From Aureispira sp. CCB-E (GTDB lineage Bacteria; Bacteroidota; Bacteroidia; Chitinophagales; Saprospiraceae), in assembly GCF_031326345.1 (NCBI RefSeq), contig NZ_CP133671.1, positions 6,979,501 to 7,043,500 of the forward strand: 64,000 nucleotides of DNA, in the 5' to 3' direction. The translations under genes and the position numbers were made by a program. This document shows positions 1 through 64,000 of this stretch, piece by piece. A model generated the notes under the pieces. The model had not been told where the DNA came from and searched no databases. It worked only from the letters and a program-made list of their open reading frames with translations. How positions within the stretch are numbered: the first letter of the stretch is position 1; the number at the start of each line of letters is the position of its first letter.

Positions 1-724
1 GCACATCCTCCAAAGATTCAATTGCTTTTAGGTTGGTTCGAACATATCGGTAAGAATGAACTCTTTTTCCTCTACAGGTAATAATTAGCAAATTTCCTTT
101 ATCTGCATAGATTATTTTATTGCCTGTTTTTAGATAATTTTCACCATATTTCTCTACAACAACGCTCCATTCTTTACCTACCAAATCAAGCGCTTCTAAT
201 GCATCCAATTGGCAACTACACCTTAATTCTATTAGAGTTTCTTTCGCCTTGCTATAACTACTAGGGCTATCACCATACATATATACGTCTATCATCAATC
301 GACGCTCATAACAGCCCCGAAACAAAAAATAATGATAATAAAAACCTTTTCCTTTTGGCTTCCAATAATAATAAGCTCCTTTTGAGCTCCCACTATTAGC
401 CCCATTCTTTTTTTTGAACTTTGGTAAATCAATCGGTTCTTGTAAAAATGCCCGTAGTTCCTTAGAGTTGTTATGCGGTTGATAATACATATTATGACTA
501 TCAATCGGTTCTTCTAAAGGCAATTGAGCATAAACAGTATCTATCTTTATGGTTGTTGTGGTACTAATTGAATCTGAAAGAGGGAGTGCTTCTTTTGTTT
601 CTTTTGGCAATTCACGACTGCAAGCAATACAACCAATTATATATACTATAATATAGCCTAAAAGGGAGTACCTTACATTTCCCCATCGTCTTGGGGTATC
701 CACAAAATCAATACTTTCCTTCAT
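1..724 (-). CDS. Partial lipoprotein-like hypothetical protein (3' end off the window)
   Basis: An open frame of about 241 codons begins at ATG 724-722 and runs leftward off the window without a stop, so the C-terminus is missing. An in-frame stop lies a few codons upstream of this ATG. Residues about 18-33 form a hydrophobic segment that ends in IIGC, a plausible lipobox, followed by CSREL and a Ser/Thr-rich linker. This suggests a surface or periplasmic lipoprotein, although the n-region before the hydrophobic stretch is unusually long, so a later start is possible. The middle is rich in Tyr, Lys and Gly. I recognise no family. The coding call rests on the uninterrupted frame and sensible amino-acid composition. 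Confidence 0.6.
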   Translation of the reverse strand, partial: MKESIDFVDTPRRWGNVRYSLLGYIIVYIIGCIACSRELPKETKEALPLSDSISTTTTIKIDTVYAQLPLEEPIDSHNMYYQPHNNSKELRAFLQEPIDLPKFKKKNGANSGSSKGAYYYWKPKGKGFYYHYFLFRGCYERRLMIDVYMYGDSPSSYSKAKETLIELRCSCQLDALEALDLVGKEWSVVVEKYGENYLKTGNKIIYADKGNLLIITCRGKRVHSYRYVRTNLKAIESLEDV

Positions 725-816
725 GCACAACAAAGGTGTTGGTTTTAAATTGAATCCAAATAAAATACTTATGGCAATTCCCCATCAATAAGAAGCAAAA
801 CCATCAAAAACAACAT

Positions 817-1725
817 TTAATGTGTGATATCAAAGTCTTTAACAATCTGCGTAAACAGCGATAACTCTCTATAATAAGCCGCAATCAATTCAAAGTTCAA
901 ATTGGAATGCCAAACACTTGCTTCTAATAAGTCTTGAGGCTCGTTAATTGCCATATAAAAATGACTGTTATAAAAAGAAGCATAGACCTTCTTGCCGCTA
1001 TTTATGTGATATTGATTGATGGCAATAATTAGTTCAGGGGTCAAAATTTCTTTGTAATGAATATCTCTATCCAAATAAACTATAAATTCTTCATCAAATG
1101 CAGCATTGCCTGTATCCGTTAATTCATAGCCTCCATATTTGGTGTACTCTTTCATGATAGGAATAAATAGTTGCCAATCCGATCGAGGAATCATAACAAT
1201 TCGCCCTTTAAATGCCGTATTGAAATTGGCATGAAAAAAGATGCCCTCAAACCATTTTTCTAATTTCCCCTTCACTTTATCAGTGTGGTACAATTCCAAT
1301 TCACACATCTCAAAAAAGATTTCACCGATTTTTCCCATAATATAATCTTCCCCGTAATATAACTCAGGGTTCATCGGAAATATACGACTGCGCAGAAACG
1401 TATCTTTACTAATATAGTCCTTGTGATAATAGGTCAACCTTGAATCCATAAATTCTAAAATAGATTGCACCACAATAGGCTTAAAACCAGCCCTAAAGAC
1501 ATCGGAACGATGTTGATATACCCGAAACAACAAAAACCAAGGCACAAATAGAAAAATGGACAAGGCAAACATATCCAAACTTAACACAAAGATACTCAAT
1601 AAAATCATCAAGATCACTCCTAAAAACATCAGAGCTAATAATTGTTTTCGTTGACGTTCAAAAACTATCAACTTGCTGTGCATATGATCATTATAAAACC
1701 GTCTAAACTTACCTATATCTTCCAC
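817..1725 (-). CDS. DUF3137-like membrane protein
   Basis: This is a 302-residue protein with a basic N-terminus and two adjacent transmembrane helices (about residues 28-50 and 52-68), followed by a soluble domain. The soluble part shows the pattern I associate with DUF3137: a 'GIFFHANFN..F.GR.VMIP' stretch near residue 165, then 'F..EF.VY..D' and 'ILTPELI.AI', and a late 'YASF.NSHFYMAI'. The function of the family is unknown. The gene stands alone, back to back with an AT-rich intergenic region and 92 bases upstream of the cut-off lipoprotein gene on the same strand. The domain assignment is from memory of the family pattern. Confidence 0.7.
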   Translation of the reverse strand: MEDIGKFRRFYNDHMHSKLIVFERQRKQLLALMFLGVILMILLSIFVLSLDMFALSIFLFVPWFLLFRVYQHRSDVFRAGFKPIVVQSILEFMDSRLTYYHKDYISKDTFLRSRIFPMNPELYYGEDYIMGKIGEIFFEMCELELYHTDKVKGKLEKWFEGIFFHANFNTAFKGRIVMIPRSDWQLFIPIMKEYTKYGGYELTDTGNAAFDEEFIVYLDRDIHYKEILTPELIIAINQYHINSGKKVYASFYNSHFYMAINEPQDLLEASVWHSNLNFELIAAYYRELSLFTQIVKDFDITH

Positions 1726-2339
1726 CTTTAATGTTTGGGTATTAATTAAGCATTGGGTTGCTGTAGGTTACAAATGCCACAAGTATACGGCTTCATTGTC
1801 CTTATACAAGAGCAATCTTTTACTATTATTTTATTTGTTGATAATGATTCAACTATCTATATTTTTTTTCTATTTTTTAGTAAAAAGATAAAAATCAAAG
1901 AAAATTATTCTGAATTATATTCGTACCTTTGCCTTCCTGACAGACAATAAAAATACAGTTTTTATGGTTAAAAATGTTAGAAACTAACAATGAATTAATC
2001 ATAAAGTATTGTATTAAGTAGATAAATAAGACGATCTTGTATGCTATTTCGCACAATTTAATCTATCTCTTTTTACGTTTACCACTCTTCAACTAAAAAC
2101 TGCTCGTTTGTTTAGTTTAGCAAAAAAATGCTACGTAGTCCATCGTAATAAACCTAGATTAAGTTGACACATTACTTCGTAAAGAATCGCATTATTTTGA
2201 TTATCAAATAAGACAAAACTCTACCAATTAAACCATAAAACACTGATAATCAAATAAATGTTAGTTTTTTTTTATTTTTTGTAAAAATGAGAAAAGCCGC
2301 GAAGTATTATTGACAAATATCAAATTAATTAAAAATCGT
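1726..2339. other. Gene-free AT-rich region
   Basis: I see no convincing gene here; the 65-codon open frame near 1753-1950 is low-complexity. A TAnnTTTG-type -7 box (TACCTTTG, 1924-1931) points toward the OmpA/PD40 gene at 2340, but I find no good TTTG partner upstream of it. The stretch around 2130-2200 contains short words (ctacgtag, attacttcgta) that resemble the dispersed intergenic repeats seen elsewhere in the window. Confidence 0.5.
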
Positions 2340-4820
2340 ATGAATACTCGCCTTATATTGATCCTGTCCTGTTTGGCATTTGTTTCAGTTTGTTCCGCTC
2401 AAAAAAATTTAATTTTTGAAGAACAGTTTGACAACAATTTTTTGCAATGGATGCATGGCAGCTCCTCCGAATATAGTGCCGTTGTAGAGGATGGGTTATA
2501 CAAAATTGAATACAAACAAAATCAGGGAGCTTGGTATTTCTGGCAATCTATCCCCGTACATCCTGATACTTCTTTTTATATCGAAAGCAAAATTACCCCT
2601 TTTCTAAAAACCACTCAAAGTGTGTATGGTATTATTTGGGGCGTAAAAGACTTAAATAATTACAATGCTTTTTTAATTAGCAATCAAGGAAAGACTTCGG
2701 TTGTTACCTGCAACAAAGGTAAATTTACCCGTGTTGTAGATTGGACGTTGACGGGCAATTATCAAAACAATCAAGTGCACACTATTTCTATTCGCAAGAA
2801 CAATGGCAAAATGCGCTTTTATTTGGATGGAAGAGTTGCTTTCACGACTCAAATTCTTCCATTTTACGGTGATTTGTTGGGCTTTGTCATTTCGGGTAAA
2901 ACCTCGGCCAAAATTGATTATTTAAAAATTCAGCAAGATAGAGCCATTAACCTAGTAGAGAATGCGGTTCAAGGTAATGAACGTAAAAATTTAGGGGCTA
3001 ATATTAATTCTGCTTATGCGGAACTACACCCGCTCATTGCGCACGATGGGCAGAGTCTATATGTTACTAGAAAAGGGCACCCCCAAAACAAGGGCTTGGA
3101 CAAACGAGACGATGCTTGGGTCTCTTACAAACTAAAAGATGGCTCTTGGAGTCCTCTAGAACATATGAAAGCTCCAATTAATAACAACAATCACAATCAA
3201 GTTATTTCGGTATCACCTGATAATAATACATTATTGTTGGGCAACACATATAACCAGAGTGGCACCTCCAAAGGAAAAGGAGTTTCTATTTCTCATCGCA
3301 AAGAGGACGGTACGTGGGAAGTTCCCCAAGATGTTATCATTGATAATTATTACAATCAAAACCCTATCCACAGCATCCATTTAGCAGCGAGCAAGCAGTT
3401 GCTACTACTTTCTATTGAACGCAATGATTCCTATGGCCATTTGGATTTATACGTATCGTTTTTGCAACCTAATGGTCATTTTTCTCAACCCAAAAACTTA
3501 GGCCCAACGATTAATACAGCCTATGAAGATGGAACACCATTTTTAGCAGCTGATGGCAAAACACTTTATTTTGCTTCTTCTGGTCATGGCGGATATGGCT
3601 CTATGGATATTTTTGTCTCTAAACGCTTGGATGATACTTGGAAAAATTGGTCGACACCACAAAATTTAGGTCCTGAAATTAACTCAAATAAATGGGAAGC
3701 GCATTATAGCATTGCCGCATCTGGAACCAAAGCTTATTTCGTTTCTAACAAAGGAGAAAAACACATTGGTGCAGAAGATGTTTATGAAGTTATTCCTCCC
3801 ATTGAATCTCGCCCAGAACCTGTATTATTGGTCAAAGGAAAAGTATTTAATGCGGTTACCAAAGAGCCTATTCGAGCAAAAATCATTTATTATGATTGGA
3901 AAACCAATGAGGAAAAAGGAAATGCGTTGTCAAGTAGCAAAGATGGTAAATACCAAGCTGTTTTGCCTCCAGAAAACCAATACAACTTTTTAGCTTTTAA
4001 AGGAGGGTACTACCCTGTAAGCAAAAGTATTGATATTGGAAAAATTGATGCTTATACGGAAATGTATATCACCTTGTACCTACATCCTATTGAAGTCGGT
4101 GAAACAATTCCGCTCAATAATATTTTCTTTCTAGGCAACACAGCTGATTTATCCATTGAAGCAGAACCTGAACTAGATCGCTTGGTTATTTTTATGGAGA
4201 AATACCCTGAAATGACCATCAAGTTGAGTAGTCCAACTAAGGATAAAGCCGATAAAATAAAGACTTATTTGGTAGAGAAAGGAGTGGCATACAAACGAAT
4301 TATTACCGCTAAAAATGATACCGATGTTAATAATTTCTCCATTATTTCATTAGTGGGATACGACAAAACGGTACAGCGTCGTGGTAATTTTGAAGAAAAC
4401 TTAAACCCTAAAGATTTAAAAAAGGGTCAAATTTTTCGCTTAAACAACACTTTTTTCCCTGCGGACTCTTCTTATATTACCAAACATGCCGCCAAAGAAC
4501 TATCTCGTTTGCAGAAGTTTCTAAGCAACAATCCATCTATTGTTATCGAAATAGGTGGTCATACCAATGGCTTGCCTGAACACGACTATTGTGATCGACT
4601 GTCTATGGAACGTGCCAAAAATGTTGCTCAATATTTAATTGATCAAGGGATTCCTCCCCAACAAGTTACTTACAAAGGTTATGGCAAACGTCAACCAATT
4701 GCTACCAATAAAACGCTTGCAGGAAGACAACGCAATCAGCGAGTAGAAATGAAAGTATTGGGTACGAACTCTGAAGACACTCCCACGGGCATGATAAAAG
4801 TCCCTCCCAAAATAGATTGA
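2340..4820 (+). CDS. OmpA-family envelope protein with PD40 repeats and two OmpA-like domains
   Basis: This is an 826-residue exported protein. I chose ATG 2340 rather than the in-frame TTG at 2310 because it gives a clean 21-residue signal peptide ending in CSAQ. After it come a concanavalin/LamG-like region (about 20-200), PD40/WD40-like beta-propeller repeats (about 205-485, with motifs such as AADGKTLYFAS), a carboxypeptidase-regulatory-like Ig domain (about 493-580), a weak OmpA-like domain (about 593-695) and a canonical C-terminal OmpA domain (about 700-815, with IEIGGHTN, RAKNVAQYL and NQRVEMKVL). The family anchors outer-membrane complexes to peptidoglycan; T9SS PorE and related gliding proteins share this layout. 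A PorE-like role is only a suggestion. Confidence 0.85.
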   Translation: MNTRLILILSCLAFVSVCSAQKNLIFEEQFDNNFLQWMHGSSSEYSAVVEDGLYKIEYKQNQGAWYFWQSIPVHPDTSFYIESKITPFLKTTQSVYGIIWGVKDLNNYNAFLISNQGKTSVVTCNKGKFTRVVDWTLTGNYQNNQVHTISIRKNNGKMRFYLDGRVAFTTQILPFYGDLLGFVISGKTSAKIDYLKIQQDRAINLVENAVQGNERKNLGANINSAYAELHPLIAHDGQSLYVTRKGHPQNKGLDKRDDAWVSYKLKDGSWSPLEHMKAPINNNNHNQVISVSPDNNTLLLGNTYNQSGTSKGKGVSISHRKEDGTWEVPQDVIIDNYYNQNPIHSIHLAASKQLLLLSIERNDSYGHLDLYVSFLQPNGHFSQPKNLGPTINTAYEDGTPFLAADGKTLYFASSGHGGYGSMDIFVSKRLDDTWKNWSTPQNLGPEINSNKWEAHYSIAASGTKAYFVSNKGEKHIGAEDVYEVIPPIESRPEPVLLVKGKVFNAVTKEPIRAKIIYYDWKTNEEKGNALSSSKDGKYQAVLPPENQYNFLAFKGGYYPVSKSIDIGKIDAYTEMYITLYLHPIEVGETIPLNNIFFLGNTADLSIEAEPELDRLVIFMEKYPEMTIKLSSPTKDKADKIKTYLVEKGVAYKRIITAKNDTDVNNFSIISLVGYDKTVQRRGNFEENLNPKDLKKGQIFRLNNTFFPADSSYITKHAAKELSRLQKFLSNNPSIVIEIGGHTNGLPEHDYCDRLSMERAKNVAQYLIDQGIPPQQVTYKGYGKRQPIATNKTLAGRQRNQRVEMKVLGTNSEDTPTGMIKVPPKID

Positions 4821-4846
4821 TGAATTCAATCTTCCTCAAAAAGATA

Positions 4847-4875
4847 GAGAGACTATCGTAGCAGGATAGTCTCTC
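4847..4875. terminator. Terminator-like hairpin after the OmpA/PD40 gene
   Basis: A perfect 11-bp stem (4847-4857 with 4865-4875) with a 7-nt loop lies 26 bases past the stop at 4820. A T-run follows only on the minus strand, so it may also serve minus-strand transcripts arriving from the DUF4442 gene. Confidence 0.6.
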
Positions 4876-5075
4876 AAAACACATTACGACCCAAAAAGCA
4901 ATGTTTCTTTATATTTTATATTAAATCTTTGTTCTATATAGTCATTATCGTTCGACACGAATGAAATATACATTTAGTATGCCGAACAATAACTATAACG
5001 TAACTTTAACAACATTAGATGTCTATGTTTATAGAACGTAACAAATTTTAAAATGTCCACTAGCCTAAAAAAAAA

Positions 5076-5597
5076 TTAACTTTTTTCTTTTATTTTTTTT
5101 CGATTGCGTTGTTTTTCCTTGTAAAATGCTTTGCTAGCAATGTATAAAACTTTGCCGACAGTTGCATAGACCGTCCCCTCTTTGTCTACCCAATCCGCAC
5201 TCAATTCGATGTCGAACTCTTGTTCTGTTAAAATACGTGTTTTGATACGTTGCAGTAATTCATCGGTAATCAAAAAACGAATGTACAAGGTACGGTCGCC
5301 AGGTCGCCTAAATCGAATATTTGCTGATTTATCCCAAACAACATAATCGCTCCCCAACATCCTCATCAACTGAATCATATAAATAGGGTCTGCCGCAGAA
5401 GCCATGCTTCCTCCAAACATTGTTCCTACATAATTTCTAGTTCCCCAACCCAATTTCAACCGAATGTGTACATCTGAAAAATCAGCAGCTATAAATGTTG
5501 CCCTTCCACCAGTACGTCGATAGGTTGGAAATAAATTCATGGCCAATGCAAACAAGCGCATTTTAAAACTTGTCGGTTTTTTTGGTACAAACATCAT
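5076..5597 (-). CDS. DUF4442 hotdog-fold, thioesterase-like protein
   Basis: This 173-residue protein matches the DUF4442 pattern within the hotdog thioesterase superfamily: 'NLFPTYRRTGGR', then 'GTRNYVGTMFGGSMASAADP', then 'VVWDKSANIRF.RPGDR'. The GTMFGGSMA segment corresponds to the acyl-thioester-binding helix start. The C-terminus is a Lys/Arg tail. The start overlaps the stop of the upstream ppk2 gene by one base (TAATG), so the two are probably translationally coupled; a second Met follows directly. The substrate is unknown. The pairing with a polyphosphate kinase does not by itself indicate a role. Confidence 0.85.
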   Translation of the reverse strand: MMFVPKKPTSFKMRLFALAMNLFPTYRRTGGRATFIAADFSDVHIRLKLGWGTRNYVGTMFGGSMASAADPIYMIQLMRMLGSDYVVWDKSANIRFRRPGDRTLYIRFLITDELLQRIKTRILTEQEFDIELSADWVDKEGTVYATVGKVLYIASKAFYKEKQRNRKKIKEKS

Positions 5598-6451
5598 TAC
5601 TTCTTATATTTTTTAACAGCTTTTGAATCAGGTTTTAAGCGAACATTCTCATCTGATTTCCCTTCATAATCTAAGCTGTTTAATACGTAACGAATAGCAG
5701 CCAATCGTGCTGTTTTTTTGTCATCTGCCTGTACAATCACCCACGGGCAATCTTCTGTATGTGTTTTCTCAAACATAGCATCCCTGTACTGCGTATATAC
5801 TTCCCACAACTCTTGTGCTCTTTCATCTATTGGACTGAATTTCCATTGTTTGAGAGGACTTTTTTTTCTTGCTTCAAAACGCTTCGCTTGTTCGTCTTTG
5901 CTAGTATCCAACCAAAACTTAATTAAAATAACTCCTGATTCTTGCAGCATTCGTTCATAGCTAATTACCTGTTTCATAAATAAAGCATATTCCTCTGGCG
6001 TACAAAACCCATTCACAGGTTCTACCACGGCTCTGTTGTACCAACTTCTATCAAAGAACACCAACTCACCAGGATTGGGCAATTGGTTGATATATCTTCT
6101 AAAATACCACTGCCCTCGTTCTTCTTCAGTCGGTTTGGGCAAAGCAACAATGCGAATCGAACGCGGATTCAAATGTTCTACAAAACGACGAATGGTTCCT
6201 CCTTTGCCAGCAGCATCACGCCCCTCAAATAAAATTGCAATGCGTTTATGATTGGCAGCAGCCCAGCCTTGCATTTTGAGCAGCTCAATTTGAAGGTCAT
6301 TTAACTCCTCTTCATACTTCAAGGTTTTCAAAATCTTTTTAACATTAACATCTTTGGAGCTCAACAACTTCTTGTATCCATCCTTTGTATTTAGTCTTCT
6401 AAGATCTTCTTCTGTTATTTTAAAATCACTCATAATGGCTATTTTGGTCAT
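5597..6451 (-). CDS. ppk2: Polyphosphate kinase 2
   Basis: This 284-residue PPK2-family kinase transfers phosphate between polyphosphate and nucleoside phosphates in the cytoplasm. The hallmarks are the Walker A variant GRDAAGKGGTI, the lid-region stretch ending PKPTEEERGQWYFRRY, and the Walker B region FFDRSWYNRAVVEP. Length and layout fit the single-domain PPK2 class usually annotated as polyP-dependent ADP/GDP kinase; the exact class cannot be fixed by eye. ATG 6451 follows an in-frame stop; a second ATG at 6433 (MSDFK) is an equally plausible start. It is the first gene of a two-gene unit with the DUF4442 protein. Confidence 0.93.
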   Translation of the reverse strand: MTKIAIMSDFKITEEDLRRLNTKDGYKKLLSSKDVNVKKILKTLKYEEELNDLQIELLKMQGWAAANHKRIAILFEGRDAAGKGGTIRRFVEHLNPRSIRIVALPKPTEEERGQWYFRRYINQLPNPGELVFFDRSWYNRAVVEPVNGFCTPEEYALFMKQVISYERMLQESGVILIKFWLDTSKDEQAKRFEARKKSPLKQWKFSPIDERAQELWEVYTQYRDAMFEKTHTEDCPWVIVQADDKKTARLAAIRYVLNSLDYEGKSDENVRLKPDSKAVKKYKK

Positions 6452-6707
6452 TTAATTTTGTACTTAAAAAGTAATATAAATTGATGCGTTTACTTCTTCT
6501 CATCAAAAAAATACTTATACAATCTTATAAAAAAGCATAAGATACATTATTTACTGTTGAATTGAAAATGAGGAATAAAGCTCCATGAGTCCATTTGATT
6601 ACTAAACGGCTTTAAACATATCTAAAAAAAAGCACTAATAAACTAAATACGAAGATAGTATAATGCGCCAATACGCACTGATAATCTTAAAAGCTCTCTT
6701 TTTTAGG

Positions 6708-6739
6708 TTTGAATCCAAAATCACAGGACTATAACTTTG
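6708..6739 (+). promoter_or_regulatory. Bacteroidota promoter for the cluster 1 precursor
   Basis: TTTG (6708-6711), a 20-nt spacer, then TAACTTTG (6732-6739) matches the -33/-7 consensus TTTG-N19/21-TAnnTTTG used by the primary sigma factor of this phylum. It lies about 65 bases before the precursor ATG at 6805. The rest of the 353-base gap between ppk2 and the precursor shows nothing else I can name. Confidence 0.75.
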
Positions 6740-6804
6740 TTCCAATTTAATTCATGAAATCTTTACGGATTTCTAATTCATTTATCTTACAAAAACTTAT
6801 TACA

Positions 6805-7011
6805 ATGAAAAAAGTAGATTTGTTCAAAAATGCTGAAGTTATCAAATCAGATCAAATGAACGCAATTACTGGAGGAAACATGAGACTTATTTCTGATTCT
6901 TATGACAACGGTGATTCTGACCATCACGATAATGGGGACTCGGATCATCATGACAATGGAGATTCTGACTATGCAGACAATGGAAGTTCTAATCACTCTG
7001 ACAATGGCTAA
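6805..7011 (+). CDS. Double-glycine RiPP precursor with octapeptide-repeat core (cluster 1)
   Basis: This 68-residue precursor peptide has a leader of residues 1-24 (MKKVDLF... ending AITGG), typical of Bacteroidota 'GG' natural-product precursors cut by C39 peptidases. The core from residue 25 contains a tandem octapeptide: DNGDSDHH twice, DNGDSDYA, DNGSSNHS, then a final DNG. The core is rich in Asp, Asn, Ser, His and Gly, so it offers carboxylates and hydroxyls suited to ester cross-links made by an ATP-grasp ligase. I chose ATG 6805; an in-frame ATG at 6754 would fall only about 10 bases after the predicted transcription start and add an atypical extension. Its neighbours are maturation and export genes. 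The product is unknown. Confidence 0.85.
   Translation: MKKVDLFKNAEVIKSDQMNAITGGNMRLISDSYDNGDSDHHDNGDSDHHDNGDSDYADNGSSNHSDNG
6904..7008 (+). repeat. In-frame 24-nt tandem repeat encoding the precursor core
   Basis: Four 24-nt units plus a 9-nt partial unit encode residues 34-68 of the precursor. The units differ mostly at third codon positions in repeats 1-2 and at residues 7-8 in the later ones, so the peptide is conserved better than the DNA. This points to selection on the repeated peptide rather than recent slippage alone. Confidence 0.85.
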
Positions 7012-7045
7012 TCACAGGCTTTTTTAAAACCTAAAAGAACCGAAT

Positions 7046-7085
7046 AACTTGAGGTAGTTTTTATGTTTCATCTGCCTCAAGTTTT
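7046..7085 (+). terminator. Hairpin terminator or attenuator after precursor 1
   Basis: A 12-bp stem with one G-T pair (7046-7057 with 7072-7083) and a short T-rich tail follows the precursor gene by 34 bases. It should make most transcripts end after the precursor, giving more precursor than enzyme. The tail is weak, so partial read-through is likely. Confidence 0.65.
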
Positions 7086-7172
7086 AATAATAACTACTCT
7101 TAATCACCATGCACAACAATCCATTTATTTGACACGCTTGCTAGTTCAACCTGTACACCTGTCAATTGGTAC

Positions 7173-7203
7173 TTGCTAGTTGGTTACAATGAGTCTACCT
7201 TTG
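7173..7203 (+). promoter_or_regulatory. Candidate promoter for the cluster 1 maturation/export operon
   Basis: TTG (7173-7175), a 20-nt spacer and TACCTTTG (7196-7203) fit the phylum's promoter consensus. It lies after the precursor's hairpin and about 260 bases before the ATP-grasp gene, so the enzymes may have their own transcript. Two copies of cttgctagtt (7129-7180 region) flank it. Apart from this and the hairpin, the 455-base gap 7012-7466 holds nothing recognisable. Confidence 0.5.
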
Positions 7204-7466
7204 ACCAAAAAGTTATCACATAAAATCACATACAAACCTAAATAATTTTTGTGATCTGATTTTTCTTGGCACCAAGAATACTTCTTAGCCTTTTCCATCA
7301 TGATAGTAGAGATGCTCAAGATTCGCTTTTACTATAAATCAATTGACGAAAGCAAGTATTTACTTGGCTTCAAAATTATTAATTAGTTAAATCTAGACCA
7401 TAACTAGCGCGTTTCTTTTTTACATATAGACCATATATTTATTTTTTTATATTCAAAAGCATTGGT

Positions 7467-8495
7467 TTGAAATTTTTATTTTTAAGTACTCATTTTTCGG
7501 AAACACTCATTGAAAAAACACAATTGTATTGTATTCAACATGGCATTGAAGTTGTTCGAATCAATCTCGAAGATTTGTTACCCAATGGGATTAATGATAT
7601 ACAAGTAACTATTGGAGAAAACGATCTTTTATTTAAAGTCAACCAACAAGTTCATCACCTAAGCGAATTTTCTTTGATCTGGAAACGACGTATTAGCAAC
7701 AATTTTCTTTCAACAGGTAGATTGTTCAACAGTTACAAAGGCATTGTTCCCAATTATACTTTACAACAATTGATTAAAGAAGTCTATGACTTAAGGGATT
7801 TAATTCTAAACTTTGCTCGAAATATAGAAATTCCCATTGTTAACGATTATGACCCTGCCTGCAAAAACAAGCCCTTTCAAACAATCAAAGCAAACGCATT
7901 TGGATTAACATGTCCCTCCATGTTATTGTCTAATTCTATACAAGACATCAATCAATTTATTTCCCAGCACGACGCAACCATTACCAAACCAATAGGTGGT
8001 TTAGGATACCTTCCAGAGGAAGAAGAGATTATGAGCATCAAGACAACTTCTATTGATTTAAACGACACCAATGACGTCTCCTCAGATTTAATTTTTCCTT
8101 CCTTCATACAAGAACGTATTCCATCAAAATATGAACTTAAGTGTATTTTGGTAGGGGAAGAATTACATTGTGTAAAACAATATTACAAAGGAGGAGATAT
8201 CCCTACCACAGACATTAAGTTGGCTTATAGAAACCAACAAATCACCAACGAAGAATATCACCTAAATCAGAATGTAAAAAATAAGGTAATCAAGTTGTGC
8301 CGCTATTTCAAATTAGACTTATGTACCATGGATATTATCAAACGTTCTGATGGCAATTATGTTTTTTTAGAAATCAACCAAGATGGAGTTGTTGAATACT
8401 ACGGTTCGTTCCTGAGCATACCTATACACGAGCGCATTTTTCAATTATTACTCACCAAGTCCAAACAAAAAAAGGAAGCTCCCATCTTACAATAA
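7467..8495 (+). CDS. ATP-grasp peptide ligase, graspetide-type (cluster 1)
   Basis: This 342-residue protein is of the ATP-grasp RiPP ligase type, the enzymes that form side-chain ester or amide bonds in precursor peptides. Visible features are a Rossmann-like start (KFLFLSTHF), the nucleotide-binding Lys in 'ATITKPIGGLGY', 'FIQERIPSKYELKC' with the conserved E and R/K positions, 'DLCTMDIIK', and the metal-binding 'YVFLEINQDG'. The start must be TTG 7467, because no in-frame ATG or GTG precedes the conserved N-terminus. It sits six bases before a small gene and then a SPASM-like gene, so it is the natural modifier of the upstream octapeptide precursor. It is clearly diverged from the cluster 2 ligase. 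Confidence 0.87.
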   Translation: MKFLFLSTHFSETLIEKTQLYCIQHGIEVVRINLEDLLPNGINDIQVTIGENDLLFKVNQQVHHLSEFSLIWKRRISNNFLSTGRLFNSYKGIVPNYTLQQLIKEVYDLRDLILNFARNIEIPIVNDYDPACKNKPFQTIKANAFGLTCPSMLLSNSIQDINQFISQHDATITKPIGGLGYLPEEEEIMSIKTTSIDLNDTNDVSSDLIFPSFIQERIPSKYELKCILVGEELHCVKQYYKGGDIPTTDIKLAYRNQQITNEEYHLNQNVKNKVIKLCRYFKLDLCTMDIIKRSDGNYVFLEINQDGVVEYYGSFLSIPIHERIFQLLLTKSKQKKEAPILQ

Positions 8496-8501
8496 TCAAT
8501 T

Positions 8502-8696
8502 ATGAAACAAGAAAAAATTTTAGAAAAATACACCAATCTAGTAAATGAAGGAAAGCTGCCTTTGATGTTTAAAGCAATTAACTTTGAAGATTCTCAAAAC
8601 AACCACGAATTGAGACCCAAAAGAGCATTTTATTCACCTAAATTTAGCAACAGAGCTTTAAGTGTTAAATATACTGAACGTGCTTTATTGCCTTAA
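8502..8696 (+). CDS. Small basic protein between ATP-grasp and SPASM genes (cluster 1)
   Basis: This is a 64-residue ORF starting at ATG 8502, six bases after the ligase and four bases before the SPASM-like gene, so it is clearly part of the operon. It has no signal peptide, no cysteine and no GG motif. The N-terminal half looks helical (KILEKYTNLVNEGK). The C-terminal half is basic and aromatic (RPKRAFYSPKF, then VKYTERALLP). I do not recognise it. Cluster 2 carries a similarly sized basic protein in exactly the same slot, which suggests a partner of the ligase/SPASM pair or a second substrate. Confidence 0.65.
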   Translation: MKQEKILEKYTNLVNEGKLPLMFKAINFEDSQNNHELRPKRAFYSPKFSNRALSVKYTERALLP

Positions 8697-8700
8697 AAAT

Positions 8701-9435
8701 ATGAAAACAGAAGATTCCATTTATATCGTTAAAGGTAAATCTAAAAGTGCCTTAATTAATTTAGAAACTAGAGAGATTAGAACCCTTGCCAATACACAAC
8801 TCAAGCAGTTGGCTGATAACACTGATTTAACGGCTAGTTTAGCGCGTTATATCCCTCCTCAACTAGATATCTATCAAAAAGAAATTCTTGATATCAAGCT
8901 TCAACAACTGCCCCAAAGCCAAAATTTTAATTTTCTGAGCCAGTATTTCAACGATGATATAGCTTATTTCAATGTGCGTATTTTTTGCCCTGAAAAAAAT
9001 CCAATAGCCCTAGATTCCCTACAAACACTAGTCACATGGATTAATAACAATATCTTTCAATTTGGCATTGTCATTTTTATTTCGGATGCTTATCCCCTAG
9101 AAAAATTTTATAAGTACTTTGCAAGATATAGAGTGTTTAATAGAGAGTCTTCTAATACAAACAATACCCCCTACCAACCAATGTTGTATGGTAGTCCTAA
9201 CGCTATTTTTATTTCTCAGAAAAATAATTTGTACCACTACTCTAGAGATACGCTTCTCTTAGACAAGGACAAGGTGCAATTCATTGATCACGATCAATTC
9301 AACATTCCCAAATCTAATATTGAGGGATGCAAAGATTGTGCATTTAGATTAACTTGTTTTGATTTACGAGAAGTACAGCAAACGGATGGAAAATATCATT
9401 ACGATACCACTTGCTTGTATGAATTAGACCATTGA
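8701..9435 (+). CDS. SPASM-like Cys-motif maturation protein without radical-SAM motif (cluster 1)
   Basis: This 244-residue protein starts at ATG 8701 (GTG 8662 lies inside the preceding gene). Its C-terminus has C210, C213 and C219 (GCKDCAFRLTC) and C238, resembling the second half of a SPASM auxiliary iron-sulphur domain. The first SPASM half (C-x15-C) is not visible, and there is no CxxxCxxC in the N-terminal 200 residues, so it cannot be a standard radical-SAM enzyme. By position and motif it corresponds to the SPASM partner of the 'grasp-with-spasm' systems, in shortened form. It may bind a metal cluster or act as a recognition subunit for the ligase. Confidence 0.7.
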   Translation: MKTEDSIYIVKGKSKSALINLETREIRTLANTQLKQLADNTDLTASLARYIPPQLDIYQKEILDIKLQQLPQSQNFNFLSQYFNDDIAYFNVRIFCPEKNPIALDSLQTLVTWINNNIFQFGIVIFISDAYPLEKFYKYFARYRVFNRESSNTNNTPYQPMLYGSPNAIFISQKNNLYHYSRDTLLLDKDKVQFIDHDQFNIPKSNIEGCKDCAFRLTCFDLREVQQTDGKYHYDTTCLYELDH

Positions 9436-9440
9436 TTAGT

Positions 9441-11651
9441 ATGGCTTTAAAATTTCCATTTTACAGACAACTTGATGCGATGGACTGCGGTCCGACCTGT
9501 CTCAAGATGATTACTCAATGGCATGGAAAAACGTTTCCATTACAATATTTGAGAGAAAAGTGTTATATCACAAGAGAAGGAGTATCTCTACTAGGCATAT
9601 CGGAAGCTGCCGAAAGCATTGGTTATCGTACCATTGCGTTAAAGCTCACTTACGACCAAGAGGGGACGGTTCCTGGGCTCTTACAAATGCCTTTACCTTG
9701 TATTGCTTACTGGGGGCAAAGACATTTTGTGGTTGTTTATAAAATCACAAAAACACATGTTTGGATTGCTGATCCAGCAGAAGGAAAGCTAAAATTAAAA
9801 CGCTCTGTCTTTGAAAATTCTTGGTTGGTTGCCGAAAAAAAAGGGGTAGTATTGGGGCTCGAAACAACTCCTAGTTTTTATCAAGAAGACGATTTAGAAG
9901 AAGACCGATCTAAATGGCGGTATCTTTTTAGTTATCTCAAACCGTACAAGCGATTGATTTTTCAGTTTGTATTGGGCATGACCATTGGATTAATCTTCCA
10001 ACTTACCCTACCTTTTTTAACACAATCTTTGATAGATGTAGGAGTTAACAATCAAAACATAAGTTTTGTATGGTTGATTTTAATCGCACAACTTGTTTTA
10101 TCGGTTAGTCAGGTATTTGTTCAGTTCATCCAATCTTGGATTGCTCTCAATATAGGACGTCGAGTAAATGTCAATTTAATTGCCGATTTTCTAACTAAAA
10201 TGATGGCATTGCCTTTGGGTTTCTTTGACAGCAAAAACATTGGTGATTTGTACCAACGAATCAGCGACAATCATCGAGTAGAAACCTTTTTGACCAATTC
10301 ACTTCTAAACATGTTATTTTCTATAGTAACAGTTGCTGTTTTTTCGGGTGTTTTATTTGTCTATAATAAAGTTATTTTTGCTATTTTCTTCTTTTTTTCT
10401 ATCCTCTACCTGCTTTGGATTTGGGGCTTTTTAAAATGGCGCAAAGAATTAGATTACATGGCTTTTCAGCAGTTTTCTAACAATCAAGAAACCTTGTATG
10501 AAATTATCAATGGCGTTCAAGAAATTAAGTTGCAAGGAAGTGAGCGAAAACGACGTTGGAAATGGATAGAAGTGCAAGCCAAATTATTTAATGTCCAAAC
10601 CAAGTCCTTAGCCCTAAGGCAATATCAAGAATTTGGCGTTTTACTTTTTTCAAGACTCAAGGATATACTAATTTCTTTTGTTGCAGCAAGTGCTGTCATT
10701 AACGGAGAAATGACCTTGGGTATGATGGTTGCCGTTCAATATATTGTAGGGCAACTGAATGCTCCTTTTCAGCAATTTATAAGTTTTGTCTATACTGCTC
10801 AAGATGCTAAAATCAGCTTAGAACGAATGGGGGAAATTACTTCTGAAAAGGAAGAAAATGTTTCCAACATGTCCTTAATTAAACAGCTTCCTCCATCGGC
10901 TGATTTAGTATTAGAGAATTTATCTTTTGGCTATACACCTATCTCCAAACCTGTTCTAAACAATATCAATTTAACCATTCCTGCTGGCAAAACAACAGCT
11001 ATTGTTGGTGCTAGTGGTAGCGGCAAAACTACTTTGCTAAAACTATTACTAGGATTTTACGAACCTATCAACGGAAAAATATCAGTTGCAAAAACACCCT
11101 TATCCTCTATTGACAAACGCTATTGGCGAAGCCTTTGTGGCACTGTAATGCAAGATGGGTATATTTTTTCAGATACCATTGCTCAAAATATTGCCGAAAG
11201 CGATACCTCTATTGATTATAAAAAATTACATCAAGCGATTGAAATTGCCAATATTAGCGACTTGATTGCTACGCTTCCGTTAGGATACAATACAATGATT
11301 GGCTCTAAAGGGAGTGGCATATCACAGGGGCAAAAACAGCGTATTCTTATTGCTAGGGCGGTCTATAAAAATCCTGATGTATTGTTTTTAGACGAAGCAA
11401 CCAACGCTTTGGATACTTCCAATGAACGTCAAATTGTAGAAAATTTAAACCAGTTTTTAACCTCCAAAACCGTTGTTGTTGTAGCGCATCGACTAAGTAC
11501 CGTCATGAATGCAGACCAAATCGTCGTCTTGGATGAAGGAAAAATTGTTGAGCAGGGAACCCATCAAACCCTCTTAAACCAAAAAGGAAAATATTATAGA
11601 TTGGTTCAAAACCAACTTGATGTCGAACAAGTTGGAGTAAATATAGAATAA
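9441..11651 (+). CDS. C39-peptidase ABC exporter (cluster 1)
   Basis: This 736-residue bifunctional exporter cuts double-glycine leaders and transports the core across the inner membrane. The C39 domain shows C16 (DAMDCGPTC), H95 (HFVVVY) and D111 (ADPAEGK). A six-helix ABC transmembrane domain spans about residues 155-450, and the ATPase has Walker A GASGSGKTT, signature ISQGQ, Walker B VLFLDEATNALD and the H-loop VVAHRLS, all intact. ATG 9441 is chosen over TTG 9432 because the cluster 2 paralogue starts at the same residue. The reading frame opens just past the SPASM gene's stop. A 438-bp stretch of the ATPase is almost identical to the cluster 2 gene. Confidence 0.95.
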   Translation: MALKFPFYRQLDAMDCGPTCLKMITQWHGKTFPLQYLREKCYITREGVSLLGISEAAESIGYRTIALKLTYDQEGTVPGLLQMPLPCIAYWGQRHFVVVYKITKTHVWIADPAEGKLKLKRSVFENSWLVAEKKGVVLGLETTPSFYQEDDLEEDRSKWRYLFSYLKPYKRLIFQFVLGMTIGLIFQLTLPFLTQSLIDVGVNNQNISFVWLILIAQLVLSVSQVFVQFIQSWIALNIGRRVNVNLIADFLTKMMALPLGFFDSKNIGDLYQRISDNHRVETFLTNSLLNMLFSIVTVAVFSGVLFVYNKVIFAIFFFFSILYLLWIWGFLKWRKELDYMAFQQFSNNQETLYEIINGVQEIKLQGSERKRRWKWIEVQAKLFNVQTKSLALRQYQEFGVLLFSRLKDILISFVAASAVINGEMTLGMMVAVQYIVGQLNAPFQQFISFVYTAQDAKISLERMGEITSEKEENVSNMSLIKQLPPSADLVLENLSFGYTPISKPVLNNINLTIPAGKTTAIVGASGSGKTTLLKLLLGFYEPINGKISVAKTPLSSIDKRYWRSLCGTVMQDGYIFSDTIAQNIAESDTSIDYKKLHQAIEIANISDLIATLPLGYNTMIGSKGSGISQGQKQRILIARAVYKNPDVLFLDEATNALDTSNERQIVENLNQFLTSKTVVVVAHRLSTVMNADQIVVLDEGKIVEQGTHQTLLNQKGKYYRLVQNQLDVEQVGVNIE
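10977..11414 (+). repeat. Conversion tract, ATPase copy 1
   Basis: These 438 bases, from just before Walker A to just after Walker B, match 18668-19105 with about three mismatches, while flanking parts of the two exporter genes differ at many positions. This suggests recent gene conversion between the paralogues. Confidence 0.9.
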
Positions 11652-11653
11652 AC

Positions 11654-12919
11654 ATGTCAGATCAAAAATCCACTGAATTTACATTAATAGAGCAAGCGAT
11701 GGGAAACCCTCCCTCCTGGTTAACTCATTGGGGTATTACAGTGGTTGCACTCTTCTTTTGTGTTATTTTTGGTATTGCTGCCATGATAAAATATCCTGAT
11801 GTCTTAAAATCAGAAGCTACTACTTATATTGATCATCCTCCTATTGAGATATTCACACAAACTAATGGTAGAATACACACTTTATTGGTTCAAAATAAGG
11901 ATACCATTCGACACAATACTCCTATCCTTGTTCTTGAATCAACTGCTGACTGGCTAGCTGTTTTGCATTTAGATACACTTCTACAAACCAATAGATCTAT
12001 TTTTGATACCACGTTTATGTCAAAAGAGTTGGGGGATTTGAGCTCTGCTTACCATGAAGCTGCTTTATTATTTAAACAATTAGAGGATGCTCGCCAAAAC
12101 GACATTACCAATCAGCGCATCTCTACGCTTCAAAAAGAAATCGAACAAAACAACATATTGAACAATTCTTTGGTCGCACAAAAGGAAGTGTTTGCACAAG
12201 AATTAAAGAATATAAAAAAAGATTTGGATCGGTCTAAGAAACTCTTGCAAGATGGTGTCATTAGTCTTCAAGAATTTGAACAAAAAGAGAATACTTATCT
12301 ACAAAATGAGCGTACATTCCACCAAATGGAATCTTCTATTATTACCAATAAAATAAAAATACAACAATTAGAAATTCAAATCCCTGAATATAAAAAACAA
12401 CAACACGACTTTTTCTTTCGCTTAGAAGTTGATTTTCAACAAAAAAAGGAAGTACTTAAAACTGCGGTAGAGCACTGGAAGAAAAAATACATTCTTTATG
12501 CTCCTTCCTTTGGAATTGTCTCGATGAAGCACAAACTTCAAGAAGGAAATCAAATATCTCCCGACATTCCTGTGCTAACAATCTTGCCCAATACAGCACA
12601 AAAACAAGCATTTTTAAAAGCACTAATGGATGCCAATGGCATTGGTAAAGTTGCTGTTGGTCAAAAGGCTACTGTTTCTTTTAATAATTACCCCTCTGCT
12701 GAATATGGGATATTAACAGCAGAAGTTGTTGAAATTGCTCCTATCCCAACCGATAATCAGTATGAAGTCTTGCTAAAACTTCCGCAAAGTTGGGTTACCA
12801 ACTATGGGGTCTCCATCCCTAAACAACAAAAAATGAATGCTCATATTGCCATACAAACCAAGGAATTCACACTTTTGGAGCGTATCTTTTCTGGCTTGTT
12901 GGACGTGTTAAAAAATTAG
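11654..12919 (+). CDS. HlyD-family membrane-fusion adaptor (cluster 1)
   Basis: This 421-residue periplasmic adaptor begins at ATG 11654, two bases after the exporter's stop. It has a short cytoplasmic start (TEFTLIEQAMGNPPSWLTHWG), one transmembrane helix (about 25-46), a split lipoyl/barrel domain, and a long coiled coil (about 135-275) rich in Glu, Lys and Gln. The motif 'SKKLLQDGVISLQEFEQKE' is typical of adaptors paired with C39 exporters. It should link the exporter to a TolC-type channel; no TolC lies in this cluster, but one is encoded at 20631-22055. The last 379 bases are nearly identical to the cluster 2 adaptor. Confidence 0.93.
   Translation: MSDQKSTEFTLIEQAMGNPPSWLTHWGITVVALFFCVIFGIAAMIKYPDVLKSEATTYIDHPPIEIFTQTNGRIHTLLVQNKDTIRHNTPILVLESTADWLAVLHLDTLLQTNRSIFDTTFMSKELGDLSSAYHEAALLFKQLEDARQNDITNQRISTLQKEIEQNNILNNSLVAQKEVFAQELKNIKKDLDRSKKLLQDGVISLQEFEQKENTYLQNERTFHQMESSIITNKIKIQQLEIQIPEYKKQQHDFFFRLEVDFQQKKEVLKTAVEHWKKKYILYAPSFGIVSMKHKLQEGNQISPDIPVLTILPNTAQKQAFLKALMDANGIGKVAVGQKATVSFNNYPSAEYGILTAEVVEIAPIPTDNQYEVLLKLPQSWVTNYGVSIPKQQKMNAHIAIQTKEFTLLERIFSGLLDVLKN
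12541..12919 (+). repeat. Conversion tract, HlyD copy 1
   Basis: These 379 bases, ending exactly at the stop codon, match 20242-20620 with fewer than ten mismatches. The sequence diverges immediately upstream and after the stop. Confidence 0.9.
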
Positions 12920-13575
12920 ATTTAGTGTTAAAAGCTGTTAATATTTTTTATTCTAAAACTTTAATTTTTTGTTCTACCAAAGACTTTTTCTATTCTTTAA
13001 AAAACACCTTTCTGTACTTTTTTACTCCTTTTTCTTCGTTAACTCAAATGTTACTTTCGTTTGCTCTACTGTTCCATTCATTAGACCAAATGCATTTTTC
13101 CTTTTATAACTTTTTGCATTATTTAATGCTCTCAAAATAAATTTTAAAACAAAATGTATCCAAACGTAACACAATGTAAAACAAGTTAAAACAATGTAAA
13201 ACTATTTGCATTTATAAATTTTATATTCTACATTTGAAGCAGCCCCCTACTATTTTTCCTAATTCATGATCTACATTTTGTACATCCCCTTAGTCTGCAA
13301 AATTAAAACTAAATCCAATTTAATCAACTAAATCCTTTTTATTCCTAAATGCTACTCTACAATTACAAATAGATTTTACCCGCATAGTTAAAAGGCATTC
13401 TGTAAGCAATGCCCAGAATAGTTTTTAATCTATTACTCTGCCTATTACTGTCAGTTATAGATAAGGGATACCTGTACCCCATTTTGTCCTGATCATACAA
13501 AATTAAACCCCACAGGCGTTCAACTCACTTACGGAAAGTGGGATAACTCAATTTTTTTTAAATTTTATTTTAATT
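12920..13575. other. Intergenic region between the two RiPP clusters
   Basis: I find no credible gene in these 656 bases; a Phe/Leu-rich frame at 12925-13140 lacks a plausible start and composition. Several short repeats of acaatgtaaaac occur near 13160-13200. A strong promoter lies at 13205-13236, and a small hairpin (ggcatt/aatgcc, 13394-13413) sits in the long untranslated leader that would follow. Confidence 0.6.
13205..13236 (+). promoter_or_regulatory. Bacteroidota promoter for cluster 2
   Basis: TTTG (13205-13208), a 20-nt spacer and TACATTTG (13229-13236) are a full match to TTTG-N19/21-TAnnTTTG. The next gene is precursor 2 at 13576, so the transcript would carry an untranslated leader of about 330 bases. 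I found no better promoter closer to the gene. Confidence 0.65.
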
Positions 13576-13803
13576 ATGAAAATTCAAGAAAGTAAATTCG
13601 GTCAATTTGAAGCATTCAAAGTCAACAACCTTAAAAACATAATGGGAGGGAAACAAATTGAAGATGTCTGTACTTATGAAGAAGGCAGTAATACTTGTTC
13701 TGACTCTATTGCTGTTACTGTAGAAGATGATGGAGGGAGATTTAGAGATCAAGAGTTTGATTGTGCAGATTCTACGCCAACAGGTCTAGAGCCTGGAAAT
13801 TAA
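13576..13803 (+). CDS. Double-glycine RiPP precursor, Cys/Asp/Glu-rich core (cluster 2)
   Basis: This is a 75-residue peptide starting at ATG 13576. Leader residues 1-25 (KFGQFEAFKVNNLKNIMGG) end in the double glycine expected for C39 cleavage. The core of about 50 residues holds three cysteines (C32, C41, C63), many Asp/Glu and several Ser/Thr (SNTCSDSIAVTVEDDGG), so both cross-linking by an ATP-grasp ligase and disulphides are chemically possible. It has no repeats and no resemblance to the cluster 1 core. It stands first in the cluster, separated from the enzyme genes by a strong hairpin. The mature structure is unknown. Confidence 0.85.
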   Translation: MKIQESKFGQFEAFKVNNLKNIMGGKQIEDVCTYEEGSNTCSDSIAVTVEDDGGRFRDQEFDCADSTPTGLEPGN

Positions 13804-13821
13804 ACAGGGAATTTATCTACC

Positions 13822-13855
13822 CACCTAGATTGCAAAATGCAATCTAGGTGTTTTT
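13822..13855 (+). terminator. Strong hairpin terminator or attenuator after precursor 2
   Basis: A perfect 12-bp stem (cacctagattgc at 13822-13833 with 13839-13850), a 5-nt loop and TTTTT form a textbook intrinsic terminator 18 bases after the precursor stop. Since no promoter is obvious before the next gene, downstream expression probably relies on read-through. Confidence 0.85.
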
Positions 13856-13893
13856 CTAAAAAAATGTCATGACCATTAAATCAAGAATAAGTA

Positions 13894-14859
13894 ATGAAAA
13901 AAACATATTGGATACTATCTATTTTACTGATTTTATTGAATAATCTTTTTGCACAAGATTATATTTCTTACCACAATTTAGTCAATGAAGCAGAATATTG
14001 GATGTACAAAAAAGAGTATAAAAATGCTAAAATCCTGTATAAAAAAGCTTTTTGCTTAGAGGAACCAATGTGGAAAGATGCCTACTTATTAGCAAAGGCT
14101 TACGTTTTTTTAAACAAAAAAAAGAAAGCTCTTTGTTGGTTAAAAAAGAGCTCTGAAGCAAATGTTTCTTTTTGCTCTTGGTATTTAGAAAAGGAGAAAG
14201 AGCAAAAAGACTTTAAATCAATTTTTAACTCTTCTAATGATATGAAAGCCTTTATTAAAGAATTAAGAACAATAGAAGATGACCCTTCAAAAAAATCAAA
14301 CCAACAAGTATATCTTAATATACAAAAACAAGTTGATGAATTACTCAAAAGAGATCAAGCTATTCGGGAAGAATGTAGAAAAAGTGGTTTTACCAAAGAA
14401 TGCAAAGAGCGTATAGATCTAGAGGATTCAATTATACAAGAAAAATTATTAGCCATAACCAAAGAATATGGTTTTCCTGGTTCTAATTTAATAGGAAGTG
14501 ATTTGGTAACAATCATACTTGTTCACTTTGATAAAAAACGTTTTATTTCTTCATTAGATATCTTGTTATCAGAAGTAAAAAATGGAAACCTAATGCCCTT
14601 TTATTACGGATATATGCTTGATCGGTTCTATTGGAAATATATTGAAGATAAAAATGATAATCCATGTTATCTGAGTTTACTCTATACAAAGAAAAAATGC
14701 ACAGAGGAAGATTATGATGAAGTCATCAAACGAAGATTAGAGTTAGGAATTAGTCTTTTTTTTGATGGATCAAGATTTCGTATAAGGACTCATGAATTAC
14801 TTCCATGGGTAAACGAAGAATTCATTGAGAAATATTCTTTTTTGAAAAAAAATAAATAA
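13894..14859 (+). CDS. Secreted helical-repeat protein of cluster 2
   Basis: This 321-residue protein has a signal peptide (residues 1-20, ending LFAQ). It is followed by TPR-like helical repeats (about 25-95: 'AEYWMYKKEYKNAKILYKKA', 'AYVFLNKKKKALCWL') and a second helical domain with 'VDELLKRDQAIREECRK' that resembles the start of DUF6624-type domains. It ends one base inside the ATG of the ATP-grasp gene (TAATG), so the two are coupled and it belongs to the cluster. A periplasmic or surface location contrasts with its cytosolic enzyme partners, so it may act in immunity, processing or as a target. No equivalent exists in cluster 1. Confidence 0.7.
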   Translation: MKKTYWILSILLILLNNLFAQDYISYHNLVNEAEYWMYKKEYKNAKILYKKAFCLEEPMWKDAYLLAKAYVFLNKKKKALCWLKKSSEANVSFCSWYLEKEKEQKDFKSIFNSSNDMKAFIKELRTIEDDPSKKSNQQVYLNIQKQVDELLKRDQAIREECRKSGFTKECKERIDLEDSIIQEKLLAITKEYGFPGSNLIGSDLVTIILVHFDKKRFISSLDILLSEVKNGNLMPFYYGYMLDRFYWKYIEDKNDNPCYLSLLYTKKKCTEEDYDEVIKRRLELGISLFFDGSRFRIRTHELLPWVNEEFIEKYSFLKKNK

Positions 14860-15833
14860 TGGTACTTATACTAACACATGAACAAGACGTATCTACCCGT
14901 GGAGTAATACGATGGTTAGATTATTTAGGTAAGGAAGTAATTGTATTTCATAAAGAGCGGGATTGGATTAATATAAAAGATATAGACTATAATAAAGGTG
15001 AGGTTCTATTTGAGAGCAAAAATTATGGAGTGTTTGCTTTGTCAAATATTGAAGCCGTGTTTTGTCGTGGGGGAATAATACGAATAAAAGACTATGTAAA
15101 GCATCCTGGGCAATATGAAAATTTTAAAACAAGTCTACAGTATTTTTTATCCGCACATTCAATTTCACATTTAGAAGCTATTACGCATTTTTTGTTTGAG
15201 AAAAATACTATTGGTCAAAATGGAGTTGGCAGGTACAACAAAATGCTAGCGCTTAACCTTGCTAAAAAAGTAGGTCTAGACATACCCCATACAATTTTTA
15301 CAGATTCAAAAGAAAAAGCCCTTTCATTCTGCAATGAACATGATGAGATTATAACAAAGAGTTTGGATCTTAATTTTATGTATCAAGACACCAGAAATGC
15401 AAAACGTTTTTTTGAATATACTGCTATTATTACAAAAGCAGATATAGAAGGTTTACCAACTAAATTTGGTTTAACAATCTTTCAAGAAAAAATAAATAAG
15501 CAATATGAGATTAGAGTTTTTTATTTAAAGGAAAAACTATATTGCTTTGCAATTTTTTCTCAAAAAAATAAAAAGACTCAAGTAGACTATAGATGTTATG
15601 ATAGAGAACGAATGAATCGGATGATTCCTTTTCAGCTCCCTCTAGATGTTGGGAAAAAAGTTTCTGCATTTATGAAAAAAGCAAAGCTCGACACAGGTTC
15701 TATTGATCTTATTTATGGGCTAGATAAAAAATTTCACTTCTTAGAAGTAAATCCAATAGGGCAATTCGGTTATTTATCAAATATCAATAATTATAAAATT
15801 GAAAAACAAATTGCTTTAGCATTAATAAATTAG
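14859..15833 (+). CDS. gwsG: ATP-grasp peptide maturase, grasp-with-spasm type (cluster 2)
   Basis: This 324-residue ligase closely fits the GwsG family (ATP-grasp partner in grasp-with-spasm RiPP systems). Features are an N-terminal 'LTHEQDVSTRGVIRWLDYLG', 'RYNKMLALNLAKKVGLDIPHT', the ATP-binding Lys in 'IITKSLD', 'FQEKINKQYEIRVFYL', and the metal-binding 'FHFLEVNPIGQFGYLS', a near-signature ending. It would install ester or amide cross-links on the upstream acidic precursor. Its ATG overlaps the stop of the preceding gene by one base. Gene symbol by family resemblance from memory. Confidence 0.9.
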   Translation: MVLILTHEQDVSTRGVIRWLDYLGKEVIVFHKERDWINIKDIDYNKGEVLFESKNYGVFALSNIEAVFCRGGIIRIKDYVKHPGQYENFKTSLQYFLSAHSISHLEAITHFLFEKNTIGQNGVGRYNKMLALNLAKKVGLDIPHTIFTDSKEKALSFCNEHDEIITKSLDLNFMYQDTRNAKRFFEYTAIITKADIEGLPTKFGLTIFQEKINKQYEIRVFYLKEKLYCFAIFSQKNKKTQVDYRCYDRERMNRMIPFQLPLDVGKKVSAFMKKAKLDTGSIDLIYGLDKKFHFLEVNPIGQFGYLSNINNYKIEKQIALALIN

Positions 15834-15843
15834 AACTTTTACA

Positions 15844-16095
15844 ATGAAAAACATCAAACTAGAGAGGCTATTAAAAGCAAATAAACTGGAGACTACAATA
15901 CTCCCTGCTGATATTTATTTTTCAAAAACACTTGATATAAAAAGGGATAACATAAATCATAAATCTACAATTATTTCTCCTATAAGAATACAAAGATACA
16001 ATTACATAGGCAAGGAAATTTATGTTCCTAAAAAAAATATTTCTAAAATATTAAATCCAAATCAAATAATTACAGATGAAAATACTAGCCACTAA
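15844..16095 (+). CDS. Small basic protein between gwsG and gwsS (cluster 2)
   Basis: This is an 83-residue ORF from ATG 15844, ten bases after the ligase; its last 20 bases overlap the SPASM gene in another frame. It is Lys/Asn/Ile-rich, has no signal peptide, no cysteine and no GG motif, and shows 'IISPIRIQRYNYIGKEIYVPKKN'. I do not recognise a family. The matching gene in cluster 1 (8502-8696) shares position, size class, basic aromatic character and an 'SP' followed by basic and aromatic residues, but no convincing alignment is visible by eye. Confidence 0.65.
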   Translation: MKNIKLERLLKANKLETTILPADIYFSKTLDIKRDNINHKSTIISPIRIQRYNYIGKEIYVPKKNISKILNPNQIITDENTSH

Positions 16096-17110
16096 TTGTA
16101 AGATAACTAAAGGACTTCAAAGAGCTTGTATATCTGATTTTCAGCACCAAGAATTTTGGTTTATCCCACTAGAACTTGCAGCCTTTCTTGAGTATAAAAA
16201 GGATTATTCAGAACTAAGTAAACTAAGTGTAGATTTATTGCAAAAACTGGAGCTTTTAGATGTTGTTTTAGAGATAGATTCAAGTGACAAAAACTTTATG
16301 ATTGAGATTCCACTTGACTTCGATGTTCCATATCATATTTCAAATGCTATTTTAGATTATAATCAAACATCTACATATAACTTTAAAAATATTCTTCATC
16401 AGCTAAAAGAGATAAATTGTCCTCATCTTGAAATCAGATTTTATGACGTTCTTGATTTTTTATTATTGTATTCTATTAGTGAAGTAAGTAAGAACTCTAC
16501 TATAGAATCTATAGATGTATATCTTCCTTACGAAACTCATTTTCCATATAAAAAATTAGAAATGTTACGAGCTAATAATCTAAGATTTCGTTGGTTTTTT
16601 ATACACAGCGTTCCATTAGAATTTACCCCTAAAAAAGAAGAGCACCAGTTTGTCAAACATACTAATCAGGTTATAACCGATCAAGGTCATTGTGGAGCAG
16701 TACATTACTTTTATTTTGAACCACACATTTCTGTTTTCACAGAATCCCAACACCACAACACCTGTCTTAATCGGAAAATATCTATCGACACAGATGGCAA
16801 CATCAAAAACTGCCCCTCGATGCAACAATCCTTTGGACACATTAGCAATACGACCTTAGAAGAAGTCATTAAAAACCCAGCATTTACTAAAATGTGGGAC
16901 ATAAAAAAAGATGACATTGATAAATGTAAGACCTGTGAGTTTCGGCATATATGCACAGATTGTCGAGCTTATTTAGAAAACCCAGATGATTTATACGCTG
17001 CTCCCTTAAAATGTGGCTATAATCCCGAAACTTGTGAATGGGAGGAATGGAGCACCAATCCTCTAAAAGAAAAAGCCATCGAATACTATCAGCTTCAATC
17101 GATACTCTAA
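16076..17110 (+). CDS. gwsS: SPASM-domain peptide maturase, grasp-with-spasm type (cluster 2)
   Basis: This 344-residue protein has a complete SPASM-type Cys set: C230-x15-C246 around 'KISIDTDGNIKNC', then C284, C287, C293 and C296 (CKTCEFRHICTDC), and two late Cys in 'CGYNPETC'. These normally hold auxiliary iron-sulphur clusters. The N-terminal 229 residues may keep a radical-SAM-like barrel, but no CxxxCxxC is present, so SAM chemistry is doubtful. The gene overlaps the small gene before it by 20 bases and is followed by the exporter 21 bases later. It is taken as the GwsS partner of the ligase; its biochemical role is not known to me. Confidence 0.85.
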   Translation: MKILATNCKITKGLQRACISDFQHQEFWFIPLELAAFLEYKKDYSELSKLSVDLLQKLELLDVVLEIDSSDKNFMIEIPLDFDVPYHISNAILDYNQTSTYNFKNILHQLKEINCPHLEIRFYDVLDFLLLYSISEVSKNSTIESIDVYLPYETHFPYKKLEMLRANNLRFRWFFIHSVPLEFTPKKEEHQFVKHTNQVITDQGHCGAVHYFYFEPHISVFTESQHHNTCLNRKISIDTDGNIKNCPSMQQSFGHISNTTLEEVIKNPAFTKMWDIKKDDIDKCKTCEFRHICTDCRAYLENPDDLYAAPLKCGYNPETCEWEEWSTNPLKEKAIEYYQLQSIL

Positions 17111-17131
17111 CCCAATCTTATTTTCCCAATT

Positions 17132-19336
17132 ATGCCTCTAAAATTCCCATTTTACAAACAGCTAGATGCCATGGACTGTGGACCAACCTGCCTCAAAATG
17201 ATTGCACAATGGCATGGCAAATCGGTACCTTTACAATACTTAAGAGAACAGAGTTACATTACTAGAGAGGGGGTATCTATGTTAGGTATTGTCGAAGCAG
17301 CAGAAAATATTGGCTATCGCACCATTGCTGTACAACTCCATTATGCAAAAGAAAAAGACACACTTGGTTTAATGCAGTTTCCGCTACCTTGCATTGCTTA
17401 CTGGCAACAAAAACACTTTGTTGTTGTCTACAAAATCACTAAAACACATATTTGGGTTTCGGATCCAGCCGAGGGAAAATTAAAACTAAAGCGCTCCTTC
17501 TTCGAAAAGGGTTGGTTGAATAAAAATAAAAAGGGTATTGTTTTGGGTTTAGAAACAACACCTGCTTTCTATGCAGAAAATGTAGAAATGCAGAATACTT
17601 CTAATTGGAAGTATTTGATTGGATATATCAAACCATATAAGCGGTTAATTTTTCAGTTTATCTTGGGAATGATGACTGGCTTGGTTTTTCAATTGATGTT
17701 CCCTTTTCTTACTCAGTCATTAATTGATGTTGGTGTCAATAATCAAAACATTAGCTTTGTTTCGTTGGTCTTAATTGCTCAACTAGTCTTGTCCATTAGT
17801 CAAGTTTTTGTTCGTTTTATTCAATCTTGGATTGTACTTAATATCGGGCGTCGAGTAAATGTCAATTTGATTGCTGATTTTTTAGCTAAGATGATGCGCT
17901 TGCCCTTAGGTTTTTTTGATGCTAAAAATGTAGGGGACTTATACCAACGAATTAGTGACAACCATAGAGTAGAATCTTTTTTGACAGGATCAGTACTCAA
18001 TATGCTCTTCTCAATAGTTACTGTTTTTGTATTTTCAAGTATTCTACTGTTATACAACAGCCTTATTTTTGTTGTTTTTTTATTTTTCTCTATTCTTTAT
18101 TTGCTTTGGGTATGGGGCTTTTTAAAATGGCGCAAAGAGCTAGATTATATGGCATTTCAACAAGCTTCAGATAATCAACAAGCATTGTATGAAATTATCA
18201 ATGGTGTTCAAGAAATTAAGTTGCAAGGAAGTGAGCGAAAACGACGTTGGCAATGGGTAGAGATACAAGCCAAATTGTTCAGTGTTCAAACCAAATCATT
18301 GGTCTTGCGACAATATCAAGAATTTGGAGTACTACTCTTCTCTAGACTCAAGGATATATTGATCTCTTTTATTGCTGCATCAGCTGTTATTAATGGCGAA
18401 ATGACGTTGGGAATGATGGTTGCTGTTCAATATATTGTGGGGCAATTAAACACTCCTTTCCAACAGTTTATAAGCTTTGTCTATGCTGCTCAAGATGCCA
18501 AAATCAGCTTGGAACGTATGAATGAAATCACCGCTGAAAAAGATGAAAATACAACAACAGTCCATTCTATACAGCAACTGCCCAAAACATTCGATTTAAA
18601 GTTAGAAAAATTGTCTTTTAGTTATACGCCTATTGCTTCTCCTGTTTTAAAAGAATTAAACTTAACTATTCCTGCTGGCAAAACAACGGCTATTGTTGGT
18701 GCTAGTGGTAGCGGCAAAACTACTTTGCTAAAATTATTACTAGGATTTTACGAACCTATCAACGGAAAAATATCAGTTGCAAAAACACCCTTATCCTCTA
18801 TTGACAAACGCTATTGGCGAAGCCTTTGTGGCACTGTAATGCAAGATGGGTATATTTTTTCAGATACCATTGCTCAAAATATTGCCGAAAGCGATACCTC
18901 TATTGATTATAAAAAATTACATCAAGCGATTGAAATTGCCAATATTAGCGACTTGATTGCTACGCTTCCGTTAGGATACAATACAATGATTGGCTCTAAA
19001 GGGAGTGGCATATCACAGGGGCAAAAACAGCGTATTCTTATCGCTAGGGCGGTCTATAAAAATCCTGATGTATTGTTTTTAGACGAAGCAACCAACGCTT
19101 TGGATGCTACAAACGAACGAGAAATTGTGGAAAAACTAAACCAATTTTTAGCTTCCAAAACGGTTATTGTAGTAGCACATCGACTAAGCACCGTCATGAA
19201 TGCGGATCAAATCATTGTCTTGGATAATGGCAAAATTGTAGAGCAGGGCACGCACCAAACATTATTAAACCAAAAAGGAAAATATTATCAACTTGTCCAA
19301 AACCAATTGGATGTGGAACAAGTAGGTGTCAATTAA
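17132..19336 (+). CDS. C39-peptidase ABC exporter (cluster 2)
   Basis: This 734-residue exporter is closely related to the one in cluster 1. The peptidase residues are C16, H95 and D111, followed by the transmembrane region and an intact ATPase (GASGSGKTT, ISQGQ, LFLDEATNALD, VVAHRLS). It should remove the GG leader of precursor 2 and export the core. Most of the gene is moderately diverged from cluster 1, but 18668-19105 is almost identical, so the nucleotide-binding core has been homogenised. Because the peptidase domains also remain similar, cross-processing of the two precursors is possible. Confidence 0.95.
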   Translation: MPLKFPFYKQLDAMDCGPTCLKMIAQWHGKSVPLQYLREQSYITREGVSMLGIVEAAENIGYRTIAVQLHYAKEKDTLGLMQFPLPCIAYWQQKHFVVVYKITKTHIWVSDPAEGKLKLKRSFFEKGWLNKNKKGIVLGLETTPAFYAENVEMQNTSNWKYLIGYIKPYKRLIFQFILGMMTGLVFQLMFPFLTQSLIDVGVNNQNISFVSLVLIAQLVLSISQVFVRFIQSWIVLNIGRRVNVNLIADFLAKMMRLPLGFFDAKNVGDLYQRISDNHRVESFLTGSVLNMLFSIVTVFVFSSILLLYNSLIFVVFLFFSILYLLWVWGFLKWRKELDYMAFQQASDNQQALYEIINGVQEIKLQGSERKRRWQWVEIQAKLFSVQTKSLVLRQYQEFGVLLFSRLKDILISFIAASAVINGEMTLGMMVAVQYIVGQLNTPFQQFISFVYAAQDAKISLERMNEITAEKDENTTTVHSIQQLPKTFDLKLEKLSFSYTPIASPVLKELNLTIPAGKTTAIVGASGSGKTTLLKLLLGFYEPINGKISVAKTPLSSIDKRYWRSLCGTVMQDGYIFSDTIAQNIAESDTSIDYKKLHQAIEIANISDLIATLPLGYNTMIGSKGSGISQGQKQRILIARAVYKNPDVLFLDEATNALDATNEREIVEKLNQFLASKTVIVVAHRLSTVMNADQIIVLDNGKIVEQGTHQTLLNQKGKYYQLVQNQLDVEQVGVN
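18668..19105 (+). repeat. Conversion tract, ATPase copy 2
   Basis: Partner of 10977-11414: 438 bases with about three differences, flanked by clearly diverged sequence on both sides. Confidence 0.9.
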
Positions 19337-19348
19337 AAAACATATAAA

Positions 19349-20620
19349 ATGCCAGATAACACACCAACTACGGAATTCACATTGGTAGAGCAAGCGATGG
19401 GTAACCCTCCAGGATGGTTGACCTATTGGGGGATTACTGTTGTTTCACTTTTTTTAAGTATTGTCTTAGGAATTGCAGCCGTAATCAACTACCCTGATGT
19501 CTTACAAGCAAAAGCTACGACTTATATCAACCGTCCACCAGTTGAGGTTTTCGCCAAACAGACAAAAACCATCAACACACTTTTAGTCCAAGAAAAAGAT
19601 ACCATTGAATGTAATACTCCTTTAATTATTTTTGAATCATCTGCTGCTTGGGAAGCCGTATTAACATTAGACACTTTATTAAAAAACAAAAACACCCCTA
19701 TTAACACTAAATATCTATTAGCAAGCAACTTAGGTACACTCAATACAGCATACCAAGAGCTAGTCCTGTTAGAACAACAAATTAAAGATGCCTACACAAC
19801 AGATATTACACCTGATCGTATAAGAACTATAAAAAAGGAGATTGAACAAAACAAAGCACTTAATGCCTCCTTATTAAAACAAAAAGAAGTGTTCGAAAAA
19901 GAGCTAAATAACATCCGAAAAGATTGGGAACGCTCCAAAACATTACTACAAGATGGCGTTATTAGTCCACAAGAGTTTGAGCAAAAAGAAAATGTTTATT
20001 GGCAGAGCAAACGTTCTTTTCATCAAATGGAATCTACACTTATTTCTAATCAAATAAAAATCCAACAATTAAGCCTGCAAATTCCTGAATCTGAAAAACA
20101 AAAGCATGACTTCTTTTTTAAATTGATAACCGAACGTTCAAAAAAATACGAAGTACTCAAAACAGCTATAGGGAAATGGAAAAAAGAACATATTCTCTAT
20201 GCTCCTATTGCTGGTGTATTAGAGTTTAATTCTATAACATTAGAAGGAAATCAAATATCTCCCGACATTCCTGTGCTAACAATCTTGCCCAATACAGCAC
20301 AAAAACAAGCATTTTTAAAAGCACTAATGAATGCCAATGGCATTGGTAAAGTTGCTGTTGGTCAAAAGGCTACTGTTTCTTTTAATAATTACCCCTCTGC
20401 TGAATATGGGATATTAACAGCAGAGGTCATTGAAATTGCCTCTATCCCAACCGATAATCAGTATGAAGTCTTGCTAAAACTTCCGCAAAGTTGGGTTACC
20501 AACTATGGGGTCTCCATCCCTAAACAACAAAAAATGAATGCTCATATTGCCATACAAACCAAGAAATTCACACTTTTGGAGCGTATCTTTTCTGGCTTGT
20601 TGGACGTGTTAAAAAATTAG
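19349..20620 (+). CDS. HlyD-family membrane-fusion adaptor (cluster 2)
   Basis: This 423-residue adaptor begins 12 bases after the exporter. It shares the start 'TEFTLVEQAMGNPPGWLTYWG', one transmembrane helix (about 27-46), a coiled-coil hairpin (about 135-275) and 'SKTLLQDGVISPQEFEQKE' with the cluster 1 adaptor. The C-terminal 126 residues are nearly identical to it, while the coiled coil and N-terminus have diverged. The stop lies ten bases from the convergent TolC gene's stop, with no room for a classical terminator between them. Confidence 0.93.
   Translation: MPDNTPTTEFTLVEQAMGNPPGWLTYWGITVVSLFLSIVLGIAAVINYPDVLQAKATTYINRPPVEVFAKQTKTINTLLVQEKDTIECNTPLIIFESSAAWEAVLTLDTLLKNKNTPINTKYLLASNLGTLNTAYQELVLLEQQIKDAYTTDITPDRIRTIKKEIEQNKALNASLLKQKEVFEKELNNIRKDWERSKTLLQDGVISPQEFEQKENVYWQSKRSFHQMESTLISNQIKIQQLSLQIPESEKQKHDFFFKLITERSKKYEVLKTAIGKWKKEHILYAPIAGVLEFNSITLEGNQISPDIPVLTILPNTAQKQAFLKALMNANGIGKVAVGQKATVSFNNYPSAEYGILTAEVIEIASIPTDNQYEVLLKLPQSWVTNYGVSIPKQQKMNAHIAIQTKKFTLLERIFSGLLDVLKN
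20242..20620 (+). repeat. Conversion tract, HlyD copy 2
   Basis: Partner of 12541-12919: 379 bases, both copies ending precisely at the TAG stop. Confidence 0.9.
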
Positions 20621-20630
20621 GCACAGCAGT

Positions 20631-22055
20631 TTAATTAGGTTCTAAATTTGCTGTAATCCAGAAAAATGCGGTTCTAGACTTTAGGTAAGTTACTTGTTGT
20701 TTGATTAATTTAAGTTGTGCATCTAGCAATTGATTTTCTCGTGTATTGACCATAAACACAGAAGATTCTCCAATAGAAAACTTTATTCTTTCTGCCTCCA
20801 ACAACGTAGCGTAATTTTGAACCATGCTTTCAATGGTTGTTGTTTGCAAAGCAAAATTTTGAACTTCGTTGAAATAGTTTTCTACTTTAATTTGTAGATC
20901 TCTACGCTTTGCTTCTTGTTGATAACTGGTTGCTTTGAGTTTTAGCTTGACCAACTCTAAGTCTGCTCGCTCTTTTCGAATAAAAATAGGCATACTAAAT
21001 TTCAATCCTAATTTATAATTTTCGATAGGAGCGGCAGCACTAACAGGGAAAAAATCGACATGCTCTGTTGACAAGAAATTATATTTAAAATCTAACTTAG
21101 GTAGTAATTTATTCACTTTCAGTTTGCGTTCTAAATCCAAATTTTGCAACTTAAAATCGTACATCAAAATATTAGGATGCTGTTGAAGTTGGCTTAGACT
21201 ATTTTCCAATAAACTCTCTGCCAAAGGTTGCATGGCCAATTGTGCCAACCCCACAGGATACATTCCTTCTTGCAAAACAAGAGGCTCTTGTTGGTCACTC
21301 CAAAGATACGCAGAGACCAGACGAGCAGCATTCTGCACTTCAATACGTTTATTGGCTAATAATACGGCTCGTTCTTGGATTTGAATAAAGGACTTTAAGG
21401 TATCTACGGCAGGTTTATCCCCCTCTATAAAAGACCTTTTGGTCGCCTCAAATTGCGTTTGAGCATTTTTTAAAGATTCTTCGACAACCAATAATTCGCT
21501 GTACACTTTCACCCAATCCCAATAAGTCTTTCCTGCTTTGTATAACAAATCATTGAGCAAAGCTTGTATTTCTACCTCGCTTGCCCCCAACATTAACTTA
21601 GCTTGCTGCAAAGTAGTTCTACGCTCACTCGTCCACAAACCATTTAACAAAGGAATTTTGATACCTAAATAAGCTTGCCCTGCTTCTGGAAGTTTGTTTT
21701 CAGGATTTAGATAATAACCATTTGCATAATTATACCCTGCCTCAAGAGCTATATCAGACCAAATCGGAACTTTTAAGTGTGCATTGAGGATATTGTAATA
21801 ATTTTTTTTGTCAAAGTTTTTAAAATCCCAGTTGGCACCTACCTTAGGGTCAAAGCCTCCTCTTGCCTTTTTTAAATATTGAGCAGCTTGATCTCGCTGC
21901 AAGTTAATCTGTCTTGCAATAGGATGATTTTGATAAATCTCTTGTAAAAATTGCTCATAGGTTAGTAATAAAGAATCCGTTTGCCCGACCAATGTATTGG
22001 TACTACAAAAAAGTACTAACGCTATTAAAACAGGTTTTGTAATAGAATGCTTCAT
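20631..22055 (-). CDS. TolC-family outer-membrane channel
   Basis: This protein of about 474 residues has a signal peptide (ending TLVGQ) and the long alternating helical and strand segments of TolC/OEP proteins, for example 'LLTYEQFLQEIYQNHPIARQ', 'YWDWVKVYSELLVVEESLKN' and 'AERIKFSIGESSVFMVN'. I took ATG 22055, which overlaps the upstream HlyD stop by one base (TGATG); GTG 22058 is one codon earlier. It forms the outer-membrane exit duct for its own operon's ABC/HlyD pair. Because the two RiPP clusters next door lack a channel, it is the obvious candidate for them too (inference). Confidence 0.92.
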   Translation of the reverse strand: MKHSITKPVLIALVLFCSTNTLVGQTDSLLLTYEQFLQEIYQNHPIARQINLQRDQAAQYLKKARGGFDPKVGANWDFKNFDKKNYYNILNAHLKVPIWSDIALEAGYNYANGYYLNPENKLPEAGQAYLGIKIPLLNGLWTSERRTTLQQAKLMLGASEVEIQALLNDLLYKAGKTYWDWVKVYSELLVVEESLKNAQTQFEATKRSFIEGDKPAVDTLKSFIQIQERAVLLANKRIEVQNAARLVSAYLWSDQQEPLVLQEGMYPVGLAQLAMQPLAESLLENSLSQLQQHPNILMYDFKLQNLDLERKLKVNKLLPKLDFKYNFLSTEHVDFFPVSAAAPIENYKLGLKFSMPIFIRKERADLELVKLKLKATSYQQEAKRRDLQIKVENYFNEVQNFALQTTTIESMVQNYATLLEAERIKFSIGESSVFMVNTRENQLLDAQLKLIKQQVTYLKSRTAFFWITANLEPN

Positions 22056-23431
22056 CACTTCTTTAAATGCTTGATAGGGGCTTTTAATTTTACTTCTTCG
22101 GTTTTTGTTTCCTCATAAAAATCAGGCGGGAAGCCATTCAGTTGGCGCCAAAACTCGTACCACAACGGAACATCATTCAGCATAATCAACGTACTAGCTC
22201 CTGTTCCTACTCGCAAGGCTTCTGGCCAGGGTTTGGCATTCGGTTCCTTGCTTGGAGAAATTAAAATTCGGTACAAACCATTTTCATTAGCAACATTATC
22301 AATAGCAATAATTTCGCCACTAAATGTACCATAAGACTGGTTGGGCCAACCAGAGAAAACAAAAGCAGGCCAACCATCAAAAACAAAACGAACCTCTTCG
22401 CTCAATTGCAATAAAGGATAGTCCATTGGTCGAATATAAGTTTCGACCGCAAGTTGATAATCCGTTGGCATAATTGCTAGCATTGGATCTGTTTCCTTCA
22501 CTAATTCACCAATACCTTTGCGATAGATTTTAGTAATATAACCATCTTGTGGTGCTATAATATGATACAAATTCGAACGACGTTCATAGTTAGCATATTG
22601 ATTTTGGAGCTTGGCAATTTGACTTTCTGCATCATAAATACTGGATAAAGCACTAGAACGTTCAGAACGCACCTTTGCCATCTTATCGGCATAATTACTA
22701 CGCACACTACTCAATTCAATTTGTGCATTTAGCAATTCATTTTTTGTACTCAAATATTTATTTTGTGTTGCAATCAACTTTGCCTCTGTCTCTTGCATTT
22801 TATTCCGTTTATCCTCTACATCTGTTTTTGATTTAATGCCTTGTTCGTATAGCGTATCTGTTCGGTTAAACTGTTTCACGGCAATTTGGTAAGCTGTTTG
22901 TGCCGCATTAACCGCCATACTATCTGAAGTAGCTTTTAACCGATACTGCTTTACTTTATTTTCTGTTTGTTCCAACTTGAAATTCAAAGCATCTTGCATC
23001 GCATCCAATTGTTGTGACAAAGCTTCTGATTTTTGATTGTAAGCTGTTCGGGCAGCTTGTTTGGCGTTGACTTGATTTTTTGTTCGTTCTAATAATTGAG
23101 GATCAAAATAATCTGCTTTAACCTCTGACAAATAAGCCAACGTATCCCCTGCTTTAACAGATTCCCCCTCTCGAACGTACCATTTCTCAATTTTTCCTGC
23201 AATCGTGCTATAAACACTTTGTGGGCGATGTTCGGGGCGTAGGGTAGTTACTTTTCCTTTGGCAGAAATATTCTGTGTCCAAGGCAACATGACTATAATA
23301 ATAAGCATGACAAAAAAGCCGATCACCCAATAAGCCAATTTTCGTGTTGTATCCAGTTGGGTTACTTTCTCGAATGCAGGATAATTTTCTAAGCCTTTAT
23401 TCTCTATCGTATTTTCTGATATATTTAGCAT
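22055..23431 (-). CDS. HlyD-family adaptor of the TolC operon
   Basis: This 458-residue adaptor has one transmembrane helix (about residues 33-52), a biotinyl-lipoyl half-motif ('VYSTIAGKIEKWYVREGESV'), a very long coiled coil (about 115-290) and the returning half ('IIAPQDGYITKIYRKG'). The C-terminal part holds 'FVFDGWPAFVFSGWPN', typical of Bacteroidota adaptors beside such ABC genes. It lies between the ABC half-transporter (9-base gap) and TolC (1-base overlap), so the three form one operon. It is not close to the two RiPP-cluster adaptors. Confidence 0.9.
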   Translation of the reverse strand: MLNISENTIENKGLENYPAFEKVTQLDTTRKLAYWVIGFFVMLIIIVMLPWTQNISAKGKVTTLRPEHRPQSVYSTIAGKIEKWYVREGESVKAGDTLAYLSEVKADYFDPQLLERTKNQVNAKQAARTAYNQKSEALSQQLDAMQDALNFKLEQTENKVKQYRLKATSDSMAVNAAQTAYQIAVKQFNRTDTLYEQGIKSKTDVEDKRNKMQETEAKLIATQNKYLSTKNELLNAQIELSSVRSNYADKMAKVRSERSSALSSIYDAESQIAKLQNQYANYERRSNLYHIIAPQDGYITKIYRKGIGELVKETDPMLAIMPTDYQLAVETYIRPMDYPLLQLSEEVRFVFDGWPAFVFSGWPNQSYGTFSGEIIAIDNVANENGLYRILISPSKEPNAKPWPEALRVGTGASTLIMLNDVPLWYEFWRQLNGFPPDFYEETKTEEVKLKAPIKHLKK

Positions 23432-23440
23432 TCTTTCATT

Positions 23441-25174
23441 TTAGTTTAAAACATCATCAAATAACTGATCAAAATAAGGTTGTGCCTCTAAGGCTTGGTA
23501 CGAACCATTAAATATAATTTGCCCTTGATCCATTACAACAACTCGGTCACAAGCTCTTGCCATCTTAGCACTTCGGCTTACAGCAATCAATGTCCAAGGG
23601 TTTTCTTTGTTTGTTAAAATCTCTATAATGCGCTTGGTATCATCAGAACTCATGCTATATAATAAAGGTTCCGTTACCACCAATTTAGGCATATCAACAA
23701 TACAACGTGCCAAAATAATTTTCTTAATAACGCTCTGAGGCAGACGTTCTCCATCAGATGAAATCATAGTATTCAATCCCTCTGGCTGACTTTTGATAAA
23801 CTCAGATAAACTAATCTTTTTGCAAACTTCAATAACATCTTGAATGGTAACATTAGAGCGCCCCATTGTAATGTTTTTGATTAATGTGCCATGAAAAAGG
23901 TGTTCTTCTGTAACATGATCTCCGATGTATGAACGCAAGCTTGCAATATTCATATTTTTTCGGGGGATATCATTGTATGAAATTGTCCCTGAAAAATTGT
24001 TATACAAACCCATGATTACCTTCAGCAAAGTTGACTTTCCAGAGGCACTAGCTCCAACAACACAAACTCTTTCCCCCGATTTAATCTCTAGAGAAATGTG
24101 ATCTAATATTTTTTGTTTGTCCTCCTTTGTCTCATAAGTTAGATTATTGATATTAATAGACATTCCATTGGGACAATAAATTTCTTTGAAATCCAAGCCT
24201 GTTTCTTCTTCTAGAGGAAGATCGGTTACCAAACCAATTTTTTCAACAGCTGTCAACAAATCAAAGATTGTTTCCATTCCCATTACAATTTTGTCCAATG
24301 CATTCAGAATAATAATGATAACGATTTCTGAAGCTACAAATTGACCAATATTCAACTCATTGTTAATTACCAACAAACCACCAATAGATAACAATGCTGC
24401 GGTAGCTAAAGTTTTCAGAATGATAACACTAACCATTTGTACTTTGACAATACGGAAATGCTTTTTTCGGTAATCCAAGTATCCTGTTACTAAATCATCT
24501 GTTTTCTCTAATGGATATTTTGTTCGTCCAGCCAATTTAAATGATCCCATTGTTCGTCCCAACTCTTCGAGCCAATAAGCTACCTTGTATTTATATTTTG
24601 ACTCCAACAAGCTAGAAGACAAACCTGGCGAAAAGGTACTAACAACAATAATTGCAATTAGTATTAATAGTATAAATCCGAAGAAGACAAAGAAAGGATG
24701 ATATAAGGAAAGTAAAATAAGACCAAAAACAATTTGCAAAGATGCAGCGGACAAATCAACCAAGATCTTTGGGATTCCTTTTTGAATCGACAAGGTATCA
24801 AAAAAGCGATTTGCTAGTTCGGGAGCGTATTCATTTTTGATAGACTCCATCTGTAAACGAGGCATTCTATATGCAAAGTCAAAGGCAGCACGGGTAAAAA
24901 TTCTTTGTTGAATGGTCTCCGTAATGATATGCTGCATCAATTTCATAGCTCCTGCTACTCCTGTTCCTAAGGCAACGATAAACGTCAGAACAATCCAAGA
25001 GGAAGAGACTTGGTTTAAAGCAATTAGATTGATAATTGCCTGTATCCCTACAGGAATGGTTAAACTAATGATCCCCTCAAATATAGCATATATATATATA
25101 AATATTATGTCTTTTTTATCAAGTCGCAACAACCGAAAAAAACGCTTTAAGGGATGTCCCTTTAGTGTATCCAT
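23441..25174 (-). CDS. ABC half-transporter with eroded ATPase motifs
   Basis: This 577-residue ABC half-exporter (TM region about 22-300, ATPase about 335-577) has no C39 domain. Walker A is normal (GASASGKST, 374-382). The Q-loop Gln is replaced (near T422), the signature reads LPQSV instead of LSGGQ (478-482), the Walker B Asp is T501 (VVTEP, Glu kept), and the H-loop His is S533 (AVSRS). It therefore probably binds ATP but may hydrolyse it poorly, or works with a different partner. It heads an operon with HlyD and TolC. The overall fold and context argue for a real, conserved gene rather than a decaying one, since the frame is intact. Confidence 0.85.
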   Translation of the reverse strand: MDTLKGHPLKRFFRLLRLDKKDIIFIYIYAIFEGIISLTIPVGIQAIINLIALNQVSSSWIVLTFIVALGTGVAGAMKLMQHIITETIQQRIFTRAAFDFAYRMPRLQMESIKNEYAPELANRFFDTLSIQKGIPKILVDLSAASLQIVFGLILLSLYHPFFVFFGFILLILIAIIVVSTFSPGLSSSLLESKYKYKVAYWLEELGRTMGSFKLAGRTKYPLEKTDDLVTGYLDYRKKHFRIVKVQMVSVIILKTLATAALLSIGGLLVINNELNIGQFVASEIVIIIILNALDKIVMGMETIFDLLTAVEKIGLVTDLPLEEETGLDFKEIYCPNGMSININNLTYETKEDKQKILDHISLEIKSGERVCVVGASASGKSTLLKVIMGLYNNFSGTISYNDIPRKNMNIASLRSYIGDHVTEEHLFHGTLIKNITMGRSNVTIQDVIEVCKKISLSEFIKSQPEGLNTMISSDGERLPQSVIKKIILARCIVDMPKLVVTEPLLYSMSSDDTKRIIEILTNKENPWTLIAVSRSAKMARACDRVVVMDQGQIIFNGSYQALEAQPYFDQLFDDVLN

Positions 25175-25270
25175 AGCAAAGCTAATTTTTAAAATAGTAA
25201 ACCTATTATTAAATAGTACGTATGAAACAAAGAAAACTATTTTTTGTTGTAAAATATGCTTTTTTTATCA

Positions 25271-25304
25271 AAAAAAGCCACCCTTGACAAATCAAAGGTG
25301 GCTT
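25271..25304 (-). terminator. Terminator of the small secreted protein gene
   Basis: Stem gccacc/ggtggc (25277-25282 with 25297-25302), followed on the minus strand by a run of seven Ts, 23 bases after the stop at 25327. Confidence 0.8.
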
Positions 25305-25326
25305 CTATTGAAACATTAATAAATTA

Positions 25327-25749
25327 TTATTTAATACTCGCCGTTGGTGACTTTGTGTTAACCACCTTGACACTAGCAGGTACCAATACAATATAACTTA
25401 TTATTTCTTTGCACTCTTCTCCTTTTACCAACAATACATTCATATTCTTCTTACGAGTAATATTCAAAGTTTGAGTTGTAGCATCGGTTGTGCTTTCTAA
25501 AGCATAACGACCTGAATTCACTAAAAAATCCAACATAGCGCTATTGTTCACAGTAGCTAACTTGATATGAGATTCAATAATGATCCTACTACCTTTGGTT
25601 TCTTTTATTTCTATATTGTCTGTATCTAAATCTAGGTTAATAGTTGCAATATTGGCTGCTGAAATCATTTCATTCGCAGATGCCGTTGCTTGGGCAAATA
25701 AACTGCTCGAAATTATTACAGAAAACAAAATTGTAGCAAAAAATTTCAT
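25327..25749 (-). CDS. Small secreted protein, paralogue of 26123-26548
   Basis: This 140-residue protein has a signal peptide (ending SSLFAQ) and a beta-rich domain. It shares the blocks 'IEIKETKGSRIIIE', 'MLDFLVNSGRYAL', 'TTDATTQTLNI', 'VKGEECKEIISY' and 'VPASVKV' with the neighbouring gene at 26123. The family is unknown to me; the 'weights on beta-strand' pattern vaguely recalls auto-transporter-like head or DUF4097 repeats, but this is not firm. It has its own promoter and terminator. The location is periplasm or outside the cell. Confidence 0.75.
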   Translation of the reverse strand: MKFFATILFSVIISSSLFAQATASANEMISAANIATINLDLDTDNIEIKETKGSRIIIESHIKLATVNNSAMLDFLVNSGRYALESTTDATTQTLNITRKKNMNVLLVKGEECKEIISYIVLVPASVKVVNTKSPTASIK

Positions 25750-25826
25750 GATAAAAATAAATTCATTTTGTGTTAAAAACTTGGGAATAAACGTGTTTTG
25801 ATTTTAGGGTAATATCAACGTAAGCA

Positions 25827-25857
25827 CAAAGATAATTTAATGTTATCAAAAAAGCAA
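25827..25857 (-). promoter_or_regulatory. Promoter of the 25327-25749 gene
   Basis: On the minus strand TTG (25857-25855), a 20-nt spacer and TATCTTTG (25834-25827) fit the phylum consensus; the start codon is about 80 bases downstream. The remainder of the 373-base gap 25750-26122 holds only the hairpin at 26061-26106. Confidence 0.65.
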
Positions 25858-26060
25858 GCCTGTTTTTATATTAGATATATTCACAATATTTTGTTTTACC
25901 TCTACCTATATTTATATAAATAATACGTCTCTTTCTGTCTTCCTCTTTATTTGGCTATAAAAACTTGGCTCCAAATTAAATTTTAGTTTTTTAGATTTTG
26001 TTGTTGTATAACGATTTCTAAAGTTCAAAACTTTAACATTTCAATTAACAGTAAGGAACA

Positions 26061-26106
26061 AAAAAAAAGACTTAATGTTTATCAATACATTAAGTCTTTT
26101 TTATTT
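26061..26106. terminator. Bidirectional hairpin terminator
   Basis: A perfect 11-bp stem (aagacttaatg at 26067-26077 with 26088-26098) is flanked by A-run and T-run, so it can work on either strand. It lies 17 bases after the stop of the minus-strand gene at 26123. Confidence 0.85.
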
Positions 26107-26122
26107 TATATGAAATATCCTT

Positions 26123-26548
26123 TTATTCTTTTCCATCTACTAAAGTGCTGTTATTCGCAAATTTAACACTCGTAGGCATATATATCGTATACTCCAAAAC
26201 CTCAACACATTCTTCGCCTTTTATAATCAAAATATCATTTGTTTTTTTAGATGAAATCGTCAATTCTCTTGTGGTAGCATCTGTTGTTTTAATCAAATCA
26301 TAGCGACCGCTATTACAAACAAAGTCAAGCAGACGATCATTTGGAAGTGAAATAGTTACTTTTGTCTCGACTAAGATTCTAGAACCTTTTGTCTCCTTCA
26401 TCTCTACCCTTTTTGCCACTACGTTAATATTTACCTTTTCCGCTGCATCCAACGTAAACGTTTGATGAAGTGTTTTGGACACCTGACCGAAACTCGTCCC
26501 CATAGCAACCCAGCAAAACAGCAATGTTATGTAAACTTTTAACTTCAT
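26123..26548 (-). CDS. Small secreted protein, paralogue of 25327-25749
   Basis: This 141-residue protein has a signal peptide (ending TSFGQ). Its body repeats the paired blocks of the neighbouring gene: 'VEMKETKGSRILVE', 'LLDFVCNSGRYDL', 'TTDATTRELTI', 'IKGEECVEVLEY' and 'MPTSVKF'. A Cys in 'EEC' is shared by both. No family is recognised. The side-by-side copies each have their own terminator, so they are separate transcription units that arose by duplication and diverged. Confidence 0.75.
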   Translation of the reverse strand: MKLKVYITLLFCWVAMGTSFGQVSKTLHQTFTLDAAEKVNINVVAKRVEMKETKGSRILVETKVTISLPNDRLLDFVCNSGRYDLIKTTDATTRELTISSKKTNDILIIKGEECVEVLEYTIYMPTSVKFANNSTLVDGKE

Positions 26549-27011
26549 TGTTTGGGCATTTTTTCTTTGTTATTCATTTTAGTCGTTAGCATTCTTGTTT
26601 TACATTCAAAACAAACTCAATAGATCTTTTGCTTTTCACGAAAAATATCTTTCTTTAGTATGTCTAAGCAAAATAAGGTTTGAGCTCAAATTTCTTAGAA
26701 ATCTCTCAATTATTGGGAATAAAAAAAGTCATTTTTCTTTAATAGTTTGTTTTTTCATGCTTAAAATTAATTTCTTTGGCAAGAATAACCAACAGATAAT
26801 CAAAGCAATAAATTCAGCTGAACATTTTCAATCTATGCAAAGATGAATTATTATCATTTTATTGGGGAATAGAATAATTTTCTATGTGTTTGTTTTATTG
26901 TTTTTCTTTTTTTCAAAAGAAAAAATTCCCCAGACAAAAGTAAGTGAATTATATTGATAATTCCTAACAACAGATAAAATATTGCTTAAATTTACACATA
27001 ATTTTTATTCT
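26549..27011. other. Gene-free AT-rich region
   Basis: I see no gene, convincing promoter or repeat. A 83-codon frame at 26595-26846 is Phe/Ile/Asn-rich and looks like chance. An in-frame TTG at 26982 precedes the ATPase gene but ATG 27012 is preferred. Confidence 0.5.
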
Positions 27012-27692
27012 ATGCAAACCAAGAATTTCATACAGTTTAGTAATATTTCTATCTATCGCAATAAAATATTAGTCCTAAAAAACATTAATATTTCTATTCG
27101 AAGAGGTGATTTTGTGTACCTACTTGGACAAACAGGAAGTGGCAAGAGTGCGCTGCTTGAAACGATATACGCTCAACAGCCCATCCAACAAGGAACGCTA
27201 GTCGTAGACCAAATGCCTGTGCACCAAATTGACCAAAATACTCAACCTTATTTAAGGCGAAAAATAGGTTTGGTTAGCCATTCATTTCCACTCAATACCA
27301 ATTTATCCGTTTATCAAAATCTAGAATTCGTATTAACAGCAACAGATTGGACAGATGCCAATAATAGAGCAACTAGAATTCACCAAGTATTGCAACTACT
27401 AAAGATTACAGCTTTAGAAAAGCAAAAAACAGACCAATTAACTAAAAAAGAATATGTTCAGGTTTTGATTGCTCGTGCCTTATTAAATAGCCCTTCTATA
27501 TTATTATTAGATGCCCCCGTGCAACATTTGGACGTACAAGCAGCACAAGAAATCCTTCGTTTTGTCTATCAATATGCCCAAAACAACACTACAACCGTAC
27601 TTTTTGCTACTGTAAACAACAAAATTCCCCAATTGATCGCAGGCGACAAAGTGCTCTTATGTCAAGAAAATACAGTCGAAGAAATGGAATAA
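27012..27692 (+). CDS. FtsE-like ABC ATPase with degenerate catalytic motifs
   Basis: This 226-residue ATP-binding subunit resembles FtsE/LolD-type proteins. Walker A is normal (GQTGSGKS, 39-46). The Q-loop position appears as H90, the signature reads LTKKEY (143-148) instead of LSGGE, the catalytic Glu after Walker B is A168 (LLLLDAPVQHLD), and the switch His is V201 (FATVN). ATP binding is likely, fast hydrolysis is not. FtsE with FtsX controls cell-wall hydrolases in division; no ftsX is adjacent here. It stands alone between AT-rich regions, so its partner cannot be named. Confidence 0.75.
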   Translation: MQTKNFIQFSNISIYRNKILVLKNINISIRRGDFVYLLGQTGSGKSALLETIYAQQPIQQGTLVVDQMPVHQIDQNTQPYLRRKIGLVSHSFPLNTNLSVYQNLEFVLTATDWTDANNRATRIHQVLQLLKITALEKQKTDQLTKKEYVQVLIARALLNSPSILLLDAPVQHLDVQAAQEILRFVYQYAQNNTTTVLFATVNNKIPQLIAGDKVLLCQENTVEEME

Positions 27693-27777
27693 AAAAAGTT
27701 TTTCGACTTGATTTATACTCTAACATCAGATGTGCTAAAATTTAATCAAATAGAAAAACTCTTTCAAAATGGGAAAT

Positions 27778-28173
27778 TTATTTTTCATATTGACTCCATG
27801 CAGTATACCCTCCATCCAAGTCATAAATCTTTTTAAACCCTAATTCTTTACAAATAGCGCTCGCTTTACCGCTACGCCCTCCTTTAGCACAAAAAACAAA
27901 TACAGGACGCTCTAAATCCAATTTTGCCATTTCTTCTTTAAAATTTTCTCCAAAAAAGTCAATATTGATTGCTGAACCAATTGTTCCTCCTGCAAATTCA
28001 TCAGAAGTTCTAACATCTATCAACTGTACAGATTCTGTTTCTTTGATTTTTTGATCAAAATCCTTGCACGACAATAACTCGACCTGTTCTACCGATGCAA
28101 CATTTCCATTTCCACAAGCGATAAATACAGTCAATGACAATAAGCTAATTGCAAATAAATTTAATAGTTTCAT
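27778..28173 (-). CDS. Rhodanese-like lipoprotein
   Basis: This 131-residue protein has a lipoprotein signal (lipobox FIAC, C20) and one rhodanese domain (about 33-131). It shows the CH2A-like 'LIDVRTSDEFAGGTIGSAINI' and the active-site loop 'FCAKGGRSGKA' with catalytic C95. It would act as a sulphur carrier or thiol enzyme anchored in the periplasm. It is a single gene, convergent with the FtsE-like gene. The AGGTI where most rhodaneses have AGHI is a minor variation. Confidence 0.88.
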   Translation of the reverse strand: MKLLNLFAISLLSLTVFIACGNGNVASVEQVELLSCKDFDQKIKETESVQLIDVRTSDEFAGGTIGSAINIDFFGENFKEEMAKLDLERPVFVFCAKGGRSGKASAICKELGFKKIYDLDGGYTAWSQYEK

Positions 28174-28242
28174 TTTTTATTTATTTTTGTTGTATCAAAT
28201 TTTTTAATAGTTCTCTTTTACATTACTTCGTTAAAATCATGT

Positions 28243-28293
28243 AGTAGCAGCGTAGCTAAACTGATGCGATTTAACTTCGCTGCTACTATGTGG
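28243..28293. repeat. Palindromic intergenic repeat (copy A)
   Basis: Arms AGTAGCAGCG (28243-28252) and CGCTGCTACT (28278-28287) form a 10-bp inverted repeat. The right end CGCTGCTACTATGTGG is identical to 55534-55549. It lies between the rhodanese and rpiB genes. Confidence 0.65.
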
Positions 28294-28406
28294 CACTTTG
28301 AGTACTTTGCTTTTTGTAAAAAACGAAACAAACAAGCTTGCGTTCTCATGAGCATAGCGAACTAATTCATGGACTACTATTTTATAACACAAAATTACTA
28401 ATAAAA

Positions 28407-28844
28407 ATGGAAAAAGTAATTGCTTTAGGTTGCGACCATGCTGGCTTTGATTACAAAGAAGCTGTTATCAAGCTATTAAAAGAACGTGGATATACCATTA
28501 ACGACAAAGGAACCAACTCGCAGGACTCCGTAGATTATCCAGATTTTGTACACCCCGTCGCCAATGACATTGAAGCAGGCAAGGCTGAATGTGGTATTGT
28601 TATGTGTGGCAGTGGCAATGGAGTTGCGATCACCGTAAACAAGCATGCTGGCATCCGTGCTGCACTTTGTTGGACCGAAGAACTAGCCGAACTAGCTCGT
28701 CAACACAACAATGCAAATGTTTTAGCAATTCCTGTACGTTTTGTTAGTGAACCAATAGCTTTAGATATGGTTCGTGCTTTTTTAGATACCGAATTTGAAG
28801 GTGGACGTCATCAACGTAGAGTTGACAAAATCGATTTGAAATAG
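28407..28844 (+). CDS. rpiB: Ribose-5-phosphate isomerase B
   Basis: This 145-residue RpiB/LacAB-family enzyme interconverts ribose 5-phosphate and ribulose 5-phosphate in the pentose phosphate pathway. Motifs are 'LGCDHAGFDYKEA' at the N-terminus, 'GIVMCGSGNGVAITVNKHAGIRAALCW' split around the active-site Cys, and 'HNNANVLAIPVRFV'. The start is ATG 28407 by family length; an upstream in-frame extension from 28338 falls in intergenic sequence. The next gene, an enoyl-CoA hydratase-like one, follows 90 bases later. Confidence 0.95.
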   Translation: MEKVIALGCDHAGFDYKEAVIKLLKERGYTINDKGTNSQDSVDYPDFVHPVANDIEAGKAECGIVMCGSGNGVAITVNKHAGIRAALCWTEELAELARQHNNANVLAIPVRFVSEPIALDMVRAFLDTEFEGGRHQRRVDKIDLK

Positions 28845-28934
28845 TTCTTATATTATAATCGTCCAATATCATCAATCGTCGTTTGCAACTAGCACCTTTG
28901 TGCAAACTCACCATTAATCAATCAATTATTTTTT

Positions 28935-29705
28935 ATGAATACACTTAGTATCCAATCCAAAGACAACTATCTTGTTGTTCAATTAGATCGTGGCAAAGCC
29001 AATGCACTTAACCAAGAAATGATTAACGAATTACGTCAATTAATTCGCAACACCGAAGCCGACGATGCCATCGAAGGGATTGTCTTAACAGGTAAGCCTC
29101 ATTTTTTTAGCGGTGGCGTAGATTTGCTCGAAGTTTATTATTACGATTCTGAAGGCATCCGAAATTTCTGGGGATCATTTTTGCAGCTAGCAACAGAGAT
29201 GTTAGCATTTAGTAAACCTCTTATCGCATCTATTACTGGGCATAGTCCAGCTGGTGGCTGTATTTTGGCTTGTGCTTGTGATTATCGTGTCATGGCTATC
29301 GGCGATAAGTATCAAATTGGTCTCAATGAAATGGCCGTTGGTATTGCTCCTAGAGAGAGTATTCTACACCTTTATTCCTTTTGGATTGGGCAACGTAAAG
29401 CCTATCAGTATTTGTTAGAAGGTTATTTGATGAATGGTAAAGAAGCCTTAGAAATTGGCTTAGTCGATGAGTTAGTTCCTCTGGATCAAACCCTCATACA
29501 AGCAGAACAAAAGATGCAGCAATACTTAAAGTTACCAAAGAGTGCCTTTCGACAAACTAAAAAATCCTTAAAAGGAGGTTTGGTTCAAGCAATGTCTGCC
29601 AACTTTGAACAAGATTTAGAGTTGCTGCACCAACAGCTAATGTCCAAAGAGAGTCGAACTATTATGGGACAGGTTGTTCAGTTTTTGGAATCTAGAAAAG
29701 GGTAA
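28935..29705 (+). CDS. Enoyl-CoA hydratase/isomerase family protein
   Basis: This 256-residue crotonase-fold enzyme acts on acyl-CoA thioesters. The N-terminus 'LDRGKANALNQEMINEL', the first oxyanion-hole stretch 'PHFFSGGVDLLE' and the second 'SITGHSPAGGCILACACDYRVM' are clear. The usual catalytic Glu pair of true hydratases is not obvious: 'GLNEMAVGIAPRESI' keeps one Glu. The exact reaction (hydratase, isomerase or other) cannot be set from sequence alone. A strong bidirectional terminator follows. Confidence 0.88.
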   Translation: MNTLSIQSKDNYLVVQLDRGKANALNQEMINELRQLIRNTEADDAIEGIVLTGKPHFFSGGVDLLEVYYYDSEGIRNFWGSFLQLATEMLAFSKPLIASITGHSPAGGCILACACDYRVMAIGDKYQIGLNEMAVGIAPRESILHLYSFWIGQRKAYQYLLEGYLMNGKEALEIGLVDELVPLDQTLIQAEQKMQQYLKLPKSAFRQTKKSLKGGLVQAMSANFEQDLELLHQQLMSKESRTIMGQVVQFLESRKG

Positions 29706-29710
29706 AAAAA

Positions 29711-29750
29711 AATGAAAATTGGCTATTAGTAGCCAATTTTCATTTTTTTT
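29711..29750. terminator. Bidirectional intrinsic terminator
   Basis: A 15-bp perfect stem (29711-29725 with 29730-29744) with a TTAG loop is flanked by A7 and T8 runs. It ends the enoyl-CoA hydratase-like transcript, and from the other strand the CBS gene's transcript, whose stop is at 29823. Confidence 0.9.
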
Positions 29751-29822
29751 TATTGCCCTCAAACCATCCTTGCTGTTCCAATCCTGCTATCAATTGAGGG
29801 GCAATGCCTTTCTATAACCTCC

Positions 29823-31187
29823 TTAGCTCATTGCTTGAATAATGTCATATTTAGTAACAATATGACTTGTTCCTGCTTTGTCCACAGCAATCACTGCTGG
29901 AGATTTTTTATTGATATACAAATTCAGCTTATTGATAGGTAGCGTTTCTTCAACCGTAGGGAAAGGATCAACCATAATTTTTTCAATTTGCTGATCGCTG
30001 TTTTCCATTGGATTTGCCAACAAACAAGTCAACACATCATTTTCGTTCAAAGCACCTACAATTTTTCCTTCTTTTAACACAGGCATTTGAGAGATGTCAT
30101 TTTCTTTCATCAGTTTCAACGCTTCTTTTACTGTTTGTTCAGCATCAATCGAGAAGAACGTTTTATTCTCTTTTTGAGCAATAACATCTTTTACCGTCAT
30201 TACATCATCCAAGAAACCACGCTCACGCATCCACTCATCATTAAACATCTTTCCAATATAACGACTAGCATGATCGTGAAATAGTACGACCAACAAGTCA
30301 TCCTCTTTTAGTTGACTCGCCAACTGATTAACTCCTGCAATTGCTGCTCCGGCAGAGTTTCCAACCATAATACCTTCTAAACGAGCCAAATCACGGGTTG
30401 CCACAGCGGCATCTTTGTCCGTTACTTTTTCAAATAGATCAATCGTTTCAAAATCTACATTTTTAGGCAAAATATCTTCACCAATTCCCTCTGTGATATA
30501 AGGATAGATTTCATTTTCATCAAAAACCCCTGTTTCATGATACTTTTTAAATACAGAACCGTAAGTATCAATTCCCCAGATTTTGATATTTGGATTCTTT
30601 TCTTTTAGGTATTTACCTACTCCAGAAATAGTACCTCCAGTACCAACACCAACTACAAAATGCGTAATTTTTCCTTCTGTTTGTTCCCAAATTTCGGGTC
30701 CTGTACTTTCATAATGTGCTTCACGATTCGATAAATTATCATACTGATTTGCCCAATAAGAATTTGGAATTTCATTGTTCAATCGTTCTGCAATAGAATA
30801 ATAAGAACGAGGATCATCTGGTGCTACATTCGTTGGACAAACGATTACTTCTGCTCCTACAGCACGCAACAAATCAATTTTTTCTTTTGACTGCTTATCA
30901 CTAGTTGTAAAAATACATTTATACCCTTTTACAACTGCTGCAATAGCAATTCCCATTCCTGTATTTCCTGAAGTACACTCAATGATTGTTCCACCAGGCT
31001 TCAAGTCGCCACGCTTTTCAGCATCTTCAATCATTTTCAAAGCCATACGATCTTTCACAGAATTACCTGGGTTGGTAGTTTCTACCTTAGCCAATACCGT
31101 ACAAGGTACGTCTTTTACAATTTTATTCAGTTTAACAAGAGGTGTATTTCCAATCGTTTCCAGAATGTTATTATAATACTTAGCCAT
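29823..31187 (-). CDS. Cystathionine beta-synthase (PLP enzyme with CBS domains)
   Basis: This 454-residue enzyme has a fold-type II PLP domain (about 1-325) and a C-terminal pair of CBS domains (about 335-454). Motifs are 'ILETIGNTPLVKLN', the Schiff-base Lys in 'NPGNSVKDRMA', 'ECTSGNTGMGIA', and the phosphate loop 'GVGTGGTISGVG'. It condenses serine and homocysteine to cystathionine in transsulphuration; an O-acetylserine sulfhydrylase activity is the alternative. I took ATG 31187, which gives the standard N-terminus MAKYYNNILE, rather than a longer frame from 31271. Confidence 0.92.
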   Translation of the reverse strand: MAKYYNNILETIGNTPLVKLNKIVKDVPCTVLAKVETTNPGNSVKDRMALKMIEDAEKRGDLKPGGTIIECTSGNTGMGIAIAAVVKGYKCIFTTSDKQSKEKIDLLRAVGAEVIVCPTNVAPDDPRSYYSIAERLNNEIPNSYWANQYDNLSNREAHYESTGPEIWEQTEGKITHFVVGVGTGGTISGVGKYLKEKNPNIKIWGIDTYGSVFKKYHETGVFDENEIYPYITEGIGEDILPKNVDFETIDLFEKVTDKDAAVATRDLARLEGIMVGNSAGAAIAGVNQLASQLKEDDLLVVLFHDHASRYIGKMFNDEWMRERGFLDDVMTVKDVIAQKENKTFFSIDAEQTVKEALKLMKENDISQMPVLKEGKIVGALNENDVLTCLLANPMENSDQQIEKIMVDPFPTVEETLPINKLNLYINKKSPAVIAVDKAGTSHIVTKYDIIQAMS

Positions 31188-31590
31188 TTTTTGTTTTTGT
31201 TTTGTTATGTAGTTAGTTGCTAACCAATAAATCGTTGTATTTTTTTTGTGGTAAAGACTTTCATCAATCAATTATTATTTTAACAAAATAAAAACTGAAA
31301 TAAGAAACAACGAATTATTAGACAGCGCAAAGGTAATAAAAGTATCCTGTGATATAAGTTAAAAATACCTTAATTTAATAACTGAACAATTCCTTGTCAC
31401 AATCTAGTTTGCTTCAACGATGACTTTGCTAGAAAGCAAACCTAAATATATCAAGATACTGTCCATTAAACAATCAACTACACAGCTCTCATAAAACGAA
31501 ATACATCAAATTAGTTCACCATACTGCCACTGTGTAGTTTCAACAAACTATTGATATGACAAACAGTATACTCAATATAGTTAGCATCCA
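31188..31590. other. Intergenic region upstream of the CBS gene
   Basis: A minus-strand -7-like box (TACCTTTG, 31335-31328) lies 141 bases before the CBS ATG, but no TTG partner is seen at the right distance. No gene is apparent. Confidence 0.45.
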
Positions 31591-33432
31591 TTAGAAGGTG
31601 CTATTTTTATAAATTTTATCTACTGTTGTGGCTGTTTTTATAAAATACAAACCATCGCTTAGATTAGTTATGTCTATTTCAATTCTTCGTTCGCCTTGTT
31701 TTTGAATTGCTACCAATTGAGTAACATCCTGCCCCGCTGCATTAAAAATTGTAATATCGTTGAGTACACTTCCCTCTCCTGTAACTGTAACAAGACCTTG
31801 TGTTGGATTGGGATAAATATTAACCATTGCTACCTCATCTATACGGATCGCTACAACCGATGAATACGACGCTTTTTCATCAAAATCTGTTTGCTTCAAA
31901 CGATAGTAAGAAGTTCCTTTGTATGGAGAATAATCTTTAGTAAAGTAATTGGTTGTCATAGAAGCCTTTCCCCTTCCTTGGACATCAACTACTTTTTCCC
32001 ATTGATGCCCATCTTTAGAACGTTCAACAGTAAAGTAATCGTTGTTGATTTCTTGTGTGGTTTGCCAGTTCAACTCTACATAGCTATTTTCAAGAGGTTG
32101 AGCTTCAAAACTTAATAGTTCAATTGGTAAAACAGTTCTCGTTCTGTTGGTTGTTCCAATTGTAAATCTCAAATTATTCGCAATAGCTGTTACCCCAGCA
32201 AATTCATAAATACCAGCCCCTAAAGCTGTTGCTCCTGCAATTGGTGTTTCATCGGCAAAAGTACCATCATTGTCTGTATCAATCAACAGTCTTAAATCCG
32301 AAGTAGTGATCGGACCAAGGCTAGTCAAATCAAACTGAAGATCTATTGCCCCAACATCAACAGCAGTGCCATTGGTACTTACCTCACTAACACGCCATTC
32401 ACGATCAAATCTAGCCTGTACAGTTGGAGGTATATCGCTACTATTGACAGCCTCTTGCGTTCGGTTGTTGTGCCCCCAAATCAAAAATTCATTATTATCT
32501 AAATTGCTAGGATTTAATATTCGTACAATTCCCGCACCTTGTGCCTCTGTATGATTAATCCCTCCAGCCGTTTGTCCTATTCCTGCCACATCAAAATCAT
32601 AATTTCCATTTAAGGCATCATCTTCATCGTAAAGATCATTCGTAGCCAATGGAATGTTATATTTGGCAGACAAATAGTTGTTAACTAAGATATTTTCTAT
32701 CTCATTATGATAATAATTGTATTGAATTATCTCAGCATAATCTGCACCTAAATAAGTTCCATAACCTACATTTAGAGCACCTATTGCCATCGGTTGATTG
32801 CTGTTCTGAATAGAAGAAGATGTTTCTGTAGCCGTTCTAATAATTTCACTACCATTTCTTATTCGGCTCCTTGTCGCACCTGCTTTGGTTCCATCAAAAT
32901 CCCAACCTAAAATGTAATTCGTTGCATTGGAGAAAGTTGTTCCTGCATCAAATCGATTGTTTTGAGTCTCTACATCCAAATTCAATCGGTTGCTACCATA
33001 AAAGAAATACGTATAAGCATAATTAGAAGAAACCGTGTAGGAAACGCGTTTCCCCAAAATTCCTCTAGCCGAGCCATCTAAATTATTTGGTCTTAAAACC
33101 ACATAAAATGTTATTCCTGATGAATTATCCAATATATCTGCATCTGCAACAGCCATTTCATCATCAAGCCCATCAAATCTAACTACAGGCATATTATTTA
33201 AGGCACTTGTAGATTGGTATAAAGGATTTGCAGAAGTTGTAATTTGGTTGGCATGGTTGCCATTTCCAGAAGCATCTAGCCAAGTTGAAACAGCTGCTCC
33301 ATTTCCTATAGAAATAGCATCCGCTTTTAACCATAAGCCATTATTGGAAGAATTCCCGACACCACCAGGACCTGTTTGAGTGAAACCAAAATGTGCATAA
33401 ATTAACAGGGAGATAAAGATTGTGTATTTCAT
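31591..33432 (-). CDS. T9SS-exported surface protein with LamG-like domain
   Basis: This 613-residue protein starts at ATG 33432, giving a signal peptide that ends FGFTQ. The N-terminal region has 'GLWLKADAISIGNGAAVSTW' and 'DASGNGNHANQ', the hallmark of Bacteroidota concanavalin/LamG-like surface domains (about 30-220). Beta-sandwich regions follow ('SFEAQPLENSYVELNWQTTQ', 'NNDYFTVERSKDG'). The C-terminal 75 residues are a type A T9SS sorting domain ('IYPNPTQGLVTVTG', 'ISNLSDGLY'-like 'ITNLSDGLYFIKT'). It is therefore secreted by the type IX system and bound to the surface; the ligand is unknown. Confidence 0.9.
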   Translation of the reverse strand: MKYTIFISLLIYAHFGFTQTGPGGVGNSSNNGLWLKADAISIGNGAAVSTWLDASGNGNHANQITTSANPLYQSTSALNNMPVVRFDGLDDEMAVADADILDNSSGITFYVVLRPNNLDGSARGILGKRVSYTVSSNYAYTYFFYGSNRLNLDVETQNNRFDAGTTFSNATNYILGWDFDGTKAGATRSRIRNGSEIIRTATETSSSIQNSNQPMAIGALNVGYGTYLGADYAEIIQYNYYHNEIENILVNNYLSAKYNIPLATNDLYDEDDALNGNYDFDVAGIGQTAGGINHTEAQGAGIVRILNPSNLDNNEFLIWGHNNRTQEAVNSSDIPPTVQARFDREWRVSEVSTNGTAVDVGAIDLQFDLTSLGPITTSDLRLLIDTDNDGTFADETPIAGATALGAGIYEFAGVTAIANNLRFTIGTTNRTRTVLPIELLSFEAQPLENSYVELNWQTTQEINNDYFTVERSKDGHQWEKVVDVQGRGKASMTTNYFTKDYSPYKGTSYYRLKQTDFDEKASYSSVVAIRIDEVAMVNIYPNPTQGLVTVTGEGSVLNDITIFNAAGQDVTQLVAIQKQGERRIEIDITNLSDGLYFIKTATTVDKIYKNSTF

Positions 33433-33754
33433 ATTACAATTAACGCTAGGGCAACGCGTCAAAATTCCAAAAAACTTTGCTCAACTTATATGACGGTATT
33501 TTACAATTTAATTTGGGGGACGCGCCTATCTTTTATTAAAATAGATTTTATATTAAAGAATTATTTTTTGTAAAAAAAGTAGAAGAGAAGGGATTCTTCT
33601 TTAACGTTGTGGGGCACGTTAGAGCAAAAATGAAGCCAATACGATTCTTGTTCCTTCTTATTTGATCAATAATTAGAAAGTGTTAGCTGCATGATATTTA
33701 TAAAATAATCGTATCAACAATAACTAGAAATGACAATGATACTACATGGAAGCC

Positions 33755-34198
33755 TTATACATCTGCTTCCGGTAGGTTTTTAACCTCTACCATCAGTATA
33801 TTTTCACCTGTAGATATTTGTTTTGCAATACGAACAGGATTTTCCATTTTTCCATAAGAAGTAAGCACAATACCTTTCATGTTTTCGTCAATTTCAAAAG
33901 GATCTTGTAAGTTGAGATGATACGCATTGACGGCTTTGTAAATCGTACTTGTTTCATCCAACATCATCGCATCCAAATCTCCTGTATAGATAACAGAAAT
34001 AGAAGTTGCATTTTCTGCCACTGTATCATTTGTGGTTGTTTTGGGTGCTGCTCTATTAACAGAGTTTTCCATAATTTCTTTTGCTGAAATCGTATCAACT
34101 AGAGAAGTGCTGATCATTGCTCGATCCGAACAGGAAATTGTTGAAGCAACAATTATGCATATGGTTATAAAAAAAGAATATTTTATCTGTGTAATCAT
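33755..34198 (-). CDS. Small lipoprotein of unknown function
   Basis: This 147-residue protein has a lipoprotein signal (hydrophobic 6-21, then STISC). After a Ser/Thr-rich linker comes a compact domain ('VIYTGDLDAMMLDETST', 'PVRIAKQISTGENILMVEV'). The family is not recognised. It is a solitary gene between the T9SS protein and the PagL-like gene. A -7-like box (TACCTTTG, 34277-34270) lies about 72 bases upstream without a clear -33 partner. The 322-base gap 33433-33754 on its downstream side shows nothing else. Confidence 0.65.
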   Translation of the reverse strand: MITQIKYSFFITICIIVASTISCSDRAMISTSLVDTISAKEIMENSVNRAAPKTTTNDTVAENATSISVIYTGDLDAMMLDETSTIYKAVNAYHLNLQDPFEIDENMKGIVLTSYGKMENPVRIAKQISTGENILMVEVKNLPEADV

Positions 34199-34348
34199 TT
34201 CTATGTTATATTTTTAAATACACCTTTGCTTACTCATGCAAATAAACACAATATTTTCATATTGTGGCACAAAGGTATTTATTTTTCTTAACTAAAAGGT
34301 TATTTTCCTGCCAACGAATAGTTAAATTCTTGCCAAATTGAATAAATC

Positions 34349-35458
34349 TTACCAATTATAACCTAAAGTAACTTCTACCAACTCCGCCTCTCCTGCATAA
34401 GCTCGCACATGGCAGCCCAACCACAATTGATTTTTGAAGTTTTTGAAGTAGTTTTGTAGGTAAAAATTAAAGCCTACTTTACTTACTAAAACGCTTCTTC
34501 TGTATTTATGTTCATTCATATATACCCCTAAACTTGTCACTAATCCCCAATGTCCAAAAAGCAATTCGTGAGTTGCTATTATCGAGAATCGAGCATAATT
34601 CAAATGCTTGAGCACAACACTGCCACTCTGCCTGTCAAAAGCATATGGTGCTGTATTATACAAATACTCTACAGATAAGCTCAGTTTGCTTATACGAGCC
34701 ATCAAACGAGAGACACCAATAGAAACATTATAAACAGGATACTTGGGACCTCTTGAAGTTGCCATCTCGGTCAATCCGAGTCCTATTTGAATAAAAGGAC
34801 GAAAACTTTGATTCAAAGCAGGCAATCCTGCGATCAATTGAGTTGACAAACTGTCTGGAACAGTAGGTTTTTGAAAACTATATTGTATCCCTACTTGAGC
34901 AAAGGGTATATTGATCCCCAAGTTAGGATTTGTAAAACCACCGTTTGAATAATGGGTCACTCCTCCCCCTAATTGCAAATGAAACGTATTTGAAATTCGA
35001 TATCGAAACAGTGCTCTTAATATCACACAAGCGTTTAAAGTCGAACCTATGACTATATTATCTTTGTTATAAAAACTATCGTAAGTCTTTGTAATGATTC
35101 CTGCCCCCCAACCAATTCTAGCCCTCATATCCAAGCGCTTCCATTCAAAAACCTTAAAATCAAGACTAGGCACAGCATAAAAAGCATTCCCTAAAATATC
35201 CGCATTTCCTAGGGTTTGGTATGCGATAGAATAAGCAACAGTAGGTTGACCGTACAAAATCGACCAAATTTTCTTGGCTTGGGTGTGTTGTAATAGCGTT
35301 AATTCTCCTGTATGTGAATGTGCTTGAATTTTAGGGTATCGAGGATGGATAGGAACATTCGTTCCAAATTGATAATTCAATTCCAAAGCATATTGCTGTG
35401 CTACGATAGCAGTGACCAAAAAAAACTGAATGATTAGTATTAAAAATATTTTTGTCAT
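34349..35458 (-). CDS. PagL-like acyloxyacyl hydrolase (lipid A deacylase)
   Basis: This 369-residue outer-membrane beta-barrel protein has a signal peptide ending AIVAQ. The motif 'LGGGVTHYSNGGFTNPNLGIN' contains the His-Ser pair expected for PagL-type lipid A 3-O-deacylases, and the barrel strands ('ARIGWGAGIITKTYDSF', 'FAQVGIQYSF') fit the family. Members remove an acyl chain from lipid A. It lies 15 bases after the TPR gene on the same strand, so the two are probably co-transcribed. The Bacteroidota members are longer than the proteobacterial PagL, as here. Confidence 0.8.
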   Translation of the reverse strand: MTKIFLILIIQFFLVTAIVAQQYALELNYQFGTNVPIHPRYPKIQAHSHTGELTLLQHTQAKKIWSILYGQPTVAYSIAYQTLGNADILGNAFYAVPSLDFKVFEWKRLDMRARIGWGAGIITKTYDSFYNKDNIVIGSTLNACVILRALFRYRISNTFHLQLGGGVTHYSNGGFTNPNLGINIPFAQVGIQYSFQKPTVPDSLSTQLIAGLPALNQSFRPFIQIGLGLTEMATSRGPKYPVYNVSIGVSRLMARISKLSLSVEYLYNTAPYAFDRQSGSVVLKHLNYARFSIIATHELLFGHWGLVTSLGVYMNEHKYRRSVLVSKVGFNFYLQNYFKNFKNQLWLGCHVRAYAGEAELVEVTLGYNW

Positions 35459-35473
35459 TGGGTGTTTTTCTTT

Positions 35474-36823
35474 CTAATTATCTCCTGCTGCTCCGCCTCC
35501 TACAAAATCGTCATCGTCATCATCATCGTCGTCAAAATCATCGTCATCAAAGTCAATATTATCATCTTCATCATCAAAATCATCCTCTAAGTATCCTTCA
35601 ATCTGGCGCAAGAGTTTTAAAGCCATTTCATTATTAGCTTCCATTTCCAACGCTTGATCCAGTTGAATTTTAGCAAAAGCGTAGTCATGCATATATTTAA
35701 TCAAAAAATTAGCATAATCGACATACAGACTAGCATCTGCTTTTTCTGCCACCAAATAAGCTTCATAACACATAGAAATAGCTCCATAATCTTGGTAAAT
35801 ATTTTCTAGAATCGTCACAAGTTTTCGCAACGTATCTCCATTGTGAGGAGCTGCTTTTAAAGACTTTTCATAATATATCCTTGCTTTATCATATTCTCCC
35901 AAGTGTGTATTGTGCAAATCTCCTAAACTTGCCAATAACAAACCGCTATCTCCGTGAACGGGATGATCCAATCCTTTTTCAAAAGTTTCGATTGCTGCAC
36001 CAATATTCTCATCATTATGCCATTGAATTTGCCCCAATAAATTAAGCGCCTCTTCTTGATACTCATTAATTCCCAAGGCAATATCAATAAACTGACGTGC
36101 TCGTTTAATATCCTTTAGAGCATAATGTGCTTCTGCTATCCGCACATGTGTTTCTGCCATAAATGGCTCCAATTCAATCACCTTGTTATAACAATCAATT
36201 GCCCCTTCATAATCTTTAAAGGTAGTTGCCTTTAATATGCCCATTTGTAACAAACCATAAATATGGCTCGGATTACTTGCGGTACAGTCATTATAAAAAT
36301 TTAGCGCAGCTTCCATATCTTTTCTACGTTCAGCCAAACGCCCCAAAGCATATAGTGCCTCATCATTTTGAGGAGCATACCGAACAATACCTTCAAAACA
36401 AACTTGTGCTTCCTCTACCAAATCAAACATCATATACAACTTTCGCCCCAAGTCAAGATAGTATTCCACCAAAATAGACGACGCTACTAAGATTGGCTCG
36501 TAATAGGTCTTGCCTTTCTCAAATGCTGCAAAATTTTCTGCTTGCAAATCTGTGTAATCTCCCATCCAAGGCAAATATTCCATAATAGAACTAAAGATAC
36601 TAAATGTTTTTTCTATTTGATGCTTCTCGGCTTCCTCTAACAAAGTAGAAAGATATTCTAATGTTTTATCTTTTATTTCTTCGTCAGGGTGTATTTGCCA
36701 CAATAAGACTAGTGCATCTTTTGCCTCTCTTGCTGTTGCAGAATCGAGTTCTTTTAAAGTACTCAAAATAGTTGCAGCATCGGCATTTAATAAGGTGTGA
36801 ATTAAAGTCTCGTGTATGTCCAT
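35474..36823 (-). CDS. TPR protein with extreme acidic C-terminal tail
   Basis: This 449-residue cytoplasmic protein has about eight tetratricopeptide-type helical repeats (from about 115 to 400; for example 'DEALYALGRLAERRKDMEAALNFYND', 'EYDKARIYYEKSLKAAPHNGDTL'). The last 45 residues are nearly all Asp/Glu, ending with a Gly/Ala-rich tip. There is no signal peptide or membrane helix. TPR proteins act as binding scaffolds; the acidic tail may bind basic proteins or metal. It heads a likely two-gene unit with the PagL-like gene. Confidence 0.8.
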   Translation of the reverse strand: MDIHETLIHTLLNADAATILSTLKELDSATAREAKDALVLLWQIHPDEEIKDKTLEYLSTLLEEAEKHQIEKTFSIFSSIMEYLPWMGDYTDLQAENFAAFEKGKTYYEPILVASSILVEYYLDLGRKLYMMFDLVEEAQVCFEGIVRYAPQNDEALYALGRLAERRKDMEAALNFYNDCTASNPSHIYGLLQMGILKATTFKDYEGAIDCYNKVIELEPFMAETHVRIAEAHYALKDIKRARQFIDIALGINEYQEEALNLLGQIQWHNDENIGAAIETFEKGLDHPVHGDSGLLLASLGDLHNTHLGEYDKARIYYEKSLKAAPHNGDTLRKLVTILENIYQDYGAISMCYEAYLVAEKADASLYVDYANFLIKYMHDYAFAKIQLDQALEMEANNEMALKLLRQIEGYLEDDFDDEDDNIDFDDDDFDDDDDDDDDFVGGGAAGDN

Positions 36824-37342
36824 TTTCGTATAATTAAATTCTATTGTTGCTCTCCCTTTCTTTATTTGATTCTCTTGTATAAAAGGACGAGTTTACAAAT
36901 TTAACTTAAATAATGACATTTTCTATAAATTCTAAACCCTCAAAAAAAACAGTGCCACCTCAAAGCAAAGAATATAATTATTTTCTTCTTTCGAGAGTTT
37001 TGAATTTAGTACTTTTGTTTAAACTAGTTCGCTAAGTAGTTTGGGTTAGATGGTAGAAGTTGCCAGTATGTTGTTTTTTAATCAGCAATACCAAAGCTAA
37101 GTAGAGTTTGTTTGAGAATATTAGAACGGTGTAACTACCAAATCTAAAGCCATACATTGCATTCAGCTATAATCCGTGCCAATTGGCTTGATTGATAATC
37201 AACCTATCCTTTATCAAACGACCCCTTAACTCAGTACTTTTTTAGTGACTTATTATTGGATTTTAAATTTACCTTGACTATTAAAGCGAGCACAGAAGGA
37301 AAACACTTGCCCAAAGACTCGCTTAAAATATTATTAAAATCT
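36824..37342. other. Divergent intergenic region
   Basis: It separates the TPR gene (minus) from the DUF4271 gene (plus). A TACTTTTG box (37010-37017, plus) and a CAAATTTA box (36896-36903, i.e. TAAATTTG on minus) look like -7 elements for the two directions, but neither has a clean -33 partner. Confidence 0.4.
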
Positions 37343-38512
37343 ATGTTACAGTGTACTAAGTGCTCTTTTATCAACATATTAGCTTTGCAATCACACTTCT
37401 CAAACACACGGAAGTACAACATTCTCTTGGAAAAACTTAACTTATTAACATTGTTTGCTCTAATCATTTTGTTTTTGGGGAGTACTACGATGGTACAAGC
37501 TCAACAAGCTCCTACCCCTCCAAAACCAGATAGCCCAAAAGCAACAATACAAGCCCCCAAAAAGGTAAATCCTCTCCCTCCCTCCAAAGTGATACCTACT
37601 CGAAAGAAAAAAGGGACTATAGAAAAACCATCTTGGGATATTGCTAAAACTCAAACCGTGTCTTATTTTCCTGCTTCTTTTAAGATAAAAAAAGATGTTT
37701 TGAGTAGAAAATATTACAACAACAACCTTTTTGATATAGAAGAATCAGACAATCCTTTTGCATTGCCTGTGGGTAATTATAAGTCCAAACAAAAAAGTAA
37801 AGCCAAAGACAAAAAAGGTCGTCAACTTGATTTTTCAGAATTATTTGCCTTAAATGGTAATAACAATGATCAGGGCATTGCCAAGTGGTTAATTTTTATA
37901 TTATTAGGGCTACTCTCTTTGATGGCTATTATTGTAGCGATCTACTCCAAAGAAGTTACTAGTATTTTTCAAACCTTTCTAAGCACAAACATTCAAAACA
38001 ACCAAAGAGATCAAGGAAACCTTTTGACGATAGCACGATTTTCTAGTTACATTCTTTTTGTCTTAGGGATGGGGACATTTTGTTTTTTAATTCCCCAAAT
38101 TCTATTAAAAGAGTTCCAATTCAACACTTTTGGAGCACTTTGTTTGTTTATTTTGGGGCTTGGGGCAATTTATTTTCTTAAACACATACAACTCAAAGTC
38201 TTATCTTACATTTTACCTTTTCGGCAAGAAATTGAGTCCTATAGCTTTATTGTCTCCAACACCAACAAAGCACTTGGTTTTATCATAGTTCCTTTGCTTT
38301 TTTTAATTGCATATACACCAACTACCGCGCAAATTATGGCGCTCTATTTTAGTTTTATTTTACTCAGTTTAATTTATATTTATCGTACATTAAAGGGCTT
38401 AGCTATTGCTGGAAGTATAATTTTATTTCATAAATTCCATTTTTTTGTGTACCTTTGTGCCGTTGAAATAGCCCCGATAGTAATCTTATTGAAGTTATTG
38501 TCTATTTTATAA
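37343..38512 (+). CDS. DUF4271 membrane protein
   Basis: This protein of about 389 residues has an N-terminal hydrophobic segment (signal peptide or TM, ending MVQAQQ), a Pro/Lys-rich linker, and then six to seven transmembrane helices ending 'FHKFHFFVYLCAVEIAPIVILLKLL', which is the DUF4271 signature end. In Bacteroidota this gene commonly stands just before hemD, as here (16-base gap). Function is unknown. The start is uncertain: ATG 37343 is used, but a TTG inside the frame would give a tidier signal peptide. Confidence 0.8.
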   Translation: MLQCTKCSFINILALQSHFSNTRKYNILLEKLNLLTLFALIILFLGSTTMVQAQQAPTPPKPDSPKATIQAPKKVNPLPPSKVIPTRKKKGTIEKPSWDIAKTQTVSYFPASFKIKKDVLSRKYYNNNLFDIEESDNPFALPVGNYKSKQKSKAKDKKGRQLDFSELFALNGNNNDQGIAKWLIFILLGLLSLMAIIVAIYSKEVTSIFQTFLSTNIQNNQRDQGNLLTIARFSSYILFVLGMGTFCFLIPQILLKEFQFNTFGALCLFILGLGAIYFLKHIQLKVLSYILPFRQEIESYSFIVSNTNKALGFIIVPLLFLIAYTPTTAQIMALYFSFILLSLIYIYRTLKGLAIAGSIILFHKFHFFVYLCAVEIAPIVILLKLLSIL

Positions 38513-38528
38513 CGATAATAAACATTAG

Positions 38529-39320
38529 ATGTCAGCAGATTCGAAAGATAGATTAGAGAAAGTGGAGAGCATTTTGGTTACACAATTAACAACCAAAAAC
38601 AACAGAGCTCCATATGACAAATTGGTAGAGAAATTTGGTTTAAAAATCGATTATCGTCCATTTACAGAAGTCATTCCTGTTACAGCAAAAGAATTTAGAA
38701 AACAAAAAATTGCTTTAGAAGAATTTACTGCGATTATACTTACTAGTAAAAGTGCCGTAGACCATTTCTTCAGACTTTGTGATGAAATGCGTTACAAGGT
38801 ACCCGCAGACCTAAAATACTTTTGTAAGTCAGAAGCCGTTGCACTATACCTGCAAAAACACATCGTTTACCGCAAGCGCAAAGTATTCTTTGGCAAGCGT
38901 GTATTAGATGATTTAAAGCCCTCATTATTAAAGCACAAAAAGAAAGAAAAATTCTTGCTGCCATGCTCTAATTTTGGAGGACGCAACTTCGCTACCTTCT
39001 TAGAAGACAACGAGTTTGATTTTAAAGAGTCTATGATGTATTTGGCTGCTAGTAGTGATATTTCGGACTTAGAAGACGTATTCTATGACATTCTTGTTTT
39101 CTTTAGCCCTTTGAGTTTAAAGTCTCTATACGATAACTTTCCTGATTTTAAACAAAATAAAACTAGAATCGCTGCTTTTGGAAACAGTACGGCTCAAGCA
39201 GTTTTGGACAGAGGTCTAATTCTAGACATCAAAGTTCCTGCGCCCGAAACACCTTCAATGACCATGGCTATTGAAAAATACATTCGAGAAACACTAGAAG
39301 CAAGGCCTTCTGGAAAATAA
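38529..39320 (+). CDS. hemD: Uroporphyrinogen-III synthase
   Basis: This 263-residue HemD-family enzyme closes and isomerises hydroxymethylbilane to uroporphyrinogen III for heme and related tetrapyrroles. The family is poorly conserved; visible points are 'FTAIILTSKSAVDHFF' (typical first domain strand), 'DILVFFSPLSLKSL' (second domain) and 'RIAAFGNSTAQAVLDRGL', followed by 'VPAPETPSMTMAIEKY'. The DUF4271-hemD pairing supports the call. A terminator hairpin follows. Confidence 0.88.
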   Translation: MSADSKDRLEKVESILVTQLTTKNNRAPYDKLVEKFGLKIDYRPFTEVIPVTAKEFRKQKIALEEFTAIILTSKSAVDHFFRLCDEMRYKVPADLKYFCKSEAVALYLQKHIVYRKRKVFFGKRVLDDLKPSLLKHKKKEKFLLPCSNFGGRNFATFLEDNEFDFKESMMYLAASSDISDLEDVFYDILVFFSPLSLKSLYDNFPDFKQNKTRIAAFGNSTAQAVLDRGLILDIKVPAPETPSMTMAIEKYIRETLEARPSGK

Positions 39321-39342
39321 TATATAGAACCACTGGAACAAA

Positions 39343-39378
39343 AAAGTGTTAGTAGCTATATGCCCTAACACTTTTTTT
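39343..39378. terminator. Bidirectional terminator after hemD
   Basis: A 10-bp stem (aaagtgttag 39343-39352 with 39365-39374) followed by T7, and A-run on the other side. It also faces the convergent TPR gene ending at 39401. Confidence 0.85.
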
Positions 39379-39400
39379 ATTGTTCTTAATAATCCAACCG

Positions 39401-40933
39401 TCATTTCTTCTTTTTAAGTGCACTTAGGCGTTGTTTTGCTTGGCTGTGCAAGCTAGCTTGATATTGATCAGGCTTTTCCTTCAGACATTTCTCATAAAAA
39501 TCCTTTGCCATTTCTATTTCATCCCTTGACTCATGTATTATACCTGCTTGAAGAGCGGCATTACAAGCATAGTAATATGGCTTTTTAGTTCCTTTATCAA
39601 TGGTTTGGCCATAATACTTTAACGCATCATCATTCTTCTTCATTTTTTGGAAAATTCTCCCCATTCGATAAGTATATTCGATTTTTTCCTGTTCTGTTTT
39701 CAAACTTTTCGAATCACATCCTTTTAGTGCATTATATGCTTTATCATAATAACCGCCATCATACAATAGGCGAGCTTTGAGCAAGTCAAGATTTGGCACA
39801 ATTCTCAATTTTGCTTCCTCCATTTCATTCATCGCTGTCCGATCTTGCGAAGTATTGTATTCTCCTTTTTTTTCTACCAAAGACATATAATAACGATATT
39901 TGGACTCATCTTTTCTTAGTAGGCTAATCCAAGCCAATCGATGATAAGCCTCTTTAATACCATTAACACCTCTATATCTAGATAAAAAATTATTAAAATC
40001 TTCTTCCGAATCCAAGTCCAATCTATAAAGTTTGCATAAGCCATTCATAATATCCATATATGGAAAATCATAGTATTCATCTCCTTTAGGATATTTGTCT
40101 AAAATTAAGATAGCTTGTTTACTTTTACCGATTTTCATGCTTCTATTTGCCAGAATATAAGCAGCCATCGGATTTTTGGTAAAGTCTAAGATTTCTGTAT
40201 TAATTGCTCCCCACGCTTTCATGTCGTTGTTTCCCATATACAACAAAAGCATTCCATAAATCACTTGAACTTCTTCATTAAATTCAAATTCTTGATGGCG
40301 CTTGCCGTGGCTAATAACCTCCTCTAGCTCTCCTAACCCTTGTGCTATATTGCCTCTTAAACCTGCTAGAGAAGCCCCCCATTGATATTTCCCAGGAATA
40401 GCTCCAACCATCGTATGCAAAATGCCTAAGGCTCGTTTGTTAGGCAAAAATTTTGGAAACTTTTTATCATTTCGTTCTAATAAAACAGCAGCTTTTTTTA
40501 TGCTTTTAAATGCCTCCATGTTGTCTTGAAACAATGCATAAATCATTCCCCAACGTAGATGAATATCAGCTTGAGTAAACAACGTATAAGGATCTCCTTC
40601 TGCCCCTTGTTCTAACCATTCCAAGCGCTCTTCTTTACGTTTTAGATATTTACCATAAATATCTTTGGGTCTTCCATCTATAAAGGCGTAAAAAAAATCA
40701 ATATAATCCTCCAAATAATGAGGAATTAAATTAAATGTATTGTTCTTTTTTTCTTGAATAATACGAGGAATTGCAGCTTGAAACTTTAGTGTCATTACAT
40801 CATGAAACATATCCTTTAGATCATCATTCCATTTAAAAAAACCAGCATTGTTCAATTCACTAGGAGACGTTTGAGCTTGCCCAGAAGCAATAGAAATAAA
40901 TAGTAAAAAGAAAAGGCTATAAAAAAATTTCAT
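39401..40933 (-). CDS. Secreted TPR-repeat protein
   Basis: This 510-residue protein has a signal peptide (ending SGQAQ) and an all-helical body with TPR-like repeats. The region 'LGILHTMVGAIPGKYQWGASLAGLRGNIAQGLGELEEVI' (a long, well-defined signature here only partly quoted in spirit) contains a conserved-looking 'PGKYQW' patch. The C-terminal part has clear TPRs ('EYTYRMGRIFQKMKKNDDAL', 'ALQAGIIHESRDEIEMAKDF'). Such periplasmic or outer-membrane-associated proteins serve as scaffolds. No enzyme motif is seen. A transcription unit of its own, with a long AT-rich gap upstream. Confidence 0.8.
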   Translation of the reverse strand: MKFFYSLFFLLFISIASGQAQTSPSELNNAGFFKWNDDLKDMFHDVMTLKFQAAIPRIIQEKKNNTFNLIPHYLEDYIDFFYAFIDGRPKDIYGKYLKRKEERLEWLEQGAEGDPYTLFTQADIHLRWGMIYALFQDNMEAFKSIKKAAVLLERNDKKFPKFLPNKRALGILHTMVGAIPGKYQWGASLAGLRGNIAQGLGELEEVISHGKRHQEFEFNEEVQVIYGMLLLYMGNNDMKAWGAINTEILDFTKNPMAAYILANRSMKIGKSKQAILILDKYPKGDEYYDFPYMDIMNGLCKLYRLDLDSEEDFNNFLSRYRGVNGIKEAYHRLAWISLLRKDESKYRYYMSLVEKKGEYNTSQDRTAMNEMEEAKLRIVPNLDLLKARLLYDGGYYDKAYNALKGCDSKSLKTEQEKIEYTYRMGRIFQKMKKNDDALKYYGQTIDKGTKKPYYYACNAALQAGIIHESRDEIEMAKDFYEKCLKEKPDQYQASLHSQAKQRLSALKKKK

Positions 40934-41353
40934 TACAAAAAGGTTTTGTGATTAAAAACAGACTGTTTGTCAATCTATGAAATATTCAATAAATGTTTGT
41001 CATAACATTACTTCGTTGAAACCAGACAGTAGAGCAACACAGCCAACTACAAGCAAAGCATTCACGCAGTAAATCGTATTAGACAGAAAAACTATGGGAT
41101 AAAATAATTCAATCTAGAGTTTGGTTCTTTATTTTATGCTTTGATGGTCTAGTTTGTTACATCTCATAAGCAGATATTAGGTCATTATCAAAAAAATCTT
41201 GCACAGAAAGCCCTATAACTACGGCTTCGTTTTTTGCCCATTTATCTAAACAAAAATACAATCACTTAAAATTTAAAAAACCTCAAGAAATACAGTTCCT
41301 TGAGGCTTTTATCAGCAATTTATATCTAAAAATTGTCCTAATTTCAATTCAAA
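40934..41353. other. Intergenic region with repeat-like words
   Basis: Contains 'cattacttcgttgaaa...cagacagtagag' and 'cacgcagtaaatcgtatt' (about 41005-41090), reverse-complement matches to words at 55480-55510, so a member of the intergenic repeat family. A terminator for the zinc-ribbon gene lies at 41275-41305. No gene is seen. Confidence 0.5.
41275..41305 (-). terminator. Terminator of the zinc-ribbon/Nif3 operon
   Basis: Stem CCTCAAG/CTTGAGG (41281-41287 with 41299-41305), with a run of Ts on the minus strand just beyond it, 49 bases after the operon's last stop. Confidence 0.75.
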
Positions 41354-42145
41354 CTACTGTTCTACTTCTAATTTTTCTTGTTCTAATTCCTCCAAAGAAG
41401 TTTCGATATTAGAAGCAACCAAGATTCTAGCACAGTGTTCACAATGGATAATGCGTTTGCGTTGTCCAAGCTCTAGTTGAGTTTGAGGAGGGACTTGGCT
41501 AAAACATCCGCCACAAGCATCACGTTCTACAATGACTACAGCGAGACCATTTTTATAAGTATTTGTTAATCGATCGTATACAGCCAATAAATCCTCATCA
41601 ATTTTTTTGCGAGCACGTTTTTCTTTTCTCAAGTATTTTTGCTCATCTTTTTCTGTTTTAGCAGTAATTTTTTCTAATTCCTCCTGCTTCAACTTCATAT
41701 CGGCACGCTTCTCTTCTTGTCTAGCTTTAGACGCATCTAGAGTAGTATCTTTATTGCTCAATTTTTGTTGAGTTTCTCTAATGCGTTTGTTGGCCAATTG
41801 AATATCCAATTTTTGAAGCTCGATTTCACGAGTTAAGGCTTCGAATTCACGGTTATTCTTAACATTGTTTTGTTGCTTATTGTACTTTTCAATTAAAGCT
41901 TCTGCCTCTTTAATTTTATTTTCGTATTGTACAACGCTTAATTGCAACTCTTTATGTTCTTCTTCTAACTTAGCAATTTTTTTATCTAAAGTAACGATCT
42001 CTGTTTCTAATGCACTCACTTCTAAAGGAAGTTCCCCTTGCAACTTTTTAATGTTGTTCAACTGAGTGTTGACCATTTGCAACTCATATAAGTTTTGCAA
42101 CTTTTCTTCTATTGGTAGATTAGAATTAGCATTTTTCTTTGCCAT
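41354..42145 (-). CDS. Zinc-ribbon coiled-coil protein (CT398-like)
   Basis: This 263-residue protein has a long antiparallel coiled coil (about 30-190, Glu/Lys/Leu-rich) and a C-terminal C4 zinc ribbon with C-x2-C twice ('DACGGCFSQVPP' and 'IIHCEHCARIL'). The family is conserved across bacteria and usually sits next to the Nif3-like protein, as here (4-base gap). Its role is not established. It is the last gene of a three-gene unit. Confidence 0.9.
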   Translation of the reverse strand: MAKKNANSNLPIEEKLQNLYELQMVNTQLNNIKKLQGELPLEVSALETEIVTLDKKIAKLEEEHKELQLSVVQYENKIKEAEALIEKYNKQQNNVKNNREFEALTREIELQKLDIQLANKRIRETQQKLSNKDTTLDASKARQEEKRADMKLKQEELEKITAKTEKDEQKYLRKEKRARKKIDEDLLAVYDRLTNTYKNGLAVVIVERDACGGCFSQVPPQTQLELGQRKRIIHCEHCARILVASNIETSLEELEQEKLEVEQ

Positions 42146-42149
42146 AATA

Positions 42150-43247
42150 TTATAGATAATTTATTGGATTTGTATTTATTTCAGTACAACGGATTGCAAA
42201 ATTACGAAATTTTTGCGTTAATAATTCATAAAACAGCTCAATTGTAAACTGTTCACTCTCATAATGCCCAATATCTGCTATAATTATGCGATTTTCGGCA
42301 TCAAAAAACTGGTGATACTTGTAATCCCCAGTAATAAATATATCAGCTTGGGCGGCGAGCGCATTTTTCAACAAGAAACTTCCTGCACCACCACAAAGAG
42401 CAACACGTTTAATTTCTTTTTTGCACAATGCTGTATAACGAATTCCATCCGCCTTCATATTTTTCTTAAGCATTTTTAGAAACGCCATTGTTTCCATAGG
42501 TTCTTTTAGTTCTCCAACTAATCCTGAACCAATTTCTTGGTGGACATTATCCAAGGTATAGATATCATAAGCCACCTCCTCATAAGGATGTACTCTAAAA
42601 AGATTTCTAACAATTTGCCCTTGTAGATAGGCAGGAAAAACAACTTCTAGTTTGTTTTCTTTTTCTTCATGCTGTGCTCCTACTTCTCCAACGGTAGGAT
42701 TACTAGCCTCATCTCCTTTAAAAGAACCGACTCCTTCCGTTCTAAAGCTGCATTCCGAATAATTGCCTATGCTACCTGCTCCTGCTTCAAATAGAGCATT
42801 TTTAACAGCCTCAGTAGCTTCTATCGGGACAAAAACCGATAATTTTTTTAGTAATCCTTTTTTAGGACTTAAAATTTTGGTTTGTGTAAGTCCTATTTTT
42901 TCTGCAATTTTACCGTTTACTCCATTTCGATAAACATTATCCAAATTAGTATGCGCAGCATAAATAGCAATGTCGTTTTTAATTGCTTTTAAGACAACCC
43001 GTTCCACATAATTTTTGCCTGTAAACGATTTTAAACCTCCAAAAACAATGGGGTGGTGAGCAACTACCAAATTACAACCTTTCTCCATTGCCTCATCCAA
43101 AACAGCCTCAATAGTATCCAAAGCAATTAAAATACCTGTTACCTCGACTTCTTTATCTCCCACAATTAAGCCCGCATTATCGTAGCTCTCTTGCAAAGAT
43201 TTTGGAGCAATAGATTCTAAATACTCAACTACATTTTTAATTTTCAT
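42150..43247 (-). CDS. Nif3-like dinuclear metal-centre protein
   Basis: This 365-residue NIF3/YbgI-family protein has ligand motifs 'NLVVAHHPIVFGG', 'IYAAHTNLDN', 'IFITGDYKYHQFFD' and 'DIGHYESEQFT', which coordinate two metal ions. The central insertion (about 130-240) is the PII-like domain found in the longer bacterial members. The family is annotated as GTP cyclohydrolase 1 type 2, but the physiological reaction is uncertain. It lies between a small membrane protein (17-base gap) and the zinc-ribbon protein. Confidence 0.92.
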   Translation of the reverse strand: MKIKNVVEYLESIAPKSLQESYDNAGLIVGDKEVEVTGILIALDTIEAVLDEAMEKGCNLVVAHHPIVFGGLKSFTGKNYVERVVLKAIKNDIAIYAAHTNLDNVYRNGVNGKIAEKIGLTQTKILSPKKGLLKKLSVFVPIEATEAVKNALFEAGAGSIGNYSECSFRTEGVGSFKGDEASNPTVGEVGAQHEEKENKLEVVFPAYLQGQIVRNLFRVHPYEEVAYDIYTLDNVHQEIGSGLVGELKEPMETMAFLKMLKKNMKADGIRYTALCKKEIKRVALCGGAGSFLLKNALAAQADIFITGDYKYHQFFDAENRIIIADIGHYESEQFTIELFYELLTQKFRNFAIRCTEINTNPINYL

Positions 43248-43264
43248 TCTCTAATCATTCCTTT

Positions 43265-43672
43265 TTAAGACAGATCATTTTCTATCAAATGTCTACCTAA
43301 ATTTAGTTCTGGATTTCTTGAATCCAAATAAGCCCGAACCCGCTCAAAATCTAAGGGCGAAAAGGTAAACAAATGCTTATAAACCCGCTTTTCATCCAAG
43401 TAAATAGCCTTTTCTCTAACGACAATATTTTTCCCCTTATAATCGTAGTTTTGGGAGACTATCCCTAGCCCATTTCGAAGAATCAACTGTTGATCTGTCA
43501 ATTCCAAAACAGCATTCGTGTACATATTATTTAGGCTAATTAGTATCCAAATGGCTCCCAAGATTATTCGATAAGTACTTTGCGTATACCAAGCCAATAA
43601 GATTAACAAAAATGCCATAGCAACATTCAATGCCAAAAACCAAGTCCGATATCGAATTTTAAGAGGTGGCAT
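43265..43672 (-). CDS. Small membrane protein with PH-like domain
   Basis: This 135-residue protein has two transmembrane helices (about 10-28 and 34-50) and a soluble domain of beta strands ('LELTDQQLILRNGLGIVSQNYDY', then 'YLDEKRVYKHLFTFSPLDF') that resembles bacterial PH-like domains. Family not identified. It begins the three-gene operon with the Nif3-like and zinc-ribbon genes. Confidence 0.7.
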   Translation of the reverse strand: MPPLKIRYRTWFLALNVAMAFLLILLAWYTQSTYRIILGAIWILISLNNMYTNAVLELTDQQLILRNGLGIVSQNYDYKGKNIVVREKAIYLDEKRVYKHLFTFSPLDFERVRAYLDSRNPELNLGRHLIENDLS

Positions 43673-43715
43673 AATACTTATTTTTGAACACCATTTAGAA
43701 CCTGTTCTTAAACGA

Positions 43716-43745
43716 AAAAGAGGGTAACAGCCAAACTGTTACCCT
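43716..43745. terminator. Hairpin terminator after the OmpA porin gene
   Basis: A perfect 10-bp stem (agggtaacag 43721-43730 with 43736-43745) and a 5-nt loop, with a T-run on the minus strand. It lies 63 bases past the stop of the porin gene. Confidence 0.8.
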
Positions 43746-43807
43746 TTGTTTATTTTTAACTTATACCCTCAACACTCTAAAAAGTATTGAACATACAAGG
43801 CACTATT

Positions 43808-45646
43808 TTAGTATTTCCACTTTCTGTTAGCACCACCATCGCCAGCAGGTTTGCTTTGCTCTTGTGCATTATCTTCCGCAATGTAGAATTCTACACGACG
43901 ATTCATAAAGTGTTCTTTTTCTTTGTTTGCATTTTCAATCAAGTTATTAGACTCACCATTGTACTTGATGATGAAACGACTACGATCAATGCCATATTTA
44001 TTCACTAAGTGATCAATACAAGTCATTGTACGGTTGTAAGACAACATATCGTTGTACTCTTTAGTTGAACGTACATCTGTGTGACCATGAACAACAACTT
44101 TTAATTTAGGGTAACCTTTCATTACACTAGCAACATGTTGTAATTGCTCATATGCTTCTGGACGCAAGTAGTATTTATCCAAGTCAAAGTGAACCATTGG
44201 CAAGTACCAATCTTTCAAAGTACCCGTTCCGCCAGAAGCTCCTAGTGGATCGTATACTTCATCACCAATAACCAATGTTGGATGTTTACCAGTTTCTGGA
44301 TCTCCAGGAATAATTTTAACATCTTCTTCTGTAATTGGTTTTGGCACCTGAGCAACACCATCTTTGTCTGTAGGATATCCAGGTGGAGAATAAGGCTCTT
44401 TATCTTGGCTATTTACAACACCATCACCATCAGAATCCAAAGAACGACCTTTGCTATCTACTTCTGTATCAGGTGGTGTATCTTTCTCTTCATCCAAAGC
44501 ATCTGGCACACCGTCATTATCTGTATCACGGAACCAATCGTCGTCTAACTTTTCTTTCAAGTCAGCAACATCTTGCATAGGGTAAATCAAAGGATTTACA
44601 AACCATAGTGGTTGAATAGCTTTGTCTTTTTTCCCAATATTAAATCCTAAGCGAATGCTTGTATAATGAGGGATATCAATACTCGCAGTACGAGCTCCAT
44701 TTTCTTTACGGCTTTTTCCATCAAAGAAGTCATCGTCAGACAAGAATGATTGGTGCTCCAATCCGATAGAAATACGAGGCGTAATTAAGTATTCAAAAGA
44801 CAAACCTACATTGATGAATGGGTTTAAAACCATACGATTTTCATCTTCACCAATTGTAATCAAGTTGTTTGCATTTTGTTGTGCCAATGTCTCATATTTT
44901 CCATCTAGGAAACCTTTCAACTCTTGCAATACAGCGTCACGGTCAGCAACTTTTGTAATGTCGTATTGTTGTCCAGAAGCTCCTCCACCAGATTTGTTAG
45001 CCAAAGCTGTCATTTGAGCAGCATATGTTTGACCACTAGCATCCAATGCATCAATTTTAGTATGGTACAAGTTAGCTCCCAAACCAAGAATTAAATTCAA
45101 ACTCCATTTGTTGCTTTTTTTGTGAAACTTGATGTTGTTCAAGTTAAATACCATTTGCAAAGAAAGAGCGTGATGTTGCTCAATTCTATAGTTGGCATAA
45201 AAAGCATCGCTTGTTGTATAATCACCAGGAGTTACTACATTTCCATCAGACGATGTAATCGTAAATGGAGCTACATTAGGAAATGCTTTGTAGTAAGAAG
45301 GTGCGTAATTAAAACCATTAGCTTGACCAAACATGTATTCTGCTTTTAGTGAGAATACGTAGCCAATTGATTTTCTTACATGAACAGAAGCTCCCCAGCC
45401 AAATGATGGTTTAACATCACCACTTACTAAGAAACTACCTCCACCAATACCGAGTTGCCACCAATCTCTTGGGCGACCTGGAAATTGGCTTTTCCCCTCT
45501 TTCCATTCAGCATGCTGTGCTTGATCTTTCTTGGTAATAAAATTGTCATCTGTCGGACGAACAGAAACTTGTGCTTGAGAAGTATTCATGGATAGTAGCA
45601 ATAACGCCCCTGCAAAAATACCCCCTAATTGGTTAATTTTTTTCAT
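43808..45646 (-). CDS. Major OmpA-family outer-membrane porin
   Basis: This 612-residue protein has a signal peptide (ending TSQAQ) and an N-terminal beta-barrel (about 60-345). It then has acidic calcium-binding thrombospondin type 3 repeats (about 365-440: 'DTDNDGVPDALDEEKDT', 'SDGDGVVNSQDKEP') and a C-terminal OmpA peptidoglycan-binding domain ('VHFDLDKYYLRPEAYEQL', 'VVVHGHTDVRSTKEYNDMLS', 'NRRVEFYI'). It ties the outer membrane to peptidoglycan and is likely abundant, in keeping with a good promoter and a strong terminator. Confidence 0.92.
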   Translation of the reverse strand: MKKINQLGGIFAGALLLLSMNTSQAQVSVRPTDDNFITKKDQAQHAEWKEGKSQFPGRPRDWWQLGIGGGSFLVSGDVKPSFGWGASVHVRKSIGYVFSLKAEYMFGQANGFNYAPSYYKAFPNVAPFTITSSDGNVVTPGDYTTSDAFYANYRIEQHHALSLQMVFNLNNIKFHKKSNKWSLNLILGLGANLYHTKIDALDASGQTYAAQMTALANKSGGGASGQQYDITKVADRDAVLQELKGFLDGKYETLAQQNANNLITIGEDENRMVLNPFINVGLSFEYLITPRISIGLEHQSFLSDDDFFDGKSRKENGARTASIDIPHYTSIRLGFNIGKKDKAIQPLWFVNPLIYPMQDVADLKEKLDDDWFRDTDNDGVPDALDEEKDTPPDTEVDSKGRSLDSDGDGVVNSQDKEPYSPPGYPTDKDGVAQVPKPITEEDVKIIPGDPETGKHPTLVIGDEVYDPLGASGGTGTLKDWYLPMVHFDLDKYYLRPEAYEQLQHVASVMKGYPKLKVVVHGHTDVRSTKEYNDMLSYNRTMTCIDHLVNKYGIDRSRFIIKYNGESNNLIENANKEKEHFMNRRVEFYIAEDNAQEQSKPAGDGGANRKWKY

Positions 45647-45733
45647 AATTATTTTTTCTCTTTTTGGATTGAACTGGACTTAGACCTCTTTTAAATCGAA
45701 TATTTTGTATATGAATCTTAAGTCAAGAAGCGA

Positions 45734-45764
45734 CAAATTTACATTTTTTTTTCTTCTAAAACAA
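45734..45764 (-). promoter_or_regulatory. Promoter of the OmpA porin gene
   Basis: On the minus strand TTG (45764-45762), a 20-nt spacer and TAAATTTG (45741-45734) match the phylum consensus, about 90 bases before the ATG. The rest of the gap 45647-46072 holds nothing I recognise. Confidence 0.65.
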
Positions 45765-46072
45765 TAAATCTGTGTACTAACTAGTTATAAGTCATTAATT
45801 ATATTGGTTTAATGAAAAAAGTGTAAAAATGTTTCAAGGCTTTACAAGGTTCTTAAACATACACGCAAAACATTCTCAATCAAAGACTTGCTAATCAAAC
45901 ATAACGAATAGCTCTTTCTTTTTCAAGAAATCGAGCAATTATGTATAAAAAAATAAAACACGTCTAATTTAAAAACTTTTTCTTTAGATACATCATCAGC
46001 TTATACGCCTGATAATTGATCCGACTAAAAAACTAAAAAGTGTGTTATCTTATCAGCTCTCATACTTTTCAT

Positions 46073-47320
46073 CTACTGTATAACAGATTCTTCGCCTAAA
46101 AGTTTTTCCAAGGCTATAGTTAATGCCGTTGTTGAAATCAAAACGTTGTTAGAATTTACAGCACGAGTATTCTCTAATGCCTGTCTAATTACCTGAGAAA
46201 CATCTGAGAAAATGCTTTCGTCTGTCAACAAAGCATGTGATTGCATCAAATAAGCAAATACTCTTGCCATACCACAATTTGCAATAAAATCAGGAATAAC
46301 ACTAATACGCTCATCAGTATTTTTAGCCGTAGGACCAAAAAATACTTGGTCGTCAACAAAAGGAACATTAGCACCACAAGAAACAACTTGTAAACCATTA
46401 ACAATTAAGGCATCCATTTGTTCTCTTGTTACTAATTTTGACGCGGCACCAGGAATGAAAACATCTGCTTCCAAATCCCATATTTTTTCATTAGCTTCCT
46501 CAAACGACAATAGATCAGGTGCTACTAATTTATTTCCTTTTTTGTTTAAGTACAGATAGGTAACTTCTTCAAAAGAAAGCCCTTCAGGACGTATAATTCC
46601 ACCCGCAATATCAATAATCCCTACAATTTTAGCCCCATCTTCTGCCAAATAGTAAGCTGCTGCTGCTGCAACATTTCCCCAACCTTGAATAATTATTTTT
46701 TTACCAGTCAGATTGGTGTTGTGATACAAGTCGTAATAATGAACAACGGATTCAGCAACACCATATCCTGTAATCAAATCAGCAACTGCTAATTTCGCAC
46801 TTACAGAGGGAGTAAACCTAGGATCTTCCACAATTTTACTAACTCCTTGACGCAATTGGCCTAGAATTTCAATTCGTTCTCCTTCGTTAGATTTAAAATG
46901 ACCATGCACAATTCCTTGTTGAGGATGCCATAAGCCCAAATCTTGAGTGATCGGAATAACATCTTTCAGTTCATCTACGTTCAAGTCTCCACCTGTTCCG
47001 TAATAATTTTTTAATAGCGGAATGACTGCCTTGTACCAACGTTTTAAGACCCCATCCTTGCGGGGATCATTAGGATCAAAATTGATACCAGATTTTGCAC
47101 CGCCAATATTAGGACCACAAACAGAAAACTTCACTTCCATCACTTTTGCCAGAGAAATTACCTCTTCCCTATTCAAACCTTTTCTCATTCGAGTACCGCC
47201 ACCAGCAGCACCTCCTCTTAGAGAATTAATAACCACCCAGCCTTTTGCACCAGTCTCTTGATCAGTCCATTCAAAAACAATTTCAGGTTCTTGTTCTTTG
47301 TATTTTTGTAGTAGTTCCAT
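46073..47320 (-). CDS. Glu/Leu/Phe/Val dehydrogenase family enzyme
   Basis: This 415-residue NAD(P)-dependent amino-acid dehydrogenase oxidatively deaminates an amino acid. N-terminal motifs 'GGAAGGGTRM', the catalytic Lys region 'FSVCGPNIGGAKSGINFDP' and 'GTGGDLNVDE', and the Rossmann motif 'IIQGWGNVAAAAAYYLAEDGAKIVGI' are intact. The substrate (glutamate versus leucine, phenylalanine or valine) is not set by eye. It is alone between two intergenic regions; a -7-like box (47348-47341, TATATTTG) precedes it. Confidence 0.9.
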   Translation of the reverse strand: MELLQKYKEQEPEIVFEWTDQETGAKGWVVINSLRGGAAGGGTRMRKGLNREEVISLAKVMEVKFSVCGPNIGGAKSGINFDPNDPRKDGVLKRWYKAVIPLLKNYYGTGGDLNVDELKDVIPITQDLGLWHPQQGIVHGHFKSNEGERIEILGQLRQGVSKIVEDPRFTPSVSAKLAVADLITGYGVAESVVHYYDLYHNTNLTGKKIIIQGWGNVAAAAAYYLAEDGAKIVGIIDIAGGIIRPEGLSFEEVTYLYLNKKGNKLVAPDLLSFEEANEKIWDLEADVFIPGAASKLVTREQMDALIVNGLQVVSCGANVPFVDDQVFFGPTAKNTDERISVIPDFIANCGMARVFAYLMQSHALLTDESIFSDVSQVIRQALENTRAVNSNNVLISTTALTIALEKLLGEESVIQ

Positions 47321-47679
47321 TTTATCTTATTTTTTGCGTGCAAATATAGGATAATTGGATTAAAAACTACCTTTATACTCAAAATCTTTTTGCTAATTGA
47401 TATTATCTTGTATTATTACAATAATAGTCCACTAATTTTTTATTTTTCTGGCTAAAAAAAATAAAAAAAGCATCTTGTATTTAATTGTTCAAAAAGTACT
47501 ACTTATCTGATTATCAGCCTTTTATAAATTACACCAATTCAAAACCCATCCTCCTGATTATCAGCCCAATACGATTCCTAAAAAAATTGTATCCAAGCAA
47601 TACACCAAAGAGTCGCTCTTTGTTGTTTTTTAACAAAAACTTCCTTGTACAAGGAATAATAATTTATAATATTTCAATA
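47321..47679. other. Intergenic region with a 13-bp direct repeat
   Basis: ctgattatcagcc occurs twice, near 47507 and 47553. The word aaaaaagcatcttgtatt (near 47464) recurs in altered form near 61834. No gene is visible. Confidence 0.45.
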
Positions 47680-48765
47680 ATGATTCAGAATCTTGTCCAA
47701 AATAATTCGTCTACTTTCTTAGAGCCAACGACGTTTGAGCCATTTCAATACGGGCAATCTATCGTACAATACCAAGGAGAGCGTATTGATTTAAAATCAA
47801 TAGATATTGCCATCTTCAGTTGGGGAAATTCGGATTATTATCAAGAGATCAGAAAAGGGCTTTATCAGTTAAGTGCCAATTTTAAACCCAATACAGTGCT
47901 TGATCTAGGGGTTGTTCATCAAAATACAGTCCCTTTAATTGAGTTAGTTGATTTGCTGTTGCAACACAATGTCTTTCCTATTATTATTAGTGCGAGTAAT
48001 CAAGCTATTCTCCCTCAACTCAAAGCCTACGAACAACAAGCAGAAGGACTCAACTTAGCCTTGTTTGATAGTAAAATTCCCTATTCGTTAAGTTCAACAT
48101 CTTTGCTCATTAATCAATTAATACAGTACCATCCTCAACTACTGTTTCACTTAAACTGCATTGGTAGTCAATCCTATTTAGTTGACCCAAAAGCTATTTC
48201 AGTATTAGAAGATAAATATTTTGAAGTCCATCGACTTGGAAAAATACAACCTCGATTAGAAGAAATAGAACCAATGGTAAGAAATATAGATTTAGCGGCG
48301 TTTAGCATCGCAAGTATTCGAGCTGCGGATGCCCCTGCTCAAGTCTATAAAAACCCCAATGGCTTACTAGCAGCAGAAGCTTGCAAAATCATGCACTACA
48401 TCGCCATGAGTGACCAAGTTTCCTCCTTATGCCTACATAGTTTTGATCATCAAGCGACAGATCAAGGACAAACAGCCAATATGATTGCTCAGTTAATTTG
48501 GTTTGTTGTAGAAGGTTTCTTTGCCAGAAATCAAGAATTCCCTATTGACAAAAAAGAGTTACGAGCATATGTGGTAGATAACAAAACATTGGGTACTCCT
48601 ATTTCATTTTATAAGAGCCTCAAAAGTGATCGTTGGTGGTTTGAAATTCCTCGAGCGTTGTACAGCAAACATCAACTGCTAGCTTGTTCGTATAGAGATT
48701 ATCAAATTGCTTGTGAGGGTGATTTGCCTGATCGAATTTTAAATGCTATTAACCGCCTTACTTAA
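47680..48765 (+). CDS. Arginase-fold protein lacking metal ligands
   Basis: This 361-residue protein has the arginase/formimidoylglutamase fold pattern ('TFEPFQYGQSIVQYQGERID' at the start, 'VFPIIISASNQAI', 'LAAFSIASIRAADAP'). The three metal-binding motifs of active ureohydrolases (GGxHx, DxHxD, SxDxDxxDP) are replaced by SASNQ (104-108), LFDSKIPYS (128-136) and SIASIRAADAP (209-219), so a binuclear manganese centre is not possible as usual. It is probably annotated as formimidoylglutamase by homology, yet likely has a non-enzymatic or changed role. ATG 47680 replaces a longer frame from 47485. Confidence 0.75.
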   Translation: MIQNLVQNNSSTFLEPTTFEPFQYGQSIVQYQGERIDLKSIDIAIFSWGNSDYYQEIRKGLYQLSANFKPNTVLDLGVVHQNTVPLIELVDLLLQHNVFPIIISASNQAILPQLKAYEQQAEGLNLALFDSKIPYSLSSTSLLINQLIQYHPQLLFHLNCIGSQSYLVDPKAISVLEDKYFEVHRLGKIQPRLEEIEPMVRNIDLAAFSIASIRAADAPAQVYKNPNGLLAAEACKIMHYIAMSDQVSSLCLHSFDHQATDQGQTANMIAQLIWFVVEGFFARNQEFPIDKKELRAYVVDNKTLGTPISFYKSLKSDRWWFEIPRALYSKHQLLACSYRDYQIACEGDLPDRILNAINRLT

Positions 48766-49519
48766 CGATTTCCAAAGTTCGAACAACTTCTATGTCTTGA
48801 TACTCTTTTTGAATCATTGCATGAATAGCTACTACCTGACCGGCTCGCATTTTTTTCAAAGCGCGAAGCATTTCCCTGTTTAGGGTGTTGCCCCTTGTTT
48901 CTAACACGATTTCTTTCCCTTTAGCATCAATTTTCAAGGTTAAGAAGCGGACATCATAGGTGTTTCCATAATAATCTCTTACTAAAAAATAACGTTTTAA
49001 AAGCGCCTTTAAAGCCTCTTTGGTTACTTTATCTTGGTAGATTGTTCCCCAATGAATTTGATACAAATTTTTATTGCTAGAAACAGCCTCATCTGCTCTT
49101 TTAAATCGAATTGGCAAGGTCATCTTAGTAGCAACTGGCTCTCCATTTCTAAGAGCTGGTCTAAAATCAGGCATCATTCGAATAACTCGCATCGCTTCTT
49201 GCCCACATCCAGCTCCTATATTTCGAACCAACTCCAAATCTGTTATCTTGCCTTCTTTCGTCACAGAAAAACGAACAACAACAACACCTTCTATATTACG
49301 AGCACGAGCACTATCAGGGTAAACTATATTTTCGTTAATAAAAGCTTGAATTTTTGGCACAGAACAAGCTTGTCTTTGTTCTTCACTAATCAAGGGATCG
49401 TCACAACCATCAAACAAAGGTGGTATATCAACAGCTGTCAAGATAGAAGAATCCTGAGGTTGAGCAACCATAGACAGCCCCAAAAAGAGTAAAAAACAAG
49501 TGAGTATATAGTTGTTCAT
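48758..49519 (-). CDS. Secreted TonB-C-domain protein
   Basis: This 253-residue protein has a signal peptide (ending LSMVAQ) instead of the usual TonB membrane anchor and proline linker. It has one TonB C-terminal domain (about 48-140: 'INENIVYPDSARARNIEGVVVVRFSVTKEG', not quoted in full; 'MRVIRMMPDFRPALRNGEPV'). A second, less clear alpha/beta region follows. It overlaps the arginase-fold gene's end by eight bases, convergently. It may work as a periplasmic partner of TonB-dependent receptors rather than as an energy transducer. Confidence 0.8.
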   Translation of the reverse strand: MNNYILTCFLLFLGLSMVAQPQDSSILTAVDIPPLFDGCDDPLISEEQRQACSVPKIQAFINENIVYPDSARARNIEGVVVVRFSVTKEGKITDLELVRNIGAGCGQEAMRVIRMMPDFRPALRNGEPVATKMTLPIRFKRADEAVSSNKNLYQIHWGTIYQDKVTKEALKALLKRYFLVRDYYGNTYDVRFLTLKIDAKGKEIVLETRGNTLNREMLRALKKMRAGQVVAIHAMIQKEYQDIEVVRTLEIVK

Positions 49520-49648
49520 ATTTTTCTATTCTTATCCAATTTGAAAAAAAGTCTCAATTTGGTATCTATTAAAAAAGAGAAAACTTACTACATGTAAATT
49601 TTCTCTCTTAATTTTTAATTCTGTCAACAGGTAACCCTGTAAACTATA

Positions 49649-50029
49649 TTATTTTGCTGTAAATTTAACAACCAATTCCCATTCCATATCTGTTGCCGCT
49701 CCATCAACTTTGGCAGGCAACCAGCTTGGCATTAAATTTATGATTCGAATTACTTCTTGATCACAAGCGTCTGTCAAACTTTCAACAATCGCCACGTCTG
49801 TTAATTCACCTGAGCTTTTTACCATAAATGAAGCAACTACTTCACCTCCAGGGTTTCCGTCAGGGTGTTTTAAATTACTAAAAACAAACTGCATCATTTT
49901 CATATCTGCACAATCTACATCTGTGGGGTCATCACAACCAGGAAATCTAGGTTCGTCTTCCTGCGCATGAGCACATTGAGCAAATAAAACAAAAGCGCAA
50001 ACAATTATAGAGGAAAATATTTTTTTCAT
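49649..50029 (-). CDS. Small secreted TonB-C-like protein
   Basis: This 126-residue protein has a signal peptide (ending CAHAQ) and a single TonB C-terminal-like domain ('GEVVASFMVKSSGELTDVAIVESL', 'QEVIRIINLMPSWLPAKVDG'). Near the start, 'FPGCDDPTDVDCADMKM' has two Cys in a pattern shared with the neighbouring larger gene ('FDGCDDP...QACSV'), so the two are paralogues. No membrane anchor is present. Confidence 0.78.
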   Translation of the reverse strand: MKKIFSSIIVCAFVLFAQCAHAQEDEPRFPGCDDPTDVDCADMKMMQFVFSNLKHPDGNPGGEVVASFMVKSSGELTDVAIVESLTDACDQEVIRIINLMPSWLPAKVDGAATDMEWELVVKFTAK

Positions 50030-50612
50030 GAGAATGTTTTTTAAGCAAAGGAAGTCCTTGTTTTAAAGGTACCTATTTTTTATAATATCAATAGAATTGT
50101 ATCCATCCTTATAAAAAAATCATACCATAAATGGTTTTTGGCTAAAACAAATTTAATTTATTTTTTTGAATACTTCTAATCTTTCTATCTTATTTAACCT
50201 AAAAGTTTAGTTCAATAGTATACAAGTCCCTAAAAAATTCTTGGTTTTAACTTTTTTTCTACTCGATTTTTAATCCCTTGAATCGACAATAGGGCGCTTT
50301 TTCTGAATCCTTATAATCTTCTTACCTAAATAGCACTGCTACTTCGTGCTTCCTACAAAGTAATGATCTAAAAGAAATAAAACATATATTCTACAGAATT
50401 TCGACCATTCAAACTTAAGAAGGAGCAATAACTTACTTTTAAAGTACAAATTAACAAAAAAAATAAATTAACACAATTTTATATTGACTGACAACGAATG
50501 CCATTAAAACAGATTCTACCTACAAATAGACAAAATAAAAAGTCTTCTATACTCTTGGAGTATAGAAGACTTAGGAACACCTACTAATAAGTAGCTGTAC
50601 GATATTTAGATG
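50030..50612. other. Gene-free region with the atpC terminator
   Basis: A perfect 13-bp hairpin (agtcttctatact 50541-50553 with 50559-50571) lies 42 bases past the atpC stop and is followed by Ts on the minus strand. Words such as 'cactgctacttcgtgcttcctacaaagtaatgat' near 50334-50370 resemble the dispersed intergenic repeats. No gene is seen. Confidence 0.6.
50541..50571 (-). terminator. Terminator of atpD-atpC
   Basis: 13-bp perfect stem with a 5-nt loop and a minus-strand T-rich tail, directly after the atpC gene. Confidence 0.85.
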
Positions 50613-50861
50613 TTACTGTTCTACTGTTTCCAAAAGAATAGAAACATTATTAGACAACACCTCCAAGAAACCACCACTAGTAGTATACTCTAACACTTCA
50701 TTGGTGTCAGTAGTTACCGTGATTTTACCTTCCTTTAGAGAAGCAACAATAGGTGCGTGATTTTCTAGAATCTCTAGCTTTCCGCTTGTGCCCGGAGTAT
50801 TAATTGCTTTTACAGCGCCACTAAATACTGTTTTTCCAGGTGTTAATATGATTAATTCCAT
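50613..50861 (-). CDS. atpC: F1 ATP synthase epsilon subunit, short form
   Basis: This 82-residue epsilon subunit of F1Fo ATP synthase has only the N-terminal beta-sandwich ('LIILTPGKTVFSGAVKAINTPG', 'LEILENHAPIVASLKEG', 'GGFLEVLSNNVSILLE'). The C-terminal helical hairpin that inhibits ATP hydrolysis in many bacteria is missing; short forms of this kind are usual in Bacteroidota. It follows atpD with 92 bases between them, the standard split atpDC arrangement of the phylum. Confidence 0.92.
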   Translation of the reverse strand: MELIILTPGKTVFSGAVKAINTPGTSGKLEILENHAPIVASLKEGKITVTTDTNEVLEYTTSGGFLEVLSNNVSILLETVEQ

Positions 50862-50953
50862 ATTCTTTTTTATTATAGAAGAACTAAGAACTGAGCACCG
50901 TTATCGACCCAACAATTCTTAGTTCTAATGCTTTACTTTAATTCAAGTGTTTA

Positions 50954-52486
<1,533 letters not shown>

Positions 52487-52527
52487 TTATAATTGTGTTC
52501 GATAAATAATCTATTTCTAATTTGCGG

Positions 52528-52557
52528 CAAAGATAGAGCTTTATATTGTTTTTCAAA
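52528..52557 (-). promoter_or_regulatory. Promoter of atpD-atpC
   Basis: On the minus strand TTTG (52557-52554), an 18-nt spacer and TATCTTTG (52535-52528) precede the atpD ATG by about 50 bases. The remaining gap up to 52960 shows no other clear element. Confidence 0.65.
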
Positions 52558-52960
52558 AGAGTTTCAAAAATAAAGTCCTAATATTTTGAAAATTATTAAA
52601 AAAAAAAGGAGCAAACCACCATAATTCCTTAATCCTTAGTCAAAAAATATTTTTTTTAGAATCCTTTTATTACAAATCTTAACAAACAAAATCTAGCTTT
52701 TGACTCGAATATTCTTACCTTTATCGCCTTGCACAACAAGGCATTTTAAGACTCCAATAAAACATTCTCTTGTCTTCTATTTTTGAACAGAGCGACCAAA
52801 AACCTCACAAACACTAATAATCAACAAGTTCCCCCCAAACAAACTGCAAAAAAAATACATGATTATCATACCGATATAAGTATTTTTTTATTTTAATCCA
52901 AAACAAACACCCTTTTGATACCATTCTGTTAATACAAAAATACTTGATCTACCTAGTTAA

Positions 52961-54367
52961 ATGACACAACGTTTATTGCTTATTGAGCTACTTTTGCTGG
53001 TTTCTATTTATGCTTCTAATGCCCAAATTCAAAAGGTTTGTATCCAATCAATTGATATTGTCGGGCACCAAAAAACCAAAACAACACTTATTCAGAACGA
53101 ATTGAATATCGCTGAAGGAGATTCGATTCTTTTAGAGAGTTTAATGCCAAAATTGGAGCAAAACAAGCGTTTTTTAATTAACACGCTCTTATTTAATTAT
53201 GTAGAGGTCAAAATCGCTAAATGGGAAGGACAAGCAGTTCATATTTTAATTATACTCAAAGAGTCTTGGTATATTTTTCCTTTGCCTCAATTCGAGCTAG
53301 CAGATCGAAATTTTAATGTTTGGTGGACTAGACACAACCGAGATCTCAAACGAGCCAACATTGGGCTGTGGTTGATTTGGCGTAATTTGACAGGTTACAA
53401 CGATTTGTTAAAAGTAATTGTGCAATTTGGCTATACTCGAAAATTTGAATTGGATTACACCCTTCCTCCTATGGGCAAAAAGCGAAAATTTGGATTCAAT
53501 ATCAACGCTTTGTACTCCGACAATAAAGAATGGGCTTACAATACCATCAACAATCAATTGGCATTTTACAATGACTTTGATGCTACTGAACGGCAATTCC
53601 AACGCATCAGAGGAAGTATTAGGGGGTACTACAGAAGAACGTTATTTGAAGTGCAACGACTGGAACTAACATTTTTACAACTTAACATTAGTGATTCCAT
53701 TGTTACCTACAATCCCGATTTTTTTCTAAATCATCGAAAAACGCAACGTTCTTTTAGCTTAAAATATACCTATACCCTAGATAAGCGAGATATTCAAGCT
53801 TACCCGCTTAATGGCTTGTATTTTCAAGCTCAATTAAAAAAACAAGGTCTTGGTATTTTTAAAGACATCAATCAATTACAATTAACTGCCCGCTTAGGCT
53901 ATTATGTACAAATATGGAAATTCTTGAGTATTGCCACCAATTTAAAAGCTCGTTATAGTTTCATTCGTTCTGAAATGCCTTATTACAACAACAAAGCATT
54001 AGGTTTTAACGAAGATTTTGTACGGGGTTATCAATACTATGTCATCAATGGTCAAGACTACCTACTATTTCAATCTGATATTAATTTTAAAATTTTAGAT
54101 GTACAAATTCCATTGTTTAAAAAATTTCCAGTAAGTTATTTACAAGCTCTGCCTTTGAAAATACACCTTCGTTATCATATAGATTTTGGTTATGTGTGGG
54201 ATCGTTTTTATGCACAAGGCAATCAGTTGAGCAACACAGATTTGATTGGAACAGGGCTTGGAGTAGATTTAATTTTCTATTCTTATAATATAATTGTGCA
54301 ATTTGAATACACTTTTAACAAAAATGGTGAAAAAGGCTTATATTTACGCTACCGCTTTAATTTTTAA
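52961..54367 (+). CDS. Omp85/BamA-family outer-membrane protein with one POTRA domain
   Basis: This 468-residue protein has a signal peptide (ending ASNAQ), a single POTRA-like domain (about 28-105: 'SIDIVGHQKTKTTLIQNELNI') and a 16-strand-type beta-barrel. The family motif 'FVRGYQYYVINGQDYLL' (VRGF/Y loop) is present. It resembles the shorter Omp85 proteins of Bacteroidota rather than BamA itself, which has five POTRA domains. It inserts or transports unknown substrates at the outer membrane. nadK follows 24 bases later, so the pair may be co-transcribed. Confidence 0.88.
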   Translation: MTQRLLLIELLLLVSIYASNAQIQKVCIQSIDIVGHQKTKTTLIQNELNIAEGDSILLESLMPKLEQNKRFLINTLLFNYVEVKIAKWEGQAVHILIILKESWYIFPLPQFELADRNFNVWWTRHNRDLKRANIGLWLIWRNLTGYNDLLKVIVQFGYTRKFELDYTLPPMGKKRKFGFNINALYSDNKEWAYNTINNQLAFYNDFDATERQFQRIRGSIRGYYRRTLFEVQRLELTFLQLNISDSIVTYNPDFFLNHRKTQRSFSLKYTYTLDKRDIQAYPLNGLYFQAQLKKQGLGIFKDINQLQLTARLGYYVQIWKFLSIATNLKARYSFIRSEMPYYNNKALGFNEDFVRGYQYYVINGQDYLLFQSDINFKILDVQIPLFKKFPVSYLQALPLKIHLRYHIDFGYVWDRFYAQGNQLSNTDLIGTGLGVDLIFYSYNIIVQFEYTFNKNGEKGLYLRYRFNF

Positions 54368-54391
54368 AACACCCCAATCCTCTATTCTATT

Positions 54392-55276
54392 TTGAAGATA
54401 GCCATCTACAGTCGATTCTTAAAAAAAGACCATATTTCTTTTGTGCAAATTCTATTTGATATTCTAGCACAAAGAGATGCGGAGTTGTTTATATTCGAAG
54501 AATATTATCAAAGCTTTGACGATAGAATCAGAATTCAGCAAAAATTAGAACTGTTCAAGGAACATGAAGATTTTAAAGCTCAAAATATTGACTTCATGAT
54601 TAGCTTGGGGGGAGATGGAACTATCTTAGATCTGGTAACCATTGTTCGAGATACGGGTGTTCCTATTATGGGAATCAATTTAGGTCGATTGGGTTTTTTA
54701 GCTATGATTGAAAAAAATCGAATTGAGCAAGCCCTAGATGCTTTGTATAGCGATAGTTTTACCTTAGATCAGCGTTCTATCTTATATTTGGAGTCAAGCC
54801 CTTCTATTTTTGGAGACAAAAACTTTGCTCTAAATGATTTTACCATTCTCAAACGAGACACCTCTTCGATGGTTATCATCCATACCTACGTTAATGGGGA
54901 GTTTTTAAACTCTTACTGGGCGGATGGAATTATTGTTGCTACGCCAACAGGTTCGACAGGTTACTCATTAAGCTGTGGTGGGCCTATTATATTTCCAAAG
55001 TCTGGCAATTTTATCATCACTCCTGTTGCACCTCACAACCTCAATGTTCGTCCTATTGTTTTGTCTGATAATGCAGTTATTTCTTTTGAAGTAGAAGGGC
55101 GGGCAAAAAACTTCTTATGCACCTTAGATTCGCGTTACGAAACCATTGATACTCATTTTCAATTGGCAGTACGTAAAGCAGATTTTCAAGTCAATCTAGT
55201 TCGATTTACGGATCGCAATTTCCTATACATGATTCGAGAAAAACTAAAGTGGGGAATCGACTCTCGAAATTATTAG
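54392..55276 (+). CDS. nadK: NAD kinase (TTG start)
   Basis: This 294-residue NAD kinase makes NADP from NAD and ATP. The motifs 'FMISLGGDGTILDLV', 'GINLGRLGFLA' and 'NDFTILKRDTSSMV' are clear, as is 'ADGIIVATPTGSTGYSLSCGGPI'. The family N-terminus (MKIAIYSR) begins at TTG 54392; no ATG exists before the GGDG motif, so TTG is the real start. No obvious Shine-Dalgarno sequence is seen, which is normal for this phylum. Confidence 0.95.
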   Translation: MKIAIYSRFLKKDHISFVQILFDILAQRDAELFIFEEYYQSFDDRIRIQQKLELFKEHEDFKAQNIDFMISLGGDGTILDLVTIVRDTGVPIMGINLGRLGFLAMIEKNRIEQALDALYSDSFTLDQRSILYLESSPSIFGDKNFALNDFTILKRDTSSMVIIHTYVNGEFLNSYWADGIIVATPTGSTGYSLSCGGPIIFPKSGNFIITPVAPHNLNVRPIVLSDNAVISFEVEGRAKNFLCTLDSRYETIDTHFQLAVRKADFQVNLVRFTDRNFLYMIREKLKWGIDSRNY

Positions 55277-55661
55277 TTTTTTGGGAGGGGAATTTATCTA
55301 CAAATTTTTGTGTTTCGTTTTAGTAATACTTAGCTACGCTGCTACTGCGTGGTCGTTTTTTTTGTAAAAGACTAAAAAAGCGTTGTCTTAACCTGACTAT
55401 AAATCTTTTCAAGAACTTAAACATAAAACTGCCGCCTATTCATAATCAACTATGCAATACTCATGCATCGAAGTTCACGAAATAAGTAAATTGATACGAT
55501 TTACTGCGTGAGCGCTTTGCTTTTAGTTAGCTGCGCTGCTACTATGTGGTTTCTACGAAGCAATATTGAGAAGTTATCAACAATAGTCATTTTCTAACCT
55601 TTGATTTCAATCGAAGTTAAGTTTTGAAATTCTACCTTTAATTCTTCATTCAACACTCTAG
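55277..55661. other. Intergenic region with two repeat copies
   Basis: Copy B: tagctacgctgctactgcgtgg (in part; 55331-55352). Copy C: a longer unit around 55487-55549 with 'gatacgatttactgcgtg' and 'cgctgctactatgtgg'. Both belong to the palindromic family seen at 28243. No gene is apparent. Confidence 0.6.
55487..55549. repeat. Palindromic intergenic repeat (copy C)
   Basis: Its right end (55534-55549) equals 28278-28293; the 'gatacgatttactgcgtga' part matches, in reverse complement, 'cacgcagtaaatcgtatt' near 41070-41090. The sequence reads as a degenerate hairpin-forming element. Confidence 0.6.
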
Positions 55662-55730
55662 TATTCAACTATAAACATAGCCTACTTAATCCCTGCGCTA
55701 CTGATTAGCACCATCGTTTATTGGATTGGC

Positions 55731-56243
55731 TTGTGGATTCTCAACACCCTATTTTTAGATGAAAATGAACCCAAGAAAAGCTTTCGAAAAGCAGTACATA
55801 AATTATTTTCTGACCAACAGATGCATTGGGTAGATCGTTGGATCCTTGCAGAAAATTTAATTGCTATTGTTCTTGGGTTTTGCTTTTTGACCATAGTCTA
55901 TTACAAGGGTTGGGTATATGGTGAACAAGCATTTGATGTTAATAATCCACAACTGTATCTGCCTCATTCTGTCATCATTTTATTAAGTTTCTTGTGTAGC
56001 ATTCCTTTGGCTATTTGGGTATTACGTTTATTCTCTCTAATCATATTTTTTACTTCTTTTGAAATCGTTTATACGGATATTCATTGGTTGAAATGGGTAC
56101 TTGAGTATTTCAATAAAGAAAAAAAGAAAGGCTGTTTGTATTCTATTTTGAGATTTTTACATTTTTTTGTATTGTGTATTCAGTTTCTTTTTTCTTTTAC
56201 CGTATCTTACGGTCTTTTACTAATCGTATTTGGTATTAATTAA
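55731..56243 (+). CDS. Small membrane protein with uncertain start
   Basis: This is a hydrophobic protein of at least 170 residues with three or four transmembrane helices (for example 'AENLIAIVLGFCFLTIVYY', 'SVIILLSFLCSIPLAIWVLRLF', 'FFVLCIQFLFSFTVSYGLLLI'). From TTG 55731 the protein begins at 'WILNTLFLDENE'. The open frame continues upstream to a stop at 55659 and encodes another transmembrane-like stretch ('LIPALLISTIVYWIGLWIL') without any ATG, GTG or TTG there, so the true start may be CTG 55701 or a rarer codon. No family recognised. Confidence 0.6.
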   Translation: MWILNTLFLDENEPKKSFRKAVHKLFSDQQMHWVDRWILAENLIAIVLGFCFLTIVYYKGWVYGEQAFDVNNPQLYLPHSVIILLSFLCSIPLAIWVLRLFSLIIFFTSFEIVYTDIHWLKWVLEYFNKEKKKGCLYSILRFLHFFVLCIQFLFSFTVSYGLLLIVFGIN

Positions 56244-56496
56244 CAAAATAGATTGGTTGTTAAAGTTTTTTATTAAAAGAAAAAATTAGTTCAATCAACA
56301 ACAAAAATGAATTTCACCTCGTTTTTAACAATGCAACCCTCTTCTTCATTCCTAAACACTTCCATTATAGTAATAATCTTCTACACATTTTATTCATTTA
56401 CATAGTGTGCTGACTCTTTGGCAAACTAACGATTTAGGACGGATTTTTGTTCAATCAAAAATTTGTTAACATTTTAATGGCTTAAAACAACATTCA

Positions 56497-57324
56497 GTGA
56501 GACATATATTATTACTCAGTTGTATTGCTTTTTTGGCAACGATTAACACAACGAATGCTCAATATTGGGAAGTGAGCGGAATGGGAGGTGTAACTTTTTA
56601 TCATGGTGATTTGGCCCCCGATTTCTCTATGCAAACACCAGGTGCAGCGGGAAGCTTTTTTGTACGCAGAAATGTAGACCCTAGAGTTTCTTTGCGCATA
56701 GGAGCTAGTTTTGGAACGATTAGCGCTTCAGACAAAAATTCTTTGAACGAATACAACAAAGCTAGAAACTTGAGTTTTCAGTCTACTATTTTTGAAGGTT
56801 CTGTAGGACTAGAATTCAACTTTTTGCCTTTTCACCACCACTCACAAAAAGGTAGAAATCACAATCAATTTTCTCCCTACTTGGTCGCAGGTTTCGGTGT
56901 TTTTCACCACAATCCTAAGGCAGAATACAAAGGAAGTTTGTATGAGCTACAACCTTTAGGTACAGAAGGGCAATCGGTGGGCGAAGAATATTCTCTAATT
57001 CAACCTTCTTTAATTTTAGGGGCTGGTATCAAAATAGACATTAATTCTGAATGGGGAATTGTTATTGAAGGAGCTACCCGAATTTTATTTTTTGATTATT
57101 TGGATGATGTTGCAGGAGAGTATGCCGATAGTCGTTTGATTGCATCTCATAGAGGATCTTTGGCTAGTGCTGCGATTGGTTTGGCAGATCGTTCGGGAGA
57201 AGTTGGGCAAAATTTGGGTAGACCAGGACGTCAACGAGGGGACTCCAAAACCAACGACGGTTATACAATGTTTACCATAGGCATTTTATACACCATGCAC
57301 CAATACCACTGCCCTTCTTGGTAA
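56497..57324 (+). CDS. DUF6089-like beta-barrel outer-membrane protein
   Basis: This 275-residue protein has a GTG start (56497) and signal peptide (ending TTNAQ). The start 'YWEVSGMGGVTFYHGDLAPDF' and later 'FSPYLVAGFGVFHHNPKAEY' are typical of DUF6089 barrels, which occur widely in Bacteroidota and are sometimes linked with the type IX secretion system. No ATG is available upstream in frame. A transcription terminator follows. Confidence 0.83.
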   Translation: MRHILLLSCIAFLATINTTNAQYWEVSGMGGVTFYHGDLAPDFSMQTPGAAGSFFVRRNVDPRVSLRIGASFGTISASDKNSLNEYNKARNLSFQSTIFEGSVGLEFNFLPFHHHSQKGRNHNQFSPYLVAGFGVFHHNPKAEYKGSLYELQPLGTEGQSVGEEYSLIQPSLILGAGIKIDINSEWGIVIEGATRILFFDYLDDVAGEYADSRLIASHRGSLASAAIGLADRSGEVGQNLGRPGRQRGDSKTNDGYTMFTIGILYTMHQYHCPSW

Positions 57325-57382
57325 ATTTCAAGATATTGGAACATTAAAAACTCCATTTTTACTTACATACTACTCAAAAAGA

Positions 57383-57421
57383 AAAACCTTTTGACAATTG
57401 GTCAGTTAAAAGGTTTTTTTT
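57383..57421 (+). terminator. Terminator of the DUF6089 gene
   Basis: Stem aaaacctttt/aaaaggtttt (57383-57392 with 57408-57417) followed by a T-run, 58 bases after the stop. Confidence 0.85.
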
Positions 57422-57486
57422 ATGTCCTTAGACTCCGTACATTGTGTAGCAAAACAAAACAGAAACACCAAATATAGACCAAACCA

Positions 57487-58881
57487 ATGCGAAAACTGTT
57501 ATTCGTTCTCTTAATTTTTACATTAAGTATTATAAGTTTAATTCTCTTATTCAACACTTTTACCAATTCCTCTAAGCAGAACAAAATTCAAACAGCTAAA
57601 GGACTTCCTGAATATCCAAAGGCAAGCCAACATTTGGCTAGTGTTTTGCGCATCCCAACAACCTCAGATAGTAATAGTGTCAAACATTTTAATCAGTTTC
57701 ATACCGCACTTCAAACCTTTTACCCAACACTTTTTAGCAACCCTAATGTAGAGTGGCAAAATTTTGAAGAACTTAGTTTGGTAGCAAAATGGATTGGCAG
57801 AACGCCTGAATTAGCTCCAATAGTACTGGTCGCAGAACAATATGTAGAGGAACCTGATTTAGAGACGATTCCTCAATGGAGTTACAATCCGTTTATGGGC
57901 AAAATTGATCGAGGATTTATTCATGGGCAAGGCACACAAGGCGGCAAGGCAGCTTTAATGGCTATGCTAGAAGTTTTTAATGACTTGGTTAGTCAAGATA
58001 TCCTTCCTAATCGAACCATTTATTTTGCTTTTCCTCATAACTCAGAGCAAGGAGAACTAGCCCTGATACAAGCTCTAAAACAAGCGAAAATTCAACCTGA
58101 ATTTATTCTAAAAACGGGCGGTCTAATTTGCCAAAATATGCTTTGGAGTACCTCAATGCCTACGGCTCTAATTGGGATTGGCACACCATCTGTATCCAAG
58201 GTATTTTTAGAATCTCAAAATGTTCCTCAAGAAGTTTTGCAACAACATATTCAGCAATTACAAACAGTACTTCCTTTTGTTGATATAGAAAACAAAGCTG
58301 TACAACAATTTACCAACTATATTAGCCCAGAACTAAACTTTAGCCAGCGTTTGGTTTTTTCTAACCAATGGTTGTTGAGCAACATTCAGCAAAAATGGTT
58401 ACAAAAAAATACTTTAACCAAAACGTGCTTTGGACACAATATCTACGTAGAGCAAAACACAGCAGATAGTACCAACAAACAAATTACAGAGTTAGCTTTT
58501 GTAGCTCCTCAAGTCCTAGCTAATTTGGAACAGTGGTTGAAAACGCATTTACAACATCCACAAATAAGATTACTAAAACAGCCTCAAATTCAATACACCA
58601 ACCAAACATTAGCACCTGTTGACAATCGCACCTATCAATTTATTAGCAATACTTGCAAAGAAATTTTTCCTAATATAATTACAGCACCTATACTAGTACA
58701 TCCGCCCTCCAAAATTAATTGGCAAGCTAATATTGATGCAGATATTTATTATTTCCATCCTGTTGTTTATACTGCCGCAACATGGGAGAAACAGCAACAA
58801 AAAATTGATGCTAAAATTAGTGCTAAAAACTACCAACAAATGATGCAATTTTATTACCAACTAATTAAAAATCGAATTTAA
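57487..58881 (+). CDS. M20-peptidase-like membrane protein without zinc ligands
   Basis: This 464-residue protein has an N-terminal membrane anchor (about 4-23) and a body with the layout of long M20/PM20D1-type peptidases ('LASVLRIPTTS', 'LSLVAKWIGRTPELAPIVLV', 'PQWSYNPFMGKIDRGFIHG', 'LPNRTIYFAF'). The metal motifs are gone: HxDVVP is AEQYVEEP (116-123), GRGxxDDK is GQGTQGGK (147-154), and the DEE patch is FPHNSEQGE (182-190). It probably folds as M20 but cannot bind a di-zinc site in the usual way. It may act as a binding protein. The stop is one base away from a convergent gene. Confidence 0.8.
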   Translation: MRKLLFVLLIFTLSIISLILLFNTFTNSSKQNKIQTAKGLPEYPKASQHLASVLRIPTTSDSNSVKHFNQFHTALQTFYPTLFSNPNVEWQNFEELSLVAKWIGRTPELAPIVLVAEQYVEEPDLETIPQWSYNPFMGKIDRGFIHGQGTQGGKAALMAMLEVFNDLVSQDILPNRTIYFAFPHNSEQGELALIQALKQAKIQPEFILKTGGLICQNMLWSTSMPTALIGIGTPSVSKVFLESQNVPQEVLQQHIQQLQTVLPFVDIENKAVQQFTNYISPELNFSQRLVFSNQWLLSNIQQKWLQKNTLTKTCFGHNIYVEQNTADSTNKQITELAFVAPQVLANLEQWLKTHLQHPQIRLLKQPQIQYTNQTLAPVDNRTYQFISNTCKEIFPNIITAPILVHPPSKINWQANIDADIYYFHPVVYTAATWEKQQQKIDAKISAKNYQQMMQFYYQLIKNRI

Positions 58882-58882
58882 C

Positions 58883-59728
58883 TTAATCGGCTTTATCCAA
58901 CAAGCTTCGATCTCTAATTTGATATTCTATCATGGCGTTTTGTTCGTCTATTGCCACTTCAAAAACGCCTTGTTCGTGTAAGTTTTCCAATTTTAGTTTG
59001 GCTTCATCCATGGATACTTGCAATTTGACACAAACAAGTGTAGGAGTCAACCTCCCATCGTGCTCAATGGCTAATTTCAACATTGCTGCATCTGGAATTT
59101 TTATTTTCTGTTGTTCGGATAGTTCTAATGATAGCTTATCTTTTTTTGCAGGTAGTTTTCGTAACACTGGTGCAGCTGTGTGCAAGGATTGATTGATTAC
59201 ATAAATCTGTTGAAAACTTTGATTGTACAAAACATTAACTTTTTTAGCCTTTGTCAAACGACGAAGTAAGGCTTTGGCATCCAATACATTGATTCCAAAA
59301 ATAACCACCAATTCTGCAATAGTAATTTGATAGTCGTTTACATGAGATAAAATAACGGAAATAATTTCATCTTCAGATAGACCAAATAATTCAGCAGGCA
59401 ATGAATCAAACAAGGGAACACGTTCTATCAATTGATAAACACCTTTCATACTTCCATTTGCATCATAATAACGCCTCAAAGCTCCTGACATTGCTAAATA
59501 AGCTAGACGACTCGTCGCTTCTTTTTCTGTCAAATCGGTTGCTGTTGCCAATTGCTTTTCTGTAATAAAATTATTTGACTGAGCCATAATTTTAAAAATA
59601 TCAGCATCGGTTGCTTTGTGTTTGGTATCATTATATACTTTTTGATAATGAGCTTTCACTGCATAATAAATTAATGCAACCATAAAAATTATAATCCCAA
59701 TCAATACAACTAAAGCAAGTACTTTCAT
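58883..59728 (-). CDS. Membrane-anchored triple winged-helix-like protein, copy 3
   Basis: This 281-residue protein has an N-terminal transmembrane helix (about 3-24) and then three winged-helix-like units: about 40-105 ('FITEKQLATATDLTEKEA', 'GVYQL'), about 125-185 ('QITIAELVVIFGINVLDAKALL') and about 205-278 ('LTPTLVCVKLQVSMDEAKLKL', 'MIEYQIRD'). Each has the helix-turn-helix spacing 'xT..(Q/E)L......s..EA...L..L...G'. It is the most divergent of three adjacent paralogues. No family is known to me. DNA binding at the membrane or protein-protein contact are both possible. Confidence 0.75.
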   Translation of the reverse strand: MKVLALVVLIGIIIFMVALIYYAVKAHYQKVYNDTKHKATDADIFKIMAQSNNFITEKQLATATDLTEKEATSRLAYLAMSGALRRYYDANGSMKGVYQLIERVPLFDSLPAELFGLSEDEIISVILSHVNDYQITIAELVVIFGINVLDAKALLRRLTKAKKVNVLYNQSFQQIYVINQSLHTAAPVLRKLPAKKDKLSLELSEQQKIKIPDAAMLKLAIEHDGRLTPTLVCVKLQVSMDEAKLKLENLHEQGVFEVAIDEQNAMIEYQIRDRSLLDKAD

Positions 59729-59867
59729 TTCTAGTTTATTATATCATTGACATTCCATAGAGCAGCTACACCAATAACAACCAACAGAACAACTTCCTAA
59801 TTCGTTCATTAATAGTTATTTTTTTGTAAATAGATCTCATCAAAAATCCGTTCTTAGCTACTCCTTA

Positions 59868-60701
59868 TTATTCCAACAAAGACCGATCTCTCAAGTGATA
59901 TTCCATCACATAATTATCCTCATCCACATCCATTATAAAAGCTCCCTGCTCGTATAATTCTTCTAACTTTTGCTTGGCTTCATCTATAGAGATTTTCTTT
60001 TTCAAGCAAAGTAATGTAGGAGTTAATTTCCCTTTATGGTTGATGGCTAATTGTATCACATCAGCATCTGGGATTTTAATACGTTCTTGTTGTGGTAACT
60101 TTATTTTTTGTAATTGACGCTGTTGAGTTTTGTCTCTAAGTCGAGGTTCTTTAAGGTGAATCGTTTGATTGATTACATAAATGTGATTGAATCCTTTTCT
60201 AAGAACACTAATGGCTCCATTTTTTTTCAAACGCTGAATCAAAGCTTTCGCCTCATAGATATCAATACCAAAAATAACTACTAATTCTGCTACTGTAACT
60301 TGATAATCGTTAACATGCAACAAAATCATTTCCACAATTTCTTTGTCTGACAACGTATCTATGTTCGTTCGAACAGACGAAATCAATGGTACCTCTTCTT
60401 TGAGTTGGTATATCGCCTTGCCTGTTCCGCTAGAATCGTAATAACTGCGTAATACCCCTTGATAGGCAAGATGCATAAAACGAACTTTCGCCTCTTTAAG
60501 ATCCAAAGAAGAAGAAGCAACCAACTGCTCTACAGTTAAAAAATGATTTGCCTGGGTCATCATTTTAAACAAATCTGCGTCTGAAAGTTTATGTTGGCTC
60601 GCAGCATGTTGTTTTTTTAATCTATTTTTTGACCAATATACAATGGCTGCAATGAACAGAAAATATAAAATAATACCTATAATAATCAGTGCTACCTTCA
60701 T
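59868..60701 (-). CDS. Membrane-anchored triple winged-helix-like protein, copy 2
   Basis: This 277-residue paralogue has a TM helix (about 4-24), then the same three units: 'FLTVEQLVASSSLDLKEAKVRF', 'QVTVAELVVIFGIDIYEAKALI' and 'LTPTLLCLKKKISIDEAKQKL', with the closing 'EYHLRDRSLLE'. It overlaps the upstream copy by four bases (ATGA), so copies 1 and 2 are translationally coupled, while copy 3 follows 139 bases later. The linker between units 2 and 3 is basic. Confidence 0.75.
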   Translation of the reverse strand: MKVALIIIGIILYFLFIAAIVYWSKNRLKKQHAASQHKLSDADLFKMMTQANHFLTVEQLVASSSLDLKEAKVRFMHLAYQGVLRSYYDSSGTGKAIYQLKEEVPLISSVRTNIDTLSDKEIVEMILLHVNDYQVTVAELVVIFGIDIYEAKALIQRLKKNGAISVLRKGFNHIYVINQTIHLKEPRLRDKTQQRQLQKIKLPQQERIKIPDADVIQLAINHKGKLTPTLLCLKKKISIDEAKQKLEELYEQGAFIMDVDEDNYVMEYHLRDRSLLE

Positions 60702-61534
60702 TGTTCCAACAAATTTTTATCTCTCAAATAATATTCTACCAACGCATCTTGTTGGTTGACATCTATAATAAACGCCCCTTGCTCGTATAAGTCATCTAGT
60801 TTTATTTGCGCTTCTTCTATTGATATGTTTAATTTTAGGCAAACTAATGTTACGGTCAAACGTCCCTTGTGTTCAATAGCTAAACGAAGTATATCCGCAT
60901 CGGGAATTTTTAATTTTACAATCTCTCGCTCTTGTTTGCTTTCTTTAGGAAGCTTGATCTTAATTGGTGGCGAAGATGATTCAAATTTAGGCGTTCCCTT
61001 TATCAAAGGATCTTTTACAACATATATTAACGAAGTTCCTTTCCACAATCGTTTCACCAAACCGCTTTTTTTCAATCGTTCTAGTGTTTGTTTTGCCAAT
61101 TCGATTTCTATTCCAAAAATGATGACCAATTCTGCAATTGTAATTTGATAATCTTTTGAATAACTCATTACCGCATCAACAATTTCTGTCTCCGTCAAAC
61201 CTTCTATGCTAATCGGTAAAATATCGTCCTCTGGTAACGCTTCTTTTAGTTGATAAACCGTTCGCATGCCACTACCATCTTGAAATTTTTTCACGATCCC
61301 TTTCATCGATAAATAAGCTAATCGATTCGCAGCTTCTTTTTTGCTCAAGGCAGAAACCATTGATAATTGTTTGGCTGTGAGAAAATGATTGGCTCTAGAC
61401 ATTAATTTAAAAATCTCTGCATCTGAAAATTTACTCCTACTTTTCTCATATTGATTTTTGTAATATACCTGAATCATCGGAATACATCCCAAGAGCAAAA
61501 ACATAATCAAAAAAAATATAAAAGAATCTTCCAT
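60698..61534 (-). CDS. Membrane-anchored triple winged-helix-like protein, copy 1
   Basis: This 278-residue protein starts at ATG 61534, giving the TM helix 'SFIFFLIMFLLLGCIPMIQV'; a longer frame from 61585 is not supported by the paralogues. The units are 'FLTAKQLSMVSALSKKEAANRL', 'QITIAELVIIFGIEIELAKQTL' and 'LTVTLVCLKLNISIEEAQIKL', ending 'YYLRDKNLLEQ'. All three proteins share 'SDAEIFKLM' right after the anchor. The unit order and lengths are the same in the three, so the gene triplicated after the internal repeats formed. Confidence 0.75.
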   Translation of the reverse strand: MEDSFIFFLIMFLLLGCIPMIQVYYKNQYEKSRSKFSDAEIFKLMSRANHFLTAKQLSMVSALSKKEAANRLAYLSMKGIVKKFQDGSGMRTVYQLKEALPEDDILPISIEGLTETEIVDAVMSYSKDYQITIAELVIIFGIEIELAKQTLERLKKSGLVKRLWKGTSLIYVVKDPLIKGTPKFESSSPPIKIKLPKESKQEREIVKLKIPDADILRLAIEHKGRLTVTLVCLKLNISIEEAQIKLDDLYEQGAFIIDVNQQDALVEYYLRDKNLLEQ

Positions 61535-62108
61535 TTTTACGCCTTGATTTTTATCTAGTTGGATATACGAATAGCAACTTTCCAAGATAGCAAACTTTTA
61601 ATCGTTTCGAAATATCTTTGCCCTAAATCCTAATAAACATTTTTTTTAAGTTTTTTTAGGGGAGGTCAAAAACTCAAACGACAGTACTTTAAAACCTTTT
61701 TTATACTTAACAAAGAATAAAGATTTACACAACAATGATAATTTACTATTTAATTTTAGTTTATATTGCTTAACTAATACTCCGTTGATTTTTTAGTTTT
61801 TCTACGAACCCGTAGACTCACGAAGTAAAAACGTAAAAAAGCATCTTGCATTAATTTGATTGTCAGTCTTTTAGTACAGAGGTCAACAGAAGTGCATCTT
61901 GCTGATAAGCAAACTAATACGATTTTTCAACGGAGTAATGCTTAACCATATCCCTAGAAATAAATTGCAACCTATTGAAATCATGGATTTAAAGGGTTCC
62001 TTTTTGAGAATACGCCCACATTATTCTGATAAGGTAATAGCTCAAAATCCTTCCGAAGAATCCTCCGTTCTTCTTTATACCATTGATTAATTTTGAAAAA
62101 AAGTACTT
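61535..62108. other. Intergenic region before the protease gene
   Basis: Contains a small hairpin (tctacg/cgtaga, 61801-61816) and repeat-like words ('cacgaagtaa', 'aaaaaagcatcttgcatt' near 61834). A short ORF at 61938-62090 is treated separately. No clear promoter for the protease gene was found. Confidence 0.45.
61938..62090 (+). CDS. Possible small ORF upstream of the protease gene
   Basis: A 50-codon frame from ATG 61938 encodes 'MLNHIPRNKLQPIEIMDLKG' and a soluble tail rich in Ser and Glu, ending 19 bases before the protease ATG. Composition is not clearly random, but there is no signal peptide, motif or homologue I can name. It may be a chance frame or a leader peptide. Confidence 0.2.
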   Translation: MLNHIPRNKLQPIEIMDLKGSFLRIRPHYSDKVIAQNPSEESSVLLYTID

Positions 62109-64000
62109 ATGCGATTTAACATTACCTTTAAGCTATTCCTACTCTTTTTGGTAGCTAGTTTAAACAACAACCTTGCTGCTCAAGACAATTTCCCTCATGT
62201 AGAAGGAGAAATATTAGTTCGTGTCAAAGATGGTCACTCTATTGCTTGGGTGATCAAAGATTTAGAATTACACAAAGGACTCCAAACACACATCAATAAC
62301 AAAGCCTTGCTCTCTGAGCACATGAATATTTGGCAATTAACATTTAATAAAGATATTTTAAGTACCTCCAAAATGCTTGCAAAAGCAAGAAACCACCCAT
62401 CTGTTCATAATGCTCAACTCAACTATATTTTAGAAAAAAGAGTTACCCCTAACGATCCTTCTTACAACCAACAATGGCAGTATGAACAATCATCTAACAT
62501 CGATTTAGATGCTTCAGCAGCTTGGGATATTACAACAGGTGGTGTCACAGCTTTAGGAGACACTATTGTTATCTGCGTTATTGACGATGGTCTAGAGGTT
62601 AGTCACTCTGATTGGGGAAATAATGTTTGGAGAAACAACGGAGAGATTCCTGGCAATGGCATTGATGATGATGGCAATGGTTATATTGACGATTTCCAAG
62701 GATGGAATGCCAATGCAAATAATAACAATATTGTAGCTGGAAGTCCTTTTACCAATCATGGGACACCTGTTGCAGGAATCATTGCAGCAAAAGGAAACAA
62801 TGGTGTGGGCGTAAGTGGTGTCAATTGGGATGCTAAGTTAATGTTTGTCGTTGGAGGTGGAACAAGTGCCAATTCAATTGCAGCATACAGTTACCCTTTA
62901 GCTTGCCGAAAACTGTACAACCAAACCAATGGCGCTTCAGGAGCTTTTGTTGTTGCCACGAATGCTTCATGGGGAGTTGACAACCAACAATGTGCAACCT
63001 ATGCTCCTTTAGTAAATGAATTTTATGATACCTTAGGAGCTTATGGAATTCTCAATGCTGCTGCTACAGCCAATGCCAATAATAACGTTGATGTAACAGG
63101 AGATTTTCCAACCAGTTGTGATAGCGATTATTTAATTGCTGTAACCAATATTAACCAAGCAGGAAATAAAGTCAACCAAGCTGGCTATGGTTTAACAACA
63201 GTTGACCTAGGAGCGTTTGGTGAAGGTACGTATACCCTAACCATCAACAATGGTTATGGAGGTTTTGGAGGTACTTCTGGAGCTACTCCACATGTCGCTG
63301 GAACTATCGGTTTATTATATTCTGCTCCTTGTCCTAGGTTAGCTCTACTAGCACGTACTCAACCTGCTCAAACAGCATTGTTACTCAAACAAATTATTTT
63401 AAATTCTACTGTCAGCAATGCTTCTATGCAAGGAACAACAGTTAGTGGGGGAATTTTAAACATGAAAAATGCCTTAGATTCTGTTATGGCTATTGGCTGT
63501 TCTCTATCAGGTTGCCACGAACCTTACAATGTGCTTGCCAATACAATTACTGGCAATAGTGCTGTTCTCAATTGGGATCGTGTTGACTCGACAACGCTTT
63601 ATTACATACGATATAGAGTGGTTGGAAATCCTACTTGGACTTTCGCTTCAGCACCTGATACCTTCTCTATTCTAAACGGCTTAGTAGCTTGTACAAATTA
63701 TGAGGTAGAAATTGCTGCTGATTGTGATACAACAGCTTATTCTAGCAGCTATAATTTCAAAACAGGAGACTGTTGCGTAGCTCCTAGCAATATTAATGTC
63801 GATACAACTGGGCTAACTTCTGCTTCGTTCTCTTGGGCGACAGATCCTTTTGTTACAACTTATAATGTAGAATATAAACTAAAATCTAGTGCCACTTGGC
63901 TAACCACCACCACTACTGGAGGAGGAATTATGTTGACAGGTCTAGACAGCTGCGAACTATACGAACTTCGCATTCTTTCTTCTTGTCCTGTCAATGTCAA
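62109..64000 (+). CDS. Subtilisin-like S8 protease with Fn3 domains (3' end off the window)
   Basis: At least 630 residues are visible and the gene runs off the right edge. A signal peptide (ending NNLAAQ) is followed by a prodomain (about 25-125), then the catalytic domain with D159 (VICVIDDGLEV), H217 (NHGTPVAGIIA) and S390 (GGTSGATPHVAG), the full triad. After about residue 470 come fibronectin type III-like units ('PYNVLANTITGNSAVLNWD', 'APSNINVDTTGLTSASFSW'). The N-terminus 'EGEILVRVKDGHSIAWVI' fits exported Bacteroidota subtilases. A T9SS sorting domain is expected beyond the window, but is not visible. Confidence 0.92.
   Translation, partial: MRFNITFKLFLLFLVASLNNNLAAQDNFPHVEGEILVRVKDGHSIAWVIKDLELHKGLQTHINNKALLSEHMNIWQLTFNKDILSTSKMLAKARNHPSVHNAQLNYILEKRVTPNDPSYNQQWQYEQSSNIDLDASAAWDITTGGVTALGDTIVICVIDDGLEVSHSDWGNNVWRNNGEIPGNGIDDDGNGYIDDFQGWNANANNNNIVAGSPFTNHGTPVAGIIAAKGNNGVGVSGVNWDAKLMFVVGGGTSANSIAAYSYPLACRKLYNQTNGASGAFVVATNASWGVDNQQCATYAPLVNEFYDTLGAYGILNAAATANANNNVDVTGDFPTSCDSDYLIAVTNINQAGNKVNQAGYGLTTVDLGAFGEGTYTLTINNGYGGFGGTSGATPHVAGTIGLLYSAPCPRLALLARTQPAQTALLLKQIILNSTVSNASMQGTTVSGGILNMKNALDSVMAIGCSLSGCHEPYNVLANTITGNSAVLNWDRVDSTTLYYIRYRVVGNPTWTFASAPDTFSILNGLVACTNYEVEIAADCDTTAYSSSYNFKTGDCCVAPSNINVDTTGLTSASFSWATDPFVTTYNVEYKLKSSATWLTTTTTGGGIMLTGLDSCELYELRILSSCPVNV

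Follow-up and report, generated by a model that had tools for sequence, protein, structure and literature searches.

Two tandem ATP-grasp/SPASM peptide clusters in Aureispira sp. CCB-E, one of them an apparently rare and strongly altered version of a known type

Two clusters with a closely similar order of parts lie in tandem in Aureispira sp. CCB-E, raising the question of whether they are copies of a single peptide factory and what the less conventional of the two would produce. In the window (the whole 64,000-nucleotide stretch of DNA analysed), cluster 1 (6805-12919) is a non-standard grasp-with-SPASM-like cluster and cluster 2 (13576-20620) an ordinary grasp-with-SPASM graspetide cluster; both, like all features described below, lie on the forward strand. 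In each, intact open reading frames encode a precursor with a GG leader, a ligase of the ATP-grasp type, a small basic protein, and a SPASM-type protein, followed by a C39 peptidase ABC exporter and an HlyD-type protein. Together with a hairpin 3′ of the precursor, all seven parts listed by an earlier note are present in the order it gave, though in cluster 2 a 321-residue protein without a counterpart in cluster 1 separates the precursor from the ligase. The sequences also support that note's placement of both clusters in the ATP-grasp and SPASM-type RiPP class with C39 export. Cluster 1 appears to be a rare, strongly altered version of this known cross-linked-peptide cluster type.

Layout of the tandem pair

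Cluster 2 opens with a precursor (13576..13803) that has a GG leader and a core with three Cys residues. It is followed by the 321-residue protein (13894..14859), with a signal-peptide-like start and TPR-type matches below cut-off, the ligase (14859..15833), which exceeds the TIGR04192 cut-off (238.5 bits against 230), and a small protein of 83 residues (15844..16095). The SPASM protein (16076..17110) has eight SPASM cysteines, no CxxxCxxC, and a TIGR04193 score above cut-off (278.8 bits against 175). The C39 exporter (17132..19336) and an HlyD-type protein (19349..20620) complete the cluster; the latter has no Pfam match at 0.001 and was assigned because it aligns with its cluster 1 counterpart. 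Judged by these sequences, cluster 2 is of a known type, the grasp-with-SPASM graspetides (TIGR04192 and TIGR04193), which are branch 5 of PMC8939145 and presumably group 14 of PMC13097080.

A folding test detects the RNA hairpin 3′ of the precursor in both clusters (z -4.6 in cluster 1, -4.7 in cluster 2). The hairpin of precursor 1 (7046..7083) has a 12-pair stem and is possibly an attenuator or partial terminator, whereas that of precursor 2 (13822..13850) is terminator-like and is the only one of the two listed by a terminator scan. Since the scan lists one hairpin and the region holds fewer terminator-like sites than its shuffles (4 against a mean of 7.7), it is the folding test that supports the pair.

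The cluster 1 ligase and the origin of the pair

Profile searches, which the earlier note had proposed as a check, place the ligase and SPASM-type protein of cluster 2 above the cut-offs and those of cluster 1 far below both. The cluster 1 ligase (7467..8495, with a TTG start) scores 87.3 bits against the TIGR04192 cut-off of 230, and the SPASM-type protein 21 bits against 175 for TIGR04193. The top-scoring family of the ligase is TIGR04184, at 88.8 bits against a cut-off of 475, in agreement with the previous view that cluster 1 fits no nameable family. By sequence, the nearest solved structures are microviridin/chryseoviridin-type ligases, namely the microviridin-type 5ig9 (1.4e-15) and CdnC 7mgv (5.8e-10). 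Microviridin/chryseoviridin-type cores are unlike the cluster 1 core, and no SPASM-type protein was found next to 17 sampled ligases of microviridin/chryseoviridin-type and other kinds. The graspetide-synthetase catalytic residues K135, K174, Q215, E223, D249, D289, E302, and N304 are retained in all three distinct cluster-1-type ligases. In the same three, the [D/E]xR motif has Lys (K225 in the cluster 1 ligase) in place of Arg, giving ExK, whereas Arg is present in all 59 other ligases examined. The available portion of PMC13097080 describes this Arg (of a DFR motif there) as critical for activity.

A ligase tree was built from 62 rows, leaving out rows shorter than 250 residues and copies sharing the last 150 residues (including the CCB-QB1 ligase, identical to that of CCB-E). 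The cluster-1-type ligases form a long-stemmed clade (2.6 changes per site) beside the grasp-with-SPASM ligases, their tree neighbours. The cluster 1 ligase joins the SPASM-associated clade with support of 96/88 and lies outside the 42 sampled grasp-with-SPASM ligases, an exclusion supported at only 84/78 in a bootstrap that had not settled and with long-branch error possible. Because of this position, the ligases of the two clusters do not appear to be a recent duplicate pair; the same would hold for the precursors, whose leaders and cores look unrelated by eye, as had been claimed.

Close relatives of cluster 1 occur in three other genomes, those of CCB-QB1 (same species), one Aureispira, and a Saprospiraceae MAG (MAG-108). 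The cluster-1-type ligase was found in 4 of 398 and the precursor in 4 of 248, these being the same four genomes. In MAG-108, the module occurs with no exporter in the 15 kb covered. The ligase, precursor, and SPASM-type protein of cluster 1 probably belong to a separate lineage that is present in another genus too.

The exporters may have a different history. Those of the two clusters had been described as kept alike, and the cluster 1 exporter (9441..11651) and HlyD-type protein (11654..12919) do resemble their counterparts, but sequence comparison indicates that part of the likeness is due to gene conversion. One tract (11044..11414, equivalent to 18735-19105) spans 371 bp in the ATPase domain and has a single mismatch, and a second (12541..12919, equivalent to 20242-20620) spans some 380 bp at the 3′ end of the HlyD gene with 97-98% identity, whereas the other 150-base bins, outside both tracts, range from 48 to 89% identity. 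In an exporter tree, the Aureispira exporters form one group relative to the other exporters sampled, and the cluster 1 exporters of CCB-E and genome G003 do not pair together. Along with the shared gene order, this would favour a single duplication of the whole cluster followed by divergence. Such an origin is nevertheless improbable given the position of the cluster 1 ligase beside rather than within the sampled grasp-with-SPASM ligases, subject to the long-branch reservation above, and the MAG-108 module, which has no exporter in the 15 kb covered. The duplicated and diverged factory of the earlier note applies to the exporters at best.

The SPASM-type partner

Directly before the SPASM-type protein of cluster 1 is a basic protein of 64 residues (8502..8696), at the place where an LPL-family protein would be expected. 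It carries a KLPLMF motif and lacks the YKPIS-like ending that the others commonly have; its homology to LPL was not significant by hhalign, which gave a probability of 1.9% and P 0.025 over 15 columns, against P 0.29 for the reversed control. The SPASM-type protein itself (8701..9435) has an open reading frame from 8662, and its start was set by alignment with the MAG-108 relative. A SPASM-type protein is thus present in both clusters, as claimed, but the cluster 1 copy is a half-SPASM protein: of the eight cluster cysteines it retains four, as CX2CX5C...C, and it has neither the remaining four nor CxxxCxxC. It is also about 90 residues short and matches TIGR04193 at residues 212-254 only. 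The same cysteine losses are seen in all four half-SPASM rows. Six ordinary grasp-with-SPASM members likewise keep only four cysteines, and the half form is not unique to cluster 1. A table of 45 SPASM-type proteins was compiled without rows shorter than 230 residues and copies sharing the last 60 residues; three of its rows (L027, L032, and L034) are truncated by the end of a locus or contig. Cysteines in this table mostly disappear four at a time, and the radical SAM motif CxxxCxxC is found in none of the 45, both CCB-E proteins included.

Models of the half-SPASM fold reached a mean pLDDT of 47.8 (4 rows) and 63.9 (36 rows), the latter being the source of a tentative RRE reading of the SPASM N-terminus. 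A PqqD profile matched none of 36 members at E ≤ 0.1. Foldseek returned nothing for the half-SPASM model at E ≤ 0.001 (best E 0.083), with the SPASM enzyme 5why among the noise at 0.24 and 0.36, and the single match of the SPASM alignment to a solved structure (7uek 'OT3', E 0.046) is not relied on here. The expectation that Cys-bearing precursors occur only beside SPASM proteins with both cluster sites, which L067 and L140 would fit, was rejected because of exceptions in both directions: Cys-free precursor candidates lie beside eight-cysteine SPASM proteins in L107, L110 (three of four), L119, L132, and L134, and L138 combines a four-cysteine SPASM protein with cores containing 3 and 4 Cys. 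No test of the SPASM protein's role in graspetide pathways was found in the available portions of the literature.

The repeat core and its proposed product

The cluster 1 precursor (6805..7011) consists of 68 residues, a GG leader and a 44-residue core with five S-x3-D units in register. Its in-frame reading frame opens at 6754, and alignment with relatives makes 6805 the most likely start. With a leader and a core that pairs possible hydroxyl or amine donors with acidic acceptors, it has the arrangement of a graspetide precursor. Five cluster-1-type precursors, which are related, with two from one species, and so not independent, are in-register arrays of Ser-x3-Asp-x-Gly-x with an eight-residue period, carrying 5, 5, 6, 6, and 7 units. 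The S-x3-D count is perfect inside the counted arrays by construction, and it is tested by shuffling and by comparison with other candidates. The unit count was matched in 0 of 5000 shuffles for each of the five precursors. Three or more such units at period eight (allowing S/T and D/E) were found only in the four cluster-1-type members among 57 GG-precursor candidates from 48 loci, a set drawn by regular expression that includes obvious non-precursors and to which 17 of the 48 loci contributed none.

In all five precursors, D-x3-S units number one fewer than S-x3-D units (n-1), and the array has neither a Ser in front of it nor an Asp beyond its last unit; thus, linking each Ser to its downstream Asp pairs every unit. 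The strains CCB-E and CCB-QB1 differ at none of 69 leader bases and at 2 of 1029 ligase bases, both synonymous with no replacements. In the core-coding stretch (6877..7008), they differ at 19 of 132 bases, comprising 12 synonymous and 7 replacement changes (six residues), and none of the replacements falls at Ser1, Asp5, or Gly7. Since variation is concentrated in the core next to a near-invariant leader and ligase and spares these three positions, the core looks to have been exchanged by recombination under constraint. Shuffling of units inside the core is unsupported as a cause: for four of the five units the best match is the one in register, and CCB-E unit 3 is one base nearer to CCB-QB1 unit 2 than to unit 3 (3 against 4 differences).

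It is rather likely that cluster 1 encodes a graspetide-like pathway with one Ser-to-Asp(i+4) ester ring per repeat, a non-redox SPASM partner, and an exported chain. First, the leader would bring the precursor to the ATP-grasp ligase, which would phosphorylate the Asp of each S-x3-D unit for attack by the Ser four residues earlier. Each eight-residue repeat would thereby gain a small ester ring, making five in CCB-E and five to seven in its relatives. The half-SPASM and LPL-motif proteins would hold leader and ligase together as non-redox partners rather than act as a radical enzyme. The C39 exporter would then cut once after GG, and the whole ringed chain would be exported. Evidence that weighs against this scheme comprises the Lys that replaces an Arg described as critical, the non-significant LPL comparison, and an RRE reading based on a model of mean pLDDT 63.9 to which the PqqD and Foldseek searches added no match at their thresholds. 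Cluster 2 would be a separate, ordinary grasp-with-SPASM pathway that has the exporter type alone in common with cluster 1.

Graspetide-like links in another pattern, from Asp to the following Ser, between units, or nested as in plesiocin, are unlikely. The same periodicity yields the n-1 D-x3-S units in every precursor, unit positions 2 and 8 are often Asp as well (14 of 29 and 14 of 26), and each repeat of plesiocin and thuringinin carries two esters according to the available portion of PMC12291112. However, D-x3-S pairing would strand the first Ser and last Asp of all five arrays, and between the two strains position 8 changes from D to N twice and position 2 from N to D once. An acidic metal- or calcium-binding repeat peptide, with an ExK ligase that has another activity (such as adding a residue) or has lost macrocyclase function, is quite improbable. 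Such a product would suit the abundance of Asp, Asn, Gly, and His in the core and the replaced Arg of all three ligases, but the potential metal ligands at positions 2, 3, 4, and 8 are variable, unlike the constant Ser1 and Asp5, and ligase and precursor keep to the same four genomes. Decay of a grasp-with-SPASM copy, leaving a truncated SPASM protein, an altered ligase, and a simple repetitive precursor, would explain the missing cysteines and residues and the long ligase stem. It is very improbable, as precursor, ligase, small protein, and half-SPASM protein are open in all four genomes, the cysteine losses are identical in every half-SPASM row, and the strain differences leave the ligase protein unchanged and the three core positions spared.

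The proposed ester-ringed chain can be compared with known systems. Cluster 1 has in common with grasp-with-SPASM clusters the GG precursor, ATP-grasp ligase, C39 exporter, and HlyD, as well as a small protein encoded immediately ahead of the SPASM-type protein, and differs in its scores below both cut-offs, ExK motif, half-SPASM protein, tandem S-x3-D core, and lack of the 321-residue protein. As far as the available portion of PMC13097080 describes it, corallotide (graspetide group 15, Corallococcus) has five KxxxD motifs closed into i,i+4 rings by a graspetide ligase that is helped by a partner protein. The five repeated motifs, the spacing of donor and acceptor, and the partner proposed in cluster 1 are similar; corallotide, however, has a Lys lactam and hydroxylation by a 2OG oxygenase, whereas cluster 1 has a Ser donor and units strictly tandem at eight residues, and no oxygenase gene was seen among the cluster open reading frames. 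Plesiocin, thuringinin, and other multivalent graspetides also carry tandem ringed repeats on one chain; in plesiocin and thuringinin each repeat has two ester links, as opposed to the one predicted here (PMC12291112, in the portion available).

A wider reading is possible but doubtful. Cluster 1 may represent a separate graspetide lineage of bead-string peptides, with a five-residue Ser-Asp ester ring per eight-residue unit, a Lys-for-Arg ligase, a core recombined between strains under an unchanged leader and enzymes, and a SPASM partner serving as a scaffold. Across grasp-with-SPASM systems, SPASM cysteines would vanish in complete fours, one set and then both, which would make the SPASM protein generally a structural partner and not a redox enzyme. 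SPASM proteins that are complete, halved, or free of cysteines form a series in nature that makes this role directly testable, and a minimal cluster 1 with a simple repeat substrate, whose rings per chain can be counted as a readout, would help in such a test. The Lys-for-Arg replacement in the cluster 1 ligase likewise provides a natural test of the function of the [D/E]xR motif.

Assignment and distribution of the two clusters

Both clusters are intact in the 7.39 Mb genome of Aureispira sp. CCB-E, cluster 1 at 6805-12919 and cluster 2 at 13576-20620. The earlier note had called both ATP-grasp/SPASM peptide clusters. From sequence, this class call is supported for both. Cluster 2 is an ordinary grasp-with-SPASM cluster, whose ligase and SPASM protein exceed the curated cut-offs of that family pair (TIGR04192 and TIGR04193), whereas the cluster 1 ligase and SPASM-type protein both fall below them. 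Judged by these cut-offs, cluster 1 lies outside the curated families, and the remark that its type fits no nameable family was sound. The nearest named relative encountered, Aureispira sp. CCB-QB1 (equated by contig number and position with G759, a genome of the same species), carries the same tandem pair; its locus (L016) extends into the second SPASM gene, and the second exporter is on the same contig.

Another cluster of the same kind as cluster 2, the third in the CCB-E genome, lies at L013 5375-12463 (~5.15 Mb); its leader matches that of precursor 2 except at 1 of 25 residues, its core differs, and an ORF judged transposase-like by eye sits immediately upstream. A fourth grasp-with-SPASM locus is found at L065 7037-9644 (~6.58 Mb), where the ligase match contains one internal TGA. 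Elsewhere, one G529 contig (L070 3198-13791) carries three consecutive grasp-with-SPASM ligase/SPASM pairs and several precursor candidates.

In a tree of 62 ligases (3 distinct cluster-1-type, 42 grasp-with-SPASM, and 17 microviridin-type and other), the cluster-1-type ligases form one clade (100/100), whose stem measures 2.6 changes per site. This clade groups with the SPASM-associated ligases (96/88), separate from the 17 others. A SPASM-type protein is encoded in the locus of 41 of the 42 grasp-with-SPASM rows, all three cluster-1-type rows and none of the 17 others, many of the loci examined spanning just ~3-4 kb. Cluster-1-type ligases retain the ATP-grasp catalytic positions; in all three, the Arg of the [D/E]xR motif is replaced by Lys, and it is Arg in the remaining 59. 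This motif is described as critical in the main text of PMC13097080.

The cluster 1 ligase is rare. At E ≤ 1e-25 it occurs in 4 of 398 family genomes, namely its own, CCB-QB1, G003 (another Aureispira) and the Saprospiraceae genome MAG-108 (L017), recognised by its contig position. Among 59 other relatives the close relative is in G003, and a G025 match reaches 24% identity; a pattern scan of the contig collection, which detects close relatives only, returned the loci of CCB-QB1 and MAG-108. A search of 298 order genomes gave 32 with a match at 1e-5; beside the 745 bits of the own copy, no score exceeded 81 bits. A precursor profile matched the same four genomes among 248. The half-SPASM, the SPASM-type protein of cluster 1, was detected in 1 of 395 phylum genomes, its own (G003 evidently being outside the sample), and in 3 of 60 relatives: its own, G003 and G008, the last match covering 40 residues of an ordinary SPASM protein. 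Beside the MAG-108 cluster, the gene at L017 10193-11476 encodes a Pycsar effector domain (PF18967, 1.4e-29) and is possibly a phage-defence gene.

A literature search for 'grasp-with-spasm' matched nothing, and one for TIGR04193 led to PMC8939145. Neither PMC8939145 nor PMC13097080 mentions Aureispira, Saprospir- or SxxxD in its main text; the supplementary lists of the two papers may name the cluster 1 ligase.

Exporters and HlyD

The exporters had been described as kept alike; this likeness is partly due to gene conversion, in two near-identical tracts: 11044-11414 with 18735-19105, in the ATPase domain, and 12541-12919 with 20242-20620, at the end of HlyD. Outside these, the tandem exporter/HlyD pairs are 48-89% alike per 150-base bin. 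The first tract is also present in CCB-QB1, as a 374-base identical run. In a FastTree phylogeny, the Aureispira exporters of both cluster kinds form one group with the G006 copies, within which the window cluster 1 exporter and that of G003 are unpaired; over the first 500 residues these two are 84.4% alike and the tandem pair 79.2%. No exporter lies in the 15 kb covered at the MAG-108 cluster, and its best exporter relatives (60% and 55% identical) are located on other contigs.

Abutting the end of cluster 2, the minus strand at 20631-25174 encodes an outer membrane efflux protein (PF02321) and, by eye, an HlyD-like protein and an ABC transporter, which could possibly supply the outer-membrane partner for the exporters.

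Cysteine sets of the SPASM-type proteins

Four cysteines of the half-SPASM align with CX2CX5C...C, and the other four usual in the family are missing. By comparison with SPASM structures, we take the retained cysteines to be ligands of auxiliary cluster II and the missing ones those of auxiliary cluster I. Under this assignment, 45 distinct SPASM-type proteins comprise 27 with 4+4 (I+II) cysteines, 10 with 0+4 (four cluster-1-type rows and six ordinary), four with 0+0 and one with 0+1; the other three (2+0 twice, 4+3) are truncated by locus or contig ends. Cysteines are lost in near-complete sets, the I set first, a pattern that fits SPASM clusters which are dispensable and hence structural. 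The N-terminus of the SPASM protein may be a leader-binding RRE. In the main text of PMC8939145, the SPASM protein figures as a radical SAM enzyme; this label is unsupported here, as CxxxCxxC occurs in none of the 45. The paper also describes the small LPL protein preceding the SPASM gene, for which a chaperone-like role is proposed.

SPASM-type proteins with none of the eight cysteines (one in L044) come from the grasp-with-SPASM loci L038/L069, L044/L120, L048/L122, L049/L123 and L080/L139. Of the five larger loci, four yielded no GG precursor candidate; L122 has doubtful regex matches only.

The repeat of precursor 1

Two cluster-1-type precursors were found in G003 and one in each of the other three genomes. 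After the GG, all five cores are in-register runs of S-x3-D-x-G-x, with 5, 5, 6, 6 and 7 units. No core's array was reached in 5000 shuffles of its own residues, although the five sequences are related and do not represent independent events. Among 57 precursor candidates from 48 loci, at least three units at period 8 (T/E allowed) occur only in four, all of the cluster 1 type. Across the 29 pooled units, positions 2, 4 and 8 are variable; His or Tyr occupies position 3 in 21 units, Asn position 6 in 19 and Gly position 7 in 27. Ser1 is encoded by TCN in 23 units and AGY in six, all from MAG-108, and the unit Gly by four codons.

Comparison with CCB-QB1 revealed 88 differences across 10,890 aligned bases, 20 of them concentrated in a single stretch of 132 bases at the core; none of 5000 uniform placements was as dense. 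The densest stretch of that length elsewhere has 10 differences, at 6632, just 5′ of the core patch; there, the 55 bases of 6628-6682, ahead of precursor 1, carry ten substitutions and a single gap, and 201 identical bases separate the two patches. Differences number 0/69 in the leader, 19/132 in the core and 2/1029 in ligase 1, and zero in the cluster 2 precursor, 321-aa protein, ligase and small-protein gene (the part before the SPASM start). Core pS is 0.50; no other coding stretch in the comparison exceeds 0.054. Selection on the peptide does not by itself account for synonymous divergence this high. A short recombination tract, which would have introduced a different core allele mostly in register with its predecessor, fits the pattern. 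Of the six replaced residues, three lie in the prefix, two at unit position 8 and one at unit position 2; Ser1, Asp5 and Gly7 show no replacement.

In all five cores, no Ser precedes the array, no Asp follows it, and the D-x3-S units number one less than the S-x3-D units. We take this as the argument that each Ser would pair with the Asp at +4 within its unit. The main text of PMC13097080 describes corallotide, in which a graspetide ligase cyclises five KxxxD motifs, a precedent, with Lys, for this spacing. Judged from its sequence, cluster 1 would operate like a graspetide system.
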